Source: Bradyrhizobium sp. sBnM-33 (GTDB lineage Bacteria; Pseudomonadota; Alphaproteobacteria; Rhizobiales; Xanthobacteraceae). From it: a stretch of 64,000 nt of DNA. Positions 1 through 64,000 of the stretch are shown here, piece by piece. The notes under the pieces were generated by a model. It made no database searches. It saw only the letters and a program-made list of their open reading frames with translations, and had not been told where the DNA came from. The position numbers and the translations under genes are program-made. The stretch is taken from NCBI RefSeq assembly GCF_032917945.1, contig NZ_CP136624.1, positions 7,192,001-7,256,000 of the forward strand, read 5' to 3'. The first letter of the stretch is position 1; every line of letters begins with the position of its first letter.

Positions 1-85
1 GAAAAGGAGTGGGGCGGCAGTTCACATACGAGACAACATCGTCCGTCATTGAGACAGCGGAACAAGCGTTTTCGAGTGACGGCTG

Positions 86-949
86 CTAGACCACCGTCCG
101 ATGCCGCGCGATGCAGGTCTGCAGGACCTCATCCATCGGCCTTGTCCACCACTCGTTGGAGAAGATTTCGATCTCGGAATAGCCGGCAAAGCCATGCGCC
201 TCGACCGCTGATCGCACAGATGTGATGTCGATAACGCCGTCGCCCATCATGCCGCGGTCGTTGAGGATGTCTTTTGTCGGCACCAGCCAGTCGCAGACGT
301 GAAACGCCAGCAATCGATCCTTCCCCGCGCGCGCAATCTGCGGCATCAGTTCCGGGTCCCACCAGATGTGATAGACGTCGAGCGCAACACCGAGCGCGCC
401 AGTGCGCTGCGGATCGAGCTGGTCGCAGATGTCCAGCGCCTGCTTCGTCGTGTTCACGCAGGCACGGTCGGCGGCGTAGGCCGGATGCAAAGGCTCGATC
501 GCGAGCGGCATGTTGACCTCTCTCGCGTACTCCAGCATTTCCGCGATGGCGTCATGGACTTGCGTCCGCGCGGCCACAATATCTTTCGAGGCTGCGCTTC
601 CCGGCCGCGAATATTGCGGCAGGCCGCCGACGACCAGCACGATACAGGGTGCACCCAGCGCCCTGGCTTCGTCCACCGCACGGCGGTTGTCGTCGCGCAC
701 CTCGATGCGGTGCGCCGCATCAGCGGTGAACATGCCGCCGCGGCAATAACCGGACAGTTCAAGGCCGGCGTCGCGCACGGCCCGCGCTGCGCGCCCGAGG
801 CCGATGGCCGCAACCTGGTCGCGCCAGGGATCGATGGCGCGGATGCCATGGCGCGCACAGGCGTCGATGATGGCAACGAGGTCGCCCTGCTTCCGGACGG
901 TAGCCGTGTTCAGCGACAGCCAGCGATGATCGCTCGAGAAATCGCGCAT
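86..949 (-). CDS. Sugar phosphate isomerase/epimerase-like TIM barrel protein
   Basis: A 287-residue protein of the AP-endonuclease-2 / xylose-isomerase-like TIM-barrel superfamily. These enzymes usually epimerise or isomerise sugars or keto-acids with a bound divalent metal. Likely metal ligands are visible: E152 (IEPLHP), D191 and H194 (LDVYHIWWD), H217 (FHVCDW) and E259/E261 (SEIEIFS). There is no signal peptide, so it is cytosolic. Its ATG overlaps the stop of the DUF993 gene by one base (TGATG), so the two are translationally coupled. It is the last gene of the seven-gene operon starting near 7667. The substrate cannot be read from the sequence. The family is clear, the exact reaction is not. 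Confidence 0.85.
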   Translation of the reverse strand: MRDFSSDHRWLSLNTATVRKQGDLVAIIDACARHGIRAIDPWRDQVAAIGLGRAARAVRDAGLELSGYCRGGMFTADAAHRIEVRDDNRRAVDEARALGAPCIVLVVGGLPQYSRPGSAASKDIVAARTQVHDAIAEMLEYAREVNMPLAIEPLHPAYAADRACVNTTKQALDICDQLDPQRTGALGVALDVYHIWWDPELMPQIARAGKDRLLAFHVCDWLVPTKDILNDRGMMGDGVIDITSVRSAVEAHGFAGYSEIEIFSNEWWTRPMDEVLQTCIARHRTVV

Positions 950-2142
950 CAGGGTTCGATGCCGCGCGTTGCCAGCACCGTCTTCATGCGCCGCGTTGCC
1001 AGTTCAGGGTTGGAGAGCAGCCCAGCCCTGTCGGCCAAGCGGAACAGTTCAGCCAGATGCAGCGTCGAGCGCGTGCTCTCCTGCCCGCCGATCATGGTGA
1101 AATGATCCTGGTGGCCGTTGAGATAGGCCATGAACACGATGCCGGTTTTGTAGAACCGCGTCGGCGCCTTGAAGATATGCCGCGACAGCGGCACCGTCGG
1201 CCCCAGCACGTCATGGAAACCGGCCTCGTCGCCGGCAGCCAGCCGCGACAGTGCATAGGACGCCGCCGGCGCGATGGCATCGAAGATGCCGAGCAGCGCA
1301 TGCGAAAAGCCTTGCTCGTCGCCTGCGATCAATTCGGCATAGTTGAAATCGTCGCCGGTATACATCTTGACGTTCTTATCCAGTCGCCGGCGCATGTCGA
1401 TCTCGCGCTGCTTGTCGAGCAGCGAAACCTTGACGCCGTCGACCTTGGCGGCGTTGGCGTTGATGATCGCAACCGCCGTATCCATCGCCTTGTCGAGATC
1501 GGCGGTGCCCCAATAGCCCGACAGCGCCGGATCGAACATGTCGCCGAGCCAATGGATGATCACGGGCTCGCGAATCTGCGACAGCACGCGGTCATAGACC
1601 TTGGCGTAGTCGTCGGCGCTGCGGCCAAGTTTGGCCAGCGCGCGCGACGCCATCAGGATGATCCGGCCGCCAGCCTTCTCGACCGCCGCGATCTGCTCCT
1701 CATAGGCGCGGGTGACGTCATCGATCGACTTCGCATCTTCTGCGGCGAGATGATCGGTGCCGGCACCGGAAAACACCAGCGCATTGCCCTTCGCTTTCGC
1801 AGCCTTTACTGAACGCTGGATCAGTTCCAGCGAGGTCGGCCAATCCAGCCCCATGCCGCGCTGCGCGGTGTCCATCGCCTCGGCGACGCCAAGGCCGAGG
1901 TCCCAGACATGCTCGCGGAACGCAATGGTCCGGTCCCAGTCGATCGCTGCGCTAAGCCAGGGATCGTTATCGGCAAGCGGATCCGCCACCACATGGGCGG
2001 CCGAGAACGCCACGCGATTGAGCGTGCCGTCAAGCTTGGCCGGAAACGCCCGCGACGCCGCCAGGCGATAGGTCTCGATCGAACGATCCGCGGTCGGCAA
2101 CTTCAGCGACAGCGATGACGTCGGCAGGACAGGCTTGTTCAT
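949..2142 (-). CDS. DUF993 / dihydrodipicolinate-synthase-like protein
   Basis: A 397-residue protein matching the DUF993 family, which is placed in the DHDPS/N-acetylneuraminate-lyase aldolase group. K238 in the GVKVSL segment is a plausible Schiff-base lysine by analogy. That implies, but does not prove, retro-aldol cleavage or dehydration of a keto sugar acid. It starts 13 bases after the Gfo/Idh gene and overlaps the isomerase gene, so the three are co-transcribed. The trio dehydrogenase + aldolase-like + isomerase-like suggests oxidation, rearrangement and cleavage of one carbohydrate-like compound. Function of the family is not established as far as I know. Confidence 0.8.
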   Translation of the reverse strand: MNKPVLPTSSLSLKLPTADRSIETYRLAASRAFPAKLDGTLNRVAFSAAHVVADPLADNDPWLSAAIDWDRTIAFREHVWDLGLGVAEAMDTAQRGMGLDWPTSLELIQRSVKAAKAKGNALVFSGAGTDHLAAEDAKSIDDVTRAYEEQIAAVEKAGGRIILMASRALAKLGRSADDYAKVYDRVLSQIREPVIIHWLGDMFDPALSGYWGTADLDKAMDTAVAIINANAAKVDGVKVSLLDKQREIDMRRRLDKNVKMYTGDDFNYAELIAGDEQGFSHALLGIFDAIAPAASYALSRLAAGDEAGFHDVLGPTVPLSRHIFKAPTRFYKTGIVFMAYLNGHQDHFTMIGGQESTRSTLHLAELFRLADRAGLLSNPELATRRMKTVLATRGIEP

Positions 2143-2154
2143 GGCTATCCCTCC

Positions 2155-3306
2155 TCACACCTCAATCGGGGCGACATCGATCCAGCGCCGCTCGCGCCAG
2201 CTCTGCAGCGCGCATTCGGCAAGCTGCACGCCCTTGGCGCCTTCCAGCAGCGTGAACTTGTAGGGCGCGTCCTCACAGACGTGGCGGATGAACATTTCCC
2301 ACTGCTCCTTGAAGCCGTTGTCATAGACAACGTTGTCGGGAACCTTCTGCCAGTCGGCGTAGAAATCATGCGTGCGCTTCTCGTCCGGATTCCACACCGG
2401 CCGCGGCGTCGCCTGGCGCGCCTGGATCACGCAGTCGGTCAGGCCGGCCACCGCCGAGCCGTGGGTACCGTCGACCTGGAAGGTGACGAGGTCGTCGCGA
2501 TAGACCCGCGTCACCCAGCTCATGTTGATATGGGCGATCACGCCGCCCTTGAGACGGAAGGTGGCATAGGCGGAATCATCGGCGGTCGCCGTGTATTTCT
2601 TGCCCTTTTCGTCGAAACGTTCGGGGATGTCGGTCGTGCCGAGGCAGGAGATGCTCTCGACCTCGCCGAAGAGATTGTCGAGCACGTAGCGCCAGTGGCA
2701 GACCATGTCGAGAATGATGCCGCCGCCGTCCTCGCTGCGGTAATTCCACGACGGCCGCTGCGCTTCCTGCCAGCCGCCTTCGAACACCCAGTAGCCGAAC
2801 TCGCCGCGCACCGAGAGCATGCGGCCGAAGAAGCCGGAATCGCGCAGGAAGGCGAGCTTCTTCAGGCCAGGCAGAAACAGCTTGTCCTGCACCGTGCCGT
2901 GCTTGATGCCCTTGGCCTTGGCGAGCTTCAGCACCGCGACCGCCTCCTCCAGATTGGTCGCGATCGGCTTTTCGCAATAGACGTGCTTGCCGGCCTCGAT
3001 CGCCTTGGTCAGCAGCGACGGGCGCGCCTGCGTAGTCGCGGCATCGAAGAAGATCGCGTCGTCCTTCGCGGCCAGCACCTTGTCGAGATCGGTTGACCAG
3101 CGCTCCACGCTGAAGCGCTTGGCCAGCCGTTCCACCTTGTCCGCATCGCGGCCGATCAGGATCGGGTCGGGCAGCATGCGGTCGCCGTTGGACAGCAGCA
3201 CGCCGCCCTGATCACGGATCGCGATGATGGAGCGGACCAAATGCTGATTGAGCCCCATGCGGCCGGTCACGCCGTTCATGATCAGGCCGAGGCGTTTGGT
3301 CGTCAT
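2155..3306 (-). CDS. Gfo/Idh/MocA family NAD(P)-dependent oxidoreductase
   Basis: A 383-residue protein with an N-terminal nucleotide-binding fold (LIMNGVTGRMG near residues 8-18) and the family-defining CEKPIA motif at 111-116, whose lysine is normally the catalytic base. The C-terminal half has the usual mixed sheet substrate domain. Such enzymes oxidise a hydroxyl of a sugar, inositol or glycoside. The ATG overlaps the stop of the upstream enolase-superfamily gene by four bases (ATGA). The N-terminal motif is slightly irregular for a Rossmann GxGxxG, so cofactor choice is open. Confidence 0.87.
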   Translation of the reverse strand: MTTKRLGLIMNGVTGRMGLNQHLVRSIIAIRDQGGVLLSNGDRMLPDPILIGRDADKVERLAKRFSVERWSTDLDKVLAAKDDAIFFDAATTQARPSLLTKAIEAGKHVYCEKPIATNLEEAVAVLKLAKAKGIKHGTVQDKLFLPGLKKLAFLRDSGFFGRMLSVRGEFGYWVFEGGWQEAQRPSWNYRSEDGGGIILDMVCHWRYVLDNLFGEVESISCLGTTDIPERFDEKGKKYTATADDSAYATFRLKGGVIAHINMSWVTRVYRDDLVTFQVDGTHGSAVAGLTDCVIQARQATPRPVWNPDEKRTHDFYADWQKVPDNVVYDNGFKEQWEMFIRHVCEDAPYKFTLLEGAKGVQLAECALQSWRERRWIDVAPIEV

Positions 3307-4703
3307 ACTGCTTTCTCCAGGGGAATTGCTGTGGGCTGCGCGAGCGGCGACATCGCGGACCAGTCCGGATGCACCGCTGTAGCGAAGCCAGGTGTGGTCA
3401 GCGATCCCGTGAGCAGATCGCCGTCATGGATCGCGAGGCGAATTTTGTTGCCGTCGCGGACATAGAGATCGGGATGGGCCGCGAGAAACGCTTCCGCTTC
3501 CGTGGCGGGCGTGTCGCCAAAACCATCGACATAGTGGTGGCCGTTGCGCTCGGCATGGGTGACGCCGATCAGCGCGCCCAGCGCGAGGTCCTGCTGCACG
3601 GCCAACCCCGCCTGGCAGGTCAGGTCCTCGCCGGCGATGAAGCGCTTTTCGCCATCCGCGCTCCATTTGGCCGCGCGCGTGGCGTTGATCAGCGACTTGT
3701 AGATGCCCTTGCAGGATTTCGACGAGATGCCGCGATAACCGAGCGCCCGCGCCACCGGGAACGCGTCGTAGGAATCGTCGGCCTCGTCGACGATAAAATC
3801 GCGCCGCGCCAGCGCGCCGAGCGGCGATTGACGCGTAATGTCGCGCGGCATCGGCTGTTCGATATAGAGCAGCTTCTGTGCGATCGGCCGCAGGGCAGCA
3901 TCGCGATCGAGCCGCTCGACGAGCGCATTCAATGCGGCGAGGTCGGCGTACTGTTCATTGGCGTCGAGCGTGACGCGGTAATCATGAGACAGCGTGGCGA
4001 GTTCGTTGCCGATCCGGATCAGCCGATCGGCATCGTGTACGGGATCGCCATTGAGCTTCAGCTTGAAATAGCGCGCGCCGGCGTTTTCACTGATGTCCGC
4101 AACACCCCCATCGCCTTCGACCTTGTCGTCCATGCCAACCGTATGCCGGATCGCGACGCGCTCCAGCCGTTTTCGGCCCGCGAGAAAGTGCGACACGTCA
4201 TCATCGCCGAGATCGCGCGACAGACGTGCATCCACGCCTGCGATGTTGTCGGCCATGCCGTCGAAGAAGCTGGTTTCCGTGCAACGCAGCAGCGCGTCGA
4301 GAAGCGCCTTATCGATTTCGGCCGGCCCGTAGGCCGCCGCCAGCGGCGGAATGTCTTCTCGCGCGCAGGCCTCGATCTGCGCGCCGATGCAGGCCGCATG
4401 CAGGCCAAACGCAGTCTCGAAGCCGGAATGCGCCAGATAGATATCCCGCGCGATCAGAAGCGAGCGCCGCAGCTTAGCAACGGTCTCTTGCGGCGACAAA
4501 TGCGGCCGCTTGTCAAACCATTTCGGGACCAGAAATTCGGCGCTGGCACCAGTTGCCGTTCCCCTGCCCTCGACCTCGATCTCGACCCGCACGAAAGCCT
4601 GCGGCGTCGCATTGACGACGACCGCGCCGAACCGGAACGGCCGGGCGAAGGTGACCGGACGTTCGAAAAAGGAGATGTCTCGTACGGCCAAGCGTAACGG
4701 CAT
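3303..4703 (-). CDS. Mandelate racemase / muconate-lactonizing enolase-superfamily enzyme
   Basis: A 466-residue protein of the enolase superfamily. Visible elements are a KLK motif at 214-216 (catalytic lysine), D248 in DANEQ, E282 in YIEQP and D306/E307 in VDEAD (metal ligands), and K329 in SSKSCKG opposite. The reaction would start by proton abstraction alpha to a carboxylate: racemisation, epimerisation or dehydration of an acid sugar or amino-acid derivative. I chose the ATG at 4703. The open frame continues upstream to 5216, but only as antisense-frame sequence over the ABC ATPase gene, and the protein similarity begins at MPLRLAVRD. It begins 11 bases after the ATPase stop. At 466 residues it is longer than the usual ~370-400. 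Confidence 0.85.
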   Translation of the reverse strand: MPLRLAVRDISFFERPVTFARPFRFGAVVVNATPQAFVRVEIEVEGRGTATGASAEFLVPKWFDKRPHLSPQETVAKLRRSLLIARDIYLAHSGFETAFGLHAACIGAQIEACAREDIPPLAAAYGPAEIDKALLDALLRCTETSFFDGMADNIAGVDARLSRDLGDDDVSHFLAGRKRLERVAIRHTVGMDDKVEGDGGVADISENAGARYFKLKLNGDPVHDADRLIRIGNELATLSHDYRVTLDANEQYADLAALNALVERLDRDAALRPIAQKLLYIEQPMPRDITRQSPLGALARRDFIVDEADDSYDAFPVARALGYRGISSKSCKGIYKSLINATRAAKWSADGEKRFIAGEDLTCQAGLAVQQDLALGALIGVTHAERNGHHYVDGFGDTPATEAEAFLAAHPDLYVRDGNKIRLAIHDGDLLTGSLTTPGFATAVHPDWSAMSPLAQPTAIPLEKAV

Positions 4704-4714
4704 CGAGCCAGCTT

Positions 4715-5563
4715 TCAGTCCAGCGCGCTTTGCGTGAAAAAATGCTTGCGAATTCGCTGCACCAGTTCGGTGAAGGCGGGATCGGCCATCGCGTCGAGCG
4801 AGCGCGGGCGCGGCAGCGGCACGTCGTAGATCGCGGCAATCGCACCGGGCCGCTCGGTCATGACAAGCACGCGGTCGGCCAGGAACACAGCTTCCGGAAT
4901 GGAGTGCGTGATCAGCAGCACGGTCTTGCCGGTCTCGCGCTGGATTCGCATCAGCTCGACGTTCATCTTCTCGCGCGTCATGGCATCGAGCGCGCCGAAC
5001 GGCTCGTCCATCAGCATGATCTTGGGGTCGTGCACCAGCGCCCGGCAGATCGAGGCGCGTTGCTGCATACCGCCGGAGAGCTGCCAAGGCAGTTTCTTCT
5101 CGAACCCTTCGAGCCCAACCAGCTTCAACAGCGCTTTCGCCCGCGGCAGATATTCGTCGCGCGGCAGCTTCTTCATGTCGATCGGCAACATCACGTTGGC
5201 CAGGATGTTGCGCCACGGCAGCAGCAGCGCGTTCTGGAACACAATGCCGACATTGCCGTGCGGCTTTGTAACCTGCTCGCCTTCAACCAGGATTTCACCG
5301 GTCGACGGTGCCAGCAGCCCGGATATCATCTTGAGCAGCGTGGACTTACCGCAGCCGGACGGGCCGACCACGACAAAAAACTCGCCCTCGTTGATGTGGA
5401 AATCCAGCGGCCGCAGCGACGGCACGTCGCCGTCGCGCGAGCGATAGGTTTTGGAGACGCCTGATAGCGTGATGCCTGCCGCCGCGCCGCCTGCGCGACC
5501 GGGCACCAGGCGCAGATGCGCGGCTGGTTGATTGATCTCGGTTGGTTTGGCCGCCGGGTTCAT
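4715..5563 (-). CDS. ABC transporter ATP-binding protein (nitrate/sulfonate/taurine type)
   Basis: A 282-residue ATPase with Walker A GPSGCGKST at 67-75, ABC signature LSGGMQQRA at 162-170 and Walker B IMLMDEP at 182-188. The ALLLPWRN segment is typical of the SsuB/TauB/NrtD group. The first ~30 residues (alanine/proline-rich) are a variable extension. It energises the importer formed with the permease (6858-7667) and binding protein (5729-6727). The substrate is probably the starting compound of the downstream enzymes. This sub-family transports many small organic molecules, so the name does not fix the ligand. Confidence 0.93.
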   Translation of the reverse strand: MNPAAKPTEINQPAAHLRLVPGRAGGAAAGITLSGVSKTYRSRDGDVPSLRPLDFHINEGEFFVVVGPSGCGKSTLLKMISGLLAPSTGEILVEGEQVTKPHGNVGIVFQNALLLPWRNILANVMLPIDMKKLPRDEYLPRAKALLKLVGLEGFEKKLPWQLSGGMQQRASICRALVHDPKIMLMDEPFGALDAMTREKMNVELMRIQRETGKTVLLITHSIPEAVFLADRVLVMTERPGAIAAIYDVPLPRPRSLDAMADPAFTELVQRIRKHFFTQSALD

Positions 5564-5598
5564 TCAGTCAAGTCCATTTGGAAAAGTCCTCTCCGCCC

Positions 5599-5713
5599 GT
5601 CGTCGCTGCGAACGCAGGGACCCATACGCCGTAACTATTCCTTCGGGCACTCTGGGAGAGACCCTCTGCAACAACTACGGCCGATTATGGGTCCCTGCGT
5701 TCGCAGGGACGAC
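5599..5713. repeat. Intergenic inverted repeat (family E)
   Basis: Two ~28-base arms face each other: left 5599-5626 and right 5686-5713 share TGCGAACGCAGGGACCCATA and its complement, with a ~59-base middle. It sits between the ABC ATPase and the binding-protein gene inside one operon. A degenerate relative lies at 7768-7886. A long hairpin here could affect mRNA stability or relative expression of importer parts, which is inference. Confidence 0.8.
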
Positions 5714-5728
5714 AAGTTCACGCGTCCT

Positions 5729-6727
5729 TCACGAACCGCCCTGCGGCAGGTAGTCGTTGGTGTAAAACGCCTTCGGATTGTCCTTGGCCTTGGCATCCAA
5801 CCCGCCATATTCGACCATCAGATTGACCGTGTCGGTCATGTTCTGGTCGGTCACCTGGAACGGCCGCTTGTTCTTGGTTTCAGCCGTGCGGTAGAGCGGG
5901 ATTGTCAGCTCAAAGCCCTTCGTCAGCGTCTCGAGCTTGCCGCCCTTCGGGTTGGCGTCGAGAATCGCCTGCGCTGCACCCTTCGGGTTCTTCTCGGCGG
6001 CTTCGACCGCTTTGGTGGTCGCCGACATGAAGCGCTTGACGAGATCGGCATTGGCCTTGACGAAGTCGGTGTTGGCGACGACGCCCGAGCAAACCATGTT
6101 GATGCCGTAGTCGGCGAACTTGATCGCGTTGACGTCCTTACCCGTCGCGTCCTTGATCTTCATCGACTGGTCCATGACATAGCCGAGCAGCAGGTCAGCC
6201 TGGCCGTTGATGACGGCGTTCAGCTTGGTCTGGCCGTCGCCGGCCACCGTCTGGAAGTCGCTTTCCTTCAGGCCGGTCTTCTTCAAAAACAGCGGCCAGA
6301 TCTGCGTCATCGAGTCAGCCGGCGTGATCGCCACCGTCTTGCCCTTGATGTCCTCGGGCTTCTTGATGTTCTTTTCGACAAAGCCCATCGCCGACATCGG
6401 GCTGGTCTGCAGCAGCACCCCGGTAGAGATGATCGGCGCGCCCTTGACCGCCGCACGCATCATGGTGGGGACATCGACATAGCCGAAATTGGCGGTTTTG
6501 GCCGCAACGGCCTGCGTGGTCGCCGCCGAGCCGCGGCCTTCCTGGATTTCGAGATCGATGCCTTCGGCGGCATAAATGCCCTTGGCCTTGCCGTAATAGA
6601 ACGGCGCGTGCTCGCCATAGACGTACCAGTTCAGCATCAGAACCACCTTATCGGCAGCCGATGCGGGAACAACTGCAAGCGCGGTCCAGATCAGGGCGGC
6701 GGAGATCGCCGTTATCACTCGTATCAT
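5729..6727 (-). CDS. ABC transporter substrate-binding protein, NMT1/SsuA-like
   Basis: A 332-residue periplasmic binding protein of the NMT1/THI5-like group. A signal peptide runs to about residue 24 (MIRVITAISA... ASA|ADK). I chose the ATG at 6727: GGAGG lies six bases upstream, whereas the in-frame ATG at 6733 directly abuts it. The open frame extends to 6874, but that part is the translation of a palindromic repeat and is not protein. The mature N-terminus VVLMLNWYVYGEHAPFYYG is typical of NMT1-like proteins that bind pyrimidine-like, riboflavin-like or other small ligands. It is the ligand-determining part of the importer. Confidence 0.92.
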   Translation of the reverse strand: MIRVITAISAALIWTALAVVPASAADKVVLMLNWYVYGEHAPFYYGKAKGIYAAEGIDLEIQEGRGSAATTQAVAAKTANFGYVDVPTMMRAAVKGAPIISTGVLLQTSPMSAMGFVEKNIKKPEDIKGKTVAITPADSMTQIWPLFLKKTGLKESDFQTVAGDGQTKLNAVINGQADLLLGYVMDQSMKIKDATGKDVNAIKFADYGINMVCSGVVANTDFVKANADLVKRFMSATTKAVEAAEKNPKGAAQAILDANPKGGKLETLTKGFELTIPLYRTAETKNKRPFQVTDQNMTDTVNLMVEYGGLDAKAKDNPKAFYTNDYLPQGGS

Positions 6728-6748
6728 GCTCATCCTCCCGTTTTGCTT

Positions 6749-6826
6749 CGTCATTGCGAGCGAAGCGAAGCAATCCATTCCTCGACTTGCGGCGCCATGG
6801 ATTGCTTCGCTGCGCTCGCAATGACG
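6749..6826. repeat. Palindromic intergenic repeat (family A, CGTCATTGCGAG type)
   Basis: Arms CGTCATTGCGAGCGAAGCGA and their complement enclose a short loop. The same sequence occurs at 8674-8757, 25129-25212 and 46081-46165. When translated it gives the CERSEAIH-like peptide seen in false N-terminal extensions of neighbouring ORFs. It sits between the permease and binding-protein genes. Confidence 0.88.
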
Positions 6827-6857
6827 TTCTGTGTTGTTGTTTTCGTCCGGTATTCCC

Positions 6858-7667
6858 TCAAGAAGCAAAAACAATGTCCTCGCGCTGGCTGACGTGCCAG
6901 GGAATCACGAGGCGCTCGATGCGGTCGACGACCCAAAACAGGACGACGCCGAGCAGCGCCAGGATCACCAGCGCGGCAAACATCGTCGGCAGGTCGAAGG
7001 TACCGATCGAGCGCTGCATCACGTAGCCGATGCCGGAATTGGAGCCGACGAACTCGCCGACGACAGCACCGACAACGGCAAGCGTCACGGAGACTTTCAG
7101 GCCGGAGAAGATCGCGGGCATCGCGTGCGGCAGGTTGACGGCGCGAAACACCTGGAAGCGGCTGCCCTGCATGGCGCGCGCGAGATCGACCATGTCAGGG
7201 TCGACCGACTTGAAGCCCTGCACGGCTGATACCACCACCGGAAAAAACCCGAGCAGAAACGCCGAAATCACCTTCGGGATGATGCCGAAACCGAACCACA
7301 CCACGAACAGCGGCGCGATCGCGATCTTCGGCACGGATTGAGAGAAAACCAGCAGCGGATAGACATAGCTCTCCACCGTCTTCGATCCCGCAATCAGCAT
7401 CGCGACGGGAATGCCGAACACGGCCGACAGCAGGAAGCCGCAGATGGTGGCGTAAGTGGTGGGCCAGGCCTGCCGCAGCAGTTCCGGCCAATCCGTCCGC
7501 AGCACCGCCACGACATCGCCCGGCGCCGGTATCTGGTAGGCCGGAATCTGGAACAGGCGGATGGTGAGGTCCCACATCACCACGATGAACAGCAGGAACA
7601 GAAACGGCCGCACCCACGCCGCGTTCAGCGCTTTCGACACGCCACTCTCGCGCTTCAGCTCGGCCAC
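6858..7667 (-). CDS. ABC transporter permease (SsuC/TauC/NrtB-like)
   Basis: About 269 residues from a GTG start at 7667, preceded at six bases by GGGAG. A longer in-frame ATG exists at 7796, but the extra N-terminus overlaps an intergenic repeat and 269 residues matches the family. Six membrane spans are readable, with the BPD transport loop around AVNLPHAMPAIFSGLKVS (EAA-like region that contacts the ATPase). It is the first gene of the catabolic operon after tetR. Start choice is moderately sure, the family is very sure. Confidence 0.88.
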   Translation of the reverse strand: MAELKRESGVSKALNAAWVRPFLFLLFIVVMWDLTIRLFQIPAYQIPAPGDVVAVLRTDWPELLRQAWPTTYATICGFLLSAVFGIPVAMLIAGSKTVESYVYPLLVFSQSVPKIAIAPLFVVWFGFGIIPKVISAFLLGFFPVVVSAVQGFKSVDPDMVDLARAMQGSRFQVFRAVNLPHAMPAIFSGLKVSVTLAVVGAVVGEFVGSNSGIGYVMQRSIGTFDLPTMFAALVILALLGVVLFWVVDRIERLVIPWHVSQREDIVFAS

Positions 7668-7767
7668 GTCTCGCTCCCGGTCATCAGTCTCTTCTGAGTG
7701 GGAAATTAACCCGTTGGATAAATACTGGCAAGCGGGTTTTTGTGCGGCGAAATGGCCTGTTCCATCG

Positions 7768-7886
7768 CCCTGCGAAAGCAGGGGGCCCATAATCACGGCT
7801 GCGTACTTTGCGAAGGCTGAGGCCGCTTCCCGGTGCAGCTAATTAGGGTCAAGGGCTATGGATTCCTGCGTTCGCAGGAGCGACGG
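7768..7886. repeat. Degenerate intergenic inverted repeat (family E)
   Basis: Left part CCTGCGAAAGCAGGGGGCCC and right part GATTCCTGCGTTCGCAGGAG are diverged copies of the family-E arms at 5599-5713. It covers the end of tetR's stop region and the space before the permease gene. Confidence 0.55.
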
Positions 7887-7887
7887 C

Positions 7888-8634
7888 TCACACTGGCTGA
7901 TGCGCCGGCGGCCGCACGGCCGGCTCCGCGGCCTTGCCGAAATCCGCGGTCGATTTGCCCGTCAACGCCGCCAGCACCAGCGCGACCATATGCGCCAGCC
8001 GCTCATCCCTCGCCTCCTTCTTCAGGAGGTCGCGGCCAAAGATCACGGAAAGCGTCGCGCTGTTGGAGAGATAGAAGAAGCACAGCGCCGCGATCGAGAT
8101 GTAGAGCTGCACCGGATCGACGGCGACGCGGAAATCGCCGCTTTCGACGCCGCGCGTCACCACGGTGCGGATCATCTCGACGAACGGCGAATGCATCGAT
8201 TTGACCTTGGTCGAGCGCTTCAGATGGCGCGCTTTAGCGAGGTTTTCGGTGTTGAGCAGCGCCAAGAATTCCGGGTTGCGGAGGAAATAGTTCCAGGTGA
8301 ACTCGATCAGCCGTTCGATCGCCTCGGGCGGATCGAGATGTTCGAGATCGAGCCCGCGCTCCTCGGAACGGATCTTCTCATAGGCGCCTTCGAGCACCGC
8401 GAGGTAGAGGTCTTCCTTGTTGCCGACGTGGTAGTACAGCATGCGCTTGTTGGCGCCGGCGTTGGCCGCGATGCGGTCGACGCGCGCGCCTGCCAGGCCA
8501 TGGGCGGCGAACTCCTGCTTGGCGGCCTCGAGAATGCGAAGCCGCATCCCCTCGGGGTCGCGCTGCCATTTCTGAACGCGTTTTGCCTTTGCCAAATCAA
8601 TCGCCCGGTGATCGTGCAACACAAGCTGTAGCAT
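7888..8634 (-). CDS. TetR family transcriptional regulator
   Basis: A 248-residue regulator. The N-terminal helix-turn-helix spans about residues 30-77 (RILEAAKQEFAAHGLAGARVDRIAANAGANKRMLYYHVGNKEDLY region). The C-terminal domain resembles the RutR/nucleotide-metabolism subgroup (WNYFLRNPEFLALLNTEN). It lies upstream of, and in the same direction as, the seven-gene operon, so it probably controls it. Whether it represses or activates, and by what ligand, is not visible. No clear operator was identified in the repeat-rich gap. Confidence 0.9.
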   Translation of the reverse strand: MLQLVLHDHRAIDLAKAKRVQKWQRDPEGMRLRILEAAKQEFAAHGLAGARVDRIAANAGANKRMLYYHVGNKEDLYLAVLEGAYEKIRSEERGLDLEHLDPPEAIERLIEFTWNYFLRNPEFLALLNTENLAKARHLKRSTKVKSMHSPFVEMIRTVVTRGVESGDFRVAVDPVQLYISIAALCFFYLSNSATLSVIFGRDLLKKEARDERLAHMVALVLAALTGKSTADFGKAAEPAVRPPAHQPV

Positions 8635-8673
8635 GCAGGGAAGCGTTTGAGAACGAGGGATGCTCTATCCCGA

Positions 8674-8757
8674 CCGTCATTGCGAGCGCAAGCGAAGCAA
8701 TCCAGAGGCCAAAGCAAGACTGGATTGCTTCGTCGCTAACGCTCCTCGCAATGACGG
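8674..8757. repeat. Palindromic intergenic repeat (family A)
   Basis: CCGTCATTGCGAGCGCAAGC and the complementary arm ending CTCGCAATGACGG enclose a short loop. It fills the space between the VOC-protein stop (8763) and the tetR start and could act as a 3' mRNA stabiliser or weak terminator. Confidence 0.88.
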
Positions 8758-8762
8758 CTGGG

Positions 8763-9632
8763 TCAGTCGGCAGCGCTCGCCAGCCCCGCCGACGGCTGTA
8801 CCAGCAGCGTGGGCACACCGCACGTCCCGTTCCGTACCGTCATCACCCGCGTTCCCGGCTTGCGGCCGGTGCGGACTTCCGAGACGTCGACGCCCGCCTG
8901 CACGAGCCGCGCATGGGTGGCGTCGATGTCGGCGACGCGCCAGCACAGGCCGCGAAGTTTGTCTTGAAGTTTGTCCTGCGACATATCCGTCTCCTTGCCC
9001 GGCCGGTGCGTGACCTCGACAATGAGGTCGCCGCAGCGGAAGAACATCAGCCGGCCCCAATCGGGGTGCGAACGGTCGAGCGCCATGTCGAGGCCGAGCC
9101 GCGCGCCGTAGAGCGCCGCGGCCCGTTCAGGGTCTGAGGTCGAGACCACGACATGGTCCATCGCTGAGATCGATCCGCGCGTGGTTCGCACCGACAGCGG
9201 GCGCTCCTTGTCGCGCTCGAGGAAGAACATACGAACGCCGCGCGTGGCCTCCGTCGCCGCGCGTGTGCGCTTCCACGACAGCACAGCACCCGAGATCGCG
9301 TCGCGGCTTTCGACGTCGGCGATTACGTCCGGCTTCAGCGTCAGCCGGTCGAGCCTGCGATGCATCTTGGCGATGTCGCTGGTTCGGAAGCAGATGCTTG
9401 CGAGTCCCTCGCCTTGCGCGGCCAGAACGCTGCGAATCCGATCGGTATTGGCGCCGTCGCCGCTCGGCGCCATCAATTCCAGCGTGGTATTGTCGAGCGT
9501 GAACAGGACGCGATCGGCCCCTTCGCCGCTGTTCTGCCAGGCCGGCGCGCGGGCAAACAAGGACTGGTAAGCGGCGGAGGCTGCGTTGATGTCGCCGGTG
9601 AGAACGACGACGTGATCGAGGCCGGTGATCAC
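8763..9632 (-). CDS. Two-domain VOC (glyoxalase-like) protein
   Basis: A 289-residue protein with two vicinal-oxygen-chelate modules. The first begins ITGLDHVVVLTGDINAAS, the second SAMDHVVVSTSDPERAAALYG, the usual beta-alpha-beta-beta-beta openings. VOC enzymes bind a divalent metal and act as glyoxalases, dioxygenases or isomerases. I place the start at GTG 9632 because similarity begins there and GTGA overlaps the glutamate dehydrogenase stop by four bases; the frame open to 9824 is antisense-frame noise. The overlap says the two are co-translated. The reaction is unknown. Confidence 0.85.
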   Translation of the reverse strand: MITGLDHVVVLTGDINAASAAYQSLFARAPAWQNSGEGADRVLFTLDNTTLELMAPSGDGANTDRIRSVLAAQGEGLASICFRTSDIAKMHRRLDRLTLKPDVIADVESRDAISGAVLSWKRTRAATEATRGVRMFFLERDKERPLSVRTTRGSISAMDHVVVSTSDPERAAALYGARLGLDMALDRSHPDWGRLMFFRCGDLIVEVTHRPGKETDMSQDKLQDKLRGLCWRVADIDATHARLVQAGVDVSEVRTGRKPGTRVMTVRNGTCGVPTLLVQPSAGLASAAD

Positions 9633-10891
9633 GGAAAGAGCCCCCGCACGTTTTTGGCGGCGCGCACCTTCTCGACACCGATGGCCATCGCCGCCGTGCG
9701 GTGCGGGATGTTGTCGGTTTTGGCCCGCTGCACCATCTGGTCGAAGGCGCGATCGAGGATCGCGTATTCGCGCCGTGTCACTTCCTCTTCCTCCCAGAAC
9801 AATTGCTGCAGGTCCTGCACCCATTCGAAGTAGCTGACCACGACGCCGCCGGAATTGCAGAGAATGTCAGGGATCAGGAATACTTCGCCCTGGCGCTTCT
9901 CCAGCACCAGATCGGCTTCCGGCGTGGTCGGACCGTTGGCACCCTCGGCCAGCACGCGGCACTTCAGGTTTTCGGCGACCTTGGCATCGATCACGCGCTC
10001 CATCGCCGCAGGCACCAGCACGTCGCAGGGCAGCGTGAGGATCTGCTCGGGATCGAAAGTCAGCTCGTTGGAGAACCCGGCGATACTTCCATGCGCGCCC
10101 GCATGTCGCATCAATGCTGGAATATCCAGCCCCTTCGGATCATGTAGCGCGCCGGTGTGATCGCTGACCGCGATGATCTTCAGGCCATATTGTTGTAGTT
10201 CCAGCGCGGCATAGGAGCCGACATTGCCAAAGCCCTGGATCACGGCGGTCGCGCTGCCCGGATTGATCGATAGCTCCTTGAGCACTCGCTTGGCGAGATA
10301 GGCGACGCCGCGCCCGGTGGCTTCGCGGCGGCCGAGCGTGCCGCCCGACGAGACCGGTTTGCCGGTCACGATCTCGGTCACGGTTTGGCCCTGGTACATC
10401 GAATACGTGTCCATGAACCAGGCCATCACCTGTTCGTTGGTGCCCATGTCCGGCGCCATCACATCGGTATGCGGACCGACGAACGGGATCATCTCCTGCA
10501 TGTAGCGGCGCGACAGCCCTTCCAATTCGCGCTTAGAAATGGTGGAGAGATCGACATTGACGCCGCCCTTGGCACCGCCATACGGCAGCCCGACGAGCGC
10601 GCATTTCCAGCTCATCCAGATCGCGAGCGCCGCGACCTCGCCGATGTCGACAGAGGGTGCAAACCGCGTGCCGCCTTTGGTCGGACCGAGGGTGAGATGA
10701 TGCTGCACCCGATAGCCTTCGTACACGGCAACCGTGCCGTCGTCGCGGTGGATCGGGCAAGAGACAGTAACCGCCCGCTTCGGCATCAGGATGCGGTCGC
10801 GCTCGTCCATCGGGATTTCCAGATGGTTGGCGATGACGCCAAACTGATTAACCGCCATGTCGAACACGGGACCGGAATAAACCGTCATCAT
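9629..10891 (-). CDS. Glu/Leu/Phe/Val dehydrogenase (glutamate dehydrogenase family)
   Basis: A 420-residue amino-acid dehydrogenase. The active-site lysine is K108 in PYGGAKGG, and K96 in MSWKCAL contacts substrate. The C-terminal NAD(P) domain contains IQGFGNVGSYAA. It converts glutamate to 2-oxoglutarate plus ammonium, or the reverse. Length matches the hexameric NAD-type GudB/RocG class (~420). The frame is open to GTG 10900, but GGAGG lies inside that stretch, so ATG 10891 (or 10888) is the real start. It is followed without gap by a VOC protein. Confidence 0.93.
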   Translation of the reverse strand: MMTVYSGPVFDMAVNQFGVIANHLEIPMDERDRILMPKRAVTVSCPIHRDDGTVAVYEGYRVQHHLTLGPTKGGTRFAPSVDIGEVAALAIWMSWKCALVGLPYGGAKGGVNVDLSTISKRELEGLSRRYMQEMIPFVGPHTDVMAPDMGTNEQVMAWFMDTYSMYQGQTVTEIVTGKPVSSGGTLGRREATGRGVAYLAKRVLKELSINPGSATAVIQGFGNVGSYAALELQQYGLKIIAVSDHTGALHDPKGLDIPALMRHAGAHGSIAGFSNELTFDPEQILTLPCDVLVPAAMERVIDAKVAENLKCRVLAEGANGPTTPEADLVLEKRQGEVFLIPDILCNSGGVVVSYFEWVQDLQQLFWEEEEVTRREYAILDRAFDQMVQRAKTDNIPHRTAAMAIGVEKVRAAKNVRGLFP

Positions 10892-11129
10892 TTCCTCCAC
10901 TTTTGTCGCGCCGCTGGGGAAACCCGGGCAGCCGTCAGCCGTTATACGACGGCATGCCCAAGCCCCCCTTAAGGACGGTCGCAGTCTCCTCTATACTCCC
11001 ATCTCAAGCAGCAAAGACGGCGCGGTTGCGAATAATTTCAGCGAATGCATCCGATAACCAGTGCTAATGTGTGTGCGCCGCGCCGGGACCATCTTCGCCC
11101 AACACTCTGCAGGACATGACGGAAAACGC

Positions 11130-12023
11130 ATGCAGGCCCTCTTCATCGGACAGACCTATATCGACGTTACCTTCATCACCGACCACATGCCGACCGGCGA
11201 CGAAAAACATGTGGCCTCCGCCTACGCGGTATCGTTTGGCGGCAACGCCGTGACGGCGGCGTTCTGCTGCGCCAAGCTCGGGATCGTGCCGGACCTGATC
11301 GCGACCATGGCCAACGACTGGCTCGGCCGCATGTTTCAGGACATGGCCGCGAAATACGGCATCTCGATCCATCCGCGCAAGGTCAACTCCTCGTCGCTGT
11401 CGTTCATCATGCCGAAAGACGGCAAACGCGCCATCGTACGCTGCCGCGACGACGAGCACATTCATCCCTTCCCGATGCTGAACTTGAAGGGCTGTCGCGC
11501 GCTGCATGTCGATGGCCATCAGCCGGACGCTGCAATCCACTATGCCAAACTCTGCCGCGAGGACGGCATTCTGACATCGCTCGACGGCGGCGGCCTGCGC
11601 ACCAACACCCATGAGCTGCTGGAATTCATCGATGTCGCGATCGTGGCCGAACGACTGTGCGAACAGATGGACAAGACGCCGGAGGCCATGCTGGATTATC
11701 TGAAGAGCCGCGGATGCCGGATCGGCGGCGTCACCATGGGCGAGAAGGGCCTGCTCTGGTATGACGAGACCGGCACCGTCCGTCGCCTTCCCGCACTTCC
11801 GGTCACACCCGAGCGCGTCATCGATACCAACGGCGCAGGCGACGTCTTCCACGGCGCCTATGTCTATTCCTATCTCGCCAATCCCGCTAAAAGCTGGCAG
11901 GAGCATTTCGAGCTTGCGCGCGCCGCCTCGACCTTCAAGGTCCAGCGTCTCGGCAATGAGGCCGGCCTGCCCACGCGCGCCGACCTCGAGGCGATCACGC
12001 GAGAGTTTCAGGTCAGCGCCTGA
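11130..12023 (+). CDS. PfkB-family carbohydrate kinase
   Basis: A 297-residue kinase of the ribokinase/PfkB family. The C-terminal signature DTNGAGDVFHGA contains the anion hole GAGD (235-238, catalytic D238), and the N-terminal glycine pair FGGNA is at 36-40. I start at ATG 11130, where GGAAAA lies upstream; the frame is open from 11061, but similarity begins at MQALFIGQTY. It is followed 24 bases later by a ribokinase gene, probably as one operon. The substrate is a sugar or nucleoside and is not determined. Confidence 0.88.
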   Translation: MQALFIGQTYIDVTFITDHMPTGDEKHVASAYAVSFGGNAVTAAFCCAKLGIVPDLIATMANDWLGRMFQDMAAKYGISIHPRKVNSSSLSFIMPKDGKRAIVRCRDDEHIHPFPMLNLKGCRALHVDGHQPDAAIHYAKLCREDGILTSLDGGGLRTNTHELLEFIDVAIVAERLCEQMDKTPEAMLDYLKSRGCRIGGVTMGEKGLLWYDETGTVRRLPALPVTPERVIDTNGAGDVFHGAYVYSYLANPAKSWQEHFELARAASTFKVQRLGNEAGLPTRADLEAITREFQVSA

Positions 12024-12047
12024 GGAAGCGAACGGGGGTTAGTAGGC

Positions 12048-12962
12048 ATGGGGCGCGTGTTCGTCGCCGGCAGCATCAACATGGATGTGGTGGCGACGGC
12101 CGACCGGCATCCAAAGGTCGGCGAGACCGTCGCAGGTCAAGCGGTGCATTATTTTCCAGGCGGCAAGGGCGCCAACCAGGCCGTGGCCGCCGCAAAACTC
12201 GGCGCACCGTCAACGCTGATCGGCCGGCTAGGCGCGGATGCGTTCGGCCAGCAATTGCGGCAATTTCTCACCGCCCAAGGCGTCGACCTCGCTCTGGTCA
12301 AGGACACTGCGGATGTCCATACCGGAACGGCCGTGATCACGATCGCCAACGCCGACAACACCATCGTCGTCGTGCCCGGCGCCAATGCGCTGGTCAGTGC
12401 CGACGATATCGCCGTCCCCACGCTTGCCAAAGGCGACATTGCCGTAAGTCAGTTCGAGATTCCGCAGCCCACGATCGTCGCCTTCTTCAAACGAGCGCGC
12501 GCCGCCGGCGCGACTACCATCCTCAATCCGGCGCCGGCGATCGCCTGCGGCCCCGAGTTGCTCGATCTCGTCGATATCCTTGTTCTCAACGAAACCGAGC
12601 TGGGGCTTCTCGCGCAGACCGAGCTTCACGACACCGACGACCCTTCCCGATTCGTCGAAGCGGCGCTGCGCCTGCCAACGGCTTCAGACAAGATCATCTG
12701 CGTTACACTTGGCAAGCGCGGTGTGCTCGCGATTGTACGCGGCGAGCCCACGCTGATTGCGGGACGGGCCGTAAAGGCCGTGGACACCACTGGCGCCGGC
12801 GATTGCTTCGTCGGCGCCCTCGCTGCGCAGCTTGCCAGAGGAGAAACGATCGGCGACGCGCTCGAATACGCCAATGCCGCCGCATCGATCTGCGTACAGC
12901 GAATGGGCGCCGCGCCGTCGATGCCGACGGCAGCCGAAGTGGCGACGGTGTTGAGCTCGTAG
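12048..12962 (+). CDS. rbsK: Ribokinase
   Basis: A 304-residue kinase. The ribokinase N-terminal motif PGGKGANQA is at 37-45, the sulfonyl/phosphate segment NPAPA at 160-164, the adenine-side NETE at 181-184, and the DTTGAGD anion hole ends at catalytic D252. It phosphorylates ribose or a close sugar at the 5-position using ATP. No ribose transporter is nearby, so free ribose may come from nucleoside breakdown. The TAG stop is formed by the first bases of a palindromic repeat (12961-13040). Confidence 0.88.
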   Translation: MGRVFVAGSINMDVVATADRHPKVGETVAGQAVHYFPGGKGANQAVAAAKLGAPSTLIGRLGADAFGQQLRQFLTAQGVDLALVKDTADVHTGTAVITIANADNTIVVVPGANALVSADDIAVPTLAKGDIAVSQFEIPQPTIVAFFKRARAAGATTILNPAPAIACGPELLDLVDILVLNETELGLLAQTELHDTDDPSRFVEAALRLPTASDKIICVTLGKRGVLAIVRGEPTLIAGRAVKAVDTTGAGDCFVGALAAQLARGETIGDALEYANAAASICVQRMGAAPSMPTAAEVATVLSS

Positions 12963-13040
12963 CCCGGATGGAGCGAAGCGAAATCCGGGACGCTCACCCG
13001 CTTGCAACAGCCCCGGATTGCGCTTCGCTCCATCCGGGCT
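12961..13040. repeat. Palindromic repeat (family F) overlapping the rbsK stop
   Basis: Left arm AGCCCGGATGGAGCGAAGCG (12961-12980) and its exact complement (13021-13040) enclose a 40-base middle. The T at 12960 plus AG of the repeat makes the rbsK stop codon. It can fold as a long hairpin between the converging rbsK and FAD-reductase genes and may serve as a bidirectional transcription barrier. Confidence 0.9.
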
Positions 13041-13061
13041 ACAGAACTCGGCCGCCTCCGC

Positions 13062-14282
13062 TTAAGTCAGGGCCTTCTTCAGGTCGAAGCTCGCATCGGC
13101 CGCCTGCTCGGGCGTGATCGAGCCATGGGCGGCAAGCAGGCGCCGTCCGAACATGTGATCGCCCGCGCGGTTGACGGACTCGATGCCGACGAGTTGCCCG
13201 CCCCTGTAGCAAAAAGCCGAGAATGCCGCCTGGGCTTGATCACCGCGCACCACCACGTGGTCGTAGCCGGTGGTTAGTCCCGCGATCTGGAGCTTGTCTG
13301 GCCCCTGATCGCTCCAGAACCAAGGCAGGCCGTCATACGGCTTGGCATCGCCGGTCAGCCGGGACGCGACGCAGCGCGCGTGGTCGGTGGCGTTCTGCAC
13401 CGACTCCAGCCGCAGCGAGCCACCGAAACGCGGGCTCGCAAACAACGCGCAGTCGCCAATCGCCGAGATATTGGGATCGGCGGTCAGCAAGTGCTCATCG
13501 ACGATGATGCCCGACGCGACCGGCAGGCCGGCGTCCATTGCCAGTTCCACATTCGGTAACACGCCAACACCGACCACAATCAGGTCGGCTTTCATGTGCC
13601 GGCCGTCGCTGAGGCTGACGCCCGTAACCTTGCGGCCGTCGCTCTCGATGCTGGTGACCTGCACGCCGAGGTGAATCCGGATGCCGGCCGCAGTATGCCG
13701 CGACTGGAAGAACTCCGAGATCTCCGCCGTCACCGCGCGCGCCATCACGCGCGTGGCGAGTTCGACGACGTCGACTTCGAGGCCCTTGGCCCGCGCCGTC
13801 GCCGCAAACTCCAGGCCGATAAAACCGGCGCCGATGACGACCACGCGCTGGCCTTCGGTGATGTAGTCGCGCAGCGACTGGCTTTCGTCGAGCGTGCGCA
13901 AGTAACGCACGCTGTCGAGATTGGCGTTGGGAATGTCGAGCAGGCGGTTGCGCGCGCCGGTCGCCAGCACCAGATGCCCGTAATCGAGCGAAGCGCCGGA
14001 GGCGAGCGCCACCTTGCGCTCCGCGCGGTCGATCGACACCGCGCGATCGGAGATCAGGTCGATATTCTGGTCGAGATAGAATTTTTCCGGCCGGAACATC
14101 AGGCTATCGGGTCCGCCGGTTCCTTTCAGATAGGCCTTGGACAGCGGCGGCCGCTGGTAAGGCAGATGGCCTTCATCGTTCAACAACACGATGCGTTCCG
14201 AAAAGCCGTGCTGGCGCAGCGAAGCCGCAAGCTGATAGCCGGCATGGCCTGCGCCGATGATCACAACCGCTCCTGCCATCAT
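13062..14282 (-). CDS. FAD-dependent ferredoxin reductase-like oxidoreductase
   Basis: A 406-residue flavoprotein of the putidaredoxin/rhodocoxin reductase class. The FAD motif IIGAGHAG is at 8-15, PPLSKAYLKG follows, the NADH motif VVIGAGFIGLEFA lies in the middle, and the FAD-ribityl aspartate is in SAIGDCALF. It would pass electrons from NADH to a ferredoxin serving a P450 or Rieske oxygenase. No ferredoxin or oxygenase gene is adjacent, so the partner is elsewhere. Two adjacent ATGs (14282, 14279) can start it. Confidence 0.9.
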   Translation of the reverse strand: MMAGAVVIIGAGHAGYQLAASLRQHGFSERIVLLNDEGHLPYQRPPLSKAYLKGTGGPDSLMFRPEKFYLDQNIDLISDRAVSIDRAERKVALASGASLDYGHLVLATGARNRLLDIPNANLDSVRYLRTLDESQSLRDYITEGQRVVVIGAGFIGLEFAATARAKGLEVDVVELATRVMARAVTAEISEFFQSRHTAAGIRIHLGVQVTSIESDGRKVTGVSLSDGRHMKADLIVVGVGVLPNVELAMDAGLPVASGIIVDEHLLTADPNISAIGDCALFASPRFGGSLRLESVQNATDHARCVASRLTGDAKPYDGLPWFWSDQGPDKLQIAGLTTGYDHVVVRGDQAQAAFSAFCYRGGQLVGIESVNRAGDHMFGRRLLAAHGSITPEQAADASFDLKKALT

Positions 14283-14554
14283 AGGGACATCCTACGTTCG
14301 AGCGCACGGGAATGACCCATGTCGTTTCCTCTCCAGTGATTTTGGCTTGCCTGCCTCGTCCCTTGGGAGCGGCGCTCGTGTCCGTCCCGAACGATGACGG
14401 GCGCTATCTGACCTCATGGTGCGACGAGACGCAAGGGCATCAGCGGCCCTGAGGGCGGTCTTTACCGCATTTGCGGGCCTGGCCGGGGATTGTCACATCT
14501 TGCCTTCTCCATTTAAATGCCCGGTACATCCGCAGCGCGCCGCGAGGCCTTGCC

Positions 14555-15346
14555 ATGTCGACTTCCGATGATACCGCCGCCCCTGCCCTGCTCAGGATCG
14601 AGGGGCCGATCGCCACGATTACGCTCAATCGCCCCGCGGCTTTCAACTCGATCAATCTGTCGATCGCACAAAAGCTCGAGCAGCTCGGCGCGGAGGTCGA
14701 GGGCAATGACGACATAAGGGTGCTGGTGATCGAGGGTGAAGGCCGCGCCTTCTCGGCCGGCGGCGATCTGCAGACCATCGGCGCCGCCGCCGCCAACGAT
14801 ACGATCGCCCCCGTGGTCGGCGAACTACTGAAGCACTACCATGCCTTCATCGAAGCAGTACGGCGGATGCCCAAGATCGTGCTGTCCAGCGTTCACGGCT
14901 CCGCGGCCGGCGCCGGCATGGGGCTCGCCTTCGTCGCCGATCTCTGCATTGCCGCCGACGACGCCCGCTTTACGCCGGCCTATGCCAAGATCGGCGTCTC
15001 GCCTGACGGAGGCAGCACGGTCGGCATGGTCGGCACCGTCGGCACCCGCCGCGCGCTGCAGATCTTTCTGGCCGAAGACAGTTTTACCGCGCAGCAGGCC
15101 TATGAGTGGGGTCTGGTTGCCCGCGTCGTTCCGGCGGCAGGACTGAAGGCTGAAACGCGCAAATTCGCCGAGCGGCTGGCACAGAACCCGCCAGCGGCGA
15201 TCAGCGGCACCAAGTCGCTGGTCTATCAGGCCGCGGTTACGCCGACGAAGCAGCAGCTCGATGCCGAGGAAGCGAAGATCATCGATGCCATGCAAACCGA
15301 TGAATTTCGCATTGCGGTGAAGAAGTTCACCAGCAAAGGGAAGTAG
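14555..15346 (+). CDS. Enoyl-CoA hydratase/isomerase (PaaG-like crotonase)
   Basis: A 263-residue crotonase-fold protein. The oxyanion-hole segments are RAFSAGGDL (64-72) and VHGSAAGAGMGLA (113-125). The hydratase glutamates are replaced (GAGMGL, PAYAKIG), while D151 in SPDGG is kept as in PaaG/isomerase-type members, so isomerase or related activity is more likely than classical hydration. ATG 14555 has GAGG upstream, and the open frame to 14471 lacks similarity. It stands alone between a 270-base gap and a repeat. Confidence 0.87.
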   Translation: MSTSDDTAAPALLRIEGPIATITLNRPAAFNSINLSIAQKLEQLGAEVEGNDDIRVLVIEGEGRAFSAGGDLQTIGAAAANDTIAPVVGELLKHYHAFIEAVRRMPKIVLSSVHGSAAGAGMGLAFVADLCIAADDARFTPAYAKIGVSPDGGSTVGMVGTVGTRRALQIFLAEDSFTAQQAYEWGLVARVVPAAGLKAETRKFAERLAQNPPAAISGTKSLVYQAAVTPTKQQLDAEEAKIIDAMQTDEFRIAVKKFTSKGK

Positions 15347-15372
15347 CGGCGCGTTGATACCGCCTGCTCAAC

Positions 15373-15470
15373 TGTCATCATCCGCGAAGCGGATGATCCA
15401 GTACGCTGCGCACTCTCGATTCGAATTCAGCGCCTCGGAGTACTGGATGCCCCGCCTTCGGGGCATGACG
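15373..15470. repeat. Palindromic intergenic repeat (family B)
   Basis: Left TGTCATCATCCGCGAAGCGG...GATCCAGTAC and right GTACTGGATGCCCCGCCTTC...GGCATGACG arms. The same family recurs at 25236-25337 and 33436-33540. It lies between the converging crotonase and dehydratase genes. Confidence 0.8.
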
Positions 15471-15478
15471 CCGCAGGG

Positions 15479-17185
15479 CTATTTCTTTCCCTGCCCGCGC
15501 ATGAAATCGAAATCGCAGCCTTCATCAGCCTGCAGAATCGTCTCGTTGAACAGATGCGCATAGCCGCGCCTCGCCCAATCGGGCGTTGCAGCCGGCGCGA
15601 GCGCGGTCCGCCGCTTCTCCAGTTCAGCGTCATCCACCAGCAGGTCAATGCTGCGTTTTGCGACGTCGAGCCGGATCATGTCGCCATTCTTCACCAGCGC
15701 CAATGGCCCGCCCACGGCGGACTCCGGCGTAATGTGCAGCACGATGGTGCCGAACGCCGTTCCGCTCATCCGCGCGTCTGATATCCGCACCATGTCCTTG
15801 GTGCCGCCACGCGCAAGCTTCTTCGGGATCGGCAAATAGCCAGCCTCGGGCATGCCCGGCGCCCCCTTGGGACCGGCGTTGCGCAGCACCAGCACGTCGT
15901 CAGCGTTGACGTCGAGATCGGGGTCGTCGACCCGCAGCGTCATGTCCTCGACCGATTCGAACACCACGGCACGGCCGGTGTGCTGCAGCAGTTTTGGGCT
16001 GGCCGCCGACTGCTTGATAACGGCCCCGCGCGGCGCAAGGTTGCCGTGCAGCACCGCCATCGCGCCTTCGCTCTTGATCGGATTGTCGCGCGGACGGATG
16101 GCGTCCTGTCCCGGAACATCTTCGGCGCCGGCCACAATCTCGCGCAGCGTCTGGCCGGTGATGGTCTTTGCGTCGAGATCGATGAGGTCACCAAGCTGCG
16201 CCATTAGCTTCGGCACACCGCCGGCATGGTGGAAATGCTCCATGTAATGTTCGCCCGACGGCTTCAGATCGACGAGCACCGGCACCTCGCGGCCGAGCTT
16301 GTCGAATATCTCGAGGTCGATCTTGTGCGGGGAGCGATGAGCGATCGCGGTGAGATGGATCAGGCCATTGGTCGAGCCGCCGATCGCCTGCATCACGACC
16401 TGCGCATTGCGGAACGATGTCGGTGTCAGAATCTCGCTCGGCCTCGGTCCCTTGGCTTTCGCCATTTCGGCCGCCACCCTGCCGCTGGCCTCCGCCGAAC
16501 GGAATCGCTCGGCATGCGGCGCCGGGATCGTTGCGCTCATCGGCAGCGACAAACCGAGTGCCTCGGCGATGCACGCCATGGTGCTGGCGGTGCCCATCAC
16601 CATGCAGGTGCCGACCGAAGGCGCCAGCCGGCCGTTGACGGCTTCGATCTCGTTGTCATCGATTTCGCCGGCGCGATATTTCGCCCAGAGCCGGCGGCAA
16701 TCGGTACAGGCGCCGAGCACCTCGCCCCTGTGATGACCGACCACCATCGGACCCACTGGAATGACGACGGTCGGGAGGTCGGCTGAGACTGCGGCCATGA
16801 TCTGCGCCGGCAACGTCTTGTCGCAACCGCCGATCACGACCACGGCGTCCATCGGCTGCGCACGGATCATCTCCTCGGTGTCCATCGCCATCAGATTGCG
16901 CAGGTACATCGAGGTCGGATAAGCGAAGCTCTCCGCGATCGAAATGGTCGGGAACACCATCGGCATCGCGCCCGACAGCATCACGCCGCGCTTCACCGCT
17001 TCGATGATCTGCGGAACGTTGCCGTGACAGGGATTGTAGTCGCTGTAGGTATTGGTGATGCCGACGATCGGCCGATTGAGCGCATCATCCGAATAGCCCA
17101 TCGCCTTGATGAAGGCCTTGCGCAGGAATAGCGAGAAGCCAGCATCGCCATAACTCGTCAGTCCCTTGCGAAGTCCGTCGGCCAT
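15479..17185 (-). CDS. IlvD/Edd-family dehydratase (dihydroxy-acid or sugar-acid dehydratase)
   Basis: A 568-residue iron-sulfur dehydratase. The three cluster cysteines are present: C53 (NPCHGN), C121 (GGCDKT) and C194 (VGTCMV). The lysine next to the second, K123, is the carbamylated Mg ligand in characterised members. The reaction removes water from a 2,3-dihydroxy acid to give a 2-keto-3-deoxy acid. Both IlvD (branched-chain amino acids) and aldonate/aldarate dehydratases share these residues. The neighbours (uronate dehydrogenase, lactonase, aldehyde dehydrogenase) favour a sugar-acid substrate, so I leave the symbol blank. Confidence 0.9.
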   Translation of the reverse strand: MADGLRKGLTSYGDAGFSLFLRKAFIKAMGYSDDALNRPIVGITNTYSDYNPCHGNVPQIIEAVKRGVMLSGAMPMVFPTISIAESFAYPTSMYLRNLMAMDTEEMIRAQPMDAVVVIGGCDKTLPAQIMAAVSADLPTVVIPVGPMVVGHHRGEVLGACTDCRRLWAKYRAGEIDDNEIEAVNGRLAPSVGTCMVMGTASTMACIAEALGLSLPMSATIPAPHAERFRSAEASGRVAAEMAKAKGPRPSEILTPTSFRNAQVVMQAIGGSTNGLIHLTAIAHRSPHKIDLEIFDKLGREVPVLVDLKPSGEHYMEHFHHAGGVPKLMAQLGDLIDLDAKTITGQTLREIVAGAEDVPGQDAIRPRDNPIKSEGAMAVLHGNLAPRGAVIKQSAASPKLLQHTGRAVVFESVEDMTLRVDDPDLDVNADDVLVLRNAGPKGAPGMPEAGYLPIPKKLARGGTKDMVRISDARMSGTAFGTIVLHITPESAVGGPLALVKNGDMIRLDVAKRSIDLLVDDAELEKRRTALAPAATPDWARRGYAHLFNETILQADEGCDFDFMRGQGKK

Positions 17186-17308
17186 CGTCTTGTTCCCGTT
17201 TTTCGAGGCTCCGGTTTCCAGGCGTCTTGGTGAGGCCGGGTCACATATGATCGTCAGTATGGTCTTCGGGCCGGCGCCGCAAGGGCGTAGGACCCGGAAT
17301 TCGATATC

Positions 17309-18127
17309 TCACTTCCAGTCGATAATCCGGCTCTCGTCGCCGTCGAACTCCATGCAGCAGAACGTGCCGCCTTGGTAGTAATCGCCGACTGGGTCCGGCT
17401 TGAGCTTGGCCTGCTCGGCCATGGCGTGTTCGCGGAAATCCTCAGCCCTGCCGGTCGGCCGATAGCCGAGCTCGTAGGCGCGATGGTTGTCCCACCAGGC
17501 GCGTTCATTATAGGAAGCGCCGTAGAGGATTTCGAAGTGAATGTCGGGATGGTCGAGTCCGATCCGGCAGAGCTGCACCAGGTCTTCCGGCTTCAGCCAG
17601 ATCGAAAGCCTGCGATGGTCGAGCGGCTTCTCGCCGAAATTTCCGATCCGGATGCAGGTGACACCAAGTCCGTGCTTGTCGGCATAGAGCGCGCCGACCG
17701 CTTCGCCGAACACCTTGCTAACGCCATAGCGGCTGTCGGGTCGCGCGGTGACGTCGGTGCCGATGCGGTGATGGCGCGGGTAGAAGCCGACCGCATGGTT
17801 CGACGAAGCGAACACCACGCGCTTGACGCCCTTCTTCCGCGCGGCCTCGAACAGATTGTAGCCGCCGATGATGTTGGATTGCAGGATCGAATCCCAGGGA
17901 CCCTCCACCGAATAGCCGCCGAAATGCAGGATGCCGTCGATGTCTTCGCAGATCGCCTCGACCTGGGTGAGATCGGCGAGATCGGCCGCCTTGAACTTCT
18001 CATCCTTGCCTAGATCGGCCGGCGGCTTCAAATCGCTCAACAGCAGGTCCGGATAGATCGGCGGCAGCAGCTTGCGCAAGGATGTGCCGATCCCGCCGGC
18101 CGCGCCGGTCATCAATATGCGTGGCAT
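17309..18127 (-). CDS. udh: Uronate dehydrogenase (NAD-dependent, SDR superfamily)
   Basis: A 272-residue extended short-chain dehydrogenase. The N-terminal TGAAGGIG (7-14) binds NAD and the catalytic pair is Y134-x3-K138 (RYGVSK). From memory it aligns along its length with Agrobacterium Udh (NIIGGYNLFEAAR, FASSNHAVGFYP, WWDN and YQGGTF segments). Udh oxidises D-galacturonate or D-glucuronate to the aldaro-lactone. The divergent gene at 18222 is a lactonase, which is the natural next step. Alternative: another SDR epimerase-like enzyme, less likely. Confidence 0.83.
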   Translation of the reverse strand: MPRILMTGAAGGIGTSLRKLLPPIYPDLLLSDLKPPADLGKDEKFKAADLADLTQVEAICEDIDGILHFGGYSVEGPWDSILQSNIIGGYNLFEAARKKGVKRVVFASSNHAVGFYPRHHRIGTDVTARPDSRYGVSKVFGEAVGALYADKHGLGVTCIRIGNFGEKPLDHRRLSIWLKPEDLVQLCRIGLDHPDIHFEILYGASYNERAWWDNHRAYELGYRPTGRAEDFREHAMAEQAKLKPDPVGDYYQGGTFCCMEFDGDESRIIDWK

Positions 18128-18221
18128 TTGTTTCCTCTTAGTCTTGCGACCGATTTGCGGTCATTAGCAGGGAATGATAGCTAACCCAAACGCTATGGGA
18201 ACGCACCAACGAGAACAGCAA

Positions 18222-19190
<969 letters not shown>

Positions 19191-19208
19191 CTCCCCGCCC
19201 GCCGGCGC

Positions 19209-20099
19209 TCACCCCTTCTTCTCCTGCGCAGCGGCAGTTTGCTTGACGAGCGCGTCTTCAAACGCCTTCTCCAGCGTTGCAGCATAATCATTGAACTCGC
19301 CGGGACTGACAAACGGATTGGAACCGCCTTCGGCGAGCTTGGCGCGCTTTTCCGCCATCTTGTACATTTCCGGATGCGGCGCGAGCAGCACGTCCACCTT
19401 CATGTCCTTGGCCCGCGCGAACGTCTTCCGGTAATCGGTAACGATTCCGGAATAGGTGGGGTTGCTGACGAGGCGGTTCAGCGCCACCGTGCCGCTGCAA
19501 AAGATCAGGACCGAGCGCGCCGCATCGCCGTCCTTCACCGGGAATTCCCAGCTCGTGCAGCCCGGCGAATGGCCGGGCGTTTCGCGCGCGGTCAGCGTGA
19601 CATCGCCGAGCGTAACCTTGTCGCCTTCGCGCACCGTGCGGTCGACCTTCACGGGCGGGAACTTGAGCGCGTCGTCCTCCTGCGCGCCCGGATAGTAGCC
19701 GCCTTCGAGCAGCGGCTTGTCGGCTTCGCCGGCGACCATCTGGCCGCCGCTGGCCTGTTTCATCTCGGCGAGGCCGCCGGTGTGATCAATATGGGCATGG
19801 GTGTTGAGGAGGTATTTGATATCGGTGATCTTGAAGCCAAGCTTTTCGATGTTCGCTTTGATCTGCGAGGTCGATTCCGGCATCACTGTATCGACCAGGA
19901 TATGGCCTTGCGGCGATGTGATCAGATAGGAGGCGAGGCCATCGGTTCCGACGTAATAGACGTTGCCGATCATCTTGAACGGCTCGGTCGGCGTGTTCCA
20001 CTTTGCCCTGAGAGTTTCGAGCAGATCCTTGACGGTCTGGGCCTGCACTGTGCCGGCAAGCGACATCAGCGCGACAAGCGCGACGGCAATTTTCTTCAT
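19209..20099 (-). CDS. Subclass B3 metallo-beta-lactamase (BJP-1-like)
   Basis: A 296-residue secreted zinc hydrolase. A signal peptide ends near residue 20 (GTVQA|QT). Zinc ligands are H101-x-H103-x-D105-H106, H177 (TPGHSPG) and H242 (APHPE), the B3 pattern without the B1 cysteine. From memory it is close to BJP-1 of B. diazoefficiens, sharing KPLLEGGYYPG and FCSGTVALNRLV. B3 enzymes open penicillins, cephalosporins and carbapenems. ATG 20099 fits GAGGG at five bases better than GTG 20105. It is flanked by sugar genes and a family-C repeat, with no LysR ampR-like regulator. Confidence 0.9.
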   Translation of the reverse strand: MKKIAVALVALMSLAGTVQAQTVKDLLETLRAKWNTPTEPFKMIGNVYYVGTDGLASYLITSPQGHILVDTVMPESTSQIKANIEKLGFKITDIKYLLNTHAHIDHTGGLAEMKQASGGQMVAGEADKPLLEGGYYPGAQEDDALKFPPVKVDRTVREGDKVTLGDVTLTARETPGHSPGCTSWEFPVKDGDAARSVLIFCSGTVALNRLVSNPTYSGIVTDYRKTFARAKDMKVDVLLAPHPEMYKMAEKRAKLAEGGSNPFVSPGEFNDYAATLEKAFEDALVKQTAAAQEKKG

Positions 20100-20140
20100 C
20101 TCCACCCTCTACTTTTCTTGCGACTGCATGTCGACGCGAA

Positions 20141-20310
20141 CGTAGGGTGGGCAAAGCGACTTGTCTGCCGTAGCTCGGAGAGCGACGGCGGAAGCGTGCC
20201 CACCATTCTTGCGATGCGCGAGATGGTGGGCACGGCGCAAATGCGCCTTGCCCACCCTACGAAGCAGTCCATTGCTGATCGACAGATGGATTGCGTCGCT
20301 CGCAATGACG
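20141..20310. repeat. Composite palindromic repeat (family C plus half family A)
   Basis: CGTAGGGTGGGCAAAGCGAC (20141) and its complement ending CCCACCCTACG (20261) form a large inverted repeat with internal GTGCCCACCAT/ATGGTGGGCAC arms. It is followed by a single family-A arm (20286-20310, ending CTCGCAATGACG). A second family-C copy lies at 29886-30009. Confidence 0.85.
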
Positions 20311-20317
20311 TTAAGGC

Positions 20318-21748
20318 TTACGCCGCGTTGTAGCCGGCGACAGCCTTCACCTCGAGATATTCCTCGAGGCCGTACTTGCCCCACTCGCGGCCGTTGCCGG
20401 ACTGCTTGTAGCCGCCGAACGGCGCGGTGCGATCGTTCGGCACGCCCTGCAGATTGACGTTGCCGGCGCGGATCTGGCGCGCCACCCGGCGCGCGCTTTC
20501 GACCGTATCGCCCGTGACATAACCGGCGAGACCATAGGGTGTATCGTTGGCGATGCGCACCGCATCGGCTTCATCCTTGGCGCCGATGATGGTTAGCACC
20601 GGTCCGAAGATTTCCTCCCGCGCAATCGTCATCTCGTTGGTGACGTCGGCGAAGATGGTCGGGCGAACGTAGAAGCCCTTGTTGACGCCCTCGGGGAGAC
20701 CGGGACCGCCGGCAACCAGCGTGGCGCCTTCATCGATGCCCTTCTTGATCAGCGCCTGGATCTTGTCCCACTGGCCGCGGTTGACCACCGGGCCGATGGT
20801 GGTGCCCTCGGCGCGGGGATCGCCGGCCTTGGTCTTGTCGGCGACACCCTTGGCGATGGCGGCGACCTCCTTCATCTTCGACAGCGGCACGATCATACGC
20901 GACGGCGCGTTGCACGATTGTCCGGAGTTGTTGAACATGTGCATCACACCACCGGTGACGGCCTTGGTGAGGTCGGCGCCTTCGAGGATGACGTTCGGCG
21001 ACTTGCCACCCAATTCCTGGCTGACGCGCTTCACGGTCGGTGCGGCGCGTTTGGCGACGTCGACGCCGGCGCGGGTCGAGCCGGTGAACGAGATCATGTC
21101 GATGTCGGGATGCTCGGCCATCGCGGCGCCGACTTCGGGGCCAAGGCCGTTGAGCAGGTTGAACACGCCCTTCGGCACGCCCGCTTCATGCAGGATTTCG
21201 GCGAAGATCAGCGCCGAGGTCGGGGTGAATTCCGAGGGCTTCAGGATCATGGTGCAGCCGGCGGCGAGCGCGGGCGCGACTTTGCAGGCGATCTGGTTGA
21301 GCGGCCAGTTCCATGGCGTGATCATGCCGACGACGCCGAGCGGCTCGCGCACGACCACGGCCGAGGGGAGCGTCTCTTCGAAATGATAGTTCTTCAACAC
21401 TTCCAGCGTCGACATGATGTGGCCCAAGCCAGCACCGGCCTGCAGCTTTTCCGCCATCGGGAGCGGCGCGCCCATCTCGTCCGAGACAGCCGCGCCGATC
21501 TCCTTCATGCGGCCCTTGTAGATCGCGATGATCTTTTCCAGCAGCGCGACGCGCTCCTCGCGGCTGGTCTGCGAATAGGTCACGAAGGCGCGCTTGGCGG
21601 CGGCAACGGCCTTGTCGAGGTCGGCCTTGGAGCCGAGCGCAACTTCATACATCGCTTCTTCGGTCGCCGGATTGATGACCGGGGTGGATTTCTTGACGAC
21701 GGGATCAACCCAGGCGCCATCGATGTAGAACTGCATGCGATTGACCAT
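20318..21748 (-). CDS. NAD(P)-dependent aldehyde dehydrogenase
   Basis: A 476-residue aldehyde dehydrogenase. Catalytic C279 is in NSGQSCNAPSR, the general base E245 in SQELGGKSP, the cofactor loop FTGST at 221-225, and N148 in TPWNWPL. It oxidises an aldehyde to the acid. ATG 21748 has GAGG at seven bases; the longer frame to 21805 is not conserved-looking. In this neighbourhood it could be the 2-oxoglutarate semialdehyde step of oxidative uronate breakdown, but sequence alone does not set the substrate. Confidence 0.92.
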   Translation of the reverse strand: MVNRMQFYIDGAWVDPVVKKSTPVINPATEEAMYEVALGSKADLDKAVAAAKRAFVTYSQTSREERVALLEKIIAIYKGRMKEIGAAVSDEMGAPLPMAEKLQAGAGLGHIMSTLEVLKNYHFEETLPSAVVVREPLGVVGMITPWNWPLNQIACKVAPALAAGCTMILKPSEFTPTSALIFAEILHEAGVPKGVFNLLNGLGPEVGAAMAEHPDIDMISFTGSTRAGVDVAKRAAPTVKRVSQELGGKSPNVILEGADLTKAVTGGVMHMFNNSGQSCNAPSRMIVPLSKMKEVAAIAKGVADKTKAGDPRAEGTTIGPVVNRGQWDKIQALIKKGIDEGATLVAGGPGLPEGVNKGFYVRPTIFADVTNEMTIAREEIFGPVLTIIGAKDEADAVRIANDTPYGLAGYVTGDTVESARRVARQIRAGNVNLQGVPNDRTAPFGGYKQSGNGREWGKYGLEEYLEVKAVAGYNAA

Positions 21749-21937
21749 CGGAAACCTCTTTAATCTCGGAGCAATGGAGGAGGAACGGAAGCGTTCGGCA
21801 GGCATCCTTGCACGAAAGCCAGGGCAGTTGAACCCGCCATATGCGGGGTGCCGCGATGCGGCAGGCGCTGGATATAAGATGGGGGGCGTGGAAGGGGCAA
21901 GGCGCTCATGGTGGCATCTGCCGTGCCGTGCGGAGAG

Positions 21938-22114
21938 ACCCCCACCCCTGGCCTCCCCCGCAAGCGGGAGAGGGAGGGCTCGCTGCGAACAGCGAGTGAA
22001 AATTCAATGTAGCGTCTAGACGCAACTTCAATGTCTCACGCTGTTACGCAATCGTCGCCAAGCCCGCGCTGCGCCCCCTCTCCCGCTCTTGCGGGGGAAG
22101 GTCGGGGTGGGGGT
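21938..22114. repeat. Palindromic intergenic repeat (family D)
   Basis: Left arm with CCTCCCCCGCAAGCGGGAGA and right arm with TCTCCCGCTCTTGCGGGGGA, ending GGGTGGGGG. Related copies are at 32378-32515 and 34687-34804. It lies between the aldehyde dehydrogenase start and the E1 stop. Confidence 0.8.
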
Positions 22115-22145
22115 TGCGCCGCATCGGAAGTCTCGCATCAGTCTC

Positions 22146-24512
22146 TCACACCGCCATCTTCCGATGCCGCACCGGCGCGCCCACCGTGAGGCTTTCGGCA
22201 GCATCAATGATGGCGTTGGCGTCGATGCCGTAGTGGCGGTAGAGGTCGCCGATCGTGCCGGTCTGGCCGAACTGCTCGACGCCGAGCGCTTCAGCGCGGT
22301 GGCCGCGGACGCTGCCGAGCCAGCCGAGCGCGGCCGGATGGCCGTCAATGACGGTGACGAGGCCACAATCCCGCGACAGCGGCGCCAGCAATTTTTCGAT
22401 ATGGCTGAGGTGCTGCACGCCCCGGCGGTCGCGCCGCAAGTTCCGCGCGGCGGACCAACCCGCATGCAGCCGGTCCGCGGAGGTTACCGCCAGTAAACCG
22501 ACATCGCGGTGGCTTTCGCCGATGAAGCCAACCGCCTCGATCGCCTCCGGCGCGACCGCGCCGGTATTGACGATCACGAGATCGCAGTTTGGCCCCGGCT
22601 GGCGCATCCAATAGGCGCCCTCGGTAATATCGCTCTGCAGGGCAGGCGTCATGATGCGCTGCGGCTGGTCGACCGTGCGGGTCGACAGCCGCAGATAGAC
22701 CGAACCGCCCTCGCCGTCTTCACGCTGCATGTGGCGGAAGCCCCACCCCATGATCACGGCAAGTTCATCGACGAACGCCGGTTCGAACGAGGCCAGCCCG
22801 TCCTGCGCCATGCCAATCAAAGGTGTCGCGATCGACTGATGCGCGCCGCCTTCCGGCGCCAGCGTGATGCCGGATGGCGTCGCCACCACCATGAAGCGCG
22901 CGTCCTGATAACAGGCATAGTTCAGCGCATCGAGGCCGCGCTCGATGAAAGGATCGTACAGCGTGCCGACCGGCAGCAGCCGCTCGCCGTTGATCTGATG
23001 CGACAGCCCGAGCGCCGAGAGCATGATGAACAGATTCATCTCGGCGATACCGAGTTCGATGTGCTGTCCCTTCGGCGAGAATTCCCAGGTATAGGCAGAC
23101 GGGATCTTCTCCTGCCGGAACAGGTCGTGGTTTTCCGCTTTGGCGAACAGCCCGCGGCGGTTGACCCAAGCGCCGAGATTGGTCGAGACGGTGACGTCAG
23201 GCGATGCGGTAACGATCCGCGCGGCCAGTTCGCTATCGCCTCGCGCGAGTTCATTGAGCACCAGCCCAAAGCCCTGCTGCGTCGACATCTGCACCGCCGG
23301 CTTGAAGGTAAGCCGCTCGGGCACTTCGATCACCGGCGCGGTCAGCCGGCGGCGGCCTTCCTGGTTGAAGGGCGCTGCCGCCAAAAAAGCTTCGAGCTCG
23401 GCCGGCGGCTGCGACAGCCCTTCGAACTTGTCCCATTCATGGCCGGATCGGATGTTCTGCGCGGCGCGCCACTTCTCCATCTGCGCGACCGTCATCAGCC
23501 CCGCGTGGTTGTCCTTGTGGCCCTGCATTGGCAGGCCGACGCCTTTGATGGTGTAGGCGATAAAGCAGACGGGCCGATCGTGATCGATCGATTCAAATGC
23601 CTCGATCATGCTGGCCATGTCGTGGCCGCCGAGATTGGACATCAGCGCCAGCAACTCGTCGTCGCTGCGGCGGTCGATCAGTTGCGAGACCTGCCCCTGA
23701 TCGCCGATGTCGTCCTGCAGATGTCTTCGGAACGCCGCGCCGCCCTGGAAGCACAGCGCCGCATACATCTGGTTCGGGCAATTGTCGATCCAGCGCCGCA
23801 AGGCTTCCCCGCCGGGCTCGGCGAACGCCGCCTGCATCAGGCGGCCGTATTTCACGATCACGACTTCCCAGCCGAAATTGCGAAACATCGTCTCGAACTT
23901 CGCCCACAGCCCTTCGCGGACGACCGCATCGAGGCTCTGGCGGTTGTAATCGACCACCCACCAGGTGTTCCGCAGCGCATGCTTCCAGCCCTCGAGCAGT
24001 GCCTCAAAAATGTTGCCTTCGTCCATCTCGGCGTCGCCGACGAGCGCAATCATGCGACCCTCGGGCCGATCCTTCATCCAGCCATGCGCGGTGACGTAAT
24101 CCTGCACCAGCGACGAGAACAGCGTTTGCGCGACGCCGAGGCCGACCGAGCCGGTCGAGAAATCGACGTCGTCGGCATCCTTGGTGCGCGACGGATAGGA
24201 TTGCGCGCCCTTGTAGCCGCGAAAATTTTCAAGCTTCTCGCGGGTCTGCTGGCCGAACAGATACTGGATGGCGTGGAACACCGGGCTTGCATGCGGCTTC
24301 ACCGCGACGCGGTCCTGCGGACGCAGCACCGAGAAGTACAGGGCCGACATGATGTTGGCGAGCGAGGCGGATGATGCCTGATGGCCGCCGACCTTTAAGC
24401 CATCGACGTTGGGCCTGACGTGATTGGCGTGATGGATGGTCCATGACGACAACCACAACACCTTGCGCGCCAGCGCGGTTAGCATTTCCAGGCGTGCGGG
24501 CTCGATCGGCAT
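22146..24512 (-). CDS. Thiamine-diphosphate 2-oxo acid dehydrogenase E1 (AceE-like, single chain)
   Basis: A 788-residue protein resembling homodimeric pyruvate dehydrogenase E1 and transketolase. The ThDP/Mg motif GDAEMDEGN is at 159-167, the transketolase-type substrate histidine in VGGHQASSAS at 41-50, and a pyrimidine-binding domain contains IELGIAEMNLF. It is about 100 residues shorter than AceE. ATG 24512 has GGAG seven bases upstream; the open frame to 24650 overlaps the regulatory dyad. No E2 or E3 gene is adjacent. The divergent Lrp gene resembles the Pseudomonas mdeR-mdeB pair (2-oxobutyrate dehydrogenase E1), which is a hint only. Confidence 0.85.
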   Translation of the reverse strand: MPIEPARLEMLTALARKVLWLSSWTIHHANHVRPNVDGLKVGGHQASSASLANIMSALYFSVLRPQDRVAVKPHASPVFHAIQYLFGQQTREKLENFRGYKGAQSYPSRTKDADDVDFSTGSVGLGVAQTLFSSLVQDYVTAHGWMKDRPEGRMIALVGDAEMDEGNIFEALLEGWKHALRNTWWVVDYNRQSLDAVVREGLWAKFETMFRNFGWEVVIVKYGRLMQAAFAEPGGEALRRWIDNCPNQMYAALCFQGGAAFRRHLQDDIGDQGQVSQLIDRRSDDELLALMSNLGGHDMASMIEAFESIDHDRPVCFIAYTIKGVGLPMQGHKDNHAGLMTVAQMEKWRAAQNIRSGHEWDKFEGLSQPPAELEAFLAAAPFNQEGRRRLTAPVIEVPERLTFKPAVQMSTQQGFGLVLNELARGDSELAARIVTASPDVTVSTNLGAWVNRRGLFAKAENHDLFRQEKIPSAYTWEFSPKGQHIELGIAEMNLFIMLSALGLSHQINGERLLPVGTLYDPFIERGLDALNYACYQDARFMVVATPSGITLAPEGGAHQSIATPLIGMAQDGLASFEPAFVDELAVIMGWGFRHMQREDGEGGSVYLRLSTRTVDQPQRIMTPALQSDITEGAYWMRQPGPNCDLVIVNTGAVAPEAIEAVGFIGESHRDVGLLAVTSADRLHAGWSAARNLRRDRRGVQHLSHIEKLLAPLSRDCGLVTVIDGHPAALGWLGSVRGHRAEALGVEQFGQTGTIGDLYRHYGIDANAIIDAAESLTVGAPVRHRKMAV

Positions 24513-24603
24513 GGCCATGCTCCGGAGGCGTTCAGTATGCGCCGATTTTAGCGGGCGGTGGGCTACCAAAATTCTCAATTTCCTGCGACATACCGCCCGA
24601 TAT

Positions 24604-24618
24604 TGGGATAATTTCCCA
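24604..24618. promoter_or_regulatory. Perfect dyad between E1 and Lrp genes (candidate Lrp operator)
   Basis: TGGGATAATTTCCCA is a 15-base perfect inverted repeat (TGGGA-N5-TCCCA) with an AT-rich centre, typical of Lrp/AsnC half-site spacing. It lies 31 bases before the Lrp ATG. A further TTGTCCCA half-site overlaps the ATG region at 24643-24650. Its location suits control of both divergent genes. Confidence 0.6.
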
Positions 24619-24649
24619 TGAGTAGCCTCCAAACCCCGAGTTTGTCCCA

Positions 24650-25111
24650 ATGATCTCCCTCGACGCCATCGATCGCAAAATCCTCAGCCTATTGCAATCC
24701 GACAGCCGCATGACCATGCAGGAGCTCGCCGACAGGGTCGGCCTGTCCGTGTCGCCCTGCCATCGCCGCGTCAAGCTTCTGGAAGAACGCGGCGTCATCA
24801 CCCGCTACATCGCAACCGTCGACCAGAAATCGCTCGGGCTCCATGTCAGCGTCTTTATCTCGATCAAGTTGGCACGGCAGAAGGAGGAAGACCTCAACCG
24901 CTTTGCCAAAGCGATCTCGAAATGGGACGAGGTGCTGGAGTGCTATCTGATGACCGGTAATCGCGATTACCTGTTGCGCGTGGTCGCCGCCGACCTCTCC
25001 TCCTATGAAGCGTTCCTGAAGAACAAGCTGACGCGGCTCGACGGCATCGCGTCCATTGAGTCGAGCTTTGCGCTGAGCCAGGTGAAGTACTCGATCGCGC
25101 TGCCGGTGTGA
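24650..25111 (+). CDS. Lrp/AsnC family transcriptional regulator
   Basis: A 153-residue regulator. The helix-turn-helix is in residues 5-55 (QELADRVGLSVSPCHRRVKLLEERG) and the RAM ligand domain follows (KWDEVLECYLMTGNRDYLLRVV). Such proteins bind amino acids as octamers. It is divergent from the E1 gene with a 137-base gap holding a perfect dyad, so it likely controls the E1 gene and itself in response to an amino acid whose keto acid feeds E1. Confidence 0.93.
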   Translation: MISLDAIDRKILSLLQSDSRMTMQELADRVGLSVSPCHRRVKLLEERGVITRYIATVDQKSLGLHVSVFISIKLARQKEEDLNRFAKAISKWDEVLECYLMTGNRDYLLRVVAADLSSYEAFLKNKLTRLDGIASIESSFALSQVKYSIALPV

Positions 25112-25128
25112 TTGCGCGGCTCTCTCCC

Positions 25129-25212
25129 CGTCATTGCGAGGAGCGTCAGCGACGAAGCAATCCAGACTGTTGGCGTGGACGGATGGATTGCTTCGCTTCG
25201 CTCGCAATGACG
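25129..25212. repeat. Palindromic intergenic repeat (family A)
   Basis: CGTCATTGCGAGGAGCGTCA and the complementary arm ending CGCTCGCAATGACG. It lies 18 bases after the Lrp stop and is the first of three repeats stacked in a 770-base gene-free stretch. Confidence 0.88.
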
Positions 25213-25235
25213 TGGAGATAGCAACGCATACTCGA

Positions 25236-25337
25236 CCGTCATCCCCGCGAAGGCGGGGATCCAGTACGCTGCGGCCTATAGGTTCAATCACTGCTGTCTC
25301 TGGAATACTGGATCCCCGCCTTCGCGGGGGATGACGA
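25236..25337. repeat. Palindromic intergenic repeat (family B)
   Basis: CCGTCATCCCCGCGAAGGCG...GATCCAGTA and TACTGGATCCCCGCCTTCGC...GATGACG arms enclose ~40 bases. It follows directly on the family-A element. Confidence 0.87.
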
Positions 25338-25394
25338 CTGAACATATGGCGGTATTCTCGCGACGCTGATCGCCCGAGGTTTGCAACTTCGTTT

Positions 25395-25770
25395 CCCGCC
25401 CTCTCTCAAACAGAGGGCGCTGGGAAGACCGGGTGCTGGCTGCACCCGCGGTCTCGCGTGCGATTTGCGCAAACAAAAGTGCACACGAGCATACAGGTAC
25501 AGCGGGAGCATCCCGGCCTTCCCTGCGCAATGGCTTTACGGCTTACTTCGTGCTCTTCCCGGTGAACGGCTTTCTTGCCACCGTCGCCCCCGAGAAGCTT
25601 CGCTTCTCTCGGACTTAAAGCGAGCACCGCGGCGCCAGAACCACACGACTTCGCCGTACGCGTCGGGCGCGCACGTCTAGCGCACCTCTCGCGTCCACCG
25701 CATCTCACCGCACGTTCGTGACGATCGCGAGCCGCCCCTCCATCGGGTGAGACGGGCAGAGTTATGCGGC
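25395..25770. repeat. Dispersed non-coding element common in Bradyrhizobium (by recollection)
   Basis: A ~375-base gene-free segment opens with CCGCCCTCTCTCAAACAGAG and includes CCTTCCCTGCGCAATGGCTT, TTCGTGCTCTTCCC and ACGTTCGTGACGATCGCGAG. I recall near-identical blocks scattered in many Bradyrhizobium genomes. Small ORFs inside have no recognisable similarity and run in conflicting frames. No transposase is present. Its nature (non-autonomous element, decayed RNA-coding repeat) is unknown. Confidence 0.5.
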
Positions 25771-25879
25771 TGATTTGCCTCTCGCGTGAAGCGGAATATT
25801 TTTGATTCCTGGTCTTGACACGATTTCGGAAAATCAGAAGTGATTTGCCTGTCGCGCCTGCCGACCTTGCAATCGCTGG

Positions 25880-26824
25880 ATGTTCGATGCAGCATCCGAA
25901 AGGGCGGTGTATCAGACGCGGTATATCGAATTGGAACGGTTGGACGATCTCGAAGCCTTCCTGGCGGTCATCGAGAAGGGCAGCCAGGCGGCGGCCTCGC
26001 GTCATCTTCGGCGCCCGTTGCAATCCCTCAACCGGTCGCTGATGGCGCTGGAAGGCGCGCTCGGCGTCGAACTCGTGAAACGGACCACGCGGCGTTCGGA
26101 GCCAACTGAGGCCGGGCGGGTGTTCTACGAACGCATCAAGCCGGCGGTTGCAGAAATCATCGAGGCACGGGCCGAGGCAGCCAATCTGCGCGGCGAAATT
26201 CTCGGGCCGTTGAAACTCGGTGCGCCGGTCCTGTTTGCATCGTCCTACGTGGCGCCGATCGTCAGCCGTTTTCTAAAACTCTATCCCAACCTGGATGTCG
26301 AGCTTCGCGCCTCCGACGAGCAGGTTGATCTCGTTGCGGAGGGCCTCGATATTGCCGTGCGGATCGGCGAGTCCGCCGATGAATCCCTGATCGCGCGCCG
26401 ATTGCATACGCTGCGCGTGGTCGTCGTTGGCGCGCCGTCTTATTTCGCCGAACATGGCCAGCCGCAGCGTCCAGGCGATCTCGAGCAGCACGCCTGCATC
26501 TTGCGGGCTGGCGCCGAGGTGATCGACAAATGGCCGTTTCGGATCGACGGCCGGCTGCAGTCGATCAGGGTGCACGGCCGCTTTCGTTCTAACAGCGCCG
26601 CTTCGATCCGCGCCGCCGCGCGCGAAGGCACAGGCCTCGCCCGGCTGCCGCTATGGCAGATCGGCGATCTCGTCGCGCAGGGTGCGCTCACGATCGTTCT
26701 GCCGGAATTTGAAGCCGAGGGAATGCAGATCCAACTGGTCTGGCCGCCGACACGGGCGCCGCTGGAACGCGTCCGGCGATTCTCGGATTTTCTGGCGAGC
26801 AGCCTGAAGGCCGATCTACTCTAG
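25880..26824 (+). CDS. LysR family transcriptional regulator
   Basis: A 314-residue regulator. The N-terminal winged helix-turn-helix begins at LERLDDLEAFLAVIEKGSQ and ends near GVELVKRTTRRSEPTEAG; a periplasmic-binding-like effector domain follows from ~95. The ATG at 25880 leaves ~20 residues before the HTH, so a TTG start near 25931-25940 is possible. The ALEGALGVELVKRTTR segment is typical of the CrgA-like subgroup. It converges on the damaged FAD-oxidase gene. Confidence 0.9.
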   Translation: MFDAASERAVYQTRYIELERLDDLEAFLAVIEKGSQAAASRHLRRPLQSLNRSLMALEGALGVELVKRTTRRSEPTEAGRVFYERIKPAVAEIIEARAEAANLRGEILGPLKLGAPVLFASSYVAPIVSRFLKLYPNLDVELRASDEQVDLVAEGLDIAVRIGESADESLIARRLHTLRVVVVGAPSYFAEHGQPQRPGDLEQHACILRAGAEVIDKWPFRIDGRLQSIRVHGRFRSNSAASIRAAAREGTGLARLPLWQIGDLVAQGALTIVLPEFEAEGMQIQLVWPPTRAPLERVRRFSDFLASSLKADLL

Positions 26825-26843
26825 CTTCTAAAATATCCGCGCA

Positions 26844-28284
26844 TCAGAATATGTTGTAGCCGGGCGCCAGCAGATGTCCGGGATCATGGCGCCGCTTGGC
26901 TTCGCGAAACTGCAGCCAGCTTGGTCCGAAGTGAACCTCCCAATCGCCAGGCGACATGGCAAAGGCACTGACCGGATATTGAACGCCGCCGGCTTCTCGA
27001 ATGCGATCGTAGAGCCTGCGATTGTCGGCGACCATCCGCTCCGCCGCCGCTGCATCGTTCGATGCAGGGATGCGAATGAGATTGAAGACGAAGACCATGT
27101 CTTCCTTCGGCAGGCGAACCAGCGGCGTATGAAATGCGCTCGTGAGCAGAGGGTAAAGAGTTATCCGCCCGAACGGACCAACAGCATCGCCCTTCAGACC
27201 AGCCAGAATGTCGCCGGCGACCCGTTCGGCGTTGCTGCCGCGCAGGAACGTCAAAAGCCAAGGTTGCGGGTTGGACCATTGGCCTTTGGAGCGGAGCAGA
27301 TTTTCGAACTTCCCAAACGCAAAGGCGTCCTCGCGATAGGTCAGGTCGGCGATCACGGCGGCGCCGCGATCATCCGACAATCCGGAAAGCACCGCCTTGT
27401 CATCGGGATCCGAACCGCTGTCATAAGATATTGCGCCGTCGAGCTGGTACCGCCAACCGCCGCTGCCACCTGGAAGAATGGTCCCCCTGCAACTGGTCGA
27501 AGCGCCCTTCCGTCAGCACGCGCCGCTGGTCCGCCGTCAGCGATGGCAAATCGCGGTAGAAGAGCTGAAAGCGCCTGATGCGCTCGGGCGCGCGCACCAG
27601 GCGCAGCGTTGCCCGGGTAACGATGCCACATTGGCCGAGACCGGCGCGGACGCTGTCGAAGAGATCCGGATCCGCAGTTGCCGAGCAGCTCAACTCGTTT
27701 CCGTCACCCGTCACTACGTCCAGCGCGATGACGTTGTCGGTTTGCATGCCATGCCGGGATGACGTCGCTCCGATGCCGCCCACCGCGATCGTTCCTCCGA
27801 CCGAGAGGCTGAGATAGTTGGTCAGTACCGGCGGCGTGAGTCCTTGCGCCAAGGTCGCGTCGAGCAGATCGCGCCACACTGCCCCGGCGTCGACCACGAC
27901 GTGATCGTGCTTGATATCGCGGATCGCGTTTATCGCGCTCGTGTCGACCACGATGCCGTCCTCGACTAGGGAGCGGCCATAGATCGAATGGCCCTGCCCG
28001 CGCGCCGCTACTTTGACATCAGCGCCTCTGGCCCAGCGCATCAGGCGCGCGATGTCGGTGCTCGATGCGGGCCTGAGCACGCCGCGCGGTTGCTTCTGAA
28101 TGAGGCGGCCAAAATCATGGGCTGCGGCGGCGCGAACTTCCGGCTCAAGGCGTACATCGGCAGGCAGAGGCGGACCGTCTGACGACACCGGCTGCGCCGA
28201 TGCCGTCAACCCGCTGGTGCGCGAAGCGAGCGCGGCGGTGACGCCGAGGCCCGCGCCCAGGAACATACGTCTGTCCGATGGCAT
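26844..28284 (-). pseudogene. Cytokinin-dehydrogenase-like FAD oxidoreductase, frameshifted
   Basis: Two reading frames together give one FAD-linked oxidase of about 479 residues. Part one (28284 to ~27488) has a Tat-like leader DRRMFLGAG, AHDFG, and GQGHS at 96-100 (H99 is the expected covalent-FAD histidine). Part two (~27487 to 26844) has GGWRYQLDGA and a C-terminal HFGPSWLQFREAKRRHDP like the cytokinin-binding domain. The frame changes at a run of five C on the plus strand (27483-27487); removing one base restores an uninterrupted protein. The start has GGAGG at five to six bases. This is either a recent null allele or a homopolymer sequencing error. Confidence 0.75.
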
Positions 28285-28469
28285 GAAGCCCTCCTTGTCC
28301 AGAGGAGGTGATGCTCGCCCGCAAAGCTGCGGCCTCATCCGGCATGAGACAATAACTGCCACGCCGGATGGACATTCCCGCAAACCGGGAGGATCCCGGC
28401 AGCGGTAGCCCTTCGTGCTGCGTCGGCCTGAAGGCTGACAATCCATGGAACCGCCGCCGCGATCTCTTG

Positions 28470-28586
28470 CGTTCCCCGGACGCAGCGCAGCGCGCAAGCG
28501 GTGCGCTGCAGAGCCGGGGTCCACGCGGTGGCATAGGTCCCCGGCTCTGCGTCGCAGCGTTTCACGCTGCGCCGCGTCCGGGACAC
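28470..28586. repeat. Palindromic intergenic repeat (family G)
   Basis: CCCCGGACGCAGCGCAGCG and the complementary CGCTGCGCCGCGTCCGGG flank an inner pair of CAGAGCCGGGG/CCCCGGCTCTG arms. It lies upstream of the DJ-1-like gene and supplies only spurious coding potential. Confidence 0.78.
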
Positions 28587-28712
28587 GAGATCGAAGCGGA
28601 CTGCGTCGTCGAGGTCACCTCTGTCGTTTCGCACTCTCCACGCATGGCCGTTTTCGCCGGATTTACGTCATTTCAGATGGATCACCGCGGCAGTAGACTG
28701 CGGTTGGTCGAT

Positions 28713-29888
28713 ATGAGTGAGGCACGTGCCGGCAAACCGATGAATTCGCGACGTGTAATATGGAGCGCGCTCGCCGCAGTCGCACTTGTTGCCCTGATCG
28801 GCGGAGCCTGGATTTTCTCGCTGCCGCCGGCGCCTTCGACTGCGGCCCCGCCAGCGATCGCGCAAGACGAGCGCGATGCGATGGTCGCGGGGCTGAAGCC
28901 GCCGAAGCGGCAGCGGCCGCTGATCGCGATCATCGGGATCAACGATGCCACCGAGACCACCGACTATCTCATCCCTTATGGCATCCTCAAGCGCGCCGAC
29001 GTCGCCGACGTCGTCGCGCTGGCGACGAAACCGGGTCCGGTGACGCTCTATCCGACGCTCAAGATCGAACCGCAGGCGACCGCCGCGGAATTTGATGTGC
29101 AGCATTCTGACGGCGCTGACTATGTCATCGTCCCCGCCATGAGCCGCGACGACGATCCCGAGGCGCTGCGATGGATCCAGAGCCAATCGGCCAAGGGCGC
29201 AATCGTGATCGGCGTCTGCGCCGGCGCCAAGGTGGTTGGCGATGCCGGGCTGCTGCACGACAAGCAGGCCACCACGCACTGGTATTTCGTCAAGGAGTTG
29301 CGCGGCAAGCATCCGACAATGCGTTATGTCGAAGACCGGCGGCTGGTGGTTGACAAGGGCGTGGCGACGACCACCGGGATCACGGCGTCGATGCCGATGT
29401 CGCTCACCCTGGTCGAGGCGATTTCCGGCCGCGACAAGGCGCGCGCCGTCGGCCGCGAGATCGGCCTTCCCGACTGGGATGCGCGCCATCAGAGCGATGC
29501 GTTCAAGTTCACGCGCCCGTTTGCGCTGACGGCCGTCCGCAACACGGCCGCGTTCTGGGCCCACGAGCAGCTCGGCATCGAGCTCAAACCTGGCGTCGAC
29601 GAGGTGTCGCTGGCGCTCGTCACCGACGCATGGTCGCGGACCTATCGGTCGCACGCGCTGACGTTTGCCAGTGCTACCGGCGCGCAGCAGAGTCGCGGCG
29701 GCTTGCGGATACTTCCCGACCAGATCGCGGCGAACTGGCCCGCGGCGCGATTGCTTCCGACGAGCGAGAATCCGAAACCGGCGGAGGCGCTGGACCACGC
29801 GCTCGCGGGCATTGCTGCACGTTACGGAACAGATACCGCCGACTTCGTCGCGATGCAGTTGGAGTATCCGAAACGTCAAATGCCGTAA
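28713..29888 (+). CDS. Membrane-anchored DJ-1/PfpI family protein
   Basis: A 391-residue protein with one N-terminal membrane span (about 17-36) and then a glutamine-amidotransferase-like DJ-1/PfpI domain. The nucleophile elbow is GVCAGAKVVG with C169, followed by H189. Most of the protein should face the periplasm. The C-terminal ~130 residues are a second region without a domain I recognise. The frame is open from 28368, but that part is repeat. No SD is obvious at ATG 28713 or 28740, so the start is uncertain. The TAA stop lies in a family-C repeat. The reaction is unknown. Confidence 0.78.
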   Translation: MSEARAGKPMNSRRVIWSALAAVALVALIGGAWIFSLPPAPSTAAPPAIAQDERDAMVAGLKPPKRQRPLIAIIGINDATETTDYLIPYGILKRADVADVVALATKPGPVTLYPTLKIEPQATAAEFDVQHSDGADYVIVPAMSRDDDPEALRWIQSQSAKGAIVIGVCAGAKVVGDAGLLHDKQATTHWYFVKELRGKHPTMRYVEDRRLVVDKGVATTTGITASMPMSLTLVEAISGRDKARAVGREIGLPDWDARHQSDAFKFTRPFALTAVRNTAAFWAHEQLGIELKPGVDEVSLALVTDAWSRTYRSHALTFASATGAQQSRGGLRILPDQIAANWPAARLLPTSENPKPAEALDHALAGIAARYGTDTADFVAMQLEYPKRQMP

Positions 29889-30009
29889 GGTGGGCAACGC
29901 GACTTGTCCGCCGTAGCTCGAAGAGCGAAGGCGGAAGCGTGCCCACCATAAGATCGAGAACATGGATAGATGGTGGGCACGGCGCTCACGCGCCTTTGCC
30001 CACCCTACG
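29886..30009. repeat. Palindromic repeat (family C) overlapping a stop codon
   Basis: GTAAGGTGGGCAACGCGACT at the left and CGCCTTTGCCCACCCTACG at the right, with inner GTGCCCACCAT/ATGGTGGGCAC arms. It matches 20141-20261. Its first bases provide the TAA of the DJ-1-like gene. Confidence 0.87.
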
Positions 30010-30015
30010 CTTCCC

Positions 30016-31098
30016 TCACCGCCAGGGCTCGACGATGATCTTGGTGTGCACTTCCGGGTTGGCGAGATCGGCGAAGGCCTTGGCGACGCCGTCGATGCCG
30101 ACGGTGGCGGTGACCATCGACGCCGCATCCACCTGCCCTTCCGCGATCAGGCGGAGCGAATAGGCGAACTCCTCGGGCGTGTAGCCCAGCACGTACTGAA
30201 CGTTGAGTTCCTTCATGATGCCGAGCATCGGCTCGAAGCGGTCGGTCTCCATGCAGACGCCGACCACGACGATGCGGGCATCGCGCGGCGCGCCCTCGAA
30301 CACCTGTTGGATCAGGCCGGGCACGCCGACGCATTCGAAAATCAATGCTGGCTTCAGCGCCGGCAACAACGCCTGCAGCAGCGGGCGCGCCGTCTTTTCC
30401 TCCGACGACATCTGGGCGTGCTCGGCCCAGGTCGCGTAGGGCTGCGAGCGCGCCGGATCGACGACGACGTCGGCGCCGAGCTTCTCGGCGAGCGCGCGGC
30501 GTGCCGGCGAGTAATCCGCAGCAATGATCGGGTGCAATCCCCTGATCTTCAGCGCCGCGATGACGGCGAGCCCGACCGGGCCGCAGCCGATCACCAGCGG
30601 CACCTCGTCGCCTCTGATGTTGGCTTTCGCGACGGCGTGTACACCAACGGCCAGAGGCTCGGTCAGTGCGGCGTGTTGGGCGGCAAGGCCATTCGGGACT
30701 TCGAGCAACAAGGCTTCGCTGAGCAGCAGGCGCTCGGCATAGGCGCCGACATTATCGTTGGAATAGCCGATGCCCTTCGGGCCTTCCGGGCTCAGCAGCG
30801 CCGGCAGCGAGCAAACCTTGGTGCCCGCCTTGAACTTGCCCGTGGTGCCAGGACCATAGTCCAGTACCTCGCAGCAGAATTCATGGCCGAACACGACGTC
30901 GCGCGAAAGGTCCATCGGCTTGCGGCCGGGGAAATGTTTCGCCAGCTCCACCATGCGGTGCGCATGCTTGCGCGCGTGCAGGTCGGAGCCGCAGATGCCG
31001 CAGGCCAGCGACTTCACCAGCACCTGCCCGGCACCGGGTTTCGGCTCCGGCATCTCGTCGACGACAATTTCCCCGTTGCGGAAAATGGCTGCGCGCAC
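30016..31098 (-). CDS. Zinc-dependent alcohol dehydrogenase (MDR family)
   Basis: A 360-residue medium-chain dehydrogenase. The catalytic zinc ligand C36 (CGICGSDLH), H72-E73 (GHE) and E147 (TEPLAVG) are present. The NAD motif is VIGCGPVGLA. The usual four-cysteine structural zinc lobe is not apparent, and an insertion (KHAHRMVELAKHF) follows the first motif. It oxidises a secondary or polyol alcohol, substrate unknown. It is monocistronic, between a repeat and the EamA gene. Confidence 0.9.
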   Translation of the reverse strand: MRAAIFRNGEIVVDEMPEPKPGAGQVLVKSLACGICGSDLHARKHAHRMVELAKHFPGRKPMDLSRDVVFGHEFCCEVLDYGPGTTGKFKAGTKVCSLPALLSPEGPKGIGYSNDNVGAYAERLLLSEALLLEVPNGLAAQHAALTEPLAVGVHAVAKANIRGDEVPLVIGCGPVGLAVIAALKIRGLHPIIAADYSPARRALAEKLGADVVVDPARSQPYATWAEHAQMSSEEKTARPLLQALLPALKPALIFECVGVPGLIQQVFEGAPRDARIVVVGVCMETDRFEPMLGIMKELNVQYVLGYTPEEFAYSLRLIAEGQVDAASMVTATVGIDGVAKAFADLANPEVHTKIIVEPWR

Positions 31099-31203
31099 GA
31101 AGGATCCTCCCGGTGATTTTTGCTCACCTTAGAGTATTATCGGCTCTGATTGAAATCAGAACCGATGCGCCAGGAATTGGTGCCTTCTTGTCGGCGGCCC
31201 GGA

Positions 31204-32247
31204 TCAGGCGTTCGGCGACGACTCGCCCGAGACGGTCAGAAGCTGCGACCGGCGGACCCGCTCGCGATGGGCGGTGTAGAGACCTGAGGCCACGATGAAG
31301 GCGGCGCCGGTGATGGTGTAGGCATCCGGGACTTCGCCGAAGATGAAGAAGCCGAGCAGGCTGACCCACAGCAATTGCGTGTAGGAGAACGGCGCCAACA
31401 CGGAGGCGTCGGCGTAGCGGAACGCCAGCACCACGATCCACTGCCCCGCGGTCGAGGCAACGCCGATCAGGATACCGAAGGCGATGTCGTGCCAGGTCGG
31501 CGTCACCCAGACGAACGGCACCAGCGCGGAAAGAATGAGAAGGCCCGCGATCGACGAATAGGTCATGGTGGTGATGGCGCGCTCGGTGCCGCTCATCATC
31601 CGCGTCATGATCAGCGTGCAGGCCCAGGCCAGCGCCGAGACCAACGGAAAGAACGCCGCGGGGTGAAACGCGCCGGTGCCGGGACGCAGGATGATCAGCA
31701 CGCCGACCAGGCCGACGCCGGTCGCGATCCAGCGGCGCAAGCCGACCTTCTCGCCGAGAAAGATGATCGACAACGCGGTGACGAACAGCGGCGCGACGAA
31801 GCCGGTGGCGGAGGCCTCCGCAATGGGAAGAAACCGCAGGCCGGAGATGAAGAACAGCGACGAGCCCAACAGCGCCGCGCCGCGCAGCAGATGCAGGCCG
31901 CGGCGTTTGGTCTGCAGCGCGTACAGCGGGGAACCCGGCAGCATCGCCGGCGTCATGATCATCGCGAACACCAGGAAGCGGATCCAGGCGATCTCGATCG
32001 AGGGCAGCGTCGCCGACAGATATTTCGCCGTCACGTCGGAAGTACCGAGAAAAATCGTCGAGGCCAGCACCAGCGCGATGCCCTTGAACGGCCGATCGGC
32101 GCGCGCAGGCGCCTTGCGGACGGTGGAGTTCTTTTCGGGCAAAGGCAGATGGGCGCTGTCCAGCCTCGCGGCTGCGGCGGGGGGCGGTGTCACGGCAATC
32201 TCGAAGGCAGCAATTTTCGAATCGGGCGAGGTTGTAAAAAACACCAA
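31204..32247 (-). CDS. EamA/DMT superfamily membrane transporter
   Basis: A 347-residue protein with about ten membrane helices in two EamA repeats (first from GIALVLASTIFLGTSDVTAKY, second from FPLVSALAWACTLIMTRMMSG). The ~55-residue N-terminus is polar, proline/alanine-rich and cytoplasmic. Family members export metabolites or amino acids by antiport. The substrate is unknown. Confidence 0.88.
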   Translation of the reverse strand: MVFFTTSPDSKIAAFEIAVTPPPAAAARLDSAHLPLPEKNSTVRKAPARADRPFKGIALVLASTIFLGTSDVTAKYLSATLPSIEIAWIRFLVFAMIMTPAMLPGSPLYALQTKRRGLHLLRGAALLGSSLFFISGLRFLPIAEASATGFVAPLFVTALSIIFLGEKVGLRRWIATGVGLVGVLIILRPGTGAFHPAAFFPLVSALAWACTLIMTRMMSGTERAITTMTYSSIAGLLILSALVPFVWVTPTWHDIAFGILIGVASTAGQWIVVLAFRYADASVLAPFSYTQLLWVSLLGFFIFGEVPDAYTITGAAFIVASGLYTAHRERVRRSQLLTVSGESSPNA

Positions 32248-32377
32248 TTCGCCCGGCGCGACTAGGTCCGAAAACAGGATGCGGATATGCGCAGACGGCG
32301 CGATGGCAATATTTTGTTAAGGACCGTGTTCCGCGGCGCAGTGATCGCGTCGATGATGGCCGCACGCTCTTCTTCAA

Positions 32378-32515
32378 CCTCGCCCCACTTGCGGGGAGAG
32401 GTCGGATTGCGAAGCAATCCGGGTGAGGGGATACAGGTCTATCAACAAGCCGCAGCATTCGCGGTGAGAGCCCCTCACCTCGACCCTCTCCCCGCGAAGG
32501 GCGGGGAGAGGGAGA
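32378..32515. repeat. Palindromic intergenic repeat (family D)
   Basis: CCTCGCCCCACTTGCGGGGA at left and TCTCCCCGCGAAGGGCGGGG at right, with inner GGGTGAGGGG/CCCCTCACC arms. It occupies most of the gap between the aldo-keto reductase stop and the EamA start. Confidence 0.8.
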
Positions 32516-32517
32516 GG

Positions 32518-33360
32518 CTAGAGCATCGGCAGGCCCCGCGGTTTGGGCCCGCGCGGAAAGGCCTTATCGAGCGCGGCGATCTCCGCATCGCTCAGCTTCA
32601 GATCGCTGGCGGCGGCGTTCTCGGCGGCGTGTTCCGCGCTTGAGGCTTTCGGAATTGCGAGCACCGAAGCCGTGCGCGTGAGAAACGCCAGCGCGACTTG
32701 GCGCGGGGTTGCCTTGTGCGCGTCCGCGATCGCCTGCAGCACCTCGCCGCCCTTTTTGCGCGGCGACGGAAAGGCATCGTGGCCGAACGGCGAATAGGCG
32801 ACGACGGCGACGCCATGCTTCTCGCACCACGGAATCACGGCGTGCTCGATCGCGCGTTCCTGCAGATGATAGAGCACCTGGTTGCAGGCGACCTTGCCCT
32901 CGCCTGCGACATCGAGCAGTTCGTCGAGATCATCTGAATCGAAATTGCTGACGCCCCAGGACCGGATCTTTCCGCTTCTCACCAGTTCCTCGAACGCCGC
33001 CACCGTCTCCTCGAACGGATAGGAGCCGCGCCAGTGCAGGAGATAGCAGTCGAGATGATCCGTCCTCAGCCGCTTCAGCGAGCGCTCGCAGGCGGTGATG
33101 GTGCCGCGGCGCGAGGCGTTGCTCGGCAACACTTTTGAGACCAGGAAGAGTTTTTCGCGCGGCAGTCCCGCGATCGCGTCAGCGATCACGGGTTCCGCAT
33201 CGCCATACATTTCGGCGGTATCTATATGGGTCATGCCGGCTTCGATGCCGCGGCGGAGTGCTGCGATCGCCGCCTTCCGGTCGCTGCGGTCGAGATACCA
33301 GGTGCCTTGCCCGATCACGGAGACTGCCGGGTTATTGGTGCCGAATTTTCTGGTTTGCAA
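32518..33360 (-). CDS. Aldo/keto reductase
   Basis: A 280-residue NADPH-dependent TIM-barrel reductase with the full catalytic tetrad: D47, Y52 (DTAEMYGDA), K76 (VSKVLP) and H109 (LLHWRG). The C-terminal IPKASS segment binds the NADPH phosphate. It is a YeaE/2,5-diketogluconate-reductase-like member and reduces carbonyls such as methylglyoxal or keto sugars. It is monocistronic, between two repeats. Confidence 0.92.
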   Translation of the reverse strand: MQTRKFGTNNPAVSVIGQGTWYLDRSDRKAAIAALRRGIEAGMTHIDTAEMYGDAEPVIADAIAGLPREKLFLVSKVLPSNASRRGTITACERSLKRLRTDHLDCYLLHWRGSYPFEETVAAFEELVRSGKIRSWGVSNFDSDDLDELLDVAGEGKVACNQVLYHLQERAIEHAVIPWCEKHGVAVVAYSPFGHDAFPSPRKKGGEVLQAIADAHKATPRQVALAFLTRTASVLAIPKASSAEHAAENAAASDLKLSDAEIAALDKAFPRGPKPRGLPML

Positions 33361-33435
33361 GTTCGCCTCGTCTGAACAATTCGCGTGAGGCGATTCTAGA
33401 CGACCATGCCGTGAAAGTCTCTCGGAACCCTCACG

Positions 33436-33540
33436 CCGTCATCACCCGCGAAAACGGGTGATCCAGTATTCCAGAGACGGCTATGTTCAATCGATGGGCC
33501 GCGGCGCGCTGGATCGCCCCGTCAAGCCGGGCGATGACAG
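33436..33540. repeat. Palindromic intergenic repeat (family B)
   Basis: CCGTCATCACCCGCGAAAAC...GATCCAGTA and GCGCTGGATCGCCCCGTCAA...GCGATGACAG arms, between the aldo-keto reductase start and the amiE stop. Confidence 0.78.
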
Positions 33541-33556
33541 CGGGGACGATGCAGGT

Positions 33557-34597
33557 TCAATAATTACTCGCCGTTACCTCGTTCGGGATCCCTTCGATCG
33601 GGCATTCGTCGGTGCCGACCGTTGGTCGCGTCATCGCCTCGACCATTTCGCGCGTCCCTTCGGGATCGGCGACCCACTTCGCATAGAAATCGTAGGGACA
33701 GGCCGCGACGCCGCGCGCGCCTTCGCCGGAATTGATCATGCCGGTATAGCCGCGGTGCAGCAGCTTGAAGAGATGGTTCTGCGACTGGCCGTTGCGGCGC
33801 GCGTCGCGGATCAGGCTCTTCGATAATCCCGCGTACTGAATGCCGTACTCTTCCTCTCCGGTCTCGCCGAGCGTACGGCCGTCGAAGCCGATGATTGCGG
33901 AGTGACCGAAATAGGAGTAGACGCCGTCAAAGCCTGCAGCGTTGGCGACCGCGACATAGACATTGTTGGCCCAGGCCATCGCCTTGGAAATCAGGATCTG
34001 CTGTTCCTTGGCGGGATACATGTAACCCTGGCAGCGCACGATCAACTCGGCGCCCTTCATGGCGCAGTCGCGCCAGATCTCCGGAAAGTTGCCGTCATCG
34101 CAAATGATCAGGCTGACCTTGAGGCCTTTCGGGCCATCGGAGACATAGGTGCAATTGCCGGGATACCAGCCTTCGATCGGCACCCACGGCATGATCTTGC
34201 GGTATTTCTGGATGATCTCGCCCTTGTCGTTCATCAGGATCAGGGTGTTATACGGCGCCTTGTGCGGGTGCTCCTCGTGGCGCTCGCCGGTGAGCGAGAA
34301 CACGCCCCAGACTTTTGCCTTGCGGCAGGCGGCAGCGAAAATTTCCGTCTCATCGCCAGGGACCTGCGAGGCGGTCTCGTACATCTCCTTGGAGTCGTAC
34401 ATGATGCCGTGGGTGGAATATTCCGGGAAGATCACGAGATCCATGCCCGGCAGGCCGAGCTTCATGCCCACGATCATGTCGGCGATCTTGCGCGCGTTAT
34501 CGAGTACCTCGGCCTTGGTGTGCAGCCGTGGCATTTTGTAATTGACGACGGCGACGCCGACCGTGTCGTTGCTGGAGGAAATGTCACCGTGGAGCAT
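33557..34597 (-). CDS. amiE: Aliphatic amidase
   Basis: A 346-residue nitrilase-superfamily amidase, the same length as Pseudomonas AmiE and, from memory, nearly identical in its opening ([17 protein letters not shown]). The catalytic triad is E59 (FPEY), K134 (YRKIMPW) and C166 (IICDDGN). It hydrolyses short aliphatic amides (acetamide, propionamide) to acid and ammonia in the cytoplasm. It is downstream of fmdA and fmdB in the same direction as the urtABCDE importer. A ~250-base gap with a repeat separates it from fmdB, so it may have its own promoter. Confidence 0.96.
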
Positions 34598-34686
34598 TGG
34601 ATCGCCTCTTGTTCTGGTTTGGGTTTTCAGGGATCGCTAGAGCATGATGATTTTGGTTGGATGAGTTTAGCCGCGGACGCGCTTTA

Positions 34687-34804
34687 CCTCTCCCGCTTGC
34701 GGGGGAGGTCGGCGCGAAGCGCCGGGTGGGGGCTCTCTCCACTCGGGCAGTGTCGCCCGCGGAGACACCCCCACCCCAACCCTCCCCCGCAAGCGGGAGA
34801 GGGA
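34687..34804. repeat. Palindromic intergenic repeat (family D)
   Basis: CTCTCCCGCTTGCGGGGGAG and CCTCCCCCGCAAGCGGGAGA arms with inner GGTGGGGG/CCCCCACC pairs, between fmdB and amiE. Confidence 0.85.
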
Positions 34805-34849
34805 GCGCACCTTCTTCGTGGTCGCAATCAAATCTAATTTCATCATGCT

Positions 34850-35197
34850 TTAGTGGCTGATCATCCAGGGTCGCGCGGTCGGAAAGCCTTTGGCGCCGCT
34901 CTTCGTCCTGGTCATGAGCCGGGCCGGTTTCTTCTTGCCGGTTGAACAGCAACCGCAGCCGGGACCATGCGAAGTCTTGTATTCCGCTGATGTCTTCGGC
35001 GCATTCGCGCTGCGCTCGTTGGTGGCAATCGCTTTCCGCTTGTCCGATGGCATGCAGAAGAACGCCGGCGCGGTCAGGATCACGCGCGGCGATTCGTTTT
35101 CGCAATTCGGGCAGTCCTGCGGATCGTCGCATTCGGCCATCGGCCGCATGTCCGTGAACGGGCCGCAATGGTTGCAGAGATATTCGTAGACGGGCAT
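34850..35197 (-). CDS. fmdB: FmdB-family zinc-ribbon protein
   Basis: A 115-residue small protein beginning MPVYEYLCNHC. The FmdB/CxxC zinc ribbon is C8-x2-C11 and C29-x2-C32, and the C-terminus is basic with a GCGCC cluster. It was first described as a putative regulator of formamidase in Methylophilus. ATG 35197 is set by the family N-terminus; the frame upstream overlaps fmdA's 3' end only as noise. It lies 97 bases after fmdA. A role as regulator or zinc chaperone for the amidases is inferred from family and position. Confidence 0.9.
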   Translation of the reverse strand: MPVYEYLCNHCGPFTDMRPMAECDDPQDCPNCENESPRVILTAPAFFCMPSDKRKAIATNERSANAPKTSAEYKTSHGPGCGCCSTGKKKPARLMTRTKSGAKGFPTARPWMISH

Positions 35198-35294
35198 TTG
35201 CTTTGCTCGCGCTAATATTAGAAGAGAATTTCGCGATGACGGATGCGGGGCGGCGTGACACGCGGCGCCGTCCCGCATCCTTCTCGCGCGGAGA

Positions 35295-36524
35295 TCACTT
35301 GTCCGGCGAGATCGGCATCTGGATGTCGCCGGTGATGTGTTTGATCGGCCCGGCCGATGAGGGCATGATGTCGAAGTCAAAAATCTCCGTCGGCAGCCAC
35401 AGCGTGGCGCAGGCGTTCGGCACGTCGACCACGCCGGAGATGTGGCCCTGGCACGGCGCGGTGCCGAGGATCGAATAGGCCTGCGCGCCGGAATAACCGA
35501 ACTTCTTCAGATATTCGATCGCGTTCAAACACGCCTGGCGATAGGCGATGTGGACGTCGAGGTAATGCTGCTTGCCGGCCTCGTCGACCGAGATGCCCTC
35601 GAAGATCAGATAGTCCTTGTAGTTCGGCGTGATCGGCGACGGCTTGAACACGGGATTCTTGATCCCGTATTTGGCGACGCCATCCTTGATGATATCGACC
35701 TTCAGATGCAGCCAGCCGGCCATTTCGATGGCACCGCAGAACGTGATCTCGCCGTCGCCCTGGCTGAAGTGCAAATCACCCATCGAGAGCCCGCCGCCCG
35801 GCACATAGACCGGGAAGAAGATTTTCGAGCCGCGCGACAGATCCTTGATGTCGCAATTACCGCCATGCTCACGCGGCGGCACGGTGCGAGCGCCTTCCGC
35901 GCCGACCTTGGCCTTGGCGTCGCCCTTGGCGCGGCCGGCATGCGCGGTCGCGGCGAACGGCGGATTGGCGAGGCCCGGCACACGTGTCGGGTTGGTCGCG
36001 ATCAGCGCCGTCTCGCGCTCGTTCCAGGTCGCCAGCAATTTCGGGTCCGGCAGACAGCCGATCAGGCCGGGATGGATCAGGCCTGCAAAGTTCACGCCCG
36101 GGATATGGCGCGACGAGGTGTAGAGACCCTTGATGTCCCAGATCGATTTCTGCGCCAGCGGGAAATGGTCGGTCAGGAAGCCGCCGCCGTTCTGCTTGGA
36201 GAAGAAGCCGTTAAAGCCCCAGAGACTCTCCTTCAGCGGACCGACGTCGAGCAAGTCGACCACCAAGAGATCACCGGGCTCGGCGCCCTTGACGCCGATC
36301 GGGCCGGACAGGAAGTGCACGATCGAGAGGTCGATGTCCCGGACGTCATCAGCGGAATCGTTGTTCTTGATGAAACCGCCGGTCCAGTCATAGGTCTCGA
36401 TGATGAAATCGTCGCCCGGATTGACCCACGCGACGATCGGAATATCGGGATGCCAGCGGTTGTGAATCATGTCGTTGTCGTAGGCCGATTTCGAAAGATC
36501 GACCTTGATCAGTGTCTCTGGCAT
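35295..36524 (-). CDS. fmdA: Formamidase
   Basis: A 409-residue member of the acetamidase/formamidase family (FmdA of Methylophilus is about 405). Characteristic segments are GDLHFSQGDGE, PPREHGGNCDIKDL and FDFDIMPSSAG. It hydrolyses formamide to formate and ammonia. This is a different fold from AmiE, so the cluster carries two unrelated amidases. It lies 36 bases downstream of urtE and is almost certainly in the urt operon. Confidence 0.95.
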   Translation of the reverse strand: MPETLIKVDLSKSAYDNDMIHNRWHPDIPIVAWVNPGDDFIIETYDWTGGFIKNNDSADDVRDIDLSIVHFLSGPIGVKGAEPGDLLVVDLLDVGPLKESLWGFNGFFSKQNGGGFLTDHFPLAQKSIWDIKGLYTSSRHIPGVNFAGLIHPGLIGCLPDPKLLATWNERETALIATNPTRVPGLANPPFAATAHAGRAKGDAKAKVGAEGARTVPPREHGGNCDIKDLSRGSKIFFPVYVPGGGLSMGDLHFSQGDGEITFCGAIEMAGWLHLKVDIIKDGVAKYGIKNPVFKPSPITPNYKDYLIFEGISVDEAGKQHYLDVHIAYRQACLNAIEYLKKFGYSGAQAYSILGTAPCQGHISGVVDVPNACATLWLPTEIFDFDIMPSSAGPIKHITGDIQMPISPDK

Positions 36525-36560
36525 CGATAGCTCCCCTTTTAGACAGCACGGTTTGCGGGT

Positions 36561-37250
36561 TTACACGGACAGGAATTTCGAGACTTGCGCGGCATCGACG
36601 CTGTCGCGCGGCTCGTCGCGGACGATCTCGCCGTTCTCGATGACCAGCACGCGGTCGGCAATGTCGAGCGCAAAGCTCAACACCTGTTCGGAGACTACGA
36701 TCGACAGGCCGCGCTCGTCGCGGATGCGCTTCAGGGTGCGCGCCATGTCCTTGATGATCGACGGCTGGATACCCTCGGTCGGTTCGTCCAGCAGCAGCAC
36801 TTTTGGCTTGGTGGCGAGCGCGCGGGCGATCGCGAGCTGCTGTTGCTGGCCGCCGGAAAGATTGCCGCCGCGGCGGCCTTTCATCTCCAGCAGCACCGGG
36901 AATAATTCGTAGATGTCCTCGGGCACCTCCGAGCCGCCCGACACCACGAGGCCGGTCTCGATGTTCTCCTTCACCGTCATGGTCGAAAAGATCATGCGGC
37001 CCTGCGGCACGTAGGCGAGACCCTTGGCGACGCGCTCGTAGCTCGGCAGCGTGCTGAGCTCGGTGCCTTCCATGCTCACCGAGCCGCTCTTGGACGGCAC
37101 GATGCCCATCAGCGACTTCATCAGCGTGGTCTTGCCCATGCCGTTGCGGCCCATGATCGCAACGATCTCGTTGGGCGCGACGGATACATCGAGCCCGTGC
37201 AGCACTTCGCTCTGGCCGTAGGCGACGTGAAGATTCGAAATAGCCAGCAT
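36561..37250 (-). CDS. urtE: Urea/short-chain amide ABC transporter ATP-binding protein UrtE
   Basis: A 229-residue LivF-type ATPase. Walker A is GRNGMGKTT, signature LSGGQQQQLAIARAL, Walker B KVLLLDEPTEG. The DEPTEGIQPSII segment and length are diagnostic of UrtE. ATG 37250 has GGGAG about seven bases upstream; the open frame to 37304 crosses a repeat. It pairs with UrtD to power UrtBC. Confidence 0.95.
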   Translation of the reverse strand: MLAISNLHVAYGQSEVLHGLDVSVAPNEIVAIMGRNGMGKTTLMKSLMGIVPSKSGSVSMEGTELSTLPSYERVAKGLAYVPQGRMIFSTMTVKENIETGLVVSGGSEVPEDIYELFPVLLEMKGRRGGNLSGGQQQQLAIARALATKPKVLLLDEPTEGIQPSIIKDMARTLKRIRDERGLSIVVSEQVLSFALDIADRVLVIENGEIVRDEPRDSVDAAQVSKFLSV

Positions 37251-37272
37251 GAACGTGCTCCCTTTAGTTCCT

Positions 37273-37322
37273 GCGCATGATCTTGTCCGGAAACCGGACG
37301 CCACTTTCCGGGATCATGTGCT
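37273..37322. repeat. Short inverted repeat (family H) between urtD and urtE
   Basis: GCGCATGATCTTGTCCGGAA...and TTTCCGGGATCATGTGC arms (GCATGATC/GATCATG, TCCGGAAA/TTTCCGG). This type is widespread in Rhizobiales by recollection. It overlaps the urtD stop and could trim urtE expression relative to urtD. Confidence 0.7.
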
Positions 37323-38076
37323 AATGTCCCAGGTAAACTTCGATCACTTTCGGATCGTTCTTCACCTTCTCCATCGTGCCCTCCGACAGGATCTGGCCCT
37401 GGTGCAGCACCGTGACCTTGTGGGCGATGTCCTCGACGAATTTCATGTCGTGCTCGATGACGAGCACTGAGCGATCCTTGATGATGCGGTTCAAGAGCTC
37501 GGCGGTCTTGGCGCGCTCGCTGACGCTCATGCCGGCGACCGGCTCGTCGAGCATCAGGAGTTCCGGATCCTGGATCAGCAGCATGCCGATCTCGAGCCAT
37601 TGCTTCTGACCGTGGCTGAGCTGATCGGCATAGGTGTCGAGACGATCCTTCAGGAAGATCATCTCGGCGACTTCCTCGATGCGCTGTTTGACGGCATCAT
37701 CGCGCTGGAAGGCGAGTGAGCCGAACACGGTGCGGCCGCGTGGATAGGAAATCTCCAGGTTCTCGAACACCGTCAGATCCTCGAACACTGACGGGGTCTG
37801 AAACTTGCGCCCCACGCCAGTCTGCACGATCTGGTTCTCCTTCAGCTTCGTCAGCTCCTTGCCGCGAAACTGGATCGAGCCTGAGGTCGCCTTGGTCTTT
37901 CCGCAGATCAGGTCGAGCACCGTGGTCTTTCCGGCGCCGTTGGGGCCGATGATGACGCGGATCTCGTTCTCCTCGACATAGAAGGAAAGATTGTTCACCG
38001 CCTTGAAGCCGTCGAAGGACACCGTGAGGGCCTCGACCGCGAGCAGGAAGGGTTTGGGCTGGTGACCGATGAGCAT
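37321..38076 (-). CDS. urtD: Urea/short-chain amide ABC transporter ATP-binding protein UrtD
   Basis: A 251-residue LivG-type ATPase. Walker A is GPNGAGKTT, with the unusual UrtD signature LSHGQKQWLEIGM and Walker B LLMLDEPVAGMS. ATG 38076 has GAGGAG upstream. The start region is an imperfect tandem copy of sequence 57 bases upstream (38120-38157), which creates a 17-codon micro-ORF ending four bases before this ATG. Confidence 0.95.
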   Translation of the reverse strand: MLIGHQPKPFLLAVEALTVSFDGFKAVNNLSFYVEENEIRVIIGPNGAGKTTVLDLICGKTKATSGSIQFRGKELTKLKENQIVQTGVGRKFQTPSVFEDLTVFENLEISYPRGRTVFGSLAFQRDDAVKQRIEEVAEMIFLKDRLDTYADQLSHGQKQWLEIGMLLIQDPELLMLDEPVAGMSVSERAKTAELLNRIIKDRSVLVIEHDMKFVEDIAHKVTVLHQGQILSEGTMEKVKNDPKVIEVYLGH

Positions 38077-38157
38077 GATCTATCTCCTCATTTCGCCAGT
38101 GTGGCATCGGCAACCGAGATGACCGATGAGCATGTCTGCCTCCTCACTCTGCCGGTG
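38063..38157. repeat. Imperfect tandem duplication of the urtD start region
   Basis: Copy A at 38063-38101 and copy B at 38120-38157 both read TGACCGATGAGCATG followed by a purine-rich SD (on the minus strand) and the GCC(A/G)GTG block. They differ by a few substitutions and one indel. The ATGs are exactly 57 bases (19 codons) apart. Confidence 0.8.
38080..38133 (-). CDS. 17-codon micro-ORF upstream of urtD
   Basis: The duplicated start copy gives MLIGHLGCRCHTGEMRR then TAG. It has its own strong SD (AGGAGG, five bases from ATG 38133) overlapping the urtC stop. Its first five residues equal those of UrtD. It is in the same frame as urtD, so only the TAG separates it from a 19-codon N-terminal extension of UrtD. 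It probably couples urtC and urtD translation. Whether the peptide itself matters is unknown. Confidence 0.5.
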   Translation of the reverse strand: MLIGHLGCRCHTGEMRR

Positions 38158-39289
38158 CACCGTCGGCGACGGAATTGCCGGTCCACGCGCCCGACTTTGA
38201 TTTGCGCCATGCCAACAGCCGATCGATACGCGGCTGAACGTAATCAGCCCAGAGTCCCGACAGACCGTTCGGGAAGGCCAGCACGACCGCGATGAACAGC
38301 GCGCCGAGGCCGAACAACCAAAGCTGCGGGAATGATTCCGAAAGGCTGGTTTTGGCAAAATTTACCAGCAGCGCTCCCCACACCGCGCCGAAAATCGACA
38401 TCCGGCCGCCGACTGCGGTGTAGATCACCATTTCGATCGACGGCACGATGCCGACAAAGGACGGCGACATGAACCCGACATTGAGCGCAAACATGGCGCC
38501 CCCTATCGCGGCGAAGATCGCAGCCATGCAGAAGGCGAAAATCTTGAAGTTGGCGACGCTGTAGCCGGAGAAGCGGACGCGATCTTCCTGCTCGCGCATC
38601 GCCACCAGGATGCGGCCAAGCTTTGTCAGCCGGATGAACTGCGCGATGAGGATGCAGCCGAACAGCAGGAACACTTCAAAGAAATAAAGGATGACCTTGG
38701 CGTGGTCCGGCCTGATGTCCCATCCCTTCAGCGTACGCAGGTCGGTCATGCCGTTGATGCCGCCGGTGTAGCCCTGCTGCCCGACGATCAGAATGGTCAG
38801 GATGGCGGCGACGGCCTGGGTGATGATCGCGAAATAGGTGCCGCCGACACGGCGCTTGAACATCGCCGTGCCGATGATCAGGGCGAAGAGGCCTGGGACC
38901 AGGATGATGGCGAGAACGGTGAAGGTGAGACTGTGGAATGGCTGCCAGAACAGCGGCAGCGCAGTGATCTGATTCCAGTCCATGAAATCCGGAATGCCGG
39001 GCGTGGACTGGATCTTGGTGTTCTCCACGCTCGATGCCTCCAGCTTGAGGAACATCGCCATGCAGTAGCCGCCGAGGCCGAAGAACACGCCCTGCCCCAG
39101 GCTCAGGATGCCGCCATATCCCCAGCACAGCACGAGGCCGATCGCGACAAAGGCGTAAGTCAGATACTTCGCGACCAGGTTGAGACGGAACACATCCAGC
39201 GACAGCGGCAGGATCACGAACAGGACCAGACCCAGTGCAACGAAACCAATGAGCTCGGATCGATTGAAGAAGCGCGAGTTGATGATCAT
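38144..39289 (-). CDS. urtC: Urea/short-chain amide ABC transporter permease UrtC
   Basis: A 381-residue LivM-type permease with about ten membrane helices. GYGGILSLGQGVFFGLGGYCMAM near residue 60 and VGGRMSIFGAVWGALLVNF near 300 are UrtC hallmarks. The 40-residue C-terminal tail is polar. It forms the channel with UrtB and lies 17 bases after urtB. Confidence 0.95.
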   Translation of the reverse strand: MIINSRFFNRSELIGFVALGLVLFVILPLSLDVFRLNLVAKYLTYAFVAIGLVLCWGYGGILSLGQGVFFGLGGYCMAMFLKLEASSVENTKIQSTPGIPDFMDWNQITALPLFWQPFHSLTFTVLAIILVPGLFALIIGTAMFKRRVGGTYFAIITQAVAAILTILIVGQQGYTGGINGMTDLRTLKGWDIRPDHAKVILYFFEVFLLFGCILIAQFIRLTKLGRILVAMREQEDRVRFSGYSVANFKIFAFCMAAIFAAIGGAMFALNVGFMSPSFVGIVPSIEMVIYTAVGGRMSIFGAVWGALLVNFAKTSLSESFPQLWLFGLGALFIAVVLAFPNGLSGLWADYVQPRIDRLLAWRKSKSGAWTGNSVADGAPAE

Positions 39290-39306
39290 GACCGTGCCTG
39301 CTTTCG

Positions 39307-40233
39307 CTATTTGCGGACCTTGAGGGCGAACAGCCCCTGCGGCCGCAGCATCAGAATTCCGACGACGGCGAGAAGCGTGAGCACCTTGGCCATCGAGCCC
39401 GACATGAAGAACTCCAGCGTCGACTGGGTCTGCGAGATCGAGAAGGCGGAAGCGATGGTGCCGAGCAGGCTAGCGGCGCCGCCGAACACGACCACCAGGA
39501 AGGTATCGACGATATAGAGCTGGCCTGACGTGGGCCCGGTCGAACCGATCATGGTGAACGCGCTTCCGGCGATGCCGGCGATCCCGCAACCGAGGCCGTA
39601 GGTGTAGCGATCAACTTTTTCGGTATTGATGCCGACGGCCCCGGCCATGATCCGGTTCTGCACGACCGCGCGGACCTGACGGCCCCAGCGCGACTTGTAA
39701 ATGACGTAAGCGACCGCGCACGTGATCGAAACGGTGAGGCCCATCACGAAGATGCCGTTGATCGGCACCTCGATGCTGTCGGTCACCTTGAGCGAGCCCA
39801 GCATCCACTGCGGCAGCTCGACGCCGACTTCGCGCGCGCCGAAGACAGAGCGATAGGCCTGCTGCAGTATCAGGCTGAGGCCCCATGTGGCGAGCAGCGT
39901 GTCGAGCGGGCGCTTGTAGAGATGACGGATCAGCACCCACTCCACCACCATTCCAAGCGCGCCGGAGGCGAGGAAGGCCAGCATCATCGCGAGAAAGAAA
40001 TAGCCGCTGAAAAGACCTGGCAGATAGCTCTGGAATAAGTTCGACGTCATCCAGGTGACGTAGGCCCCTAGGATCATGAACTCGCCATGCGCCATGTTGA
40101 TGACGCCCATCTGGCCGAAGATGATGGCAAGTCCGAGCGCCATCAACACGTAGACGGAAAACAGGATCAGGCCCGCAAAGCCCTGCATGACGAAGATGGA
40201 GCCCAGGTCGCCAATCGAATAGTCGCCGAACAT
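39307..40233 (-). CDS. urtB: Urea/short-chain amide ABC transporter permease UrtB
   Basis: A 308-residue LivH-type permease, eight or so membrane helices, with FGQMGVINMAHGEFMILGAY near residues 40-60 and VVVFGGAASLLGTIASAF near 250. ATG 40233 has GGAG seven bases upstream; the frame open to 40314 adds nothing family-like. About 120 bases separate it from urtA. Confidence 0.95.
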   Translation of the reverse strand: MFGDYSIGDLGSIFVMQGFAGLILFSVYVLMALGLAIIFGQMGVINMAHGEFMILGAYVTWMTSNLFQSYLPGLFSGYFFLAMMLAFLASGALGMVVEWVLIRHLYKRPLDTLLATWGLSLILQQAYRSVFGAREVGVELPQWMLGSLKVTDSIEVPINGIFVMGLTVSITCAVAYVIYKSRWGRQVRAVVQNRIMAGAVGINTEKVDRYTYGLGCGIAGIAGSAFTMIGSTGPTSGQLYIVDTFLVVVFGGAASLLGTIASAFSISQTQSTLEFFMSGSMAKVLTLLAVVGILMLRPQGLFALKVRK

Positions 40234-40353
40234 CTGACTTCTCCGCCGGAGGAAGGTCCCGCGTCGCGAGAGAATTCGCGACGCGGGGTCGTCAAGCGCG
40301 GATTGACGGTCCACGCCAGGGAGCGGTTGAAAAGTTGCGGGAAGGCTCCGCGC

Positions 40354-41613
40354 TTATTGGTAGCCCTTCGGGAACGGATCGGGCTCGATCAGGTCGGCGG
40401 TCTCGAAGATCAGCTCGAACTGACCATCGAGCTTGGCGCGCCCGACGCGGGTCTTCGACCAGAGGTGATGGTTTTCATGGATGCGCACGTAGCCTTCGGG
40501 CGCCTGCTTGAATTCCACGCCGGGCGAAGCGGCTGCGATCTTGTCGACGTCGAAGCTGCCGGCCTTCTCGCAGGTTAACTTCCACAGCCACGGGCCGAGA
40601 TAGCCGGCCTGCGTCACGTCGCCGATCACGGTCTTCTCGCCCCACATCTTCTTGAAGGCGGGAACGAACGTCTTGTTGTTGGCATTGTCGAGCGACTGGA
40701 AGTACTTCATGCAGGCATAGGCGCCCGCGATGTTCTCGCCACCGATGCCGTCGATCTCGTCTTCGGTCACCGAAATCGTCAAGAGCGCCTGTTTCGACAG
40801 GTCGACGCCGGCCGCCTTAAGCTGCTTGTAGAAGGCGACGTTGGAGCCGCCGACCACGTCGGTGAAGATGACATCGGGCTTGGTCAGCTTGATCTTGTTG
40901 ATCACTGAATTGAACTGGGTGCTGCCGAGCGCGTAATATTCTTCGCCGACCACCTTGCCCTTCAGCACGTTCTCGACGTGCTTGCGCGCGATCTTGTTTG
41001 AGGTGCGCGGCCAGATGTAGTCCGAACCGATGAAGAAGAACGATTTGGCGCCCTTCTCCTTGGCGATCCAGTTCAACCCGGCGAGGATCTGCTGGGTCGC
41101 TTCCTGGCCGGTGTAGATGACGTTCTTGGATTGCTCGAGACCTTCATAGAAGGTCGGATAGTACAGCATGCCATTGTACTGCTCGACCACCGGCAGCACC
41201 GCCTTGCGCGAGGCTGAAGTCCAGCAGCCCATGATCGCCGCGACCTTGTCGTTGACGAGCAGCTTCTTGGCTTTTTCCGCAAACGTCGGCCAGTCGCTGG
41301 CGCCGTCTTCCTGGATGAACTTGATCTTGCGCCCGAGCACGCCGCCGGCGGCATTGATCTGCTCGATCGCGAGCTTTTCGGCCTGAATCGAACCCGTCTC
41401 CGAGATCGCCATCGTGCCGGTGGCCGAGTGCAGGATGCCGACGGTGACCTCCGTATCGGTGACCGCGAGACCCGTGGTGTTGACGGTGGCGGTTGCGGGA
41501 CCTGCCCCGAATGAGGGCCGAGGAAGGATCGAAACGAGCGGCAGCGCCGCCGCGCCCATCAGCAGTTTGCGGCGAAGCGGAGACTGCAGGCCCCTGTTTG
41601 GTTCGTCTGACAT
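40354..41613 (-). CDS. urtA: Urea/short-chain amide-binding protein UrtA (FmdD-like)
   Basis: A 419-residue type-I periplasmic binding protein, Peripla_BP_5 (UrtA/FmdD/AmiC) group. A Tat-type leader SPLRRKLLMGAAALP occurs near residues 11-25. The mature region begins DTEVTVGILHSATGTMAISE, the classic UrtA opening. Linkage to formamidase and amidase and the lack of urease genes favour amides as ligand, as for Methylophilus FmdD, though urea is not excluded. ATG 41613 (GGGGTG upstream) is preferred over GTG 41619. First gene of the importer operon. Confidence 0.94.
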   Translation of the reverse strand: MSDEPNRGLQSPLRRKLLMGAAALPLVSILPRPSFGAGPATATVNTTGLAVTDTEVTVGILHSATGTMAISETGSIQAEKLAIEQINAAGGVLGRKIKFIQEDGASDWPTFAEKAKKLLVNDKVAAIMGCWTSASRKAVLPVVEQYNGMLYYPTFYEGLEQSKNVIYTGQEATQQILAGLNWIAKEKGAKSFFFIGSDYIWPRTSNKIARKHVENVLKGKVVGEEYYALGSTQFNSVINKIKLTKPDVIFTDVVGGSNVAFYKQLKAAGVDLSKQALLTISVTEDEIDGIGGENIAGAYACMKYFQSLDNANNKTFVPAFKKMWGEKTVIGDVTQAGYLGPWLWKLTCEKAGSFDVDKIAAASPGVEFKQAPEGYVRIHENHHLWSKTRVGRAKLDGQFELIFETADLIEPDPFPKGYQ

Positions 41614-41669
41614 GAGCACCCCATTTTTGTTCGAGAACGCTTATTGGTCAGGCGAGGATTGCCCAGAAT

Positions 41670-41682
41670 TGTGCACTGCACA
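41670..41682. promoter_or_regulatory. Perfect 13-base dyad in the urtA/kinase divergent gap
   Basis: TGTGCACTGCACA (TGTGCA-C-TGCACA) lies 57 bases before the urtA ATG and about 50 bases upstream of the sigma-54-like promoter of the kinase gene. Half-site GTGC...GCAC is the reverse of the NtrC box order. It is a candidate operator for the LuxR-type regulator or another activator. Confidence 0.4.
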
Positions 41683-41693
41683 GATACGTGGGA

Positions 41694-41713
41694 TTGCGTA
41701 TACTGCACCGCAA
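41694..41713. promoter_or_regulatory. Interrupted dyad TTGCG-N10-CGCAA
   Basis: TTGCG at 41694-41698 and CGCAA at 41709-41713 surround TATACTGCAC. It sits between the TGTGCACTGCACA dyad and the sigma-54-like promoter, in the position of an upstream activator site. Confidence 0.3.
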
Positions 41714-41730
41714 AATAGCGACGTAGGTTT

Positions 41731-41747
41731 CTGGTACGGAGTTTGCT
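41731..41747 (+). promoter_or_regulatory. Sigma-54-like promoter of the permease-kinase gene
   Basis: CTGGTACGGAGTTTGCT matches YTGGCACGRNNNTTGCW at all but one position (T for C in TGGCAC). The invariant GG (-24) and GC (-12) are kept with correct ten-base spacing. Predicted transcript start is near 41758, giving a ~28-base leader with an AGGAG before the GTG at 41786. This suggests nitrogen (NtrC/RpoN) control. Confidence 0.6.
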
Positions 41748-41785
41748 GGGCCAAGCGGGTCGGTCGAACTGGGCAGGAGTTGCAG

Positions 41786-44700
41786 GTGGCAGGGCGGCAG
41801 CGGATAGACCGCGTAAGGCGCCAATATAACCAATGGGTCGCGAACCAGACGCTGGAAGACTACGCACTCCGCTTCACCGCCAAGAGCGCGCGGCGATGGT
41901 CTGCCGCCCGCGTCGCCAATACCGCGCTTGGCGCGATCTCTTTTCTCGCCCTGGAGGCGATCGGCGGCACCATTACGCTGAATTACGGCGCCATCAATGC
42001 CACCGTTGCCATCCTGGTCGTCAGCGTCATCATCTTCCTCTGCGGCCTGCCGATTGCCTATCATGCCGCCAAATGCGGCATCGATATCGATCTGCTGACC
42101 CGCGGTGCCGGCTTCGGCTATATCGGCTCGACCATCACCTCGCTGATCTATGCTTCCTTCACCTTCATTTTCTTCGCGATCGAGGCGGTTATCATGGCTG
42201 CGGCGCTCGAGATGTGCTTCGGCATCCCGCGGCCGCTCGGCTATCTCATCAGCTCCGTCATCATCATCCCGCTGGTGACTTACGGCATCACGCTGATCAG
42301 CCGCTTTCAATTGTGGACACAGCCGCTCTGGATCGTCCTGCACATTCTCCCCTTCGTTGCGATCGCCTATGCCAATCCCCAATCGTTCACGGAATGGCGG
42401 AAGTTCGCCGGCGAACACGGCGACGCCGGTGGCCATCTCGATCTCCTGTTGTTCGGCACAGCCGCCTCGGTGGTGTTTTCGCTTGTTGCGCAGATCGGCG
42501 AGCAGGTCGACTTCCTGCGGTTTCTGCCCCGCGACCGCCGCACGTCGCGGACGTCGTGGTGGATTGCGCTGCTCAGCGCCGGCCCCGGCTGGATCATTTT
42601 CGGCGCGCTCAAGCTGCTCCTTGGCTCGTTCCTCGCCTACTTCGCGCTGAGCCATGGCGTCTCCAGCGAGCAGGCCGCCGAGCCCGCGCATATGTATCTC
42701 GAGGCGTTCCGTTACGTGCTGTCGCAGCCGGACATGGCGCTGGCGCTGACCGGCACCTTCGTCATTCTCTCGCAGATCAAGATCAACGTCACCAACGCCT
42801 ATGCCGGCTCGATCGCCTGGTCGAACTTCTTCTCGCGGCTGACGCATAGCCATCCCGGCCGTGTGGTGTGGCTCGTCTTCAACGTCTTGGTGGCGCTGCT
42901 ATTGATGGAGATCGGCGTCTACAAGGCGCTGGAGCAGACGCTGGCGCTTTACTCCAACGTGGCGATTGCCTGGGTCGGCGCGCTGGTCGCCGATCTCGTC
43001 GTCAATAAGCCGCTCGGCTTGCGGCCGCAACACATCGAGTTCAAGCGCGCGCATCTCTACGACATCAATCCGGTCGGCGTCGGCGCCATGACCATCGCCA
43101 CTGTGGTCTCGATCAGCGCGTTCTACGGCCTGTTCGGGCCGACGGCGAAGGCGCTGTCCGCCTTCGTCGCGCTCGCTGTCGCTTTCATCGCCGCGCCGCT
43201 GATCGCCTGGGCGACCGACGGAAAATATTACATCGCGCGAAAGCCGAAGCGGAGCTGGCAGAACCTGGAATCGATTCAGTGCTGTATCTGCGAGCATTCG
43301 TTCGAGCCGGAGGACATGGCCTCCTGCCCCGCCTATGCCGGGCCGATCTGCTCGCTGTGCTGTACGCTCGATGCGCGCTGCCACGATCTCTGCAAGCCGC
43401 ATGCGCGGGCCGGCGCGCAGGTCTCGGACATGCTAGGGAAACTGTTGCCGGAGGCGATCTACACGCGGATCAATTCGCAGTTCGGGCATTATCTCGGCGT
43501 GTTCGCGGTATCCGCCGGCCTCGTCGGGCTGACGCTGGGGCTGATCTATCTGCAGACCTCGGCGACGATTCCCAGCGGAGATTTTGCGCCGGCGGACGTG
43601 CTGTGGAAGGTGTTCTTCGCGCTCACCATCATCATCGGCGTGGTGGCGTGGCTTTTCGTGCTGGCGCAGGAGAGCCGCCGTGCGGCGGAGGCGGAAACGC
43701 GGCGGCAGACGGCGCTGTTGATCCAGGAAATCGACGCGCACAAGCGCACCGATGCCGAGTTGCAGCGCGCCAAGGAAGTCGCGGAGTCCGCCAACCTCGC
43801 CAAGAGCCGCTATGTGGTGGGATTGAGTCACGAGCTGCGCTCGCCGCTGAACGCCATCAGCGGCTATGCGCAATTGCTGGAGCAGGATTCCAACCTCCCC
43901 GCAAAGCCCCGCGACCAAGTGCGGGTGGTCCGGCGCAGCGCCGACCATTTGTCAGGACTGATCGACGGCATCCTCGATATCTCCAAAATCGAAGCAGGCC
44001 GGCTTTATCTGTCGCGCGACGAGGTCCGCCTGAGCGAATTTCTCGATCAGCTCGTCGGGATGTTTCGCGTTCAGGCCGCTGCCAAGGGCATCGACTTCAT
44101 CTTCAAGCGGCCTTCGGTGCTGCCGCTCGTCGTCTATGCCGATGAGAAACGGCTGCGACAGGTTCTGATCAACCTGCTGTCGAATGCACTGAAGTTTACG
44201 CAGACCGGCAGCGTGCAGTTCGTCGTGCATTACCGCAGCCCCGTTGCGGAGTTCGAGATCATCGATACTGGCCCCGGCATCCAGCCCGACGACCTCGAAC
44301 GCATTTTTGCGCCGTTCGAGCGCGGCGCGCTTGGCGTCTCGCAGCCGCAGACCGGCACCGGGCTTGGATTGACCATCAGCCGACTCCTCGCCGGCGTGAT
44401 GGGCGGCGACATCAGGGTAACGAGCGAGGTCGGTAGCGGCAGCACGTTTCGGGTGAAAATCCTGCTGTCGGAAGTGACCAATCCGACGCGGATCGCGCCG
44501 GTGCAGGCGCCGATCTTCGGTTACCACGGGCCGCGCAAGACGATACTGATCACCGACGATGATCCCACTCACCGCGATCTCCTGCGCGAGGTGCTCACGC
44601 CGCTCGGCTTTATCCTGCTCAGCGCGCCCGATGGACCCGGCTGCCTCGCCCTGGCGCAGCATTGCCGGCCTGATCTGTTCCTGCTCGACATCTCGATGGC

Positions 44701-45157
44701 CGGCATGGACGGATGGACGGCTGCAGAAACGCTGCGCGCGAGCGGCCATCACCAGGCCCGTATGCTGATGGTGTCGGCGAGCGCGCTTGAAGCGCATGGC
44801 GCGCCGTTGGCGCAACCGTTCCACGACGGTTACCTGATGAAGCCGATCGATATTCCGAAGCTGCTCGAAACCATCCGGCAATTGCTGAAGCTCGAATGGC
44901 AGTATGAGGCCGGCGAAGTCCCTGCCCCACATTGGAGGCCGGAGACAGGCTCGCGGCCGCCAGTAAAACATGTCGAGGAACTGATCGGACTCGGGCAACT
45001 GGGTTACGTCCGCGCGATCCAGGTCAAGCTCGACGAGATCGGCAGCGATTATCCTGAACACGCCGACTTCGTGTCGCAAATGCGCGCATTGATCGACCGC
45101 TTCGATCTCGATCAGTACATGGCGACGCTCAAAACCCTGCACAGCTATGATCATTGA
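41786..45157 (+). CDS. Hybrid histidine kinase with an NCS1-type permease sensor domain
   Basis: A 1123-residue fusion. Residues ~20-475 form a multi-helix region like NCS1 purine/cytosine/hydantoin permeases. 499-539 is a knuckle with nine cysteines (C499, 500, 502, 514, 522, 525, 526, 532, 536). 570-627 contains two more helices, 630-670 a coiled linker, then HisKA (H682 in SHELRSPLNA) and HATPase (N800, DTGPG 827-831, GTGLGL 857-862). A receiver domain follows (D924/D925, D968, K1019) with a ~100-residue helical tail. GTG 41786 has AGGAG at six bases; the frame upstream overlaps urtA antisense. It likely senses a transported nitrogen compound, as CbrA does with a different permease type. 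It overlaps the regulator gene by 11 bases. Confidence 0.88.
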   Translation: MAGRQRIDRVRRQYNQWVANQTLEDYALRFTAKSARRWSAARVANTALGAISFLALEAIGGTITLNYGAINATVAILVVSVIIFLCGLPIAYHAAKCGIDIDLLTRGAGFGYIGSTITSLIYASFTFIFFAIEAVIMAAALEMCFGIPRPLGYLISSVIIIPLVTYGITLISRFQLWTQPLWIVLHILPFVAIAYANPQSFTEWRKFAGEHGDAGGHLDLLLFGTAASVVFSLVAQIGEQVDFLRFLPRDRRTSRTSWWIALLSAGPGWIIFGALKLLLGSFLAYFALSHGVSSEQAAEPAHMYLEAFRYVLSQPDMALALTGTFVILSQIKINVTNAYAGSIAWSNFFSRLTHSHPGRVVWLVFNVLVALLLMEIGVYKALEQTLALYSNVAIAWVGALVADLVVNKPLGLRPQHIEFKRAHLYDINPVGVGAMTIATVVSISAFYGLFGPTAKALSAFVALAVAFIAAPLIAWATDGKYYIARKPKRSWQNLESIQCCICEHSFEPEDMASCPAYAGPICSLCCTLDARCHDLCKPHARAGAQVSDMLGKLLPEAIYTRINSQFGHYLGVFAVSAGLVGLTLGLIYLQTSATIPSGDFAPADVLWKVFFALTIIIGVVAWLFVLAQESRRAAEAETRRQTALLIQEIDAHKRTDAELQRAKEVAESANLAKSRYVVGLSHELRSPLNAISGYAQLLEQDSNLPAKPRDQVRVVRRSADHLSGLIDGILDISKIEAGRLYLSRDEVRLSEFLDQLVGMFRVQAAAKGIDFIFKRPSVLPLVVYADEKRLRQVLINLLSNALKFTQTGSVQFVVHYRSPVAEFEIIDTGPGIQPDDLERIFAPFERGALGVSQPQTGTGLGLTISRLLAGVMGGDIRVTSEVGSGSTFRVKILLSEVTNPTRIAPVQAPIFGYHGPRKTILITDDDPTHRDLLREVLTPLGFILLSAPDGPGCLALAQHCRPDLFLLDISMAGMDGWTAAETLRASGHHQARMLMVSASALEAHGAPLAQPFHDGYLMKPIDIPKLLETIRQLLKLEWQYEAGEVPAPHWRPETGSRPPVKHVEELIGLGQLGYVRAIQVKLDEIGSDYPEHADFVSQMRALIDRFDLDQYMATLKTLHSYDH

Positions 45158-46076
45158 ACCAAAAAAGCGCGACGTCGCTCTCGTCGTCGACGACTCTCCG
45201 GAGACGCTGCGGCTCTTGACCGACGCACTCGACGGCGCAGGCATGACCGTCATGGTCGCACTCGACGGCGCTTCCGCCATGCGGATCATCGACCAGATCA
45301 CGCCTGACATCGTGCTGCTCGACGCCGTGATGCCGGGGATGGATGGATTCGAGACCTGCCGGCGGCTGAAGCGCGACGCCGGGCTCGATCATGTGCCGAT
45401 CATCTTCATGACGGGCCTTGCGGAAACCGAGCACATCGTGCGTGGGCTGGAGGCGGGCGGCGTCGACTATGTAACAAAACCGATCGCGGTCGAGGAGATG
45501 CTGGCGCGCATCCGCGTTCACCTCGCCAACGCCCGGCTAACCCAGAGCGCCCGCGCCGCACTCGACGTCTCCGGCCGCTATCTGCTCGCGGTGAATGCCG
45601 CGGGCAAGATCATGTGGGCGACGCCGCAGGCGCAAAAGCTGCTGTCGGACACGCTTTCCGCCGGCGGCGACGACGACGTGGTGCTGCCGGACCCGATTCC
45701 GCAATGGCTCGATGAGGCGCGCAAGGGCAAGGCCGGCACGAAGACGACCGTCATGGCAGCGTTACCCGGCAACGAGCAGCTTCGCCTGCAGTATATGGGG
45801 AAGCTCGGCTCGAACGAATTCCTGCTGCGGCTGGCGAGAGATTCCGGCGCGGATACACCATCGGAATTCTCCAGCGAACTTGGCCTCACGACGCGCGAGG
45901 GCGAGGTGCTGTCGTGGCTGTCCAAGGGCAAGACCAACCGCGACATCGCGCAAATCTTGGGACTCTCGCCGCGCACCGTCGACAAGCATCTCGAGCAGAT
46001 CTACTCCAAGCTCGGCGTCGAGAACCGCACCGCGGCGGCGGCGATCGCCGTGAATGCGAGGAACAGGAAGGGGTGA
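45147..46076 (+). CDS. LuxR-type response regulator
   Basis: A 309-residue regulator. The receiver domain is at 10-125 (D15/D16, phospho-acceptor D59 in VLLDAVMPG, K111), the middle region (~130-240) is PAS-like (YLLAVNAAGKIMWATPQAQ), and a LuxR/FixJ helix-turn-helix is at ~245-305 (LTTREGEVLSWLSKGKTNRDIAQILGLSPRTV). Its ATG lies inside the kinase gene (11-base overlap), so it is the cognate partner. Probable targets are the divergent urt-fmd-ami operon and perhaps the nitrate genes. Confidence 0.92.
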   Translation: MIIEPKKRDVALVVDDSPETLRLLTDALDGAGMTVMVALDGASAMRIIDQITPDIVLLDAVMPGMDGFETCRRLKRDAGLDHVPIIFMTGLAETEHIVRGLEAGGVDYVTKPIAVEEMLARIRVHLANARLTQSARAALDVSGRYLLAVNAAGKIMWATPQAQKLLSDTLSAGGDDDVVLPDPIPQWLDEARKGKAGTKTTVMAALPGNEQLRLQYMGKLGSNEFLLRLARDSGADTPSEFSSELGLTTREGEVLSWLSKGKTNRDIAQILGLSPRTVDKHLEQIYSKLGVENRTAAAAIAVNARNRKG

Positions 46077-46080
46077 GGTG

Positions 46081-46165
46081 CCGTCATTGCGAGCGCAGCG
46101 AAGCAATCCATAGCTCCGCGCGCCGAGCCATGGATTGCTTCGTCGCTTCGCTCCTCGCAATGACG
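46081..46165. repeat. Palindromic intergenic repeat (family A)
   Basis: CCGTCATTGCGAGCGCAGCG and CGCTCCTCGCAATGACG arms, filling the space between the converging response-regulator and nasC genes. It probably limits read-through in both directions. Confidence 0.88.
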
Positions 46166-46183
46166 CCTGAGGACCCAGCATGC

Positions 46184-48889
46184 CTAGCTGTTCGCGACGG
46201 CCAATTTCTCTGGCATGGCATTCGGCTCCGCGTGCGCGATCAAGCGCTTCAATTCCGGAATGCAGGAGCCGCAATTGGTGCCGGCCTTCAGCTTCGCGCC
46301 TATATCGGCCGCCGAACACGCCCCCGCCGCGATGGCCTCGCAGATCGTGTTGCGGCCGACGCCGAAGCAGGCGCAGACGATCGGGCCGGTGTTGGCGAGG
46401 CCGTCGGCCGATTTGCCTGACAGCAGCATGCGGCGCTGGTCGTGGTCCAGCGTATCCGCCGCAAACAGGCTCTTGACCACGTTCCAGTCGCCAGCGTCGT
46501 GCGCCGGGCCGATGAAAAAGCAGGTGTCGATACGGTCGCCGTCAAAGGATGCGGCGCGGTAGACGCCGCCGCCAAAATCCTTGTATTCGGCGAGATCGTT
46601 GCGAACGAAAGATTTCAGCCAGGATTGCCAGCCGGCGACATCGGCATTGTCAGCGAACAAGTAGCCATGGCCGCCGTTGACAGCAACGCGCGCCACCCAG
46701 GCATGCGCGGGCAGTTCGAGCGGCTTGCGCGACAGCGCGAAGCCGCGGAAGACATATTCATAGGGAGTGATCGAGGCCGGCGTCGCCTTGTTCTCGGGCT
46801 GGCCGGAGAACGGATCGGTGACGGGCGCCACCAGCGAGCCGACGCGCGCGCCGGTCGCATTGGCCTCGCTCCAGTGGATCGGCGCGAACAGCATGCCGCG
46901 CTGCTGCCGTTCGCTGACCATAACGCGGAGCGTGCATTGTCCGTAATCGGTCGTGACCCGCGCGAAATCGCCATCGGCGACGCCGTATTTTGCCGCGTCG
47001 TCCGGATGGACCTCGACGAACGGCTCCGGCAGATGCTGGCCGAGCCGCGGGCTCTCGCCCGTGCGGGTCATGGTGTGCCACTGGTCGCGGATGCGGCCGG
47101 TGTTGAGCCGCAGCGGCCGCGCCGCGCTGATCTCAGTTCGCAGCGCCGGAATTTCCGGCGCGATGAAACGGGCTCTGAAATCGTTGGCGAAGAAACCGCC
47201 TTCGGCGAAGAAGCGCGCTTGCGGCTCGGTGCCCTGCCGTATCGGCCATTGCACCGGCGCCATCGCGTCGAAATCGCTGTCCGACAGCGATTGCAGCGCG
47301 CCTATGTCGAAATCGCGCGCGCCTTCGTTCTCGAACGCCGAGAGCGCGGCATGCTCGCGAAAAATATTCGCCGCCGAGGTGAAGCTGAAGGCCGTGCCGA
47401 AGCCGAGGCGCCTGGCGACCTCGCCCATGATCCACCAATCCGGCTTGGCTTCGCCCGGCGGGGTAAGAAACGCGCGCTGCCGCGAGATGCGCCGCTCCGA
47501 GTTGGTCACCGTGCCGGATTTCTCGCCCCAGGCCTGTGCCGGCAACAGCACATGCGCGCCCGCGTCCACCGTGTCGTTGGAGATCACGTTCTCGGAAACC
47601 ACGAACAGATCGAGCTTCTTCAGCGCGTCGCGAACGCCATCGGCGTTCGGCAGAGAGACCGCCGGATTGGTGCCCATCACCCACAACGCCCTAATCTCGC
47701 CGCGCGCAATCGCCTCGAACATCTGCACCGCCTTCAAGCCCTCATGGGTGGCGATGCGCGGCGCCTTCCAGAACCGCCGCACGCGGTCGATATCCGGCGG
47801 CGTGAAGCCCATATGGGCGGCCAACTGGTTGGCAAGCCCGCCGACCTCACGCCCGCCCATCGCATTGGGCTGCCCGGTGAGCGAGAACGGCGACGCGCCC
47901 GGCAGGCCGATCCGCCCGGTCGCGAGGTGGCAATTGAGGATGGCGTTGACCTTGTCGGTGCCCTGCGCCGACTGGTTGACGCCCTGTGAATAGAGCGTCA
48001 CGACGCGCGGCGTGTTGGCAAACATCTGGAAGAACGTCGCGACGTCCTGCTCGGACAGGCCGGTCGCCAGTGCGGTCGCGCCGACGCTGCCCGCGATGCT
48101 GCGTGCGCGGGCGACGGCACCGTCGAAGCCGGTGGTGTGGAGTTCGATATAGTCGCGGTCGAGCGCGCCATTGTCCGCGAGGTAAACCAGCAAGCCGCTG
48201 AACAGCGCGGTATCGGTGCCTGGCTTCAGGCCGAGGAACAGATCGTCGTCGCCGACGGTGTCGGTCCGCCGCGGATCGATCACGATGACACGCGCGCCCC
48301 GCTTCTGCTTGTTGACGAGCATGCGCTGATACAGCACTGGATGGCACCAGGCCGCGTTGGAGCCGACCAGCACCAGCAAATCGGCCTCGTCGAGATCCTC
48401 GTAACATCCCGGCACGGTGTCGGCGCCAAAAGCGCGGCGGTGGCCGGCGACGGACGAGGCCATGCACAGCCGCGAATTGGTGTCGACATTGGCGCTGCCG
48501 ATAAACCCCTTCATCAGCTTGTTGGCGACGTAGTAGTCCTCCGTCAGCAACTGACCGGATAGATAGAAGGCGACCGCACCCGGGCCGTCGCGCGCGATAA
48601 TGTGCTGGAAACGGTGCGCGACATGGTCGAGCGCGTCGCTCCACGCCACGCGCTCCATGGTTCCTTTGCCGCAGCGGATCATTGGATAGAGCAGCCGGTT
48701 CGCTAGCCCGAGCGTCTCGCCAAGCGCCGAACCCTTCGAGCACAGCCGGCCGAAATTGGCGGGATGCTCGGCATCGCCTGAGATCCCCGCCCCGCCCCGC
48801 CCGTCCGGCGTCGCCAGAATGCCGCAACCGACCCCGCAATAGGCGCAGGTGGTGCTGACAGCACGGAGATCGGGATCGACGACGGTCAT
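46184..48889 (-). CDS. nasC: Assimilatory nitrate reductase catalytic subunit
   Basis: A 901-residue molybdopterin enzyme. N-terminal [4Fe-4S] ligands are C15, C18, C22 and C50 (CAYCGVGC...LCSKG). The Mo-bis-MGD domains and the C-terminal dinucleotide domain (RLNTGRIRDQWHTMTRTG) follow. At the C-terminus is a BFD-type [2Fe-2S] domain (CACFGVGRNTICEAI ... NCGSC), as in NADH-linked assimilatory enzymes. It reduces nitrate to nitrite in the cytoplasm. It is the last gene after bjgb and flp, 13 bases downstream of flp. Also called nasA in other genera. Confidence 0.95.
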   Translation of the reverse strand: MTVVDPDLRAVSTTCAYCGVGCGILATPDGRGGAGISGDAEHPANFGRLCSKGSALGETLGLANRLLYPMIRCGKGTMERVAWSDALDHVAHRFQHIIARDGPGAVAFYLSGQLLTEDYYVANKLMKGFIGSANVDTNSRLCMASSVAGHRRAFGADTVPGCYEDLDEADLLVLVGSNAAWCHPVLYQRMLVNKQKRGARVIVIDPRRTDTVGDDDLFLGLKPGTDTALFSGLLVYLADNGALDRDYIELHTTGFDGAVARARSIAGSVGATALATGLSEQDVATFFQMFANTPRVVTLYSQGVNQSAQGTDKVNAILNCHLATGRIGLPGASPFSLTGQPNAMGGREVGGLANQLAAHMGFTPPDIDRVRRFWKAPRIATHEGLKAVQMFEAIARGEIRALWVMGTNPAVSLPNADGVRDALKKLDLFVVSENVISNDTVDAGAHVLLPAQAWGEKSGTVTNSERRISRQRAFLTPPGEAKPDWWIMGEVARRLGFGTAFSFTSAANIFREHAALSAFENEGARDFDIGALQSLSDSDFDAMAPVQWPIRQGTEPQARFFAEGGFFANDFRARFIAPEIPALRTEISAARPLRLNTGRIRDQWHTMTRTGESPRLGQHLPEPFVEVHPDDAAKYGVADGDFARVTTDYGQCTLRVMVSERQQRGMLFAPIHWSEANATGARVGSLVAPVTDPFSGQPENKATPASITPYEYVFRGFALSRKPLELPAHAWVARVAVNGGHGYLFADNADVAGWQSWLKSFVRNDLAEYKDFGGGVYRAASFDGDRIDTCFFIGPAHDAGDWNVVKSLFAADTLDHDQRRMLLSGKSADGLANTGPIVCACFGVGRNTICEAIAAGACSAADIGAKLKAGTNCGSCIPELKRLIAHAEPNAMPEKLAVANS

Positions 48890-48902
48890 GCAGGCAACCG
48901 GA

Positions 48903-50120
48903 TCATGCGGCTTCCGAACGGATCGCGAGCGAGCGGCCGAACATCATGTCGCCACGGATTCGGGCTGTCGGCTGACGCGTGCGGATCAATTCGAGGTACC
49001 AGAGCGCGTCGGCGACATCGCCGATCAGCACCGCGCCGGTCAATCGCCCATCCGCGATCACCAGTTTCTTGTAGGTGCCGTGGTTAATGTCGGAGAGCAC
49101 GATGGCCTCGCTGCCGTCGCCGCCCATGAAATCGCCTGCGGAGAACACGCTGACGCCGGAAACTTTCAGATTGGTTGCGACGATGCTGCCGGTATAGGCC
49201 GCCTCACGTCCCGCGAGATGCCGCGCCAGCACCCTCGCCTGCTCATAGGCCGGCTCGACCAAGCCGTAGCAGACGCCGCGATGTTCGGCGCACTCACCGA
49301 TCGCGAAGACATCTGCCGCGTCGGTCTGCATGACATCGTCGACCACGATCCCGCGGTTGACGGCAATGCCGGCTTCCTTCGCCAGCGCGATATTCGGACG
49401 AATGCCTGCGGCAAAGATCACGGCGTCGGCATCGATCCGACGTCCGTCCGCCAGTTCGACGCTCTCGACACGCTTCTCGCCGTGGACGCGCGCGGTGTTG
49501 GCGTTGAGCAGGATCTCGATGCCCTTGCGCTCGACAAGCGATTTCAGAAGTTCGGCCGCGGGCGCATCGAGTTGACGCTCCATCAGGCGGTCCATCAGAT
49601 GCACCAGTGTCACCGGTGCGCCGGCCTTGGCGAGGCCATAGGCCGCCTCGAGGCCCAGCAGTCCACCGCCAACCACCACCACGCGCTTTTTCTGCGCGGC
49701 CAGTGTCAGCAGCAGATCGACGTCGCGGCTGTCGCGAAACGTATGCACGCCGGCGAGATCGGCGCCGGGTATATTGAGCCGCAGCGGCGACGAGCCGGTG
49801 GTCAGCACCAGTTTCGAAAACGGAATGCTCTCGTCGTTCTCGATCTTGAGCTCACGGCGGCCGACATCGATCTCGGTCGCCACGCAACCATACTTCAAGG
49901 TAACGCCGCGATCGCGCCACCAGGACGCCGGCCGCAGCTCGATGTCCTGCGACGTGGTTTCGCCGGCCAGCACCGATGACAACAACACGCGATTATACGC
50001 GAGCCGCGGTTCGTCGCCGATCACGGCGATGGCGTAGCGCCCGAGCGCTATTTTCGCCAGCTCGTCAACCAGACGCGCGGCGGCCATTCCATTGCCGACG
50101 ATGACCAGCGGCTCACTCAC
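48903..50120 (-). CDS. flp: FAD-dependent NAD(P)H oxidoreductase of the nitrate system
   Basis: A 405-residue flavoprotein. The FAD motif IVGNGMAAARL is at 7-17, the NAD(P)H motif VVVVGGGLLGLEAA in the middle, and VFAIGECAEH is near 270. It matches the N-terminal half of NirB and the Flp protein of Bradyrhizobium, thought to pass electrons to NasC and to re-reduce the haemoglobin. GTG 50120 is used because similarity starts at SEPLVIVGNG and AAGGA overlaps the bjgb stop; the frame to 50261 is antisense-frame noise. No iron-sulfur or sirohaem domains follow, so it is not a nitrite reductase. Confidence 0.9.
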   Translation of the reverse strand: MSEPLVIVGNGMAAARLVDELAKIALGRYAIAVIGDEPRLAYNRVLLSSVLAGETTSQDIELRPASWWRDRGVTLKYGCVATEIDVGRRELKIENDESIPFSKLVLTTGSSPLRLNIPGADLAGVHTFRDSRDVDLLLTLAAQKKRVVVVGGGLLGLEAAYGLAKAGAPVTLVHLMDRLMERQLDAPAAELLKSLVERKGIEILLNANTARVHGEKRVESVELADGRRIDADAVIFAAGIRPNIALAKEAGIAVNRGIVVDDVMQTDAADVFAIGECAEHRGVCYGLVEPAYEQARVLARHLAGREAAYTGSIVATNLKVSGVSVFSAGDFMGGDGSEAIVLSDINHGTYKKLVIADGRLTGAVLIGDVADALWYLELIRTRQPTARIRGDMMFGRSLAIRSEAA

Positions 50121-50131
50121 GTGTTGCGTCC

Positions 50132-50557
50132 TTACTCCGCGACCAAAGGCTGGCCGTAGGCTTCGGAAATCATGAAACCGGACAGTGTGCCGTAGGCTGC
50201 GGTCCATGCCGCAGCGACTTCGGGCGTCCATGCCACGCCAAGTCCCTTCTCCAGCGTCCACAGCAATGCGCCGCCGACGACGGGATAATGCTCGGGTTTG
50301 GCGCCATAGCTGACATGGCGCTTTGCCAATGCACTCGCAGCGGGCAGCACGGATTCAAGATTGCTCAATCCGTTCACCACCACCGCCAGCGTCGCCATCA
50401 GCTTCTTGCGCTGCTCTTTCATGTCGGTGGGAAACATCGCCTTCACCGTTGGCGCGACTTCGAACAGACGATCGTAGAATATGACGGCCGCCTGCTCTGA
50501 AATCGGCACGACTTTGGCGAAGCTCTCCTGAACCAGATTGATTTGTGTTGGATTCAC
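50132..50557 (-). CDS. bjgb: Single-domain bacterial haemoglobin
   Basis: A 141-residue globin like Vitreoscilla haemoglobin. B10 Y28 (FYDRLF), CD1 F42 and proximal F8 H81 (AKRHVSYG) are present. The protein stops after the globin fold, with no reductase domain. In B. diazoefficiens the homologue Bjgb detoxifies nitric oxide formed during nitrate assimilation, with Flp as reductant. It is 12 bases upstream of flp. GAGAG lies before the ATG. Confidence 0.92.
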   Translation of the reverse strand: MNPTQINLVQESFAKVVPISEQAAVIFYDRLFEVAPTVKAMFPTDMKEQRKKLMATLAVVVNGLSNLESVLPAASALAKRHVSYGAKPEHYPVVGGALLWTLEKGLGVAWTPEVAAAWTAAYGTLSGFMISEAYGQPLVAE

Positions 50558-50569
50558 CGAAACTCTCCT

Positions 50570-50631
50570 CGCGTGTTAAGGGCAATCCAGTTGGTCGTGC
50601 GGCGGGAACATTAGTTCACCGCCAACACGCG
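50570..50631. promoter_or_regulatory. Inverted repeat in the nrtC-bjgb gap
   Basis: CGCGTGTT (50570-50577) and AACACGCG (50624-50631) are perfect arms around 46 bases. An inner GGCG...CGCC pair on the minus strand can extend the stem. It lies exactly where narK would be expected. It may be an mRNA leader structure for bjgb, a terminator-like stem, or a deletion scar; no U-tract follows. Confidence 0.4.
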
Positions 50632-50645
50632 AATAAGAGAGGCAG

Positions 50646-51440
50646 CTACGCCGCCTCGACGAAGCGATGCCGCTCGTAGAGGAACTCGAGCACACGCTGC
50701 CGGCACTTGAGGTAGCCGGGATTGGTCGCGAGCTCGAGCCGCTTGCGCGGACGCGCCAGCGGCACCTCCAGCACCTCGCCGATCCGCGCGCTCGGGCCGT
50801 TGGTCATCATCACGATGCGGTCCGACAGCAGCACGGCCTCGTCGACGTCATGCGTGATCATCAGGATGGTGTTGCCGAGCTTCTGGTGCAGCGCCATCAC
50901 CGAGTCCTGCAGATGTGCGCGGGTTAGCGCGTCGAGCGCGCCGAACGGCTCGTCGAGCAACAGCACCTTCGGCTCCATCGCCAGCGCACGGGCAATGCCG
51001 ACGCGCTGCTTCATGCCACCGGAAATTTCCGACGGGCGCTTGTCCTTGGCGTGCGCCATCTGCACCAGATTGAGATTATGCATCACCCAGGCGTCGCGCT
51101 CGGCGCGGCTCTTGGTTGACGAAAACACCTTGTCGACGCCGAGCTTGACGTTTTCGTACACCGTCAGCCACGGCAGCAGGCTGTGGTTCTGGAATACTAC
51201 GGCGCGGTCCGGTCCCGGCGAATTGACCTCGCGGTTTTCCAAGAGCACGCCGCCATTGGTAGCGTCGGTGAGGCCAGCCACGATGTTGAGCAGCGTGGAC
51301 TTGCCGCAGCCGGAATGACCGATGATCGAGACGTATTCGCCCTTCTCGATCGTCAGGTTGATGTCCTTCAGCACCTCTGTGGTGGCGTTGCCGCGGGTGA
51401 AGGTCTTGTCGATGTGGTCGAGCTTCAGATAGGCCTGCAT
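50646..51440 (-). CDS. nrtC: Nitrate ABC transporter ATP-binding protein
   Basis: A 264-residue ATPase. Walker A is GHSGCGKST at 41-49, signature SGGMKQRVGIARAL, Walker B VLLLDEPFGALD. The VVFQNHSLLPWLTVYENV and GPSARIGE segments are typical of NrtC/NrtD/CmpD. It lacks the fused binding-protein domain found in cyanobacterial NrtC. It powers NrtB and lies 12 bases after nrtB. Confidence 0.94.
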   Translation of the reverse strand: MQAYLKLDHIDKTFTRGNATTEVLKDINLTIEKGEYVSIIGHSGCGKSTLLNIVAGLTDATNGGVLLENREVNSPGPDRAVVFQNHSLLPWLTVYENVKLGVDKVFSSTKSRAERDAWVMHNLNLVQMAHAKDKRPSEISGGMKQRVGIARALAMEPKVLLLDEPFGALDALTRAHLQDSVMALHQKLGNTILMITHDVDEAVLLSDRIVMMTNGPSARIGEVLEVPLARPRKRLELATNPGYLKCRQRVLEFLYERHRFVEAA

Positions 51441-51452
51441 GACATGTGTCCT

Positions 51453-52370
51453 TCAGTTCAGGGCGGTGCCGCGGGTTACGATCTTCGCCAGTCCCGCGAT
51501 CACGCGGTCGAGCACGAAGCCGATGATGCCGACATAGAACAGCGCCAGGATGATTTCGCTGATGTGCGAGGAATTCCAGGCGTCCCAGATGAAGAAGCCG
51601 ATGCCGACGCCGCCGATCAGCATTTCTGCAGCCACAATCGCCAGCCAGGACAGGCCGATGCCGATGCGAAGGCCGGTGAAGATGTAGGGCGCCGCCGCCG
51701 GGATCATGATCTTGGCGAAGAACTCCAGCGGATTGAGCTGCACGACGGCTGCGACGTTGCGATAGTCCTGCGGGATGTTGCGTATGCCGACTGCGGTGTT
51801 GATGATGATTGGCCAGACCGAGGTGATGAAGATGACGAAAATCGCCGACGGCTGACCGTCACGGAATGCGGCGAGCGACAGCGGCAGCCACGCCAGCGGC
51901 GGAATGGTGCGAAGCACCTGAAACAGTGGATCGAGCCCACGCATCGCCCACACCGACTGCCCGACCAGCGTGCCGAGCGCGATGCCGACGATGGCGGCAA
52001 TCGAATAGCCATAGGCGACGCGCTGGAGTGAGGCAGACAGGTGCCAGAACAGGCCCTTGTCGATGCCGCCATTATCGAAGAACGGATCGAAGATCAGTTC
52101 CTTGGTGTCCTTGAAGACTTTCGACGGCGGCGGGAGCGTCGAGCCGGTGCGGCGGCAGACCAGTTCCCAGAATAGCATCAGCAGCGCGAGCACGATCAGC
52201 GGCGGCACGACGCGCACCGCAGCCTCTTTCGCCATCTTGATGTACTTCTCGGCACGAGGCGCCCGCTTCGGCGTCATCGTCACCACTGGCGCCGCCGTGT
52301 TCGGCGAGGTGCCCGAGGCGGTCGGAACGGCCACCGCGGTGGCTTCGGCTTTGATCGCAGGCATCGACAT
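51453..52370 (-). CDS. nrtB: Nitrate ABC transporter permease
   Basis: A 305-residue inner-membrane permease. A polar alanine/threonine-rich N-terminus of ~45 residues precedes about six membrane helices. The inner-membrane component loop AAVVQLNPLEFFAKIMIPAA contacts the ATPase. ATG 52370 has GGAG eleven bases upstream, and ATG 52364 is also possible. It takes nitrate from NrtA and lies about 60 bases after nrtA. Confidence 0.94.
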   Translation of the reverse strand: MSMPAIKAEATAVAVPTASGTSPNTAAPVVTMTPKRAPRAEKYIKMAKEAAVRVVPPLIVLALLMLFWELVCRRTGSTLPPPSKVFKDTKELIFDPFFDNGGIDKGLFWHLSASLQRVAYGYSIAAIVGIALGTLVGQSVWAMRGLDPLFQVLRTIPPLAWLPLSLAAFRDGQPSAIFVIFITSVWPIIINTAVGIRNIPQDYRNVAAVVQLNPLEFFAKIMIPAAAPYIFTGLRIGIGLSWLAIVAAEMLIGGVGIGFFIWDAWNSSHISEIILALFYVGIIGFVLDRVIAGLAKIVTRGTALN

Positions 52371-52433
52371 TGAAGTTGTATCTCCGTGTTTCAATGAGCG
52401 GGCCGCACGCAACAGCGCGCGGCCCGGGCTTGA

Positions 52434-53753
52434 TCAGACATCAACACGCTTGATCGACAGGGACTTCAGATACGCAGCCGGATTTTCCGGATCGAACACC
52501 TTGCCGTCGAAGAAGGTCTCCTTGCCGCGCGAGGTGGAAGCCGGGATCTCGGACGCGGCAACGCCGAGCGTCTTGGCCGCGTCGCGCCACATATCCTCGC
52601 GATTGACCTTGGCGATCAGCGCCTTGCTGTCGAAGCCCGCTTCATATTTGCCCCAGCGGATGTCCTCCGTCATGAACCAGAGATCGTGGCTCTGGAACGG
52701 ATAGGAGGCGTGGTCGCGCCAGTACTTCATGATGTGCGGCGAGTTCTCGACGACCTTGCCGGGAATGCCGTAGTTGAACTTGCCCTTGGCGCGATCGGCG
52801 ATGTCTTCGACCGGGCAGTTGATCCACTGCCGCTTGCCCATGATGGTGGCCAGTTCGTCCTTGTTCTCCATCTTGTCGGCCCACTGCTGCGCCTCCATAA
52901 CAGCCATCAGGATCGCCTTGGCGGCTTTCGGATTCTTGTCGACCCAGGCTGCGCGCATACCGAGCGACTTTTCCGGGTGCTTGCTCCAGATTTCACCGGT
53001 GTTGATCGCGGTATAGCCGATACCCTGATGGACCAATTGTCCGGGCCACGGCTCGCCGACACAGAAGGCATCCATGGTGCCGACCTTCATGTTGGCGACC
53101 ATTTGCGGCGGTGGCACCGTGATGGTCTCGACATCCTTGTCGGGATCGATGCCGCCGGCGGCGAGCCAGTAACGAATCCAGAGATCGTGGGTGCCGCCCG
53201 GGAAGGTCATCGCGACCTTGGCCGACTTACCGGCAGCCTTCTTCTGCTCGAATACCGCCTTGAGCGGCGAGGCATCGACGCCGACCTTGAGATTGGCATA
53301 TTCCTTAGCGACCGAGATGCACTGCGCATCGAGATTGAGCCGCGCCAGGATGTACATCGGCGTCGGCTGATTGTTCTGCGTCACCTTGCCGGCCGAGATC
53401 AGATACGGCATCGGCGTCAGAATGTGCGCGCCGTCGATACCGTTGCCTTCCGAGCCCAGCACCAGGTTGTCGCGGGTGGTGCCCCACGACGCCTGCTTGG
53501 CGACTTCGACATCGGGCATGCCGTGCTTGGCAAAGAAGCCCTTGTCCTTGGCGACAAACAGCGGCCCGGCGTCACTCAGCGCAATGAACCCGAGCGTCGC
53601 CTTGGTCACTTCCGGTCCCGCGCCTTGCGCGAACGCGCCGGCTGGGAGGTTCAGCTTGGCGGCGGCGAGCAATGCTGCCGTCGCGCCGCTCGCCTTAAGA
53701 AGCTGGCGGCGGCTGAAACCGCGGCGTGAGGTCGGAGTGGTGGGCTTCGTCAT
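52434..53753 (-). CDS. nrtA: Nitrate-binding protein of the ABC importer
   Basis: A 439-residue NrtA/CmpA-family protein. A Tat leader is evident (SRRGFSRRQLLKASG, residues 9-23; cleavage after AFAQG likely). NrtA hallmarks include WINCPVEDIADRAKG, FPGGTHDLWIRYWL and HASYPFQSHDLWFMTEDIRW. ATG 53753 has AAGGAG about ten bases upstream. A sigma-54-like element lies ~155 bases before the start, leaving a ~145-base untranslated leader. Confidence 0.95.
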   Translation of the reverse strand: MTKPTTPTSRRGFSRRQLLKASGATAALLAAAKLNLPAGAFAQGAGPEVTKATLGFIALSDAGPLFVAKDKGFFAKHGMPDVEVAKQASWGTTRDNLVLGSEGNGIDGAHILTPMPYLISAGKVTQNNQPTPMYILARLNLDAQCISVAKEYANLKVGVDASPLKAVFEQKKAAGKSAKVAMTFPGGTHDLWIRYWLAAGGIDPDKDVETITVPPPQMVANMKVGTMDAFCVGEPWPGQLVHQGIGYTAINTGEIWSKHPEKSLGMRAAWVDKNPKAAKAILMAVMEAQQWADKMENKDELATIMGKRQWINCPVEDIADRAKGKFNYGIPGKVVENSPHIMKYWRDHASYPFQSHDLWFMTEDIRWGKYEAGFDSKALIAKVNREDMWRDAAKTLGVAASEIPASTSRGKETFFDGKVFDPENPAAYLKSLSIKRVDV

Positions 53754-53908
53754 GGGTAGTGCGCTCCTTTGCGTGTGAATGGGGCCCTCCGTTTCGTGTC
53801 GCCGCGCGAGACGCATAAGGGCGCGCGCCGGTGTTGCCCCGGACGTGCGGCGTCACAATTCGGATGAGTGGTCTCAAGGGACGGCGACAATGGCGTCGGC
53901 ACTAGCTA

Positions 53909-53925
53909 TTCAAGCTTCGTGCCAA
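53909..53925 (-). promoter_or_regulatory. Sigma-54-like promoter of nrtABC
   Basis: On the minus strand TTGGCACGAAGCTTGAA matches YTGGCACGRNNNTTGCW except for A in place of the C of the -12 GC. The -24 half is perfect. Predicted transcription start is near 53898. The -12 mismatch makes it weaker than the element at 41731. RpoN/NtrC control of nitrate uptake genes is established in related bacteria. Confidence 0.45.
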
Positions 53926-53975
53926 GCCTCCCGCACCGCAAAAACGTTTTTTATTTCAATGAATTGGTCGATAAC

Positions 53976-53992
53976 TGCCGCAAAAAACGGCA
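53976..53992. promoter_or_regulatory. Small hairpin TGCCG-N7-CGGCA upstream of nrtA
   Basis: TGCCG (53976-53980) and CGGCA (53988-53992) flank seven bases (CAAAAAA). Nearby, 53940-53951 is the self-complementary AAAAACGTTTTT. The AT-rich tract between these and the sigma-54-like element could be an IHF-type bend site. Nothing else is evident in the 332-base nrtA upstream gap besides the promoter and the 33-base palindrome. Confidence 0.3.
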
Positions 53993-54032
53993 AGGGTCAG
54001 GAACCAGTCGTCGCATTCGAAACTTGCGATTC

Positions 54033-54065
54033 GCTCAATCCTTGTGCGGCGCACAAGAATTGAGC
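54033..54065. promoter_or_regulatory. 33-base near-perfect palindrome upstream of nrtA
   Basis: Arms GCTCAAT and CTTGTGCG pair with CGCACAAG and ATTGAGC around a single central G, with one mismatched pair (54040/54058). It lies 21 bases after the dioxygenase stop and ~110-140 bases upstream of the sigma-54-like nrtA promoter. It could be an activator site or a 3'-end hairpin of the dioxygenase mRNA. No U-tract follows on the minus strand. Confidence 0.55.
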
Positions 54066-54085
54066 AGACCAAGCGGCACACTGCC

Positions 54086-55000
54086 TTATGCGTCTTCAGC
54101 CGCCTTCGCCATCATTGGTTTCGGCGCACTTCCCTCGCCCGGCTTCATGCGGAATTCGTAGATCATGAGGTGCCAGGCCGAGGCCGCCGGCTTGCCGTCC
54201 GGCATCGTCGGATCGGTGCGCTTTTCGATTTTGGCGACCAGCTCGTCCTTGACCCCGAACACCACGTCGGAATCGAGATATTTATCGCCATCGATGAAGA
54301 CGTGGGTGATCAGCGGCTGATAGCCGGGCGCATCGACCAGGAAATGGACATGCGCCGGCCGCATCGGGTGGCGGCCGGTCTGCACGATCATCTCGCCCAC
54401 CGGGCCGTCGGTCGGAATCGGGTAGCTGCACGGCAGGATGGTGCGGAAGAAAAACCTCCCATCGGCGTCGGTGATGAAACGCGCCCGCGATGACGCCCCT
54501 TCCGTCGCATAGGCCGGCTTCTGAGAATCATAGAAGCCGTCGTCATCGGCGTGCCAGACGTCTACCGGCACGTCCGCCAGCGGCTTGCCATTGAGGTCGG
54601 TGACGCGGCTCTGCACGAACATGCGCTCGCCGGGCAGCGTTTCCGAGATATCGGTGCCATGCGGCGTCACCTTGTGCTCGCCGACATAGAACGGGCCGAG
54701 CACCGTGGTCTCGGTGGCGCCCTCACGCTCGCGGTGGTTCACGGCGTCGACCAGCATCGAGACGCCGAGCACGTCAGACAGCAGAATGAACTCCTGCCGG
54801 ATCGGGGTGCACTTCTGGCCGGTCCGCGTCAGAAAATCGATGGCATATTCCCACTCCTCGAAGGTGAGATCGGTTTTGCGGACATAGTCGTGGAGTGATT
54901 TCACCAGTTCCTGCAGCAGGAATTTAGCGCGCGGATCCGGCGTATTGTCGAAGCTGCGGATGACGGCGGCGGTCAGTTCGGTCTCGCTGAATTGGCGCAT
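54086..55000 (-). CDS. Intradiol ring-cleavage dioxygenase (catechol/hydroxyquinol 1,2-dioxygenase type)
   Basis: A 304-residue non-haem iron(III) dioxygenase. The four ligands are visible: Y157 (DGFYD), Y193 (PCSYPIPTDG), H217 and H219 (PAHVHF). The N-terminal helical dimerisation domain (1-105) is typical of catechol and hydroxyquinol 1,2-dioxygenases. It cleaves an ortho-dihydroxylated aromatic ring to a muconate or maleylacetate-type product. No other ring-degradation genes are adjacent, and it shows no link to the nitrate genes. Confidence 0.92.
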   Translation of the reverse strand: MRQFSETELTAAVIRSFDNTPDPRAKFLLQELVKSLHDYVRKTDLTFEEWEYAIDFLTRTGQKCTPIRQEFILLSDVLGVSMLVDAVNHREREGATETTVLGPFYVGEHKVTPHGTDISETLPGERMFVQSRVTDLNGKPLADVPVDVWHADDDGFYDSQKPAYATEGASSRARFITDADGRFFFRTILPCSYPIPTDGPVGEMIVQTGRHPMRPAHVHFLVDAPGYQPLITHVFIDGDKYLDSDVVFGVKDELVAKIEKRTDPTMPDGKPAASAWHLMIYEFRMKPGEGSAPKPMMAKAAEDA

Positions 55001-55133
55001 TTTTGCTGTCCTGCGGGGATATGCGATGGCTTAAGTCAATCTATACCACCCTTGCAGCCCGCATAAGCACGGCCCGTTGGAACAGGAGACACTTTTCGGC
55101 TATCAAGACCGCAGTCGCCAGCCGGAGATGCCG

Positions 55134-56402
55134 ATGTTAGCTCCCGCCTCCCCCGAATCCGCCGGAATGTCCAAGGCCGCCCTTGATCGCCTCGAAGATC
55201 ATCTGAAGGAGCGCTATATCGATGCCGGCCGCTTCCCGGGGACGCAGCTCCTGATCTATCGCCGTGGCAAGGTCGTCCATTCGTCCGCGCAGGGCTTTGC
55301 CGATCTCGAACGCAAGGTGCCGGTCAAGGGCGATACGATCTTCCGCATCTATTCGATGACGAAGCCCCTCACTTCCGTCGCCTTCATGATGCTGGTCGAG
55401 GAAGGCCGCGTCGCGCTCGACGAGCCCGTGCACAAATATATTCCGGCATGGAAGAACCTCGGCGTGTTCGTGGCCGGTACGCACCCGGCCTTTCTCACCC
55501 GGCCACCGTCGCGGCCGATGCTGATCGTGGATCTGTTGCGGCACACCTCCGGCCTGACATACGGCTTCCAACAACGCAGCAACGTCGATGCGGCGTATCG
55601 CGAGAACAAGATCGGCGAGGTCATCAAGACCGGCACACTGCAAGGCATGATCGACGACCTCGCAAAAATTCCGCTGGAATTTTCGCCGGGCGAGGCCTGG
55701 AATTATTCCGTCGCCACTGACGTGATCGGCTATCTCATTGGGTTGATCAGCGGCAAACCGTTCGAGCAGTATCTGAAGGAGCGCATCCTCGATCCGCTCG
55801 GCATGAACGACACCGATTTCTTCGTGCCCAAGGACAAGGCGCATCGGTTCGCGGCGTGTTATTCGGCCGACCCGCAGGGCGGCTTCAACCCGCTCGCCAC
55901 CGAGCGCAAGGGAACGCTGACGCTGCAGGACGACCCCGCGACGAGTTCGTTCCTGGAGCCGCCATCGTTCATCTCCGGCGGCGGCGGCCTGTGCTCGACC
56001 ACGGCCGACTATCTCACCTTCTGCCGGGCGCTGCTCAATGGCGGCGAGCTCGGCGGTGTCCGCTTGTTGGGTCCCAAGACGCTGAAACTGATGACGTCGA
56101 ACCATCTGCCTGGCGGGGTCGACCTGCCGGCGATGTCGCGCTCGCTGTTCTCGGAAGCGGCCTATAACGGCATCGGCTTCGGCCTCGGCTTTGCCGTCAC
56201 CATGAACCCGGCGCAGACGCTGATTGCCGGCAGTCCCGGTGAATACAACTGGGGCGGTGCGGCAACGACCTCGTTCTTCATCGATCCGGCAGAAGAGCTG
56301 ATCACGATCTTCATGACGCAGGTGCTGCCGTCGAGCGCCTATCCCTTGCGGCGCGAGCTGCGCACCATGGTGTATGCCGCGATTGCCGACAGCAACCTCT
56401 GA
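55134..56402 (+). CDS. Serine beta-lactamase-family hydrolase (class C/EstB-like)
   Basis: A 422-residue penicillin-binding-protein-fold hydrolase. The SxxK nucleophile is S74-M-T-K77 (IYSMTK), Y191-S-V replaces the Y-x-N element, and a C-terminal W/G-GG motif (NWGGAATTSF) stands for the KTG box. No signal peptide is visible. Members are usually esterases or transesterases rather than true beta-lactamases. ATG 55134 has GGAG six bases upstream; ATG 55128 abuts it. Confidence 0.88.
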   Translation: MLAPASPESAGMSKAALDRLEDHLKERYIDAGRFPGTQLLIYRRGKVVHSSAQGFADLERKVPVKGDTIFRIYSMTKPLTSVAFMMLVEEGRVALDEPVHKYIPAWKNLGVFVAGTHPAFLTRPPSRPMLIVDLLRHTSGLTYGFQQRSNVDAAYRENKIGEVIKTGTLQGMIDDLAKIPLEFSPGEAWNYSVATDVIGYLIGLISGKPFEQYLKERILDPLGMNDTDFFVPKDKAHRFAACYSADPQGGFNPLATERKGTLTLQDDPATSSFLEPPSFISGGGGLCSTTADYLTFCRALLNGGELGGVRLLGPKTLKLMTSNHLPGGVDLPAMSRSLFSEAAYNGIGFGLGFAVTMNPAQTLIAGSPGEYNWGGAATTSFFIDPAEELITIFMTQVLPSSAYPLRRELRTMVYAAIADSNL

Positions 56403-56503
56403 GGTCGGCGGCCGGGCCACACGGAACCCGGCCGCTTCTCCAGTCGGCTCAATATCTTACTTTATTCTCTTATTGTTCTTGGCGAAATTCGGCGGCTTCT
56501 CCT

Positions 56504-58051
56504 ATGCTTGCCCCGATTGGGGGCGCCGATCCGGGGCTTGCGTTGCCGAAACTTTCACTGCCAGTGCGTCTTGCCCTTCTGGTCGCGGGAACCACGCTGC
56601 CGTTGATTATTTTCGCGGCCGGCATCGTTTTCAACCAATACAAGCAGGACCGCCAGAACGCGACGCAACGGGTCCTTGAAACGGTTCGCAGCATACGCCT
56701 CGTGCTCGACTCGGAGATGCAGCGGATCACCGGCGCACTCCAGGTGCTATCGCTGACAAACGCAGTGCGCGACGGGGATTTCGAGGGTTTCCGCCGCATC
56801 TGCCAAGGCTTCCTCGACCAGTATGGCGAAGGCGGCGTCGTGCTGGTGGCGAACCGCGAAGGCCGCCAGGTGTTCTCTTCTCTCACGCCTGATACGGCCA
56901 ACCTGCCATCACGCAACAACCTCCCGATGGTCGAGAGGGTGTTCGCGGAAAAGAAGCCGGTCTATTCCAACCTGTTCTTTGGGGCGGTCAAGAAACGCTT
57001 GATCGTAACGGTCGAAGTGCCCGTCATCGTAGATGGCGAAGTACTCTACGACATCTCCTTCAGTCCACCGATCGAGATTTTCCAGGCGATGGTCGAGCAG
57101 CAGCGACCGAGCAAGGATTGGACGATCTCTATCTTCGATGGCGAAGGTGTCAATTTCGCGCGCGTGCCGAATCCGCAGGAGACCATCGGCAAGCGTGCAT
57201 CGCCCTCCCTTTATACGCAGATGTTCAACAATCCAGAAGCCACCCTGCCGACGGTGTCGCTTGAGGGCGTGCCGCTGATTACAAGCTTCGCCCGCTCCTC
57301 GCTCACCGGCTGGACCATTGCCGCCGGCATCGCCGAAAGCTCGCTGGTCGCGCCGCTGTGGCGCAACCTCGCAATCACCAGCGTAGTTGGCGCCGTGCTG
57401 CTGATGGTCGGGCTCGGCTTCGCGGTGCGGATGGCAACCCAGATCGCCCGCGGCGAGATGCTCCACAATCTTCTGATCGAGGAACTCAACCATCGCGTCA
57501 AGAATACGCTCGCGGTCCTGCAGTCGATCGCCACCCAGACCTTCCGCAGCGCGAGCCGGGCGGAGCGCGAGAAGTTCGAGGGAAGGCTCGGCGCGCTGGC
57601 GGAGGCGCATAACTTACTCAGCCAGGAGAAGTGGCAGGGCGCGGAGCTGCGGGAAGTGATTTCGCGGGTGCTGCAGCCCTACCTGCTCAACAATCCGGAG
57701 CGGGTGCGGATGTTCGGACCGCAGGTCCCGCTGCCGCCGCGGCTCGCCGTCGTGCTGTCGATGATCGTGCACGAGATCGCAACCAATGCCGCTAAATACG
57801 GCGCGCTATCGAACGACACCGGGACCGTCGCGGTGGACTGGGAGATCCTCGAAGGAAGCGACGGGCGCAAGTTGCGGTTGATCTGGACCGAGGCAGGCGG
57901 CCCACCCGTCACCGCACCGGTGCAGCGTGGCTTCGGCTCGCGGCTGATCGAGCGCAGCGCACGCGACCAGCTCGGCGGCGAAGCAACCGTCGACTTTCTG
58001 CCGCGCGGCGTTATCTACACGGTAAGCTGCGCGCTCGACAGGGAGGAATAG
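56504..58051 (+). CDS. Membrane sensor histidine kinase, HWE/HisKA_2 type
   Basis: A 515-residue sensor. TM1 spans ~21-43, a periplasmic Cache-like sensor domain ~45-285, TM2 ~287-311, then an HWE-type kinase: phospho-histidine H330 in ELNHRVKNTLAVLQSIA, N428 in HEIATNAAKYGALS, and WTEAGGPPV in place of a classic G1 box. HWE kinases often serve light, stress or general stress signalling. No receiver gene is next to it, so it is an orphan. The downstream TRAP genes converge on it. No SD is obvious before ATG 56504. Confidence 0.9.
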   Translation: MLAPIGGADPGLALPKLSLPVRLALLVAGTTLPLIIFAAGIVFNQYKQDRQNATQRVLETVRSIRLVLDSEMQRITGALQVLSLTNAVRDGDFEGFRRICQGFLDQYGEGGVVLVANREGRQVFSSLTPDTANLPSRNNLPMVERVFAEKKPVYSNLFFGAVKKRLIVTVEVPVIVDGEVLYDISFSPPIEIFQAMVEQQRPSKDWTISIFDGEGVNFARVPNPQETIGKRASPSLYTQMFNNPEATLPTVSLEGVPLITSFARSSLTGWTIAAGIAESSLVAPLWRNLAITSVVGAVLLMVGLGFAVRMATQIARGEMLHNLLIEELNHRVKNTLAVLQSIATQTFRSASRAEREKFEGRLGALAEAHNLLSQEKWQGAELREVISRVLQPYLLNNPERVRMFGPQVPLPPRLAVVLSMIVHEIATNAAKYGALSNDTGTVAVDWEILEGSDGRKLRLIWTEAGGPPVTAPVQRGFGSRLIERSARDQLGGEATVDFLPRGVIYTVSCALDREE

Positions 58052-59374
58052 CTATTTAAGCATCTCCGGCACGATCAACCGTGGCAGGAACAACGAGACC
58101 TCGGGCCAGATGATCAGCGCGGCCAATACCAGCAGCATCGGTATCAGCATGATCAGCGTGTCTTTCAGCGCGTAGCGCAGCCGCACGCCGGCGATCGAGC
58201 AGGCGATCATCAGGCACAGGCCATAGGGCGGCGTCACCAGTCCGAACGCCAACGACACGATGGAGATGATCGCGAACTGAACGGGGTGCAGGTCGACCGA
58301 CCTCGCCAAGGGCTCCAGCACGGTGCCGACAATCACGATCGCCGGAATGGCGTCGAGAAAGCAGCCTACGACCAGGAAGCAGAATGCAATGAAGAACCCG
58401 GCCGCGACCGCGCCCATGCCCCAGGTCGAAACGTTGGCCAGGAGCTCCTGCGGTATCTTATAGTAGGCCAACAGCCAGCCGAACGCGCTGGCGGTGCCGA
58501 TGCAGAACAGCGCGACGCCTGCCAGGCGCCCGGTATCGAGCAGCGCCTTGTAGAGTTCGCGCGGGCCGGTTTCGCGGTAAAAGAACGCCGACAGCACCAC
58601 GGAATAGAGCACGGCGACGCAGGCGGATTCGGTAGCGGTGAACCATCCGAGCAGGATGCCGCCGACGATGATGAACGGCGTCGTCAGCGCCGGTATCGAT
58701 CGCCAGATGGCATAGCCGATGTCGGTCCAGCTCGATTTCGGGTAGGTCGGATAGCCGCGCCGCACCGCGTAGACATGCACCGTCGCCATCTGCGCGCCCG
58801 CGATCAACAGGCCGGGGACGATGCCGGCCAGATACATCGCTGCGATCGAGGTCGAGATCAGTCCGCCCCAAACGATCATCAGGATCGAGGGCGGGATGAT
58901 GACGGCGAGCACCGCCGATACTGCCGTGATGGCGATCGAAAACGAGAGATCGTAGCCTTCCTTGGTCTGGGCATCGATGAAGATCTTGGACTGGCTCGCG
59001 GCGTCCGCGGTGGAAGAGCCGGAAATGCCGGCAAAGAACACCGACAGCACGACATTGATCTGCGCCAGCGAGCCCGGCCAATGCCCGACCATCGAACGCG
59101 ACAACGCCACCAGGCGGTCGGTGATGCCGCCGATACCCATCAGGTTGGCGGTCAAGAGAAAGAAGGGCACGGCGAGCAGGATGAACGAGTTGTAGGCGTT
59201 GAAGGTCTCCTGCGTGAGCGACATCATCGACAGGCGGGGCTCGATCAGCAGGATCGGTACGCAGGCAAGACCGAGCGCAAACGCTACCGGCACGCGCACG
59301 ATGAGCAGGCCAACGAAAACGCCGAACAGGACCAGTGCGGCCTCACCGGCGGAAAGTACATTACCACCGTTCAT
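58052..59374 (-). CDS. dctM: TRAP transporter large permease (DctM-like)
   Basis: A 440-residue permease with about twelve membrane helices. Typical segments are FFAGISGSSTADAASQSKIF, VIIPPSILMIVWGG and GLVTPPYGLCLMIA. It is the channel-forming subunit of a tripartite ATP-independent transporter driven by a sodium or proton gradient. It overlaps dctQ by 14 bases. Its stop meets the stop of the kinase gene without a gap. Confidence 0.94.
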   Translation of the reverse strand: MNGGNVLSAGEAALVLFGVFVGLLIVRVPVAFALGLACVPILLIEPRLSMMSLTQETFNAYNSFILLAVPFFLLTANLMGIGGITDRLVALSRSMVGHWPGSLAQINVVLSVFFAGISGSSTADAASQSKIFIDAQTKEGYDLSFSIAITAVSAVLAVIIPPSILMIVWGGLISTSIAAMYLAGIVPGLLIAGAQMATVHVYAVRRGYPTYPKSSWTDIGYAIWRSIPALTTPFIIVGGILLGWFTATESACVAVLYSVVLSAFFYRETGPRELYKALLDTGRLAGVALFCIGTASAFGWLLAYYKIPQELLANVSTWGMGAVAAGFFIAFCFLVVGCFLDAIPAIVIVGTVLEPLARSVDLHPVQFAIISIVSLAFGLVTPPYGLCLMIACSIAGVRLRYALKDTLIMLIPMLLVLAALIIWPEVSLFLPRLIVPEMLK

Positions 59375-59885
59375 CGCTTCGCCCCGCCAGAATTTTCAAT
59401 TCGTCGATGATCTGTTCGCCTGCGAAGACGATCCACGTCACACCCGCCACGGGCCATGCGACATGAATCATCCAGAGCGGTAGATCGGCCAGTTCCGACG
59501 TTCGGTTCCAGGCGAACCGCGTGAATTCCAGGCCAGCCCACACAAAGACCAGCGCCATCGCCAGCACGCCGAGACGCGCGACGATCCGCACCGCGGCTTC
59601 CGCCCGCCGCGACAGGGTGGGCCAGACGTCGACCTCGAAATGCTGCGCCTCCCTGATTCCGACCATGGCGCCGATCATGATGGTCCAGATGAACAGGAAA
59701 CGCGCCATCTCCTCGGTCCAGATGTAGGACGGAATGAACGGCGTGTAGCGCGAGATGACCTGCAGGGTGACCGGAACGACCAGAATGCCGACACATGCGG
59801 CGAGCAGGATTTCCAATAATTTTGCATAGGCCGCCGTTGCGCGTCGCCATAGCGACGGGTTCGGCGGCATCGATATTTCAGTCAT
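59361..59885 (-). CDS. dctQ: TRAP transporter small permease (DctQ-like)
   Basis: A 174-residue protein with four membrane helices. The DctQ signature is WTEEMARFLFIWTIMIGAMVG near residues 58-80. ATG 59885 has GGAG five bases upstream. It bridges binding protein and DctM. Its 3' end overlaps dctM. Confidence 0.92.
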   Translation of the reverse strand: MTEISMPPNPSLWRRATAAYAKLLEILLAACVGILVVPVTLQVISRYTPFIPSYIWTEEMARFLFIWTIMIGAMVGIREAQHFEVDVWPTLSRRAEAAVRIVARLGVLAMALVFVWAGLEFTRFAWNRTSELADLPLWMIHVAWPVAGVTWIVFAGEQIIDELKILAGRSDERW

Positions 59886-59967
59886 CGTGGCTCCGGGAGG
59901 TAACAATCACGGAATGGGGCAAGCCGCATGGCTTGCCCCATTCCTATCGTGCGGGCAGCGACAATTC

Positions 59968-60966
59968 TCAGGCGACGTTGATCTTCTCGAAGATGGCTTC
60001 GGCGCCGATTTCCTTAGCGTAGCCAGCCATCACGGGATCGGCGAGCTTCTTCATGGCGTCGCGCTCCTCGAACGGAACGCGCTTGAGCTTGCCCGCCTTT
60101 TCCAGCGTATCGAGCTTGACGACCTCCTCACTCGACTCGAGCTGACGGCCGTAGTCGCCGGCTTCCTTGCCCGCCTTCATGATCGCGTCCTGTAGGTCCT
60201 TCGGCAGGGTCTTCAGCGTCTTCACCGAGAAGCAGATCGGCCGGATCGATACCGCGTGCTGCGTCAGGCTGAGATGGGGCGCGACTTCGTAGAACTTCAT
60301 CGCCTCGACGCCGGCGGCCTCGTTTTCGCCCGCCGAGATCACGCCGTTTTGGATGGCGTTGTAGACCTCGTTGTAGGCGATCACCGTCGGGCTCATGCCG
60401 ACGGCTGCAAACGTCTTCGACCAGATCGGAGCGCCCTGCACCCGCACCTTGAGTCCCCTGAGATCGGCGAGGTTCCTGAGCGGCTTGTTGGCGAAGATGT
60501 TGCGAATGCCGCCGCCCGCATAGCCGATCAGGACGACCTCCGCCTTGGTCGCGATTTCGTCGGCCACAGGTGCCAGAATATTCTTTTCGACCACCTTATT
60601 CATGTGCTCGATGCCCTTGAACACAAAGGGTGCATCGATGAAGGGAGCCGACTTTGCGAATGTCGACATGTGGGCCGGCGATACGATGCCGTAATCGACC
60701 GCCTTGCCCTGCGACATGTACTCGAAATACTGCTTCTCGAGACCAAGCGACGAGTTCTTGTGCAGCGTGAAGTTGACCGGCTTGCCGTAGTACTTCTTCA
60801 CCAGCTCTTCGAACCTGGTCAGCGCCTTGGTGAAGGCGTGATCGTCGTTGAACTGCACCGCCCCGTTGAGGGTAACGGGCGCCTGTGCCCTGACGATCGA
60901 TGGCATACCCAGCACGCCGGCAGCAGCCGTCGCACCGAGCCCTGCAAGTACGGTTCTTCGTTTCAT
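59968..60966 (-). CDS. dctP: TRAP transporter substrate-binding protein (DctP-like)
   Basis: A 332-residue periplasmic solute receptor. The leader KRRTVLAGLGATAAAGVLG is Tat-like and ends near ...VRAQA. The DctP region GLKVRVQGAPIWSKTFAAVG contains the conserved arginine that binds the carboxylate of the ligand. Ligands of this family are carboxylic acids (dicarboxylates, sugar acids, keto acids). First gene of the dctPQM operon. Confidence 0.93.
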   Translation of the reverse strand: MKRRTVLAGLGATAAAGVLGMPSIVRAQAPVTLNGAVQFNDDHAFTKALTRFEELVKKYYGKPVNFTLHKNSSLGLEKQYFEYMSQGKAVDYGIVSPAHMSTFAKSAPFIDAPFVFKGIEHMNKVVEKNILAPVADEIATKAEVVLIGYAGGGIRNIFANKPLRNLADLRGLKVRVQGAPIWSKTFAAVGMSPTVIAYNEVYNAIQNGVISAGENEAAGVEAMKFYEVAPHLSLTQHAVSIRPICFSVKTLKTLPKDLQDAIMKAGKEAGDYGRQLESSEEVVKLDTLEKAGKLKRVPFEERDAMKKLADPVMAGYAKEIGAEAIFEKINVA

Positions 60967-61869
60967 AGCTTCCTCCCCATTAACGCCCGTCCCTTGTTAG
61001 CGGGACTTTGGCCTGGCCGACGCGGCCACTACCGCAAAGCGTATGCAAATCGGTGCGGCTGTGGAAGCCAATTTAAGTAGTACCCCAGGCCAATAAGCCG
61101 CAGACGGCGAGGCCGATGATTGCAATCATTTTGGGCAATCCCGCCCCGGCTCCTCGGCCGAACCTGCGTCTCCCGGGCGCCAATAGCCGTAAGCGCCCGA
61201 CACCGTTTCGCGGCATGCGCGCCGCTGCGCGACATCGATCCATCGGTGGGATGCCGGCACAGTACAACCGGCACGCCGCAAATATTGCGCGGTGTCGGAT
61301 CCGGCCCGTCCGGCGGGCAAGGCGTTCCCGTTCGAACGACGCTGCGCCGGATCGATTTGCAGGATTCCGATAGCGCGGCGAGCACGCGGCTTGCTGCTAT
61401 TTCCCAGCACACCTGGTCCGAACGCGGAGCTGAACTCTGCTGCATTTTATCAGGCATCAGTTTCCGCGGAAATTTTTAGCAACAACCGCCGATGCGCTGC
61501 GGGCGATTGCGCAATCGGCCCGGCAGCCCGTAGAAATCCGGTACTTGATCGCGACACAGTAAGCATGCCGGCCAAAATCTGTGACCATTGAACTCGCGGT
61601 GGTTGTGGTTTGTCGAATATTTTGCCAAATGTAGCGGGCGGGGTTTTGTCAATATGCCCCGGGCGCCAACAGCTTTAGGTAGTTGGCGGCGCCGGTATCA
61701 GGATGCTTCCAACACGCACAAGCGGTTGGCTACCATCCCGCAATCTCTCAGGAATGCCGTGGTTCCCTGTACCAACTCACGGACCGGACTGACTTTAACG
61801 CGGTACATATGGATGAATCCCTGACCTACTTTTGCCAGGGTTTCCCGATTGAAGGACGGTAAAACCAGA
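60967..61869. other. 903-base stretch without a recognisable gene
   Basis: Both strands hold only short conflicting ORFs with no similarity I recognise (e.g. an 18-codon hydrophobic minus-strand frame ending at 61073). It presumably contains the promoters for dctPQM (left end, minus strand) and the XRE gene (right end). Composition is slightly lower in GC from ~61600. A degraded gene cannot be excluded. Confidence 0.5.
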
Positions 61870-62265
61870 ATGAACAGATCAGCAGCGAAAAAGATGAAAC
61901 AGCGCAGCGCCGGCAAACCCGATATTGAATTGGGCAAGCGGATTCGCCTGCGGCGTGTGGAACAGAAAATCTCGCAAGCGGAGCTCGGCGATAAGCTCGG
62001 CGTCAGCTTCCAGCAGGTTCAGAAGTACGAGAAGGGCGTCAACCGTGTCGGCGCAGCTCGTCTTCAGCAAATCGCTACCGCGCTCGACGTGCCGGTGACG
62101 TTCTTCTACGACGGCGACGGCAAGGCGCGCGAAGTCGAGAGCCTGCTCTTCCTGGACAGCGCGTTCAGCCTGAGGCTGCTGCGCGCCTACAGCAAGATCA
62201 AGGACCAGACTGTACAGCGTCAGTTGGTGTCTTTGATGGAATCGATCGCCGCCCACGAGGGCTAG
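61870..62265 (+). CDS. XRE-family helix-turn-helix regulator
   Basis: A 131-residue protein. The basic N-terminus is followed by an HTH_3 domain at ~20-80 (IRLRRVEQKISQAELGDKLGVSFQQVQKYEKG). The C-terminal ~45 residues form a helical tail. This architecture recurs in rhizobia (PhrR-like). ATG 61870 is used; the in-frame TTG at 61849 is unlikely. It stands alone between long non-coding stretches, with no toxin gene beside it. Confidence 0.9.
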   Translation: MNRSAAKKMKQRSAGKPDIELGKRIRLRRVEQKISQAELGDKLGVSFQQVQKYEKGVNRVGAARLQQIATALDVPVTFFYDGDGKAREVESLLFLDSAFSLRLLRAYSKIKDQTVQRQLVSLMESIAAHEG

Positions 62266-62662
62266 GCATTATCGCGCCTGGATCGCAGCACCGCGGACCC
62301 GATCATTCGCGCGAGAAATCGCCGGGTAGCCTGTTGCTGCGCTGGGCCAAAGCTTGAGCTGGCCGGGACTAGACTCGTACGACGCCATCGGGAATGGGGA
62401 TGGCGGAGCCCAGACGCACCGCAGCGAAAAAGCCGACGCGGCAAGTTTCCGACGATCACCGCCGGTTTGACCATCAACAACGACTGCATCACCGTCACGC
62501 CGATATCCCGCCACACGCAATGCGCGTGAGCCCGATCCTGCCCTGACGGCCTCACCTACTATCCGGCGCCCTCTGCTGGTCACACGTGCAAAGGCGGCAA
62601 TTGACCTCGGCGCGACGCTTGTCCGACAATGGATCAAGCCTCACGAGGGAAAGCCGCAACCG
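62266..62662. other. 397-base stretch without a convincing gene
   Basis: Minus-strand frames at 62262-62637 are arginine/serine-rich and lack family features, so they look like chance ORFs in GC-rich DNA. The right end carries GAGGGAAAG upstream of the crotonase ATG. No repeat or dyad stood out. Confidence 0.5.
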
Positions 62663-63484
62663 ATGCTCGACATCGCCAAAACTGCCGAAATATCCCATGC
62701 CGACGGCAAGATCCTGCAAATCGTCAGCGATGGCGTCGGCGTCATCACGTTCAACAATCCCGACAAGCGCAATGCGGTGTCGCTCGAAATGTGGGAAGGT
62801 CTGGGCCACGCGTTGACCGAACTGCGGGACAATCCTGACGTGCATGTCGTGATCCTGGTCGGCGCCGGCGACAGGGCGTTCGTCTCGGGCGCCGATATCA
62901 GCCAGTTCGAAAAGACCCGCCATAATGCGGCGGCGTCGGAAGAGTATTCCAAGCGGAGCGAGGCGCAACGCGCGCTTCTGGCGAGCTATCCGAAACCGAC
63001 GATTGCCTGCATCCGCGGCTTCTGCCTCGGCGGCGGCATGCAGGTTGCGATGCTCACGGACATCCGCATCGCCTCCGACAATAGCCAGTTCGGCATTCCA
63101 GCCGCCAAGCTCGGCATCGCCTATGGCTATGACGGGCTCAAGCACCTGGTCTCGCTGGTCGGCCCATCCTGGGCGCGGCTCATCATGTACACGGGCATGC
63201 GGATCGACGCTGCGGAAGCGTTGCGGATCGGGCTCGTCGACCGCGTGCTGCCGGATGAGGAGTTATGGGACGCCACCATGAAGATCGCGCGCACCATCTC
63301 CGGCAACGCGCCGCTCGCCATCAAGGCCGCCAAGATCACCATCGCCGAAGTGCTGAAGGACGAAAGCAAGCGCGACATGGATGCGATCAAGGCGATCGGC
63401 CGCGCCTGCATGGATTCGGAAGATTTCCGAGAGGGACGAACGGCTTTCATGGAAAAGCGCAAGCCGCAGTTCAAGGGGAAGTAG
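62663..63484 (+). CDS. Enoyl-CoA hydratase/isomerase family protein
   Basis: A 273-residue crotonase-fold protein. Oxyanion-hole segments are RAFVSGADIS (71-80) and IRGFCLGGGMQVAM (117-130). The two glutamates used by true hydratases are replaced: position 127 is Q (GGGMQ) and 147 is A (GIPAAKLG). Hydration by the classical mechanism is therefore unlikely; an isomerase, hydrolase, decarboxylase or other crotonase chemistry is possible. GAGGGAAAG precedes the ATG. No other beta-oxidation genes are adjacent. Confidence 0.88.
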   Translation: MLDIAKTAEISHADGKILQIVSDGVGVITFNNPDKRNAVSLEMWEGLGHALTELRDNPDVHVVILVGAGDRAFVSGADISQFEKTRHNAAASEEYSKRSEAQRALLASYPKPTIACIRGFCLGGGMQVAMLTDIRIASDNSQFGIPAAKLGIAYGYDGLKHLVSLVGPSWARLIMYTGMRIDAAEALRIGLVDRVLPDEELWDATMKIARTISGNAPLAIKAAKITIAEVLKDESKRDMDAIKAIGRACMDSEDFREGRTAFMEKRKPQFKGK

Positions 63485-63583
63485 TTAGTGGTTCGCACAA
63501 GATGGGTTGAGCTCTTCGCGAAACCGTCGTCGCTGAGCCACGACGTATGATATCGCTGCGCTCCACTACCGCCCTGCAACTGC

Positions 63584-64000
63584 TCAGGCAGCGGGTTGTA
63601 CCGAGCCAATGACAATCTTAGTGCTCGGCACAAACTCGTCTCGTAGGAGAGTTTGTTGGAGGGTCGTCTGAAAATCGCCGATAGCGCATTCCTTCTGATC
63701 GTAATTTGTGTCGTATCCCTCCGAGAGATAAATGCACACTCCAATTACACTTGGTTCATCGAAGATACGATTTACCCAGGAAATGACTTCATCAACTCTA
63801 CTCTTGAGATGCTCGATACGCTCCTTCGGTGAGAAGCTGGACGAAGGAGGATAGAATAACTCGTCCGACGTGTTTGAGACCGGTGAACCAAGTGCAAGAA
63901 ATGGCAAGCTACTAAGTTGAATGTTGTCGTGGCTTGAGCCGATGATATCAAAAACGATCTTCTGATTGATATTGGCGCCGAATTGGACGCAAAGTCGTCG
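63584..64000 (-). CDS. Hypothetical protein, partial (start beyond window)
   Basis: The frame is open from the right edge to a stop at 63584, giving at least 138 residues, with no start needed inside the window. I do not recognise a family. The visible part has a charged helix (SPKERIEHLKSRVDEVISWVN) followed by a beta-rich end (SVIGVCIYLSEGY, STKIVIGSVQPAA). Base composition is clearly more AT-rich than the rest of the window, which suggests acquired DNA or the edge of an accessory region. Confidence 0.55.
   Translation of the reverse strand, partial: RRLCVQFGANINQKIVFDIIGSSHDNIQLSSLPFLALGSPVSNTSDELFYPPSSSFSPKERIEHLKSRVDEVISWVNRIFDEPSVIGVCIYLSEGYDTNYDQKECAIGDFQTTLQQTLLRDEFVPSTKIVIGSVQPAA

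Follow-up and report, generated by a model that had tools for sequence, protein, structure and literature searches.

Gene Content of the Locus

The window analyzed here is a 64-kb (64,000-nucleotide) stretch of the genome of Bradyrhizobium sp. sBnM-33. It contains, at 41786..45157 on the plus strand, a gene for a hybrid histidine kinase whose N-terminal domain has a predicted NCS1 fold, read as an open reading frame (ORF) of 1123 aa with a GTG start. From the N to the C terminus, the protein comprises an NCS1-like permease (sensor) domain (residues 1-481; 41786..43228, plus strand), an eight-cysteine linker (residues 499-536; 43280..43393, plus strand), two further helices in the AlphaFold2 secondary structure (about residues 565-594 and 601-630; 43478..43675, plus strand), and the kinase portion (residues 673-1031; 43802..44878, plus strand), in which Pfam matches HisKA (673-738), HATPase_c (786-894), and Response_reg (920-1031). 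The phospho-sites are intact, as in a hybrid histidine kinase: all 42 homologues have H682 and the key residues of the N, G1, and G2 boxes, and 40/42 have the receiver residue D968, with a gap in the remaining two, which presumably are the two short forms of the family. The fusion of a permease-like half to HisKA, HATPase, and receiver domains in one 1123-residue ORF, as originally predicted, was thus confirmed for the ORF and its Pfam domains.

The linker cysteines (499, 502, 514, 522, 525, 526, 532, and 536) are all invariant in the 42 homologues, which bears out the "Cys knuckle" that had been claimed for this protein. The AlphaFold2 model of the linker has a pLDDT of 87 and short strands, and a structure search with it gave non-significant matches only (best E 0.86), RING, PHD, and C1 fingers among them; a further search was dominated by matches to the two helices that follow. 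It is likely a zinc-binding domain that takes the place held by STAC in CbrA and CrbS. Judging from the model, the two further helices probably sit in the membrane and lead into the kinase. At least 8000 sequences match residues 1-640 at E ≤ 0.001, fragments included, and the architecture is not a chance one, because 8000/8000 scored candidates match.

The kinase ORF overlaps by 11 bases a response regulator of 309 aa (45147..46076, plus strand), which consists of a receiver, a middle part of about 120 aa to which Pfam assigns nothing, and a LuxR/GerE DNA-binding domain. Coordinates and Pfam matches (Response_reg and GerE) confirm the LuxR-type regulator that had been placed there, and it lies downstream of the kinase in 40/42 sample loci and 76/80 named loci of the survey described below.

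The divergent operon, on the minus strand, begins with a urtA-like (amide-type) substrate-binding protein gene (40354..41619; TIGR03407, 529.5 bits, cut-off 492.75) and continues with the ABC transporter genes urtB, urtC, urtD, and urtE (36561..40314), the formamidase gene fmdA (35295..36524; NF045496, 756.8 bits, cut-off 500), a gene for an fmdB-like small zinc-ribbon protein (34850..35200; PF09723, Zn_ribbon_8), and an amiE-like aliphatic amidase gene (33557..34597; PF00795, CN_hydrolase), the name amiE being that of the original prediction. Three of these genes, fmdA, urtE (TIGR03410), and urtA, pass NCBIfam cut-offs; urtB, urtC, and urtD are named, with no family scan, from position and conservation across loci. 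NCBIfam, Pfam, and position together confirm that the kinase-regulator pair lies opposite urtABCDE-fmdA-fmdB-amiE. A urt-fmd-ami operon of B. japonicum has been described in PMC3098086. The pair also adjoins a nitrate-assimilation cluster within the window.

Fold and Pocket of the Permease-Like Domain

The original prediction took the N-terminal half for a full-length NCS1-like permease and proposed a PF02133 search as a check. At the level of Pfam this did not hold: residues 1-481 gave no match at E ≤ 10 to any Pfam family, PF02133 included. The search of the whole Bradyrhizobium sp. sBnM-33 genome with PF02133 gave zero matches, and a PDB sequence search with the permease half gave no recognition. 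The claim stood at the level of structure and through a sequence intermediate. In structure comparison, CodB and Mhp1, both NCS1 transporters, came nearest to the predicted fold, a LeuT-type fold for which SLC5 structures rank lower than NCS1 structures, in agreement with the earlier view that the permease type is not the SLC5 type of CbrA. Mhp1 leads the other LeuT-fold proteins by a small margin (25.4 versus 23.9), and a second Mhp1 entry, 2jln, falls among the latter at 22.6. No SSF (SLC5) match was found in the kinase by Pfam at E ≤ 1, and no match bearing the STAC name appeared in that scan.

The intermediate is L072, the nearest standalone relative found, an NCS1 permease that adjoins a gene with two CN_hydrolase stretches. 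It matches PF02133 at 3.6e-9, above the cut-off, and TIGR00800 at 2.5e-16, yet under the cut-off of that model. The kinase-family profile matched L072 with a probability of 99.9 over 442 columns, and a single-sequence CodB directly at 12% only; the sequence link to NCS1 runs through L072, which bridges the kinase family to PF02133. Within the family, the sensor domains of 19 diverse members are 53-67% identical to L051.

Unlike in CodB and Mhp1, the permease domain here is fused to a kinase, and the alignment shows several pocket replacements. CodB Gln105 and Ala207 correspond to T126 and Q236, and the column that we take to be that of Mhp1 Gln121, from its spacing from Trp117, holds E133. The Na2-site residues Thr278 and Thr279 of CodB correspond to K332 and I333, both invariant, which makes CodB-like Na+ coupling unlikely as judged from the alignment; coupling to protons may occur. 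According to the available portion of PMC9379551, an aromatic pair sandwiching the substrate is conserved across the NCS1 family. In the kinase, the columns of the CodB pair, Trp108/Phe204, are occupied by F129, replaced by L in one urea clade, and by L233; the aromatic pair is not retained, and the sandwich that stacks the nucleobase ring appears to be half lost. The counterpart of CodB Arg216-Tyr285, given in the same portion of PMC9379551, is the pair R245-Y339, which is kept. In the CodB pocket alignment, about half of the NCS1 rows (L097-L126) were discarded as short or wrong-frame ORFs.

Across amide-linked and urea-linked sensors, E133, L233, Q236, K332, and N334 are invariant; at T336, some sensors have M or A. 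Among residues that separate the two types in the alignment, no pocket position was common to all three urea clades; the sole column flagged in all three, column 323, lies outside the assigned pocket. By alignment, the two types have matching pocket residues, so that no specificity-setting residues were found, and both may share a single ligand, e.g., urea.

Linkage across Genomes

We surveyed 299 Pseudomonadota genomes, with matches in 43. Kinase counts are based on the 42 fused loci, found in 38 genomes; a 53-residue fragment in G236 and standalone permeases that matched weakly do not enter them. The sample overlaps with a set of 80 named loci (L153 is apparently the contig of L038). Of 34 FmdA genes over the cut-off, 30 are found no more than 15 kb from the kinase; per genome, 30 have both, 1 has FmdA only, 8 have the kinase only, and 260 have neither, these being raw counts in which relatedness is ignored. 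The sample loci comprise 30 amide-type loci, 10 urease/urt-type loci, and 2 at contig ends, and the named loci 59 amide-type, 13 urease-type, and 8 others, 5 of them at contig ends; the other three have full flanks, with the urease alpha gene elsewhere. The genomic-context survey that had been called for thus found the kinase together with fmd genes and with amide and urease/urt genes. In these three, which are unlinked to urt within 10 kb, urtA lies on another contig (two genomes) or about 16 kb off (the third), and strong palindromes (31.1, 24.5, and 26.8) lie upstream of it.

The kinase is divergent from urtA in 32/42 sample loci and 67/80 named loci, and its amide or urea label changes at least two times on the tree. 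G158 and G246 each have two copies, one amide-linked and one urease-linked. Two short forms adjoin AmiS/UreI-channel and formamidase genes, with no UrtA, UrtB, or UrtC match in the 19-kb locus, so that what stays constant is the class of substrate rather than the transporter. Among 45 loci, the labelled clusters that recur in at least 3 comprise urt, fmd, ami, ure, and nasA (3 loci), with several clusters unlabelled. Urea-type urt operons that have no kinase also exist (L077-L087).

Because 10/42 sample loci and 13/80 named loci lie in urease/urt clusters, the likely ligand class is urea together with short-chain amides. Urea and amides were among the ligands originally suggested, and the amide and urease/urt linkage supports them. 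Sensing of hydantoins or nucleobase breakdown products, which had also been suggested, was dropped for want of support among the labelled shared clusters, which are those named above; the aromatic sandwich also appears, by alignment, to be half lost.

The Palindrome between the Kinase and urtA

Between the kinase and urtA lies the palindrome GATACGTGGGATTGCGTATA (41683..41702), the predicted target site of the LuxR-type regulator, with conservation, hold-out, and controls as the evidence. It is a new finding, absent from the original prediction. The 20-base palindrome TATACGTCA-N2-TGACGTATA exceeds the 99% shuffle level in 92/93 kinase/urtA intergenic regions, which were cut to 69 for k-mer and hold-out counts. 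In the two hold-out halves, it was found in 35/35 and 33/34 regions, each site ranking first or second in its whole locus; the hold-out is not fully blind, because the matrix seed was drawn from the full set. Where urtA is present and not closely divergent, the best site lies ≤200 bp upstream of urtA in 10/13 loci. In L170 and L202 the site is next to the kinase, and in L201 it falls inside the regulator gene. In L200, whose operon is split by other genes, sites occur at the kinase (22.1), urtA (22.3), and urtC (21.3), against a whole-locus null maximum of 18.3. In the two short forms and in L051, L060, L162, L184, and L065, the operator is weak or absent.

The palindrome prefers operons having this kinase. 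Among 20 genomes that bear the kinase, the second urt operon scored 13.3 at best, and two of these 20 control regions (11.0 and 13.3) exceed the 99% null of 10.6; among 18 urtA promoters from genomes lacking the kinase, the best score was 9.4. The control urtA promoters were chosen by hand. Exact matches in the genome of strain sBnM-33 number 3 per strand, which equals the control pattern, so a wider regulon is not readable from this genome.

The palindrome variant tracks the recognition helix of the regulator, in which D279 lies. Of 55 loci whose half-sites are TACGT, 54 have N as the recognition-helix residue, and of 31 with TACGC half-sites, 28 have D, T, K, or H, in a tally that is not de-duplicated, leaves out 15 mixed half-site loci (9 D, 6 N), and supports only 2 independent pairs. 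It skips 5 regulators whose helix motif or reading frame was not found, and includes 14 sites assigned by hand outside close intergenic regions, the weak sites of L060, L062, and L065 among them.

A candidate -10 element of the kinase promoter, TAGGTT (41724..41729, plus strand), lies 21 bp from the operator end. TAnnnT occurs at this exact offset in 27/66 de-duplicated intergenic regions, compared with a mean of 1.02 over 55 offsets. A sigma-70-like match overlapping the operator was set aside, as TAnnnT at offset 21 is better supported.

Proposed Mechanism and Alternative Explanations

We consider it likely that the kinase and regulator are a dedicated pair for small amides and urea, in which the NCS1-fold half is the receptor and the regulator acts via the palindrome. 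The transporter domain would serve as a receptor, and perhaps as a transporter too. On binding urea or a short-chain amide, the NCS1-fold half would change conformation, and the change would be relayed via the eight-cysteine linker and the two extra helices to the kinase. The phosphorelay would then run from H682 to the internal receiver D968 and, probably through a histidine phosphotransfer step, to the LuxR-type regulator, a dimer of which would occupy the palindrome and activate urtABCDE-fmdA-fmdB-amiE to one side of it; on the opposite side, the regulator would probably activate the operon that encodes it. Control of the divergent operon, which had been proposed from its position, is thereby a prediction that linkage, palindrome, and controls support.

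It is unlikely, in our estimate, that the pair regulates the amide/urea operon with a permease half that binds no ligand and senses Urt/UrtA activity or loading, or another membrane cue. PstSCAB-PhoR is a precedent for sensing via a transporter, the frequent divergent pairing with urtA would suit a physical partnership, and the pocket residues are alike in amide and urea types; the two short forms with an AmiS/UreI channel instead of Urt, the three sensors unlinked to urt, and a sensor domain that keeps its identity to L051 and its NCS1-like predicted fold all speak against such an arrangement. More serious, though we lean against it, is the possibility that the permease half is a working urea/amide uptake system, a true transceptor whose signal reports flux rather than binding. 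The fold and the R245-Y339 pair are kept, L072 is an NCS1 permease by a CN_hydrolase gene, and the SLC5 domain of CbrA alone takes up histidine, according to the available part of PMC13022988. However, the Na2 threonines of CodB align with invariant K332/I333, a five-gene ABC importer is already present in the operon, and the Ks-Amt5 sensor has its transporter pathway closed, as described in the accessible part of PMC5764959.

A general nitrogen-status sensor, for which the palindrome would be a common nitrogen-control site and the amide linkage one output only, seems very improbable. The nitrate-assimilation cluster bordering the pair in the window would fit it, but nasA is found in 3/45 loci only, the palindrome is weak at the kinase-free urtA promoters and the second urt operons, and the hold-out site is the best or second-best match in its own locus.

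Beyond a dedicated amide/urea pair at this locus, we regard as evenly balanced the broader proposal that NCS1 permeases became receptors sensing urea and short-chain amides, forming an independently built class of transporter-receptor kinases beside SLC5/STAC and Amt. The nucleobase sandwich and Na2 site would have been dismantled, a zinc-finger-like coupler and a private 20-bp operator acquired, and the system reassigned several times between amide and urea operons in Alpha-, Beta-, and Gammaproteobacteria, supplying the regulator missing from urt-fmd-ami operons. The kinase family, of at least thousands of sequences, is labelled by domain in databases; we found no paper explaining it in the open-licence PMC literature, nor, there, any description of NCS1/purine-cytosine permease kinases, urt/fmd regulators, or the motif. 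It would place another transporter fold, NCS1, in a sensor-kinase role beside SLC5 and Amt. With ligand class, regulon, and operator named, binding versus transport sensing becomes testable with simple ligands, and the locus supplies a candidate for the regulator that formamidase/amide operons lack, together with a promoter that may respond to amides or urea.

Comparison with Known Systems

Characterised transporter-kinase fusions are few, namely three SLC5/STAC kinases and Ks-Amt5, as far as the available portions of PMC9100948 and PMC5764959 tell. CrbS/CrbR, RpuS/RpuR, and Ks-Amt5, which were absent from the original prediction, are closer analogues than CbrA. CrbS/CrbR (acetate) and RpuS/RpuR (pyruvate) are SLC5/STAC kinases with LuxR regulators, according to the parts of PMC5715377 and PMC9100948 at hand. 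Common to them and the present pair are the transporter-kinase fusion (CrbS being a hybrid), a LuxR-family regulator, and genes for one small nutrient; here, an adjacent cognate regulator and nutrient-use genes whose control is predicted were found (40/42 and 76/80 loci). In contrast to CrbS and RpuS, the transporter domain here is of the NCS1 rather than the SLC5 type, with the eight-cysteine linker in place of STAC. The same parts of these sources report that CrbR requires an imperfect inverted repeat at -52 to -36 (PMC5715377) and RpuR a direct repeat (PMC9100948). The palindrome here, predicted to serve amide/urea genes, differs from the CrbR site TACTACCATCGTCGAAT at acs.

Ks-Amt5 of Candidatus Kuenenia stuttgartiensis is an ammonium-transporter sensor histidine kinase. 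In it, and as we propose in the present protein, a transporter domain for a nitrogen nutrient has been joined to a HisKA kinase as its receptor, with the route of transport shut and a binding site newly formed (available portion of PMC5764959). Particular to Ks-Amt5 in that portion are the Amt/Rh fold, the ammonium ligand, and the lack of a linker of the PAS, HAMP, or STAC kind; no response regulator is identified in it. The present system has instead an NCS1 fold, a Cys linker, a hybrid kinase, an adjoining LuxR regulator, and a predicted operator.

In Pseudomonas, amiE is controlled by AmiC/AmiR, a binding protein and an RNA-binding antiterminator. Amide-responsive control of an amidase operon is common to both systems, as predicted here, whereas a membrane two-component system and a DNA palindrome would exert it in the present case. 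The original prediction suggested that the present system may replace the AmiC/AmiR logic. The available text of PMC13209695 describes amiC and amiR as missing from such a locus in P. veronii. CbrA, composed of SLC5, STAC, and PAS, is unlike the kinase here in its domains. Its partner CbrB is an NtrC-type regulator. CbrA/CbrB, which responds to histidine in Pseudomonas, resembles the present system in being a transporter-kinase transceptor and in having a Lys in the Na2 site (CbrA K196; available portion of PMC13022988). In the alignment, the corresponding Lys here is K332, contributed by TM8.

Genomic linkage of the sensor to amide and urea genes

The hybrid histidine kinase with an NCS1-like permease domain and its LuxR-type regulator constitute a real and widespread sensor-regulator pair for amide and urea use. 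The window belongs to a 9.18-Mb genome, and the kinase ORF (41786-45157, +) is followed by the regulator ORF (45147-46076, +) with an 11-base overlap, as the original prediction had stated. Pfam placed HisKA, HATPase_c and receiver domains at kinase residues 673-1031; in the regulator it recognised a receiver and GerE and left the stretch between them unmatched. The kinase phospho-sites and ATP-binding boxes are conserved among homologues. On the strand opposite the kinase lie urtA, urtB-E, fmdA, fmdB and amiE. A nitrate-assimilation cluster (46184-53816, opposite strand) adjoins the regulator and contains molybdopterin nitrate reductase-like, NAD(P)/FAD reductase-like and nitrate ABC transporter genes, with two ABC transporter ORFs covered by the family scan, as well as a globin-like ORF (50132-50557, strand opposite the regulator).

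From 299 Pseudomonadota genomes, 42 fused loci in 38 genomes were taken. We found 34 formamidase genes above the NF045496 cut-off in the 299 genomes, 30 of them within 15 kb of a kinase (median 5.4 kb). Two of the other four lie on one G111 contig, which is probably the continuation of the kinase contig; near the remaining two, in G196 (contig 15) and G114, no kinase was found. Per genome, with kinship ignored, 30 had both kinase and FmdA, one FmdA only, eight the kinase only and 260 neither. The 42 loci comprised 30 amide-type loci, 10 urea-type loci and 2 at contig edges, and a set of 80 named loci, including Marinobacter, Alcanivorax, Stutzerimonas, Pseudomonas, Achromobacter, Methylobacterium, Devosia, Psychromonas and Colwellia, comprised 59 amide-type, 13 urea-type and 8 other. 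A urea-type cluster carries ureD, ureA, ureB, ureC, ureF, ureG and a UreJ-type gene (Pfam, L068). In the eight urea-type sample loci that have a UrtA, this protein is 35-40% identical to that of the window; within the amide type, identity is at least 68%. Three genomes (G158, G225, G246) hold one copy of each type, and on a tree of the 42 sensor domains the urea label takes four changes, at least two being forced by well-supported branches.

Several loci depart from these layouts. Two short kinases of about 885 aa without a receiver (L069:4083-10656 and L071) adjoin an AmiS/UreI channel gene and a formamidase gene, together with a separate receiver-kinase-like ORF and a receiver-bearing regulator ORF; both loci are without the LuxR regulator and the operator. 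In two alphaproteobacterial urea-type loci (L054, L061), kinase and urtA are separated by a gene for a secreted-looking protein of ~630 aa (about 8146-10050, -). L096 (G028:C1:3362000-3379000) holds a second UrtA of the amide type, 80% identical to that of the window, which stands alone, with no urtB-E or kinase matches found nearby.

A conserved putative operator between kinase and urtA

We compared 93 divergent kinase/urtA intergenic regions (69 once near copies were removed). TACG-N8-CGTA occurred in 42 of the 69 versus none of four shuffled sets, and the palindromic matrix consensus was tATACGTCAatTGACGTATa. The matrix exceeded the 99% shuffle level in 92/93 regions (68/69 de-duplicated). 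With the seed taken from the full set, matrices trained on one half recovered 35/35 and 33/34 sites in the other, each ranking 1 or 2 in its whole locus. When a matrix trained on amide-type loci was applied to the seven divergent urea-type loci, its site ranked first within the locus every time and passed the threshold in six. The matrix scan yielded no convincing site in L051, L060, L162, L184, L069 or L071. A beta clade may use an altered palindrome, TACGCC-N4-GGCGTA, which is non-significant by itself (scores 7.6 to 12.2). A second, weaker box of the form GCA-N5-CGnA adjoins the operator on its urtA flank; in L064:16674, L068:396 and L258:1271 a palindrome-like box two bases away suggests two regulator dimers in tandem.

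Where kinase and urtA are both present and not closely divergent (13 loci), ten loci had their best site no more than 200 bp upstream from urtA (L054, L061, L063, L064, L065, L068, L173, L182, L200, L204); in L170 and L202 it lay near the kinase, and in L201 within the regulator gene. Best scores in shuffled whole loci were 13.9 (95%), 17.4 (99%) and 18.3 (maximum), so that the sites of L065 (12.2) and L202 (16.0) are weak. L200 has sites upstream of the kinase (22.1), urtA (22.3) and urtC (21.3). In this Burkholderiales MAG, GGDEF-like and other ORFs split urtB from urtC (1441-6215) and a further ORF lies between urtA and kinase (8670-9974); every unit produced by the inserted ORFs retains an operator site. 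Three sensors lack a relevant neighbour (L169, L176, L205), with urease and urtA elsewhere in their genomes, urtA being on another contig (L169, L176) or about 16 kb off (L205); at the promoters of these distant urtA genes, sites score 31.1, 24.5 and 26.8. The 99% null for 2.1 kb was 10.6. Among controls, second urt operons of kinase-bearing genomes (n = 20) reached 13.3 at best, with one at 11.0 and the others at or below 9.4; urtA promoters in kinase-free genomes (n = 18) reached 9.4, and longer kinase-less loci (n = 20, including L096 from a kinase-bearing genome) reached 12.7. The pair very probably controls the urt operon.

Recognition helix and promoter geometry

In the regulator recognition helix, the residue preceding KHL sits at a position that contacts bases in NarL-type proteins. 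It was N in 54 of 55 loci with both half-sites TACGT; among the 31 loci with both half-sites TACGC, 28 had D, T, K or H there, and mixed loci (n = 15) had D in nine and N in six. In the window this residue is D279, and the operator combines a TACGT with a TACGC half-site; L051, the sole divergent locus without a site, has the helix TINAHLA. The tree holds six site changes, four helix changes and two supported independent pairs, and covariation of helix and operator is unproven because independent switches are too few. On the kinase side, 27 of 66 regions have a TAnnnT at a spacing of 21 bp from the operator, against an average of 1.02 per offset; the commonest offsets on the urtA side hold 6 and 5. 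Such a spacing would place the operator near -43 of the kinase promoter; the candidate element of the window is TAGGTT (41724-41729).

Sensor pocket and cysteine linker

Kinase pocket residues were placed by alignment to CodB, using the CodB residues given in the accessible part of PMC9379551. The Arg216-Tyr285 pair is retained as R245-Y339, whereas Trp108, Phe204, Gln105 and Ala207 correspond to F129, L233, T126 and Q236. E133 occupies the column of Mhp1 Gln121, and K332 and I333 stand where the Na2 site has Thr278 and Thr279. Among all these residues only F129 varies across the 41 loci compared, being L in one urea clade. Given these substitutions, the pocket would suit a small, ring-free, polar ligand, and the Na2 site appears to be lost. 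Urea or an amide is the likely ligand class; direct binding in the NCS1 pocket is favoured with somewhat less confidence. The nearest unfused relative found, a standalone NCS1 permease (L072:8949-12168, G193), agrees with the kinase in having the E, no aromatic side chain at 233, Q at 236 and a basic one at 332. Downstream lies a gene that has CN_hydrolase in two stretches and a UrtA-like match, and this permease may transport amides or nitriles.

The linker pattern C-x2-C-x11-C-x7-C-x2-CC-x5-C-x3-C has all eight cysteines invariant (42/42) and is followed by two long helices. When residues 487-631 were modelled from 18 sequences (pLDDT 87), a structure search with the result returned only non-significant matches, including RING, PHD and C1 fingers.

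Comparison with known systems

As far as searched, the pair is undescribed in the literature. In the available portion of the SIMBAL study (PMC3098086), a second Urt-like operon of B. japonicum adjoins formamidase blr0972 and amidase blr0973, with amides as probable cargo. The accessible text of PMC13209695 describes such an operon in P. veronii, which grows on acetamide and formamide, with amiC and amiR absent from the locus, and that of PMC13296017 mentions LuxR-family two-component genes alongside a urtABCDE operon, with a hybrid kinase appearing in a figure legend. The function of the fusion and the operator are not described in the available parts of these three sources. The predicted operator position near -43 resembles that of the CrbR box, -52 to -36 in the portion of PMC5715377 consulted, and Ks-Amt5, as presented in the accessible part of PMC5764959, provides a precedent for a nitrogen transporter made into a kinase receptor.
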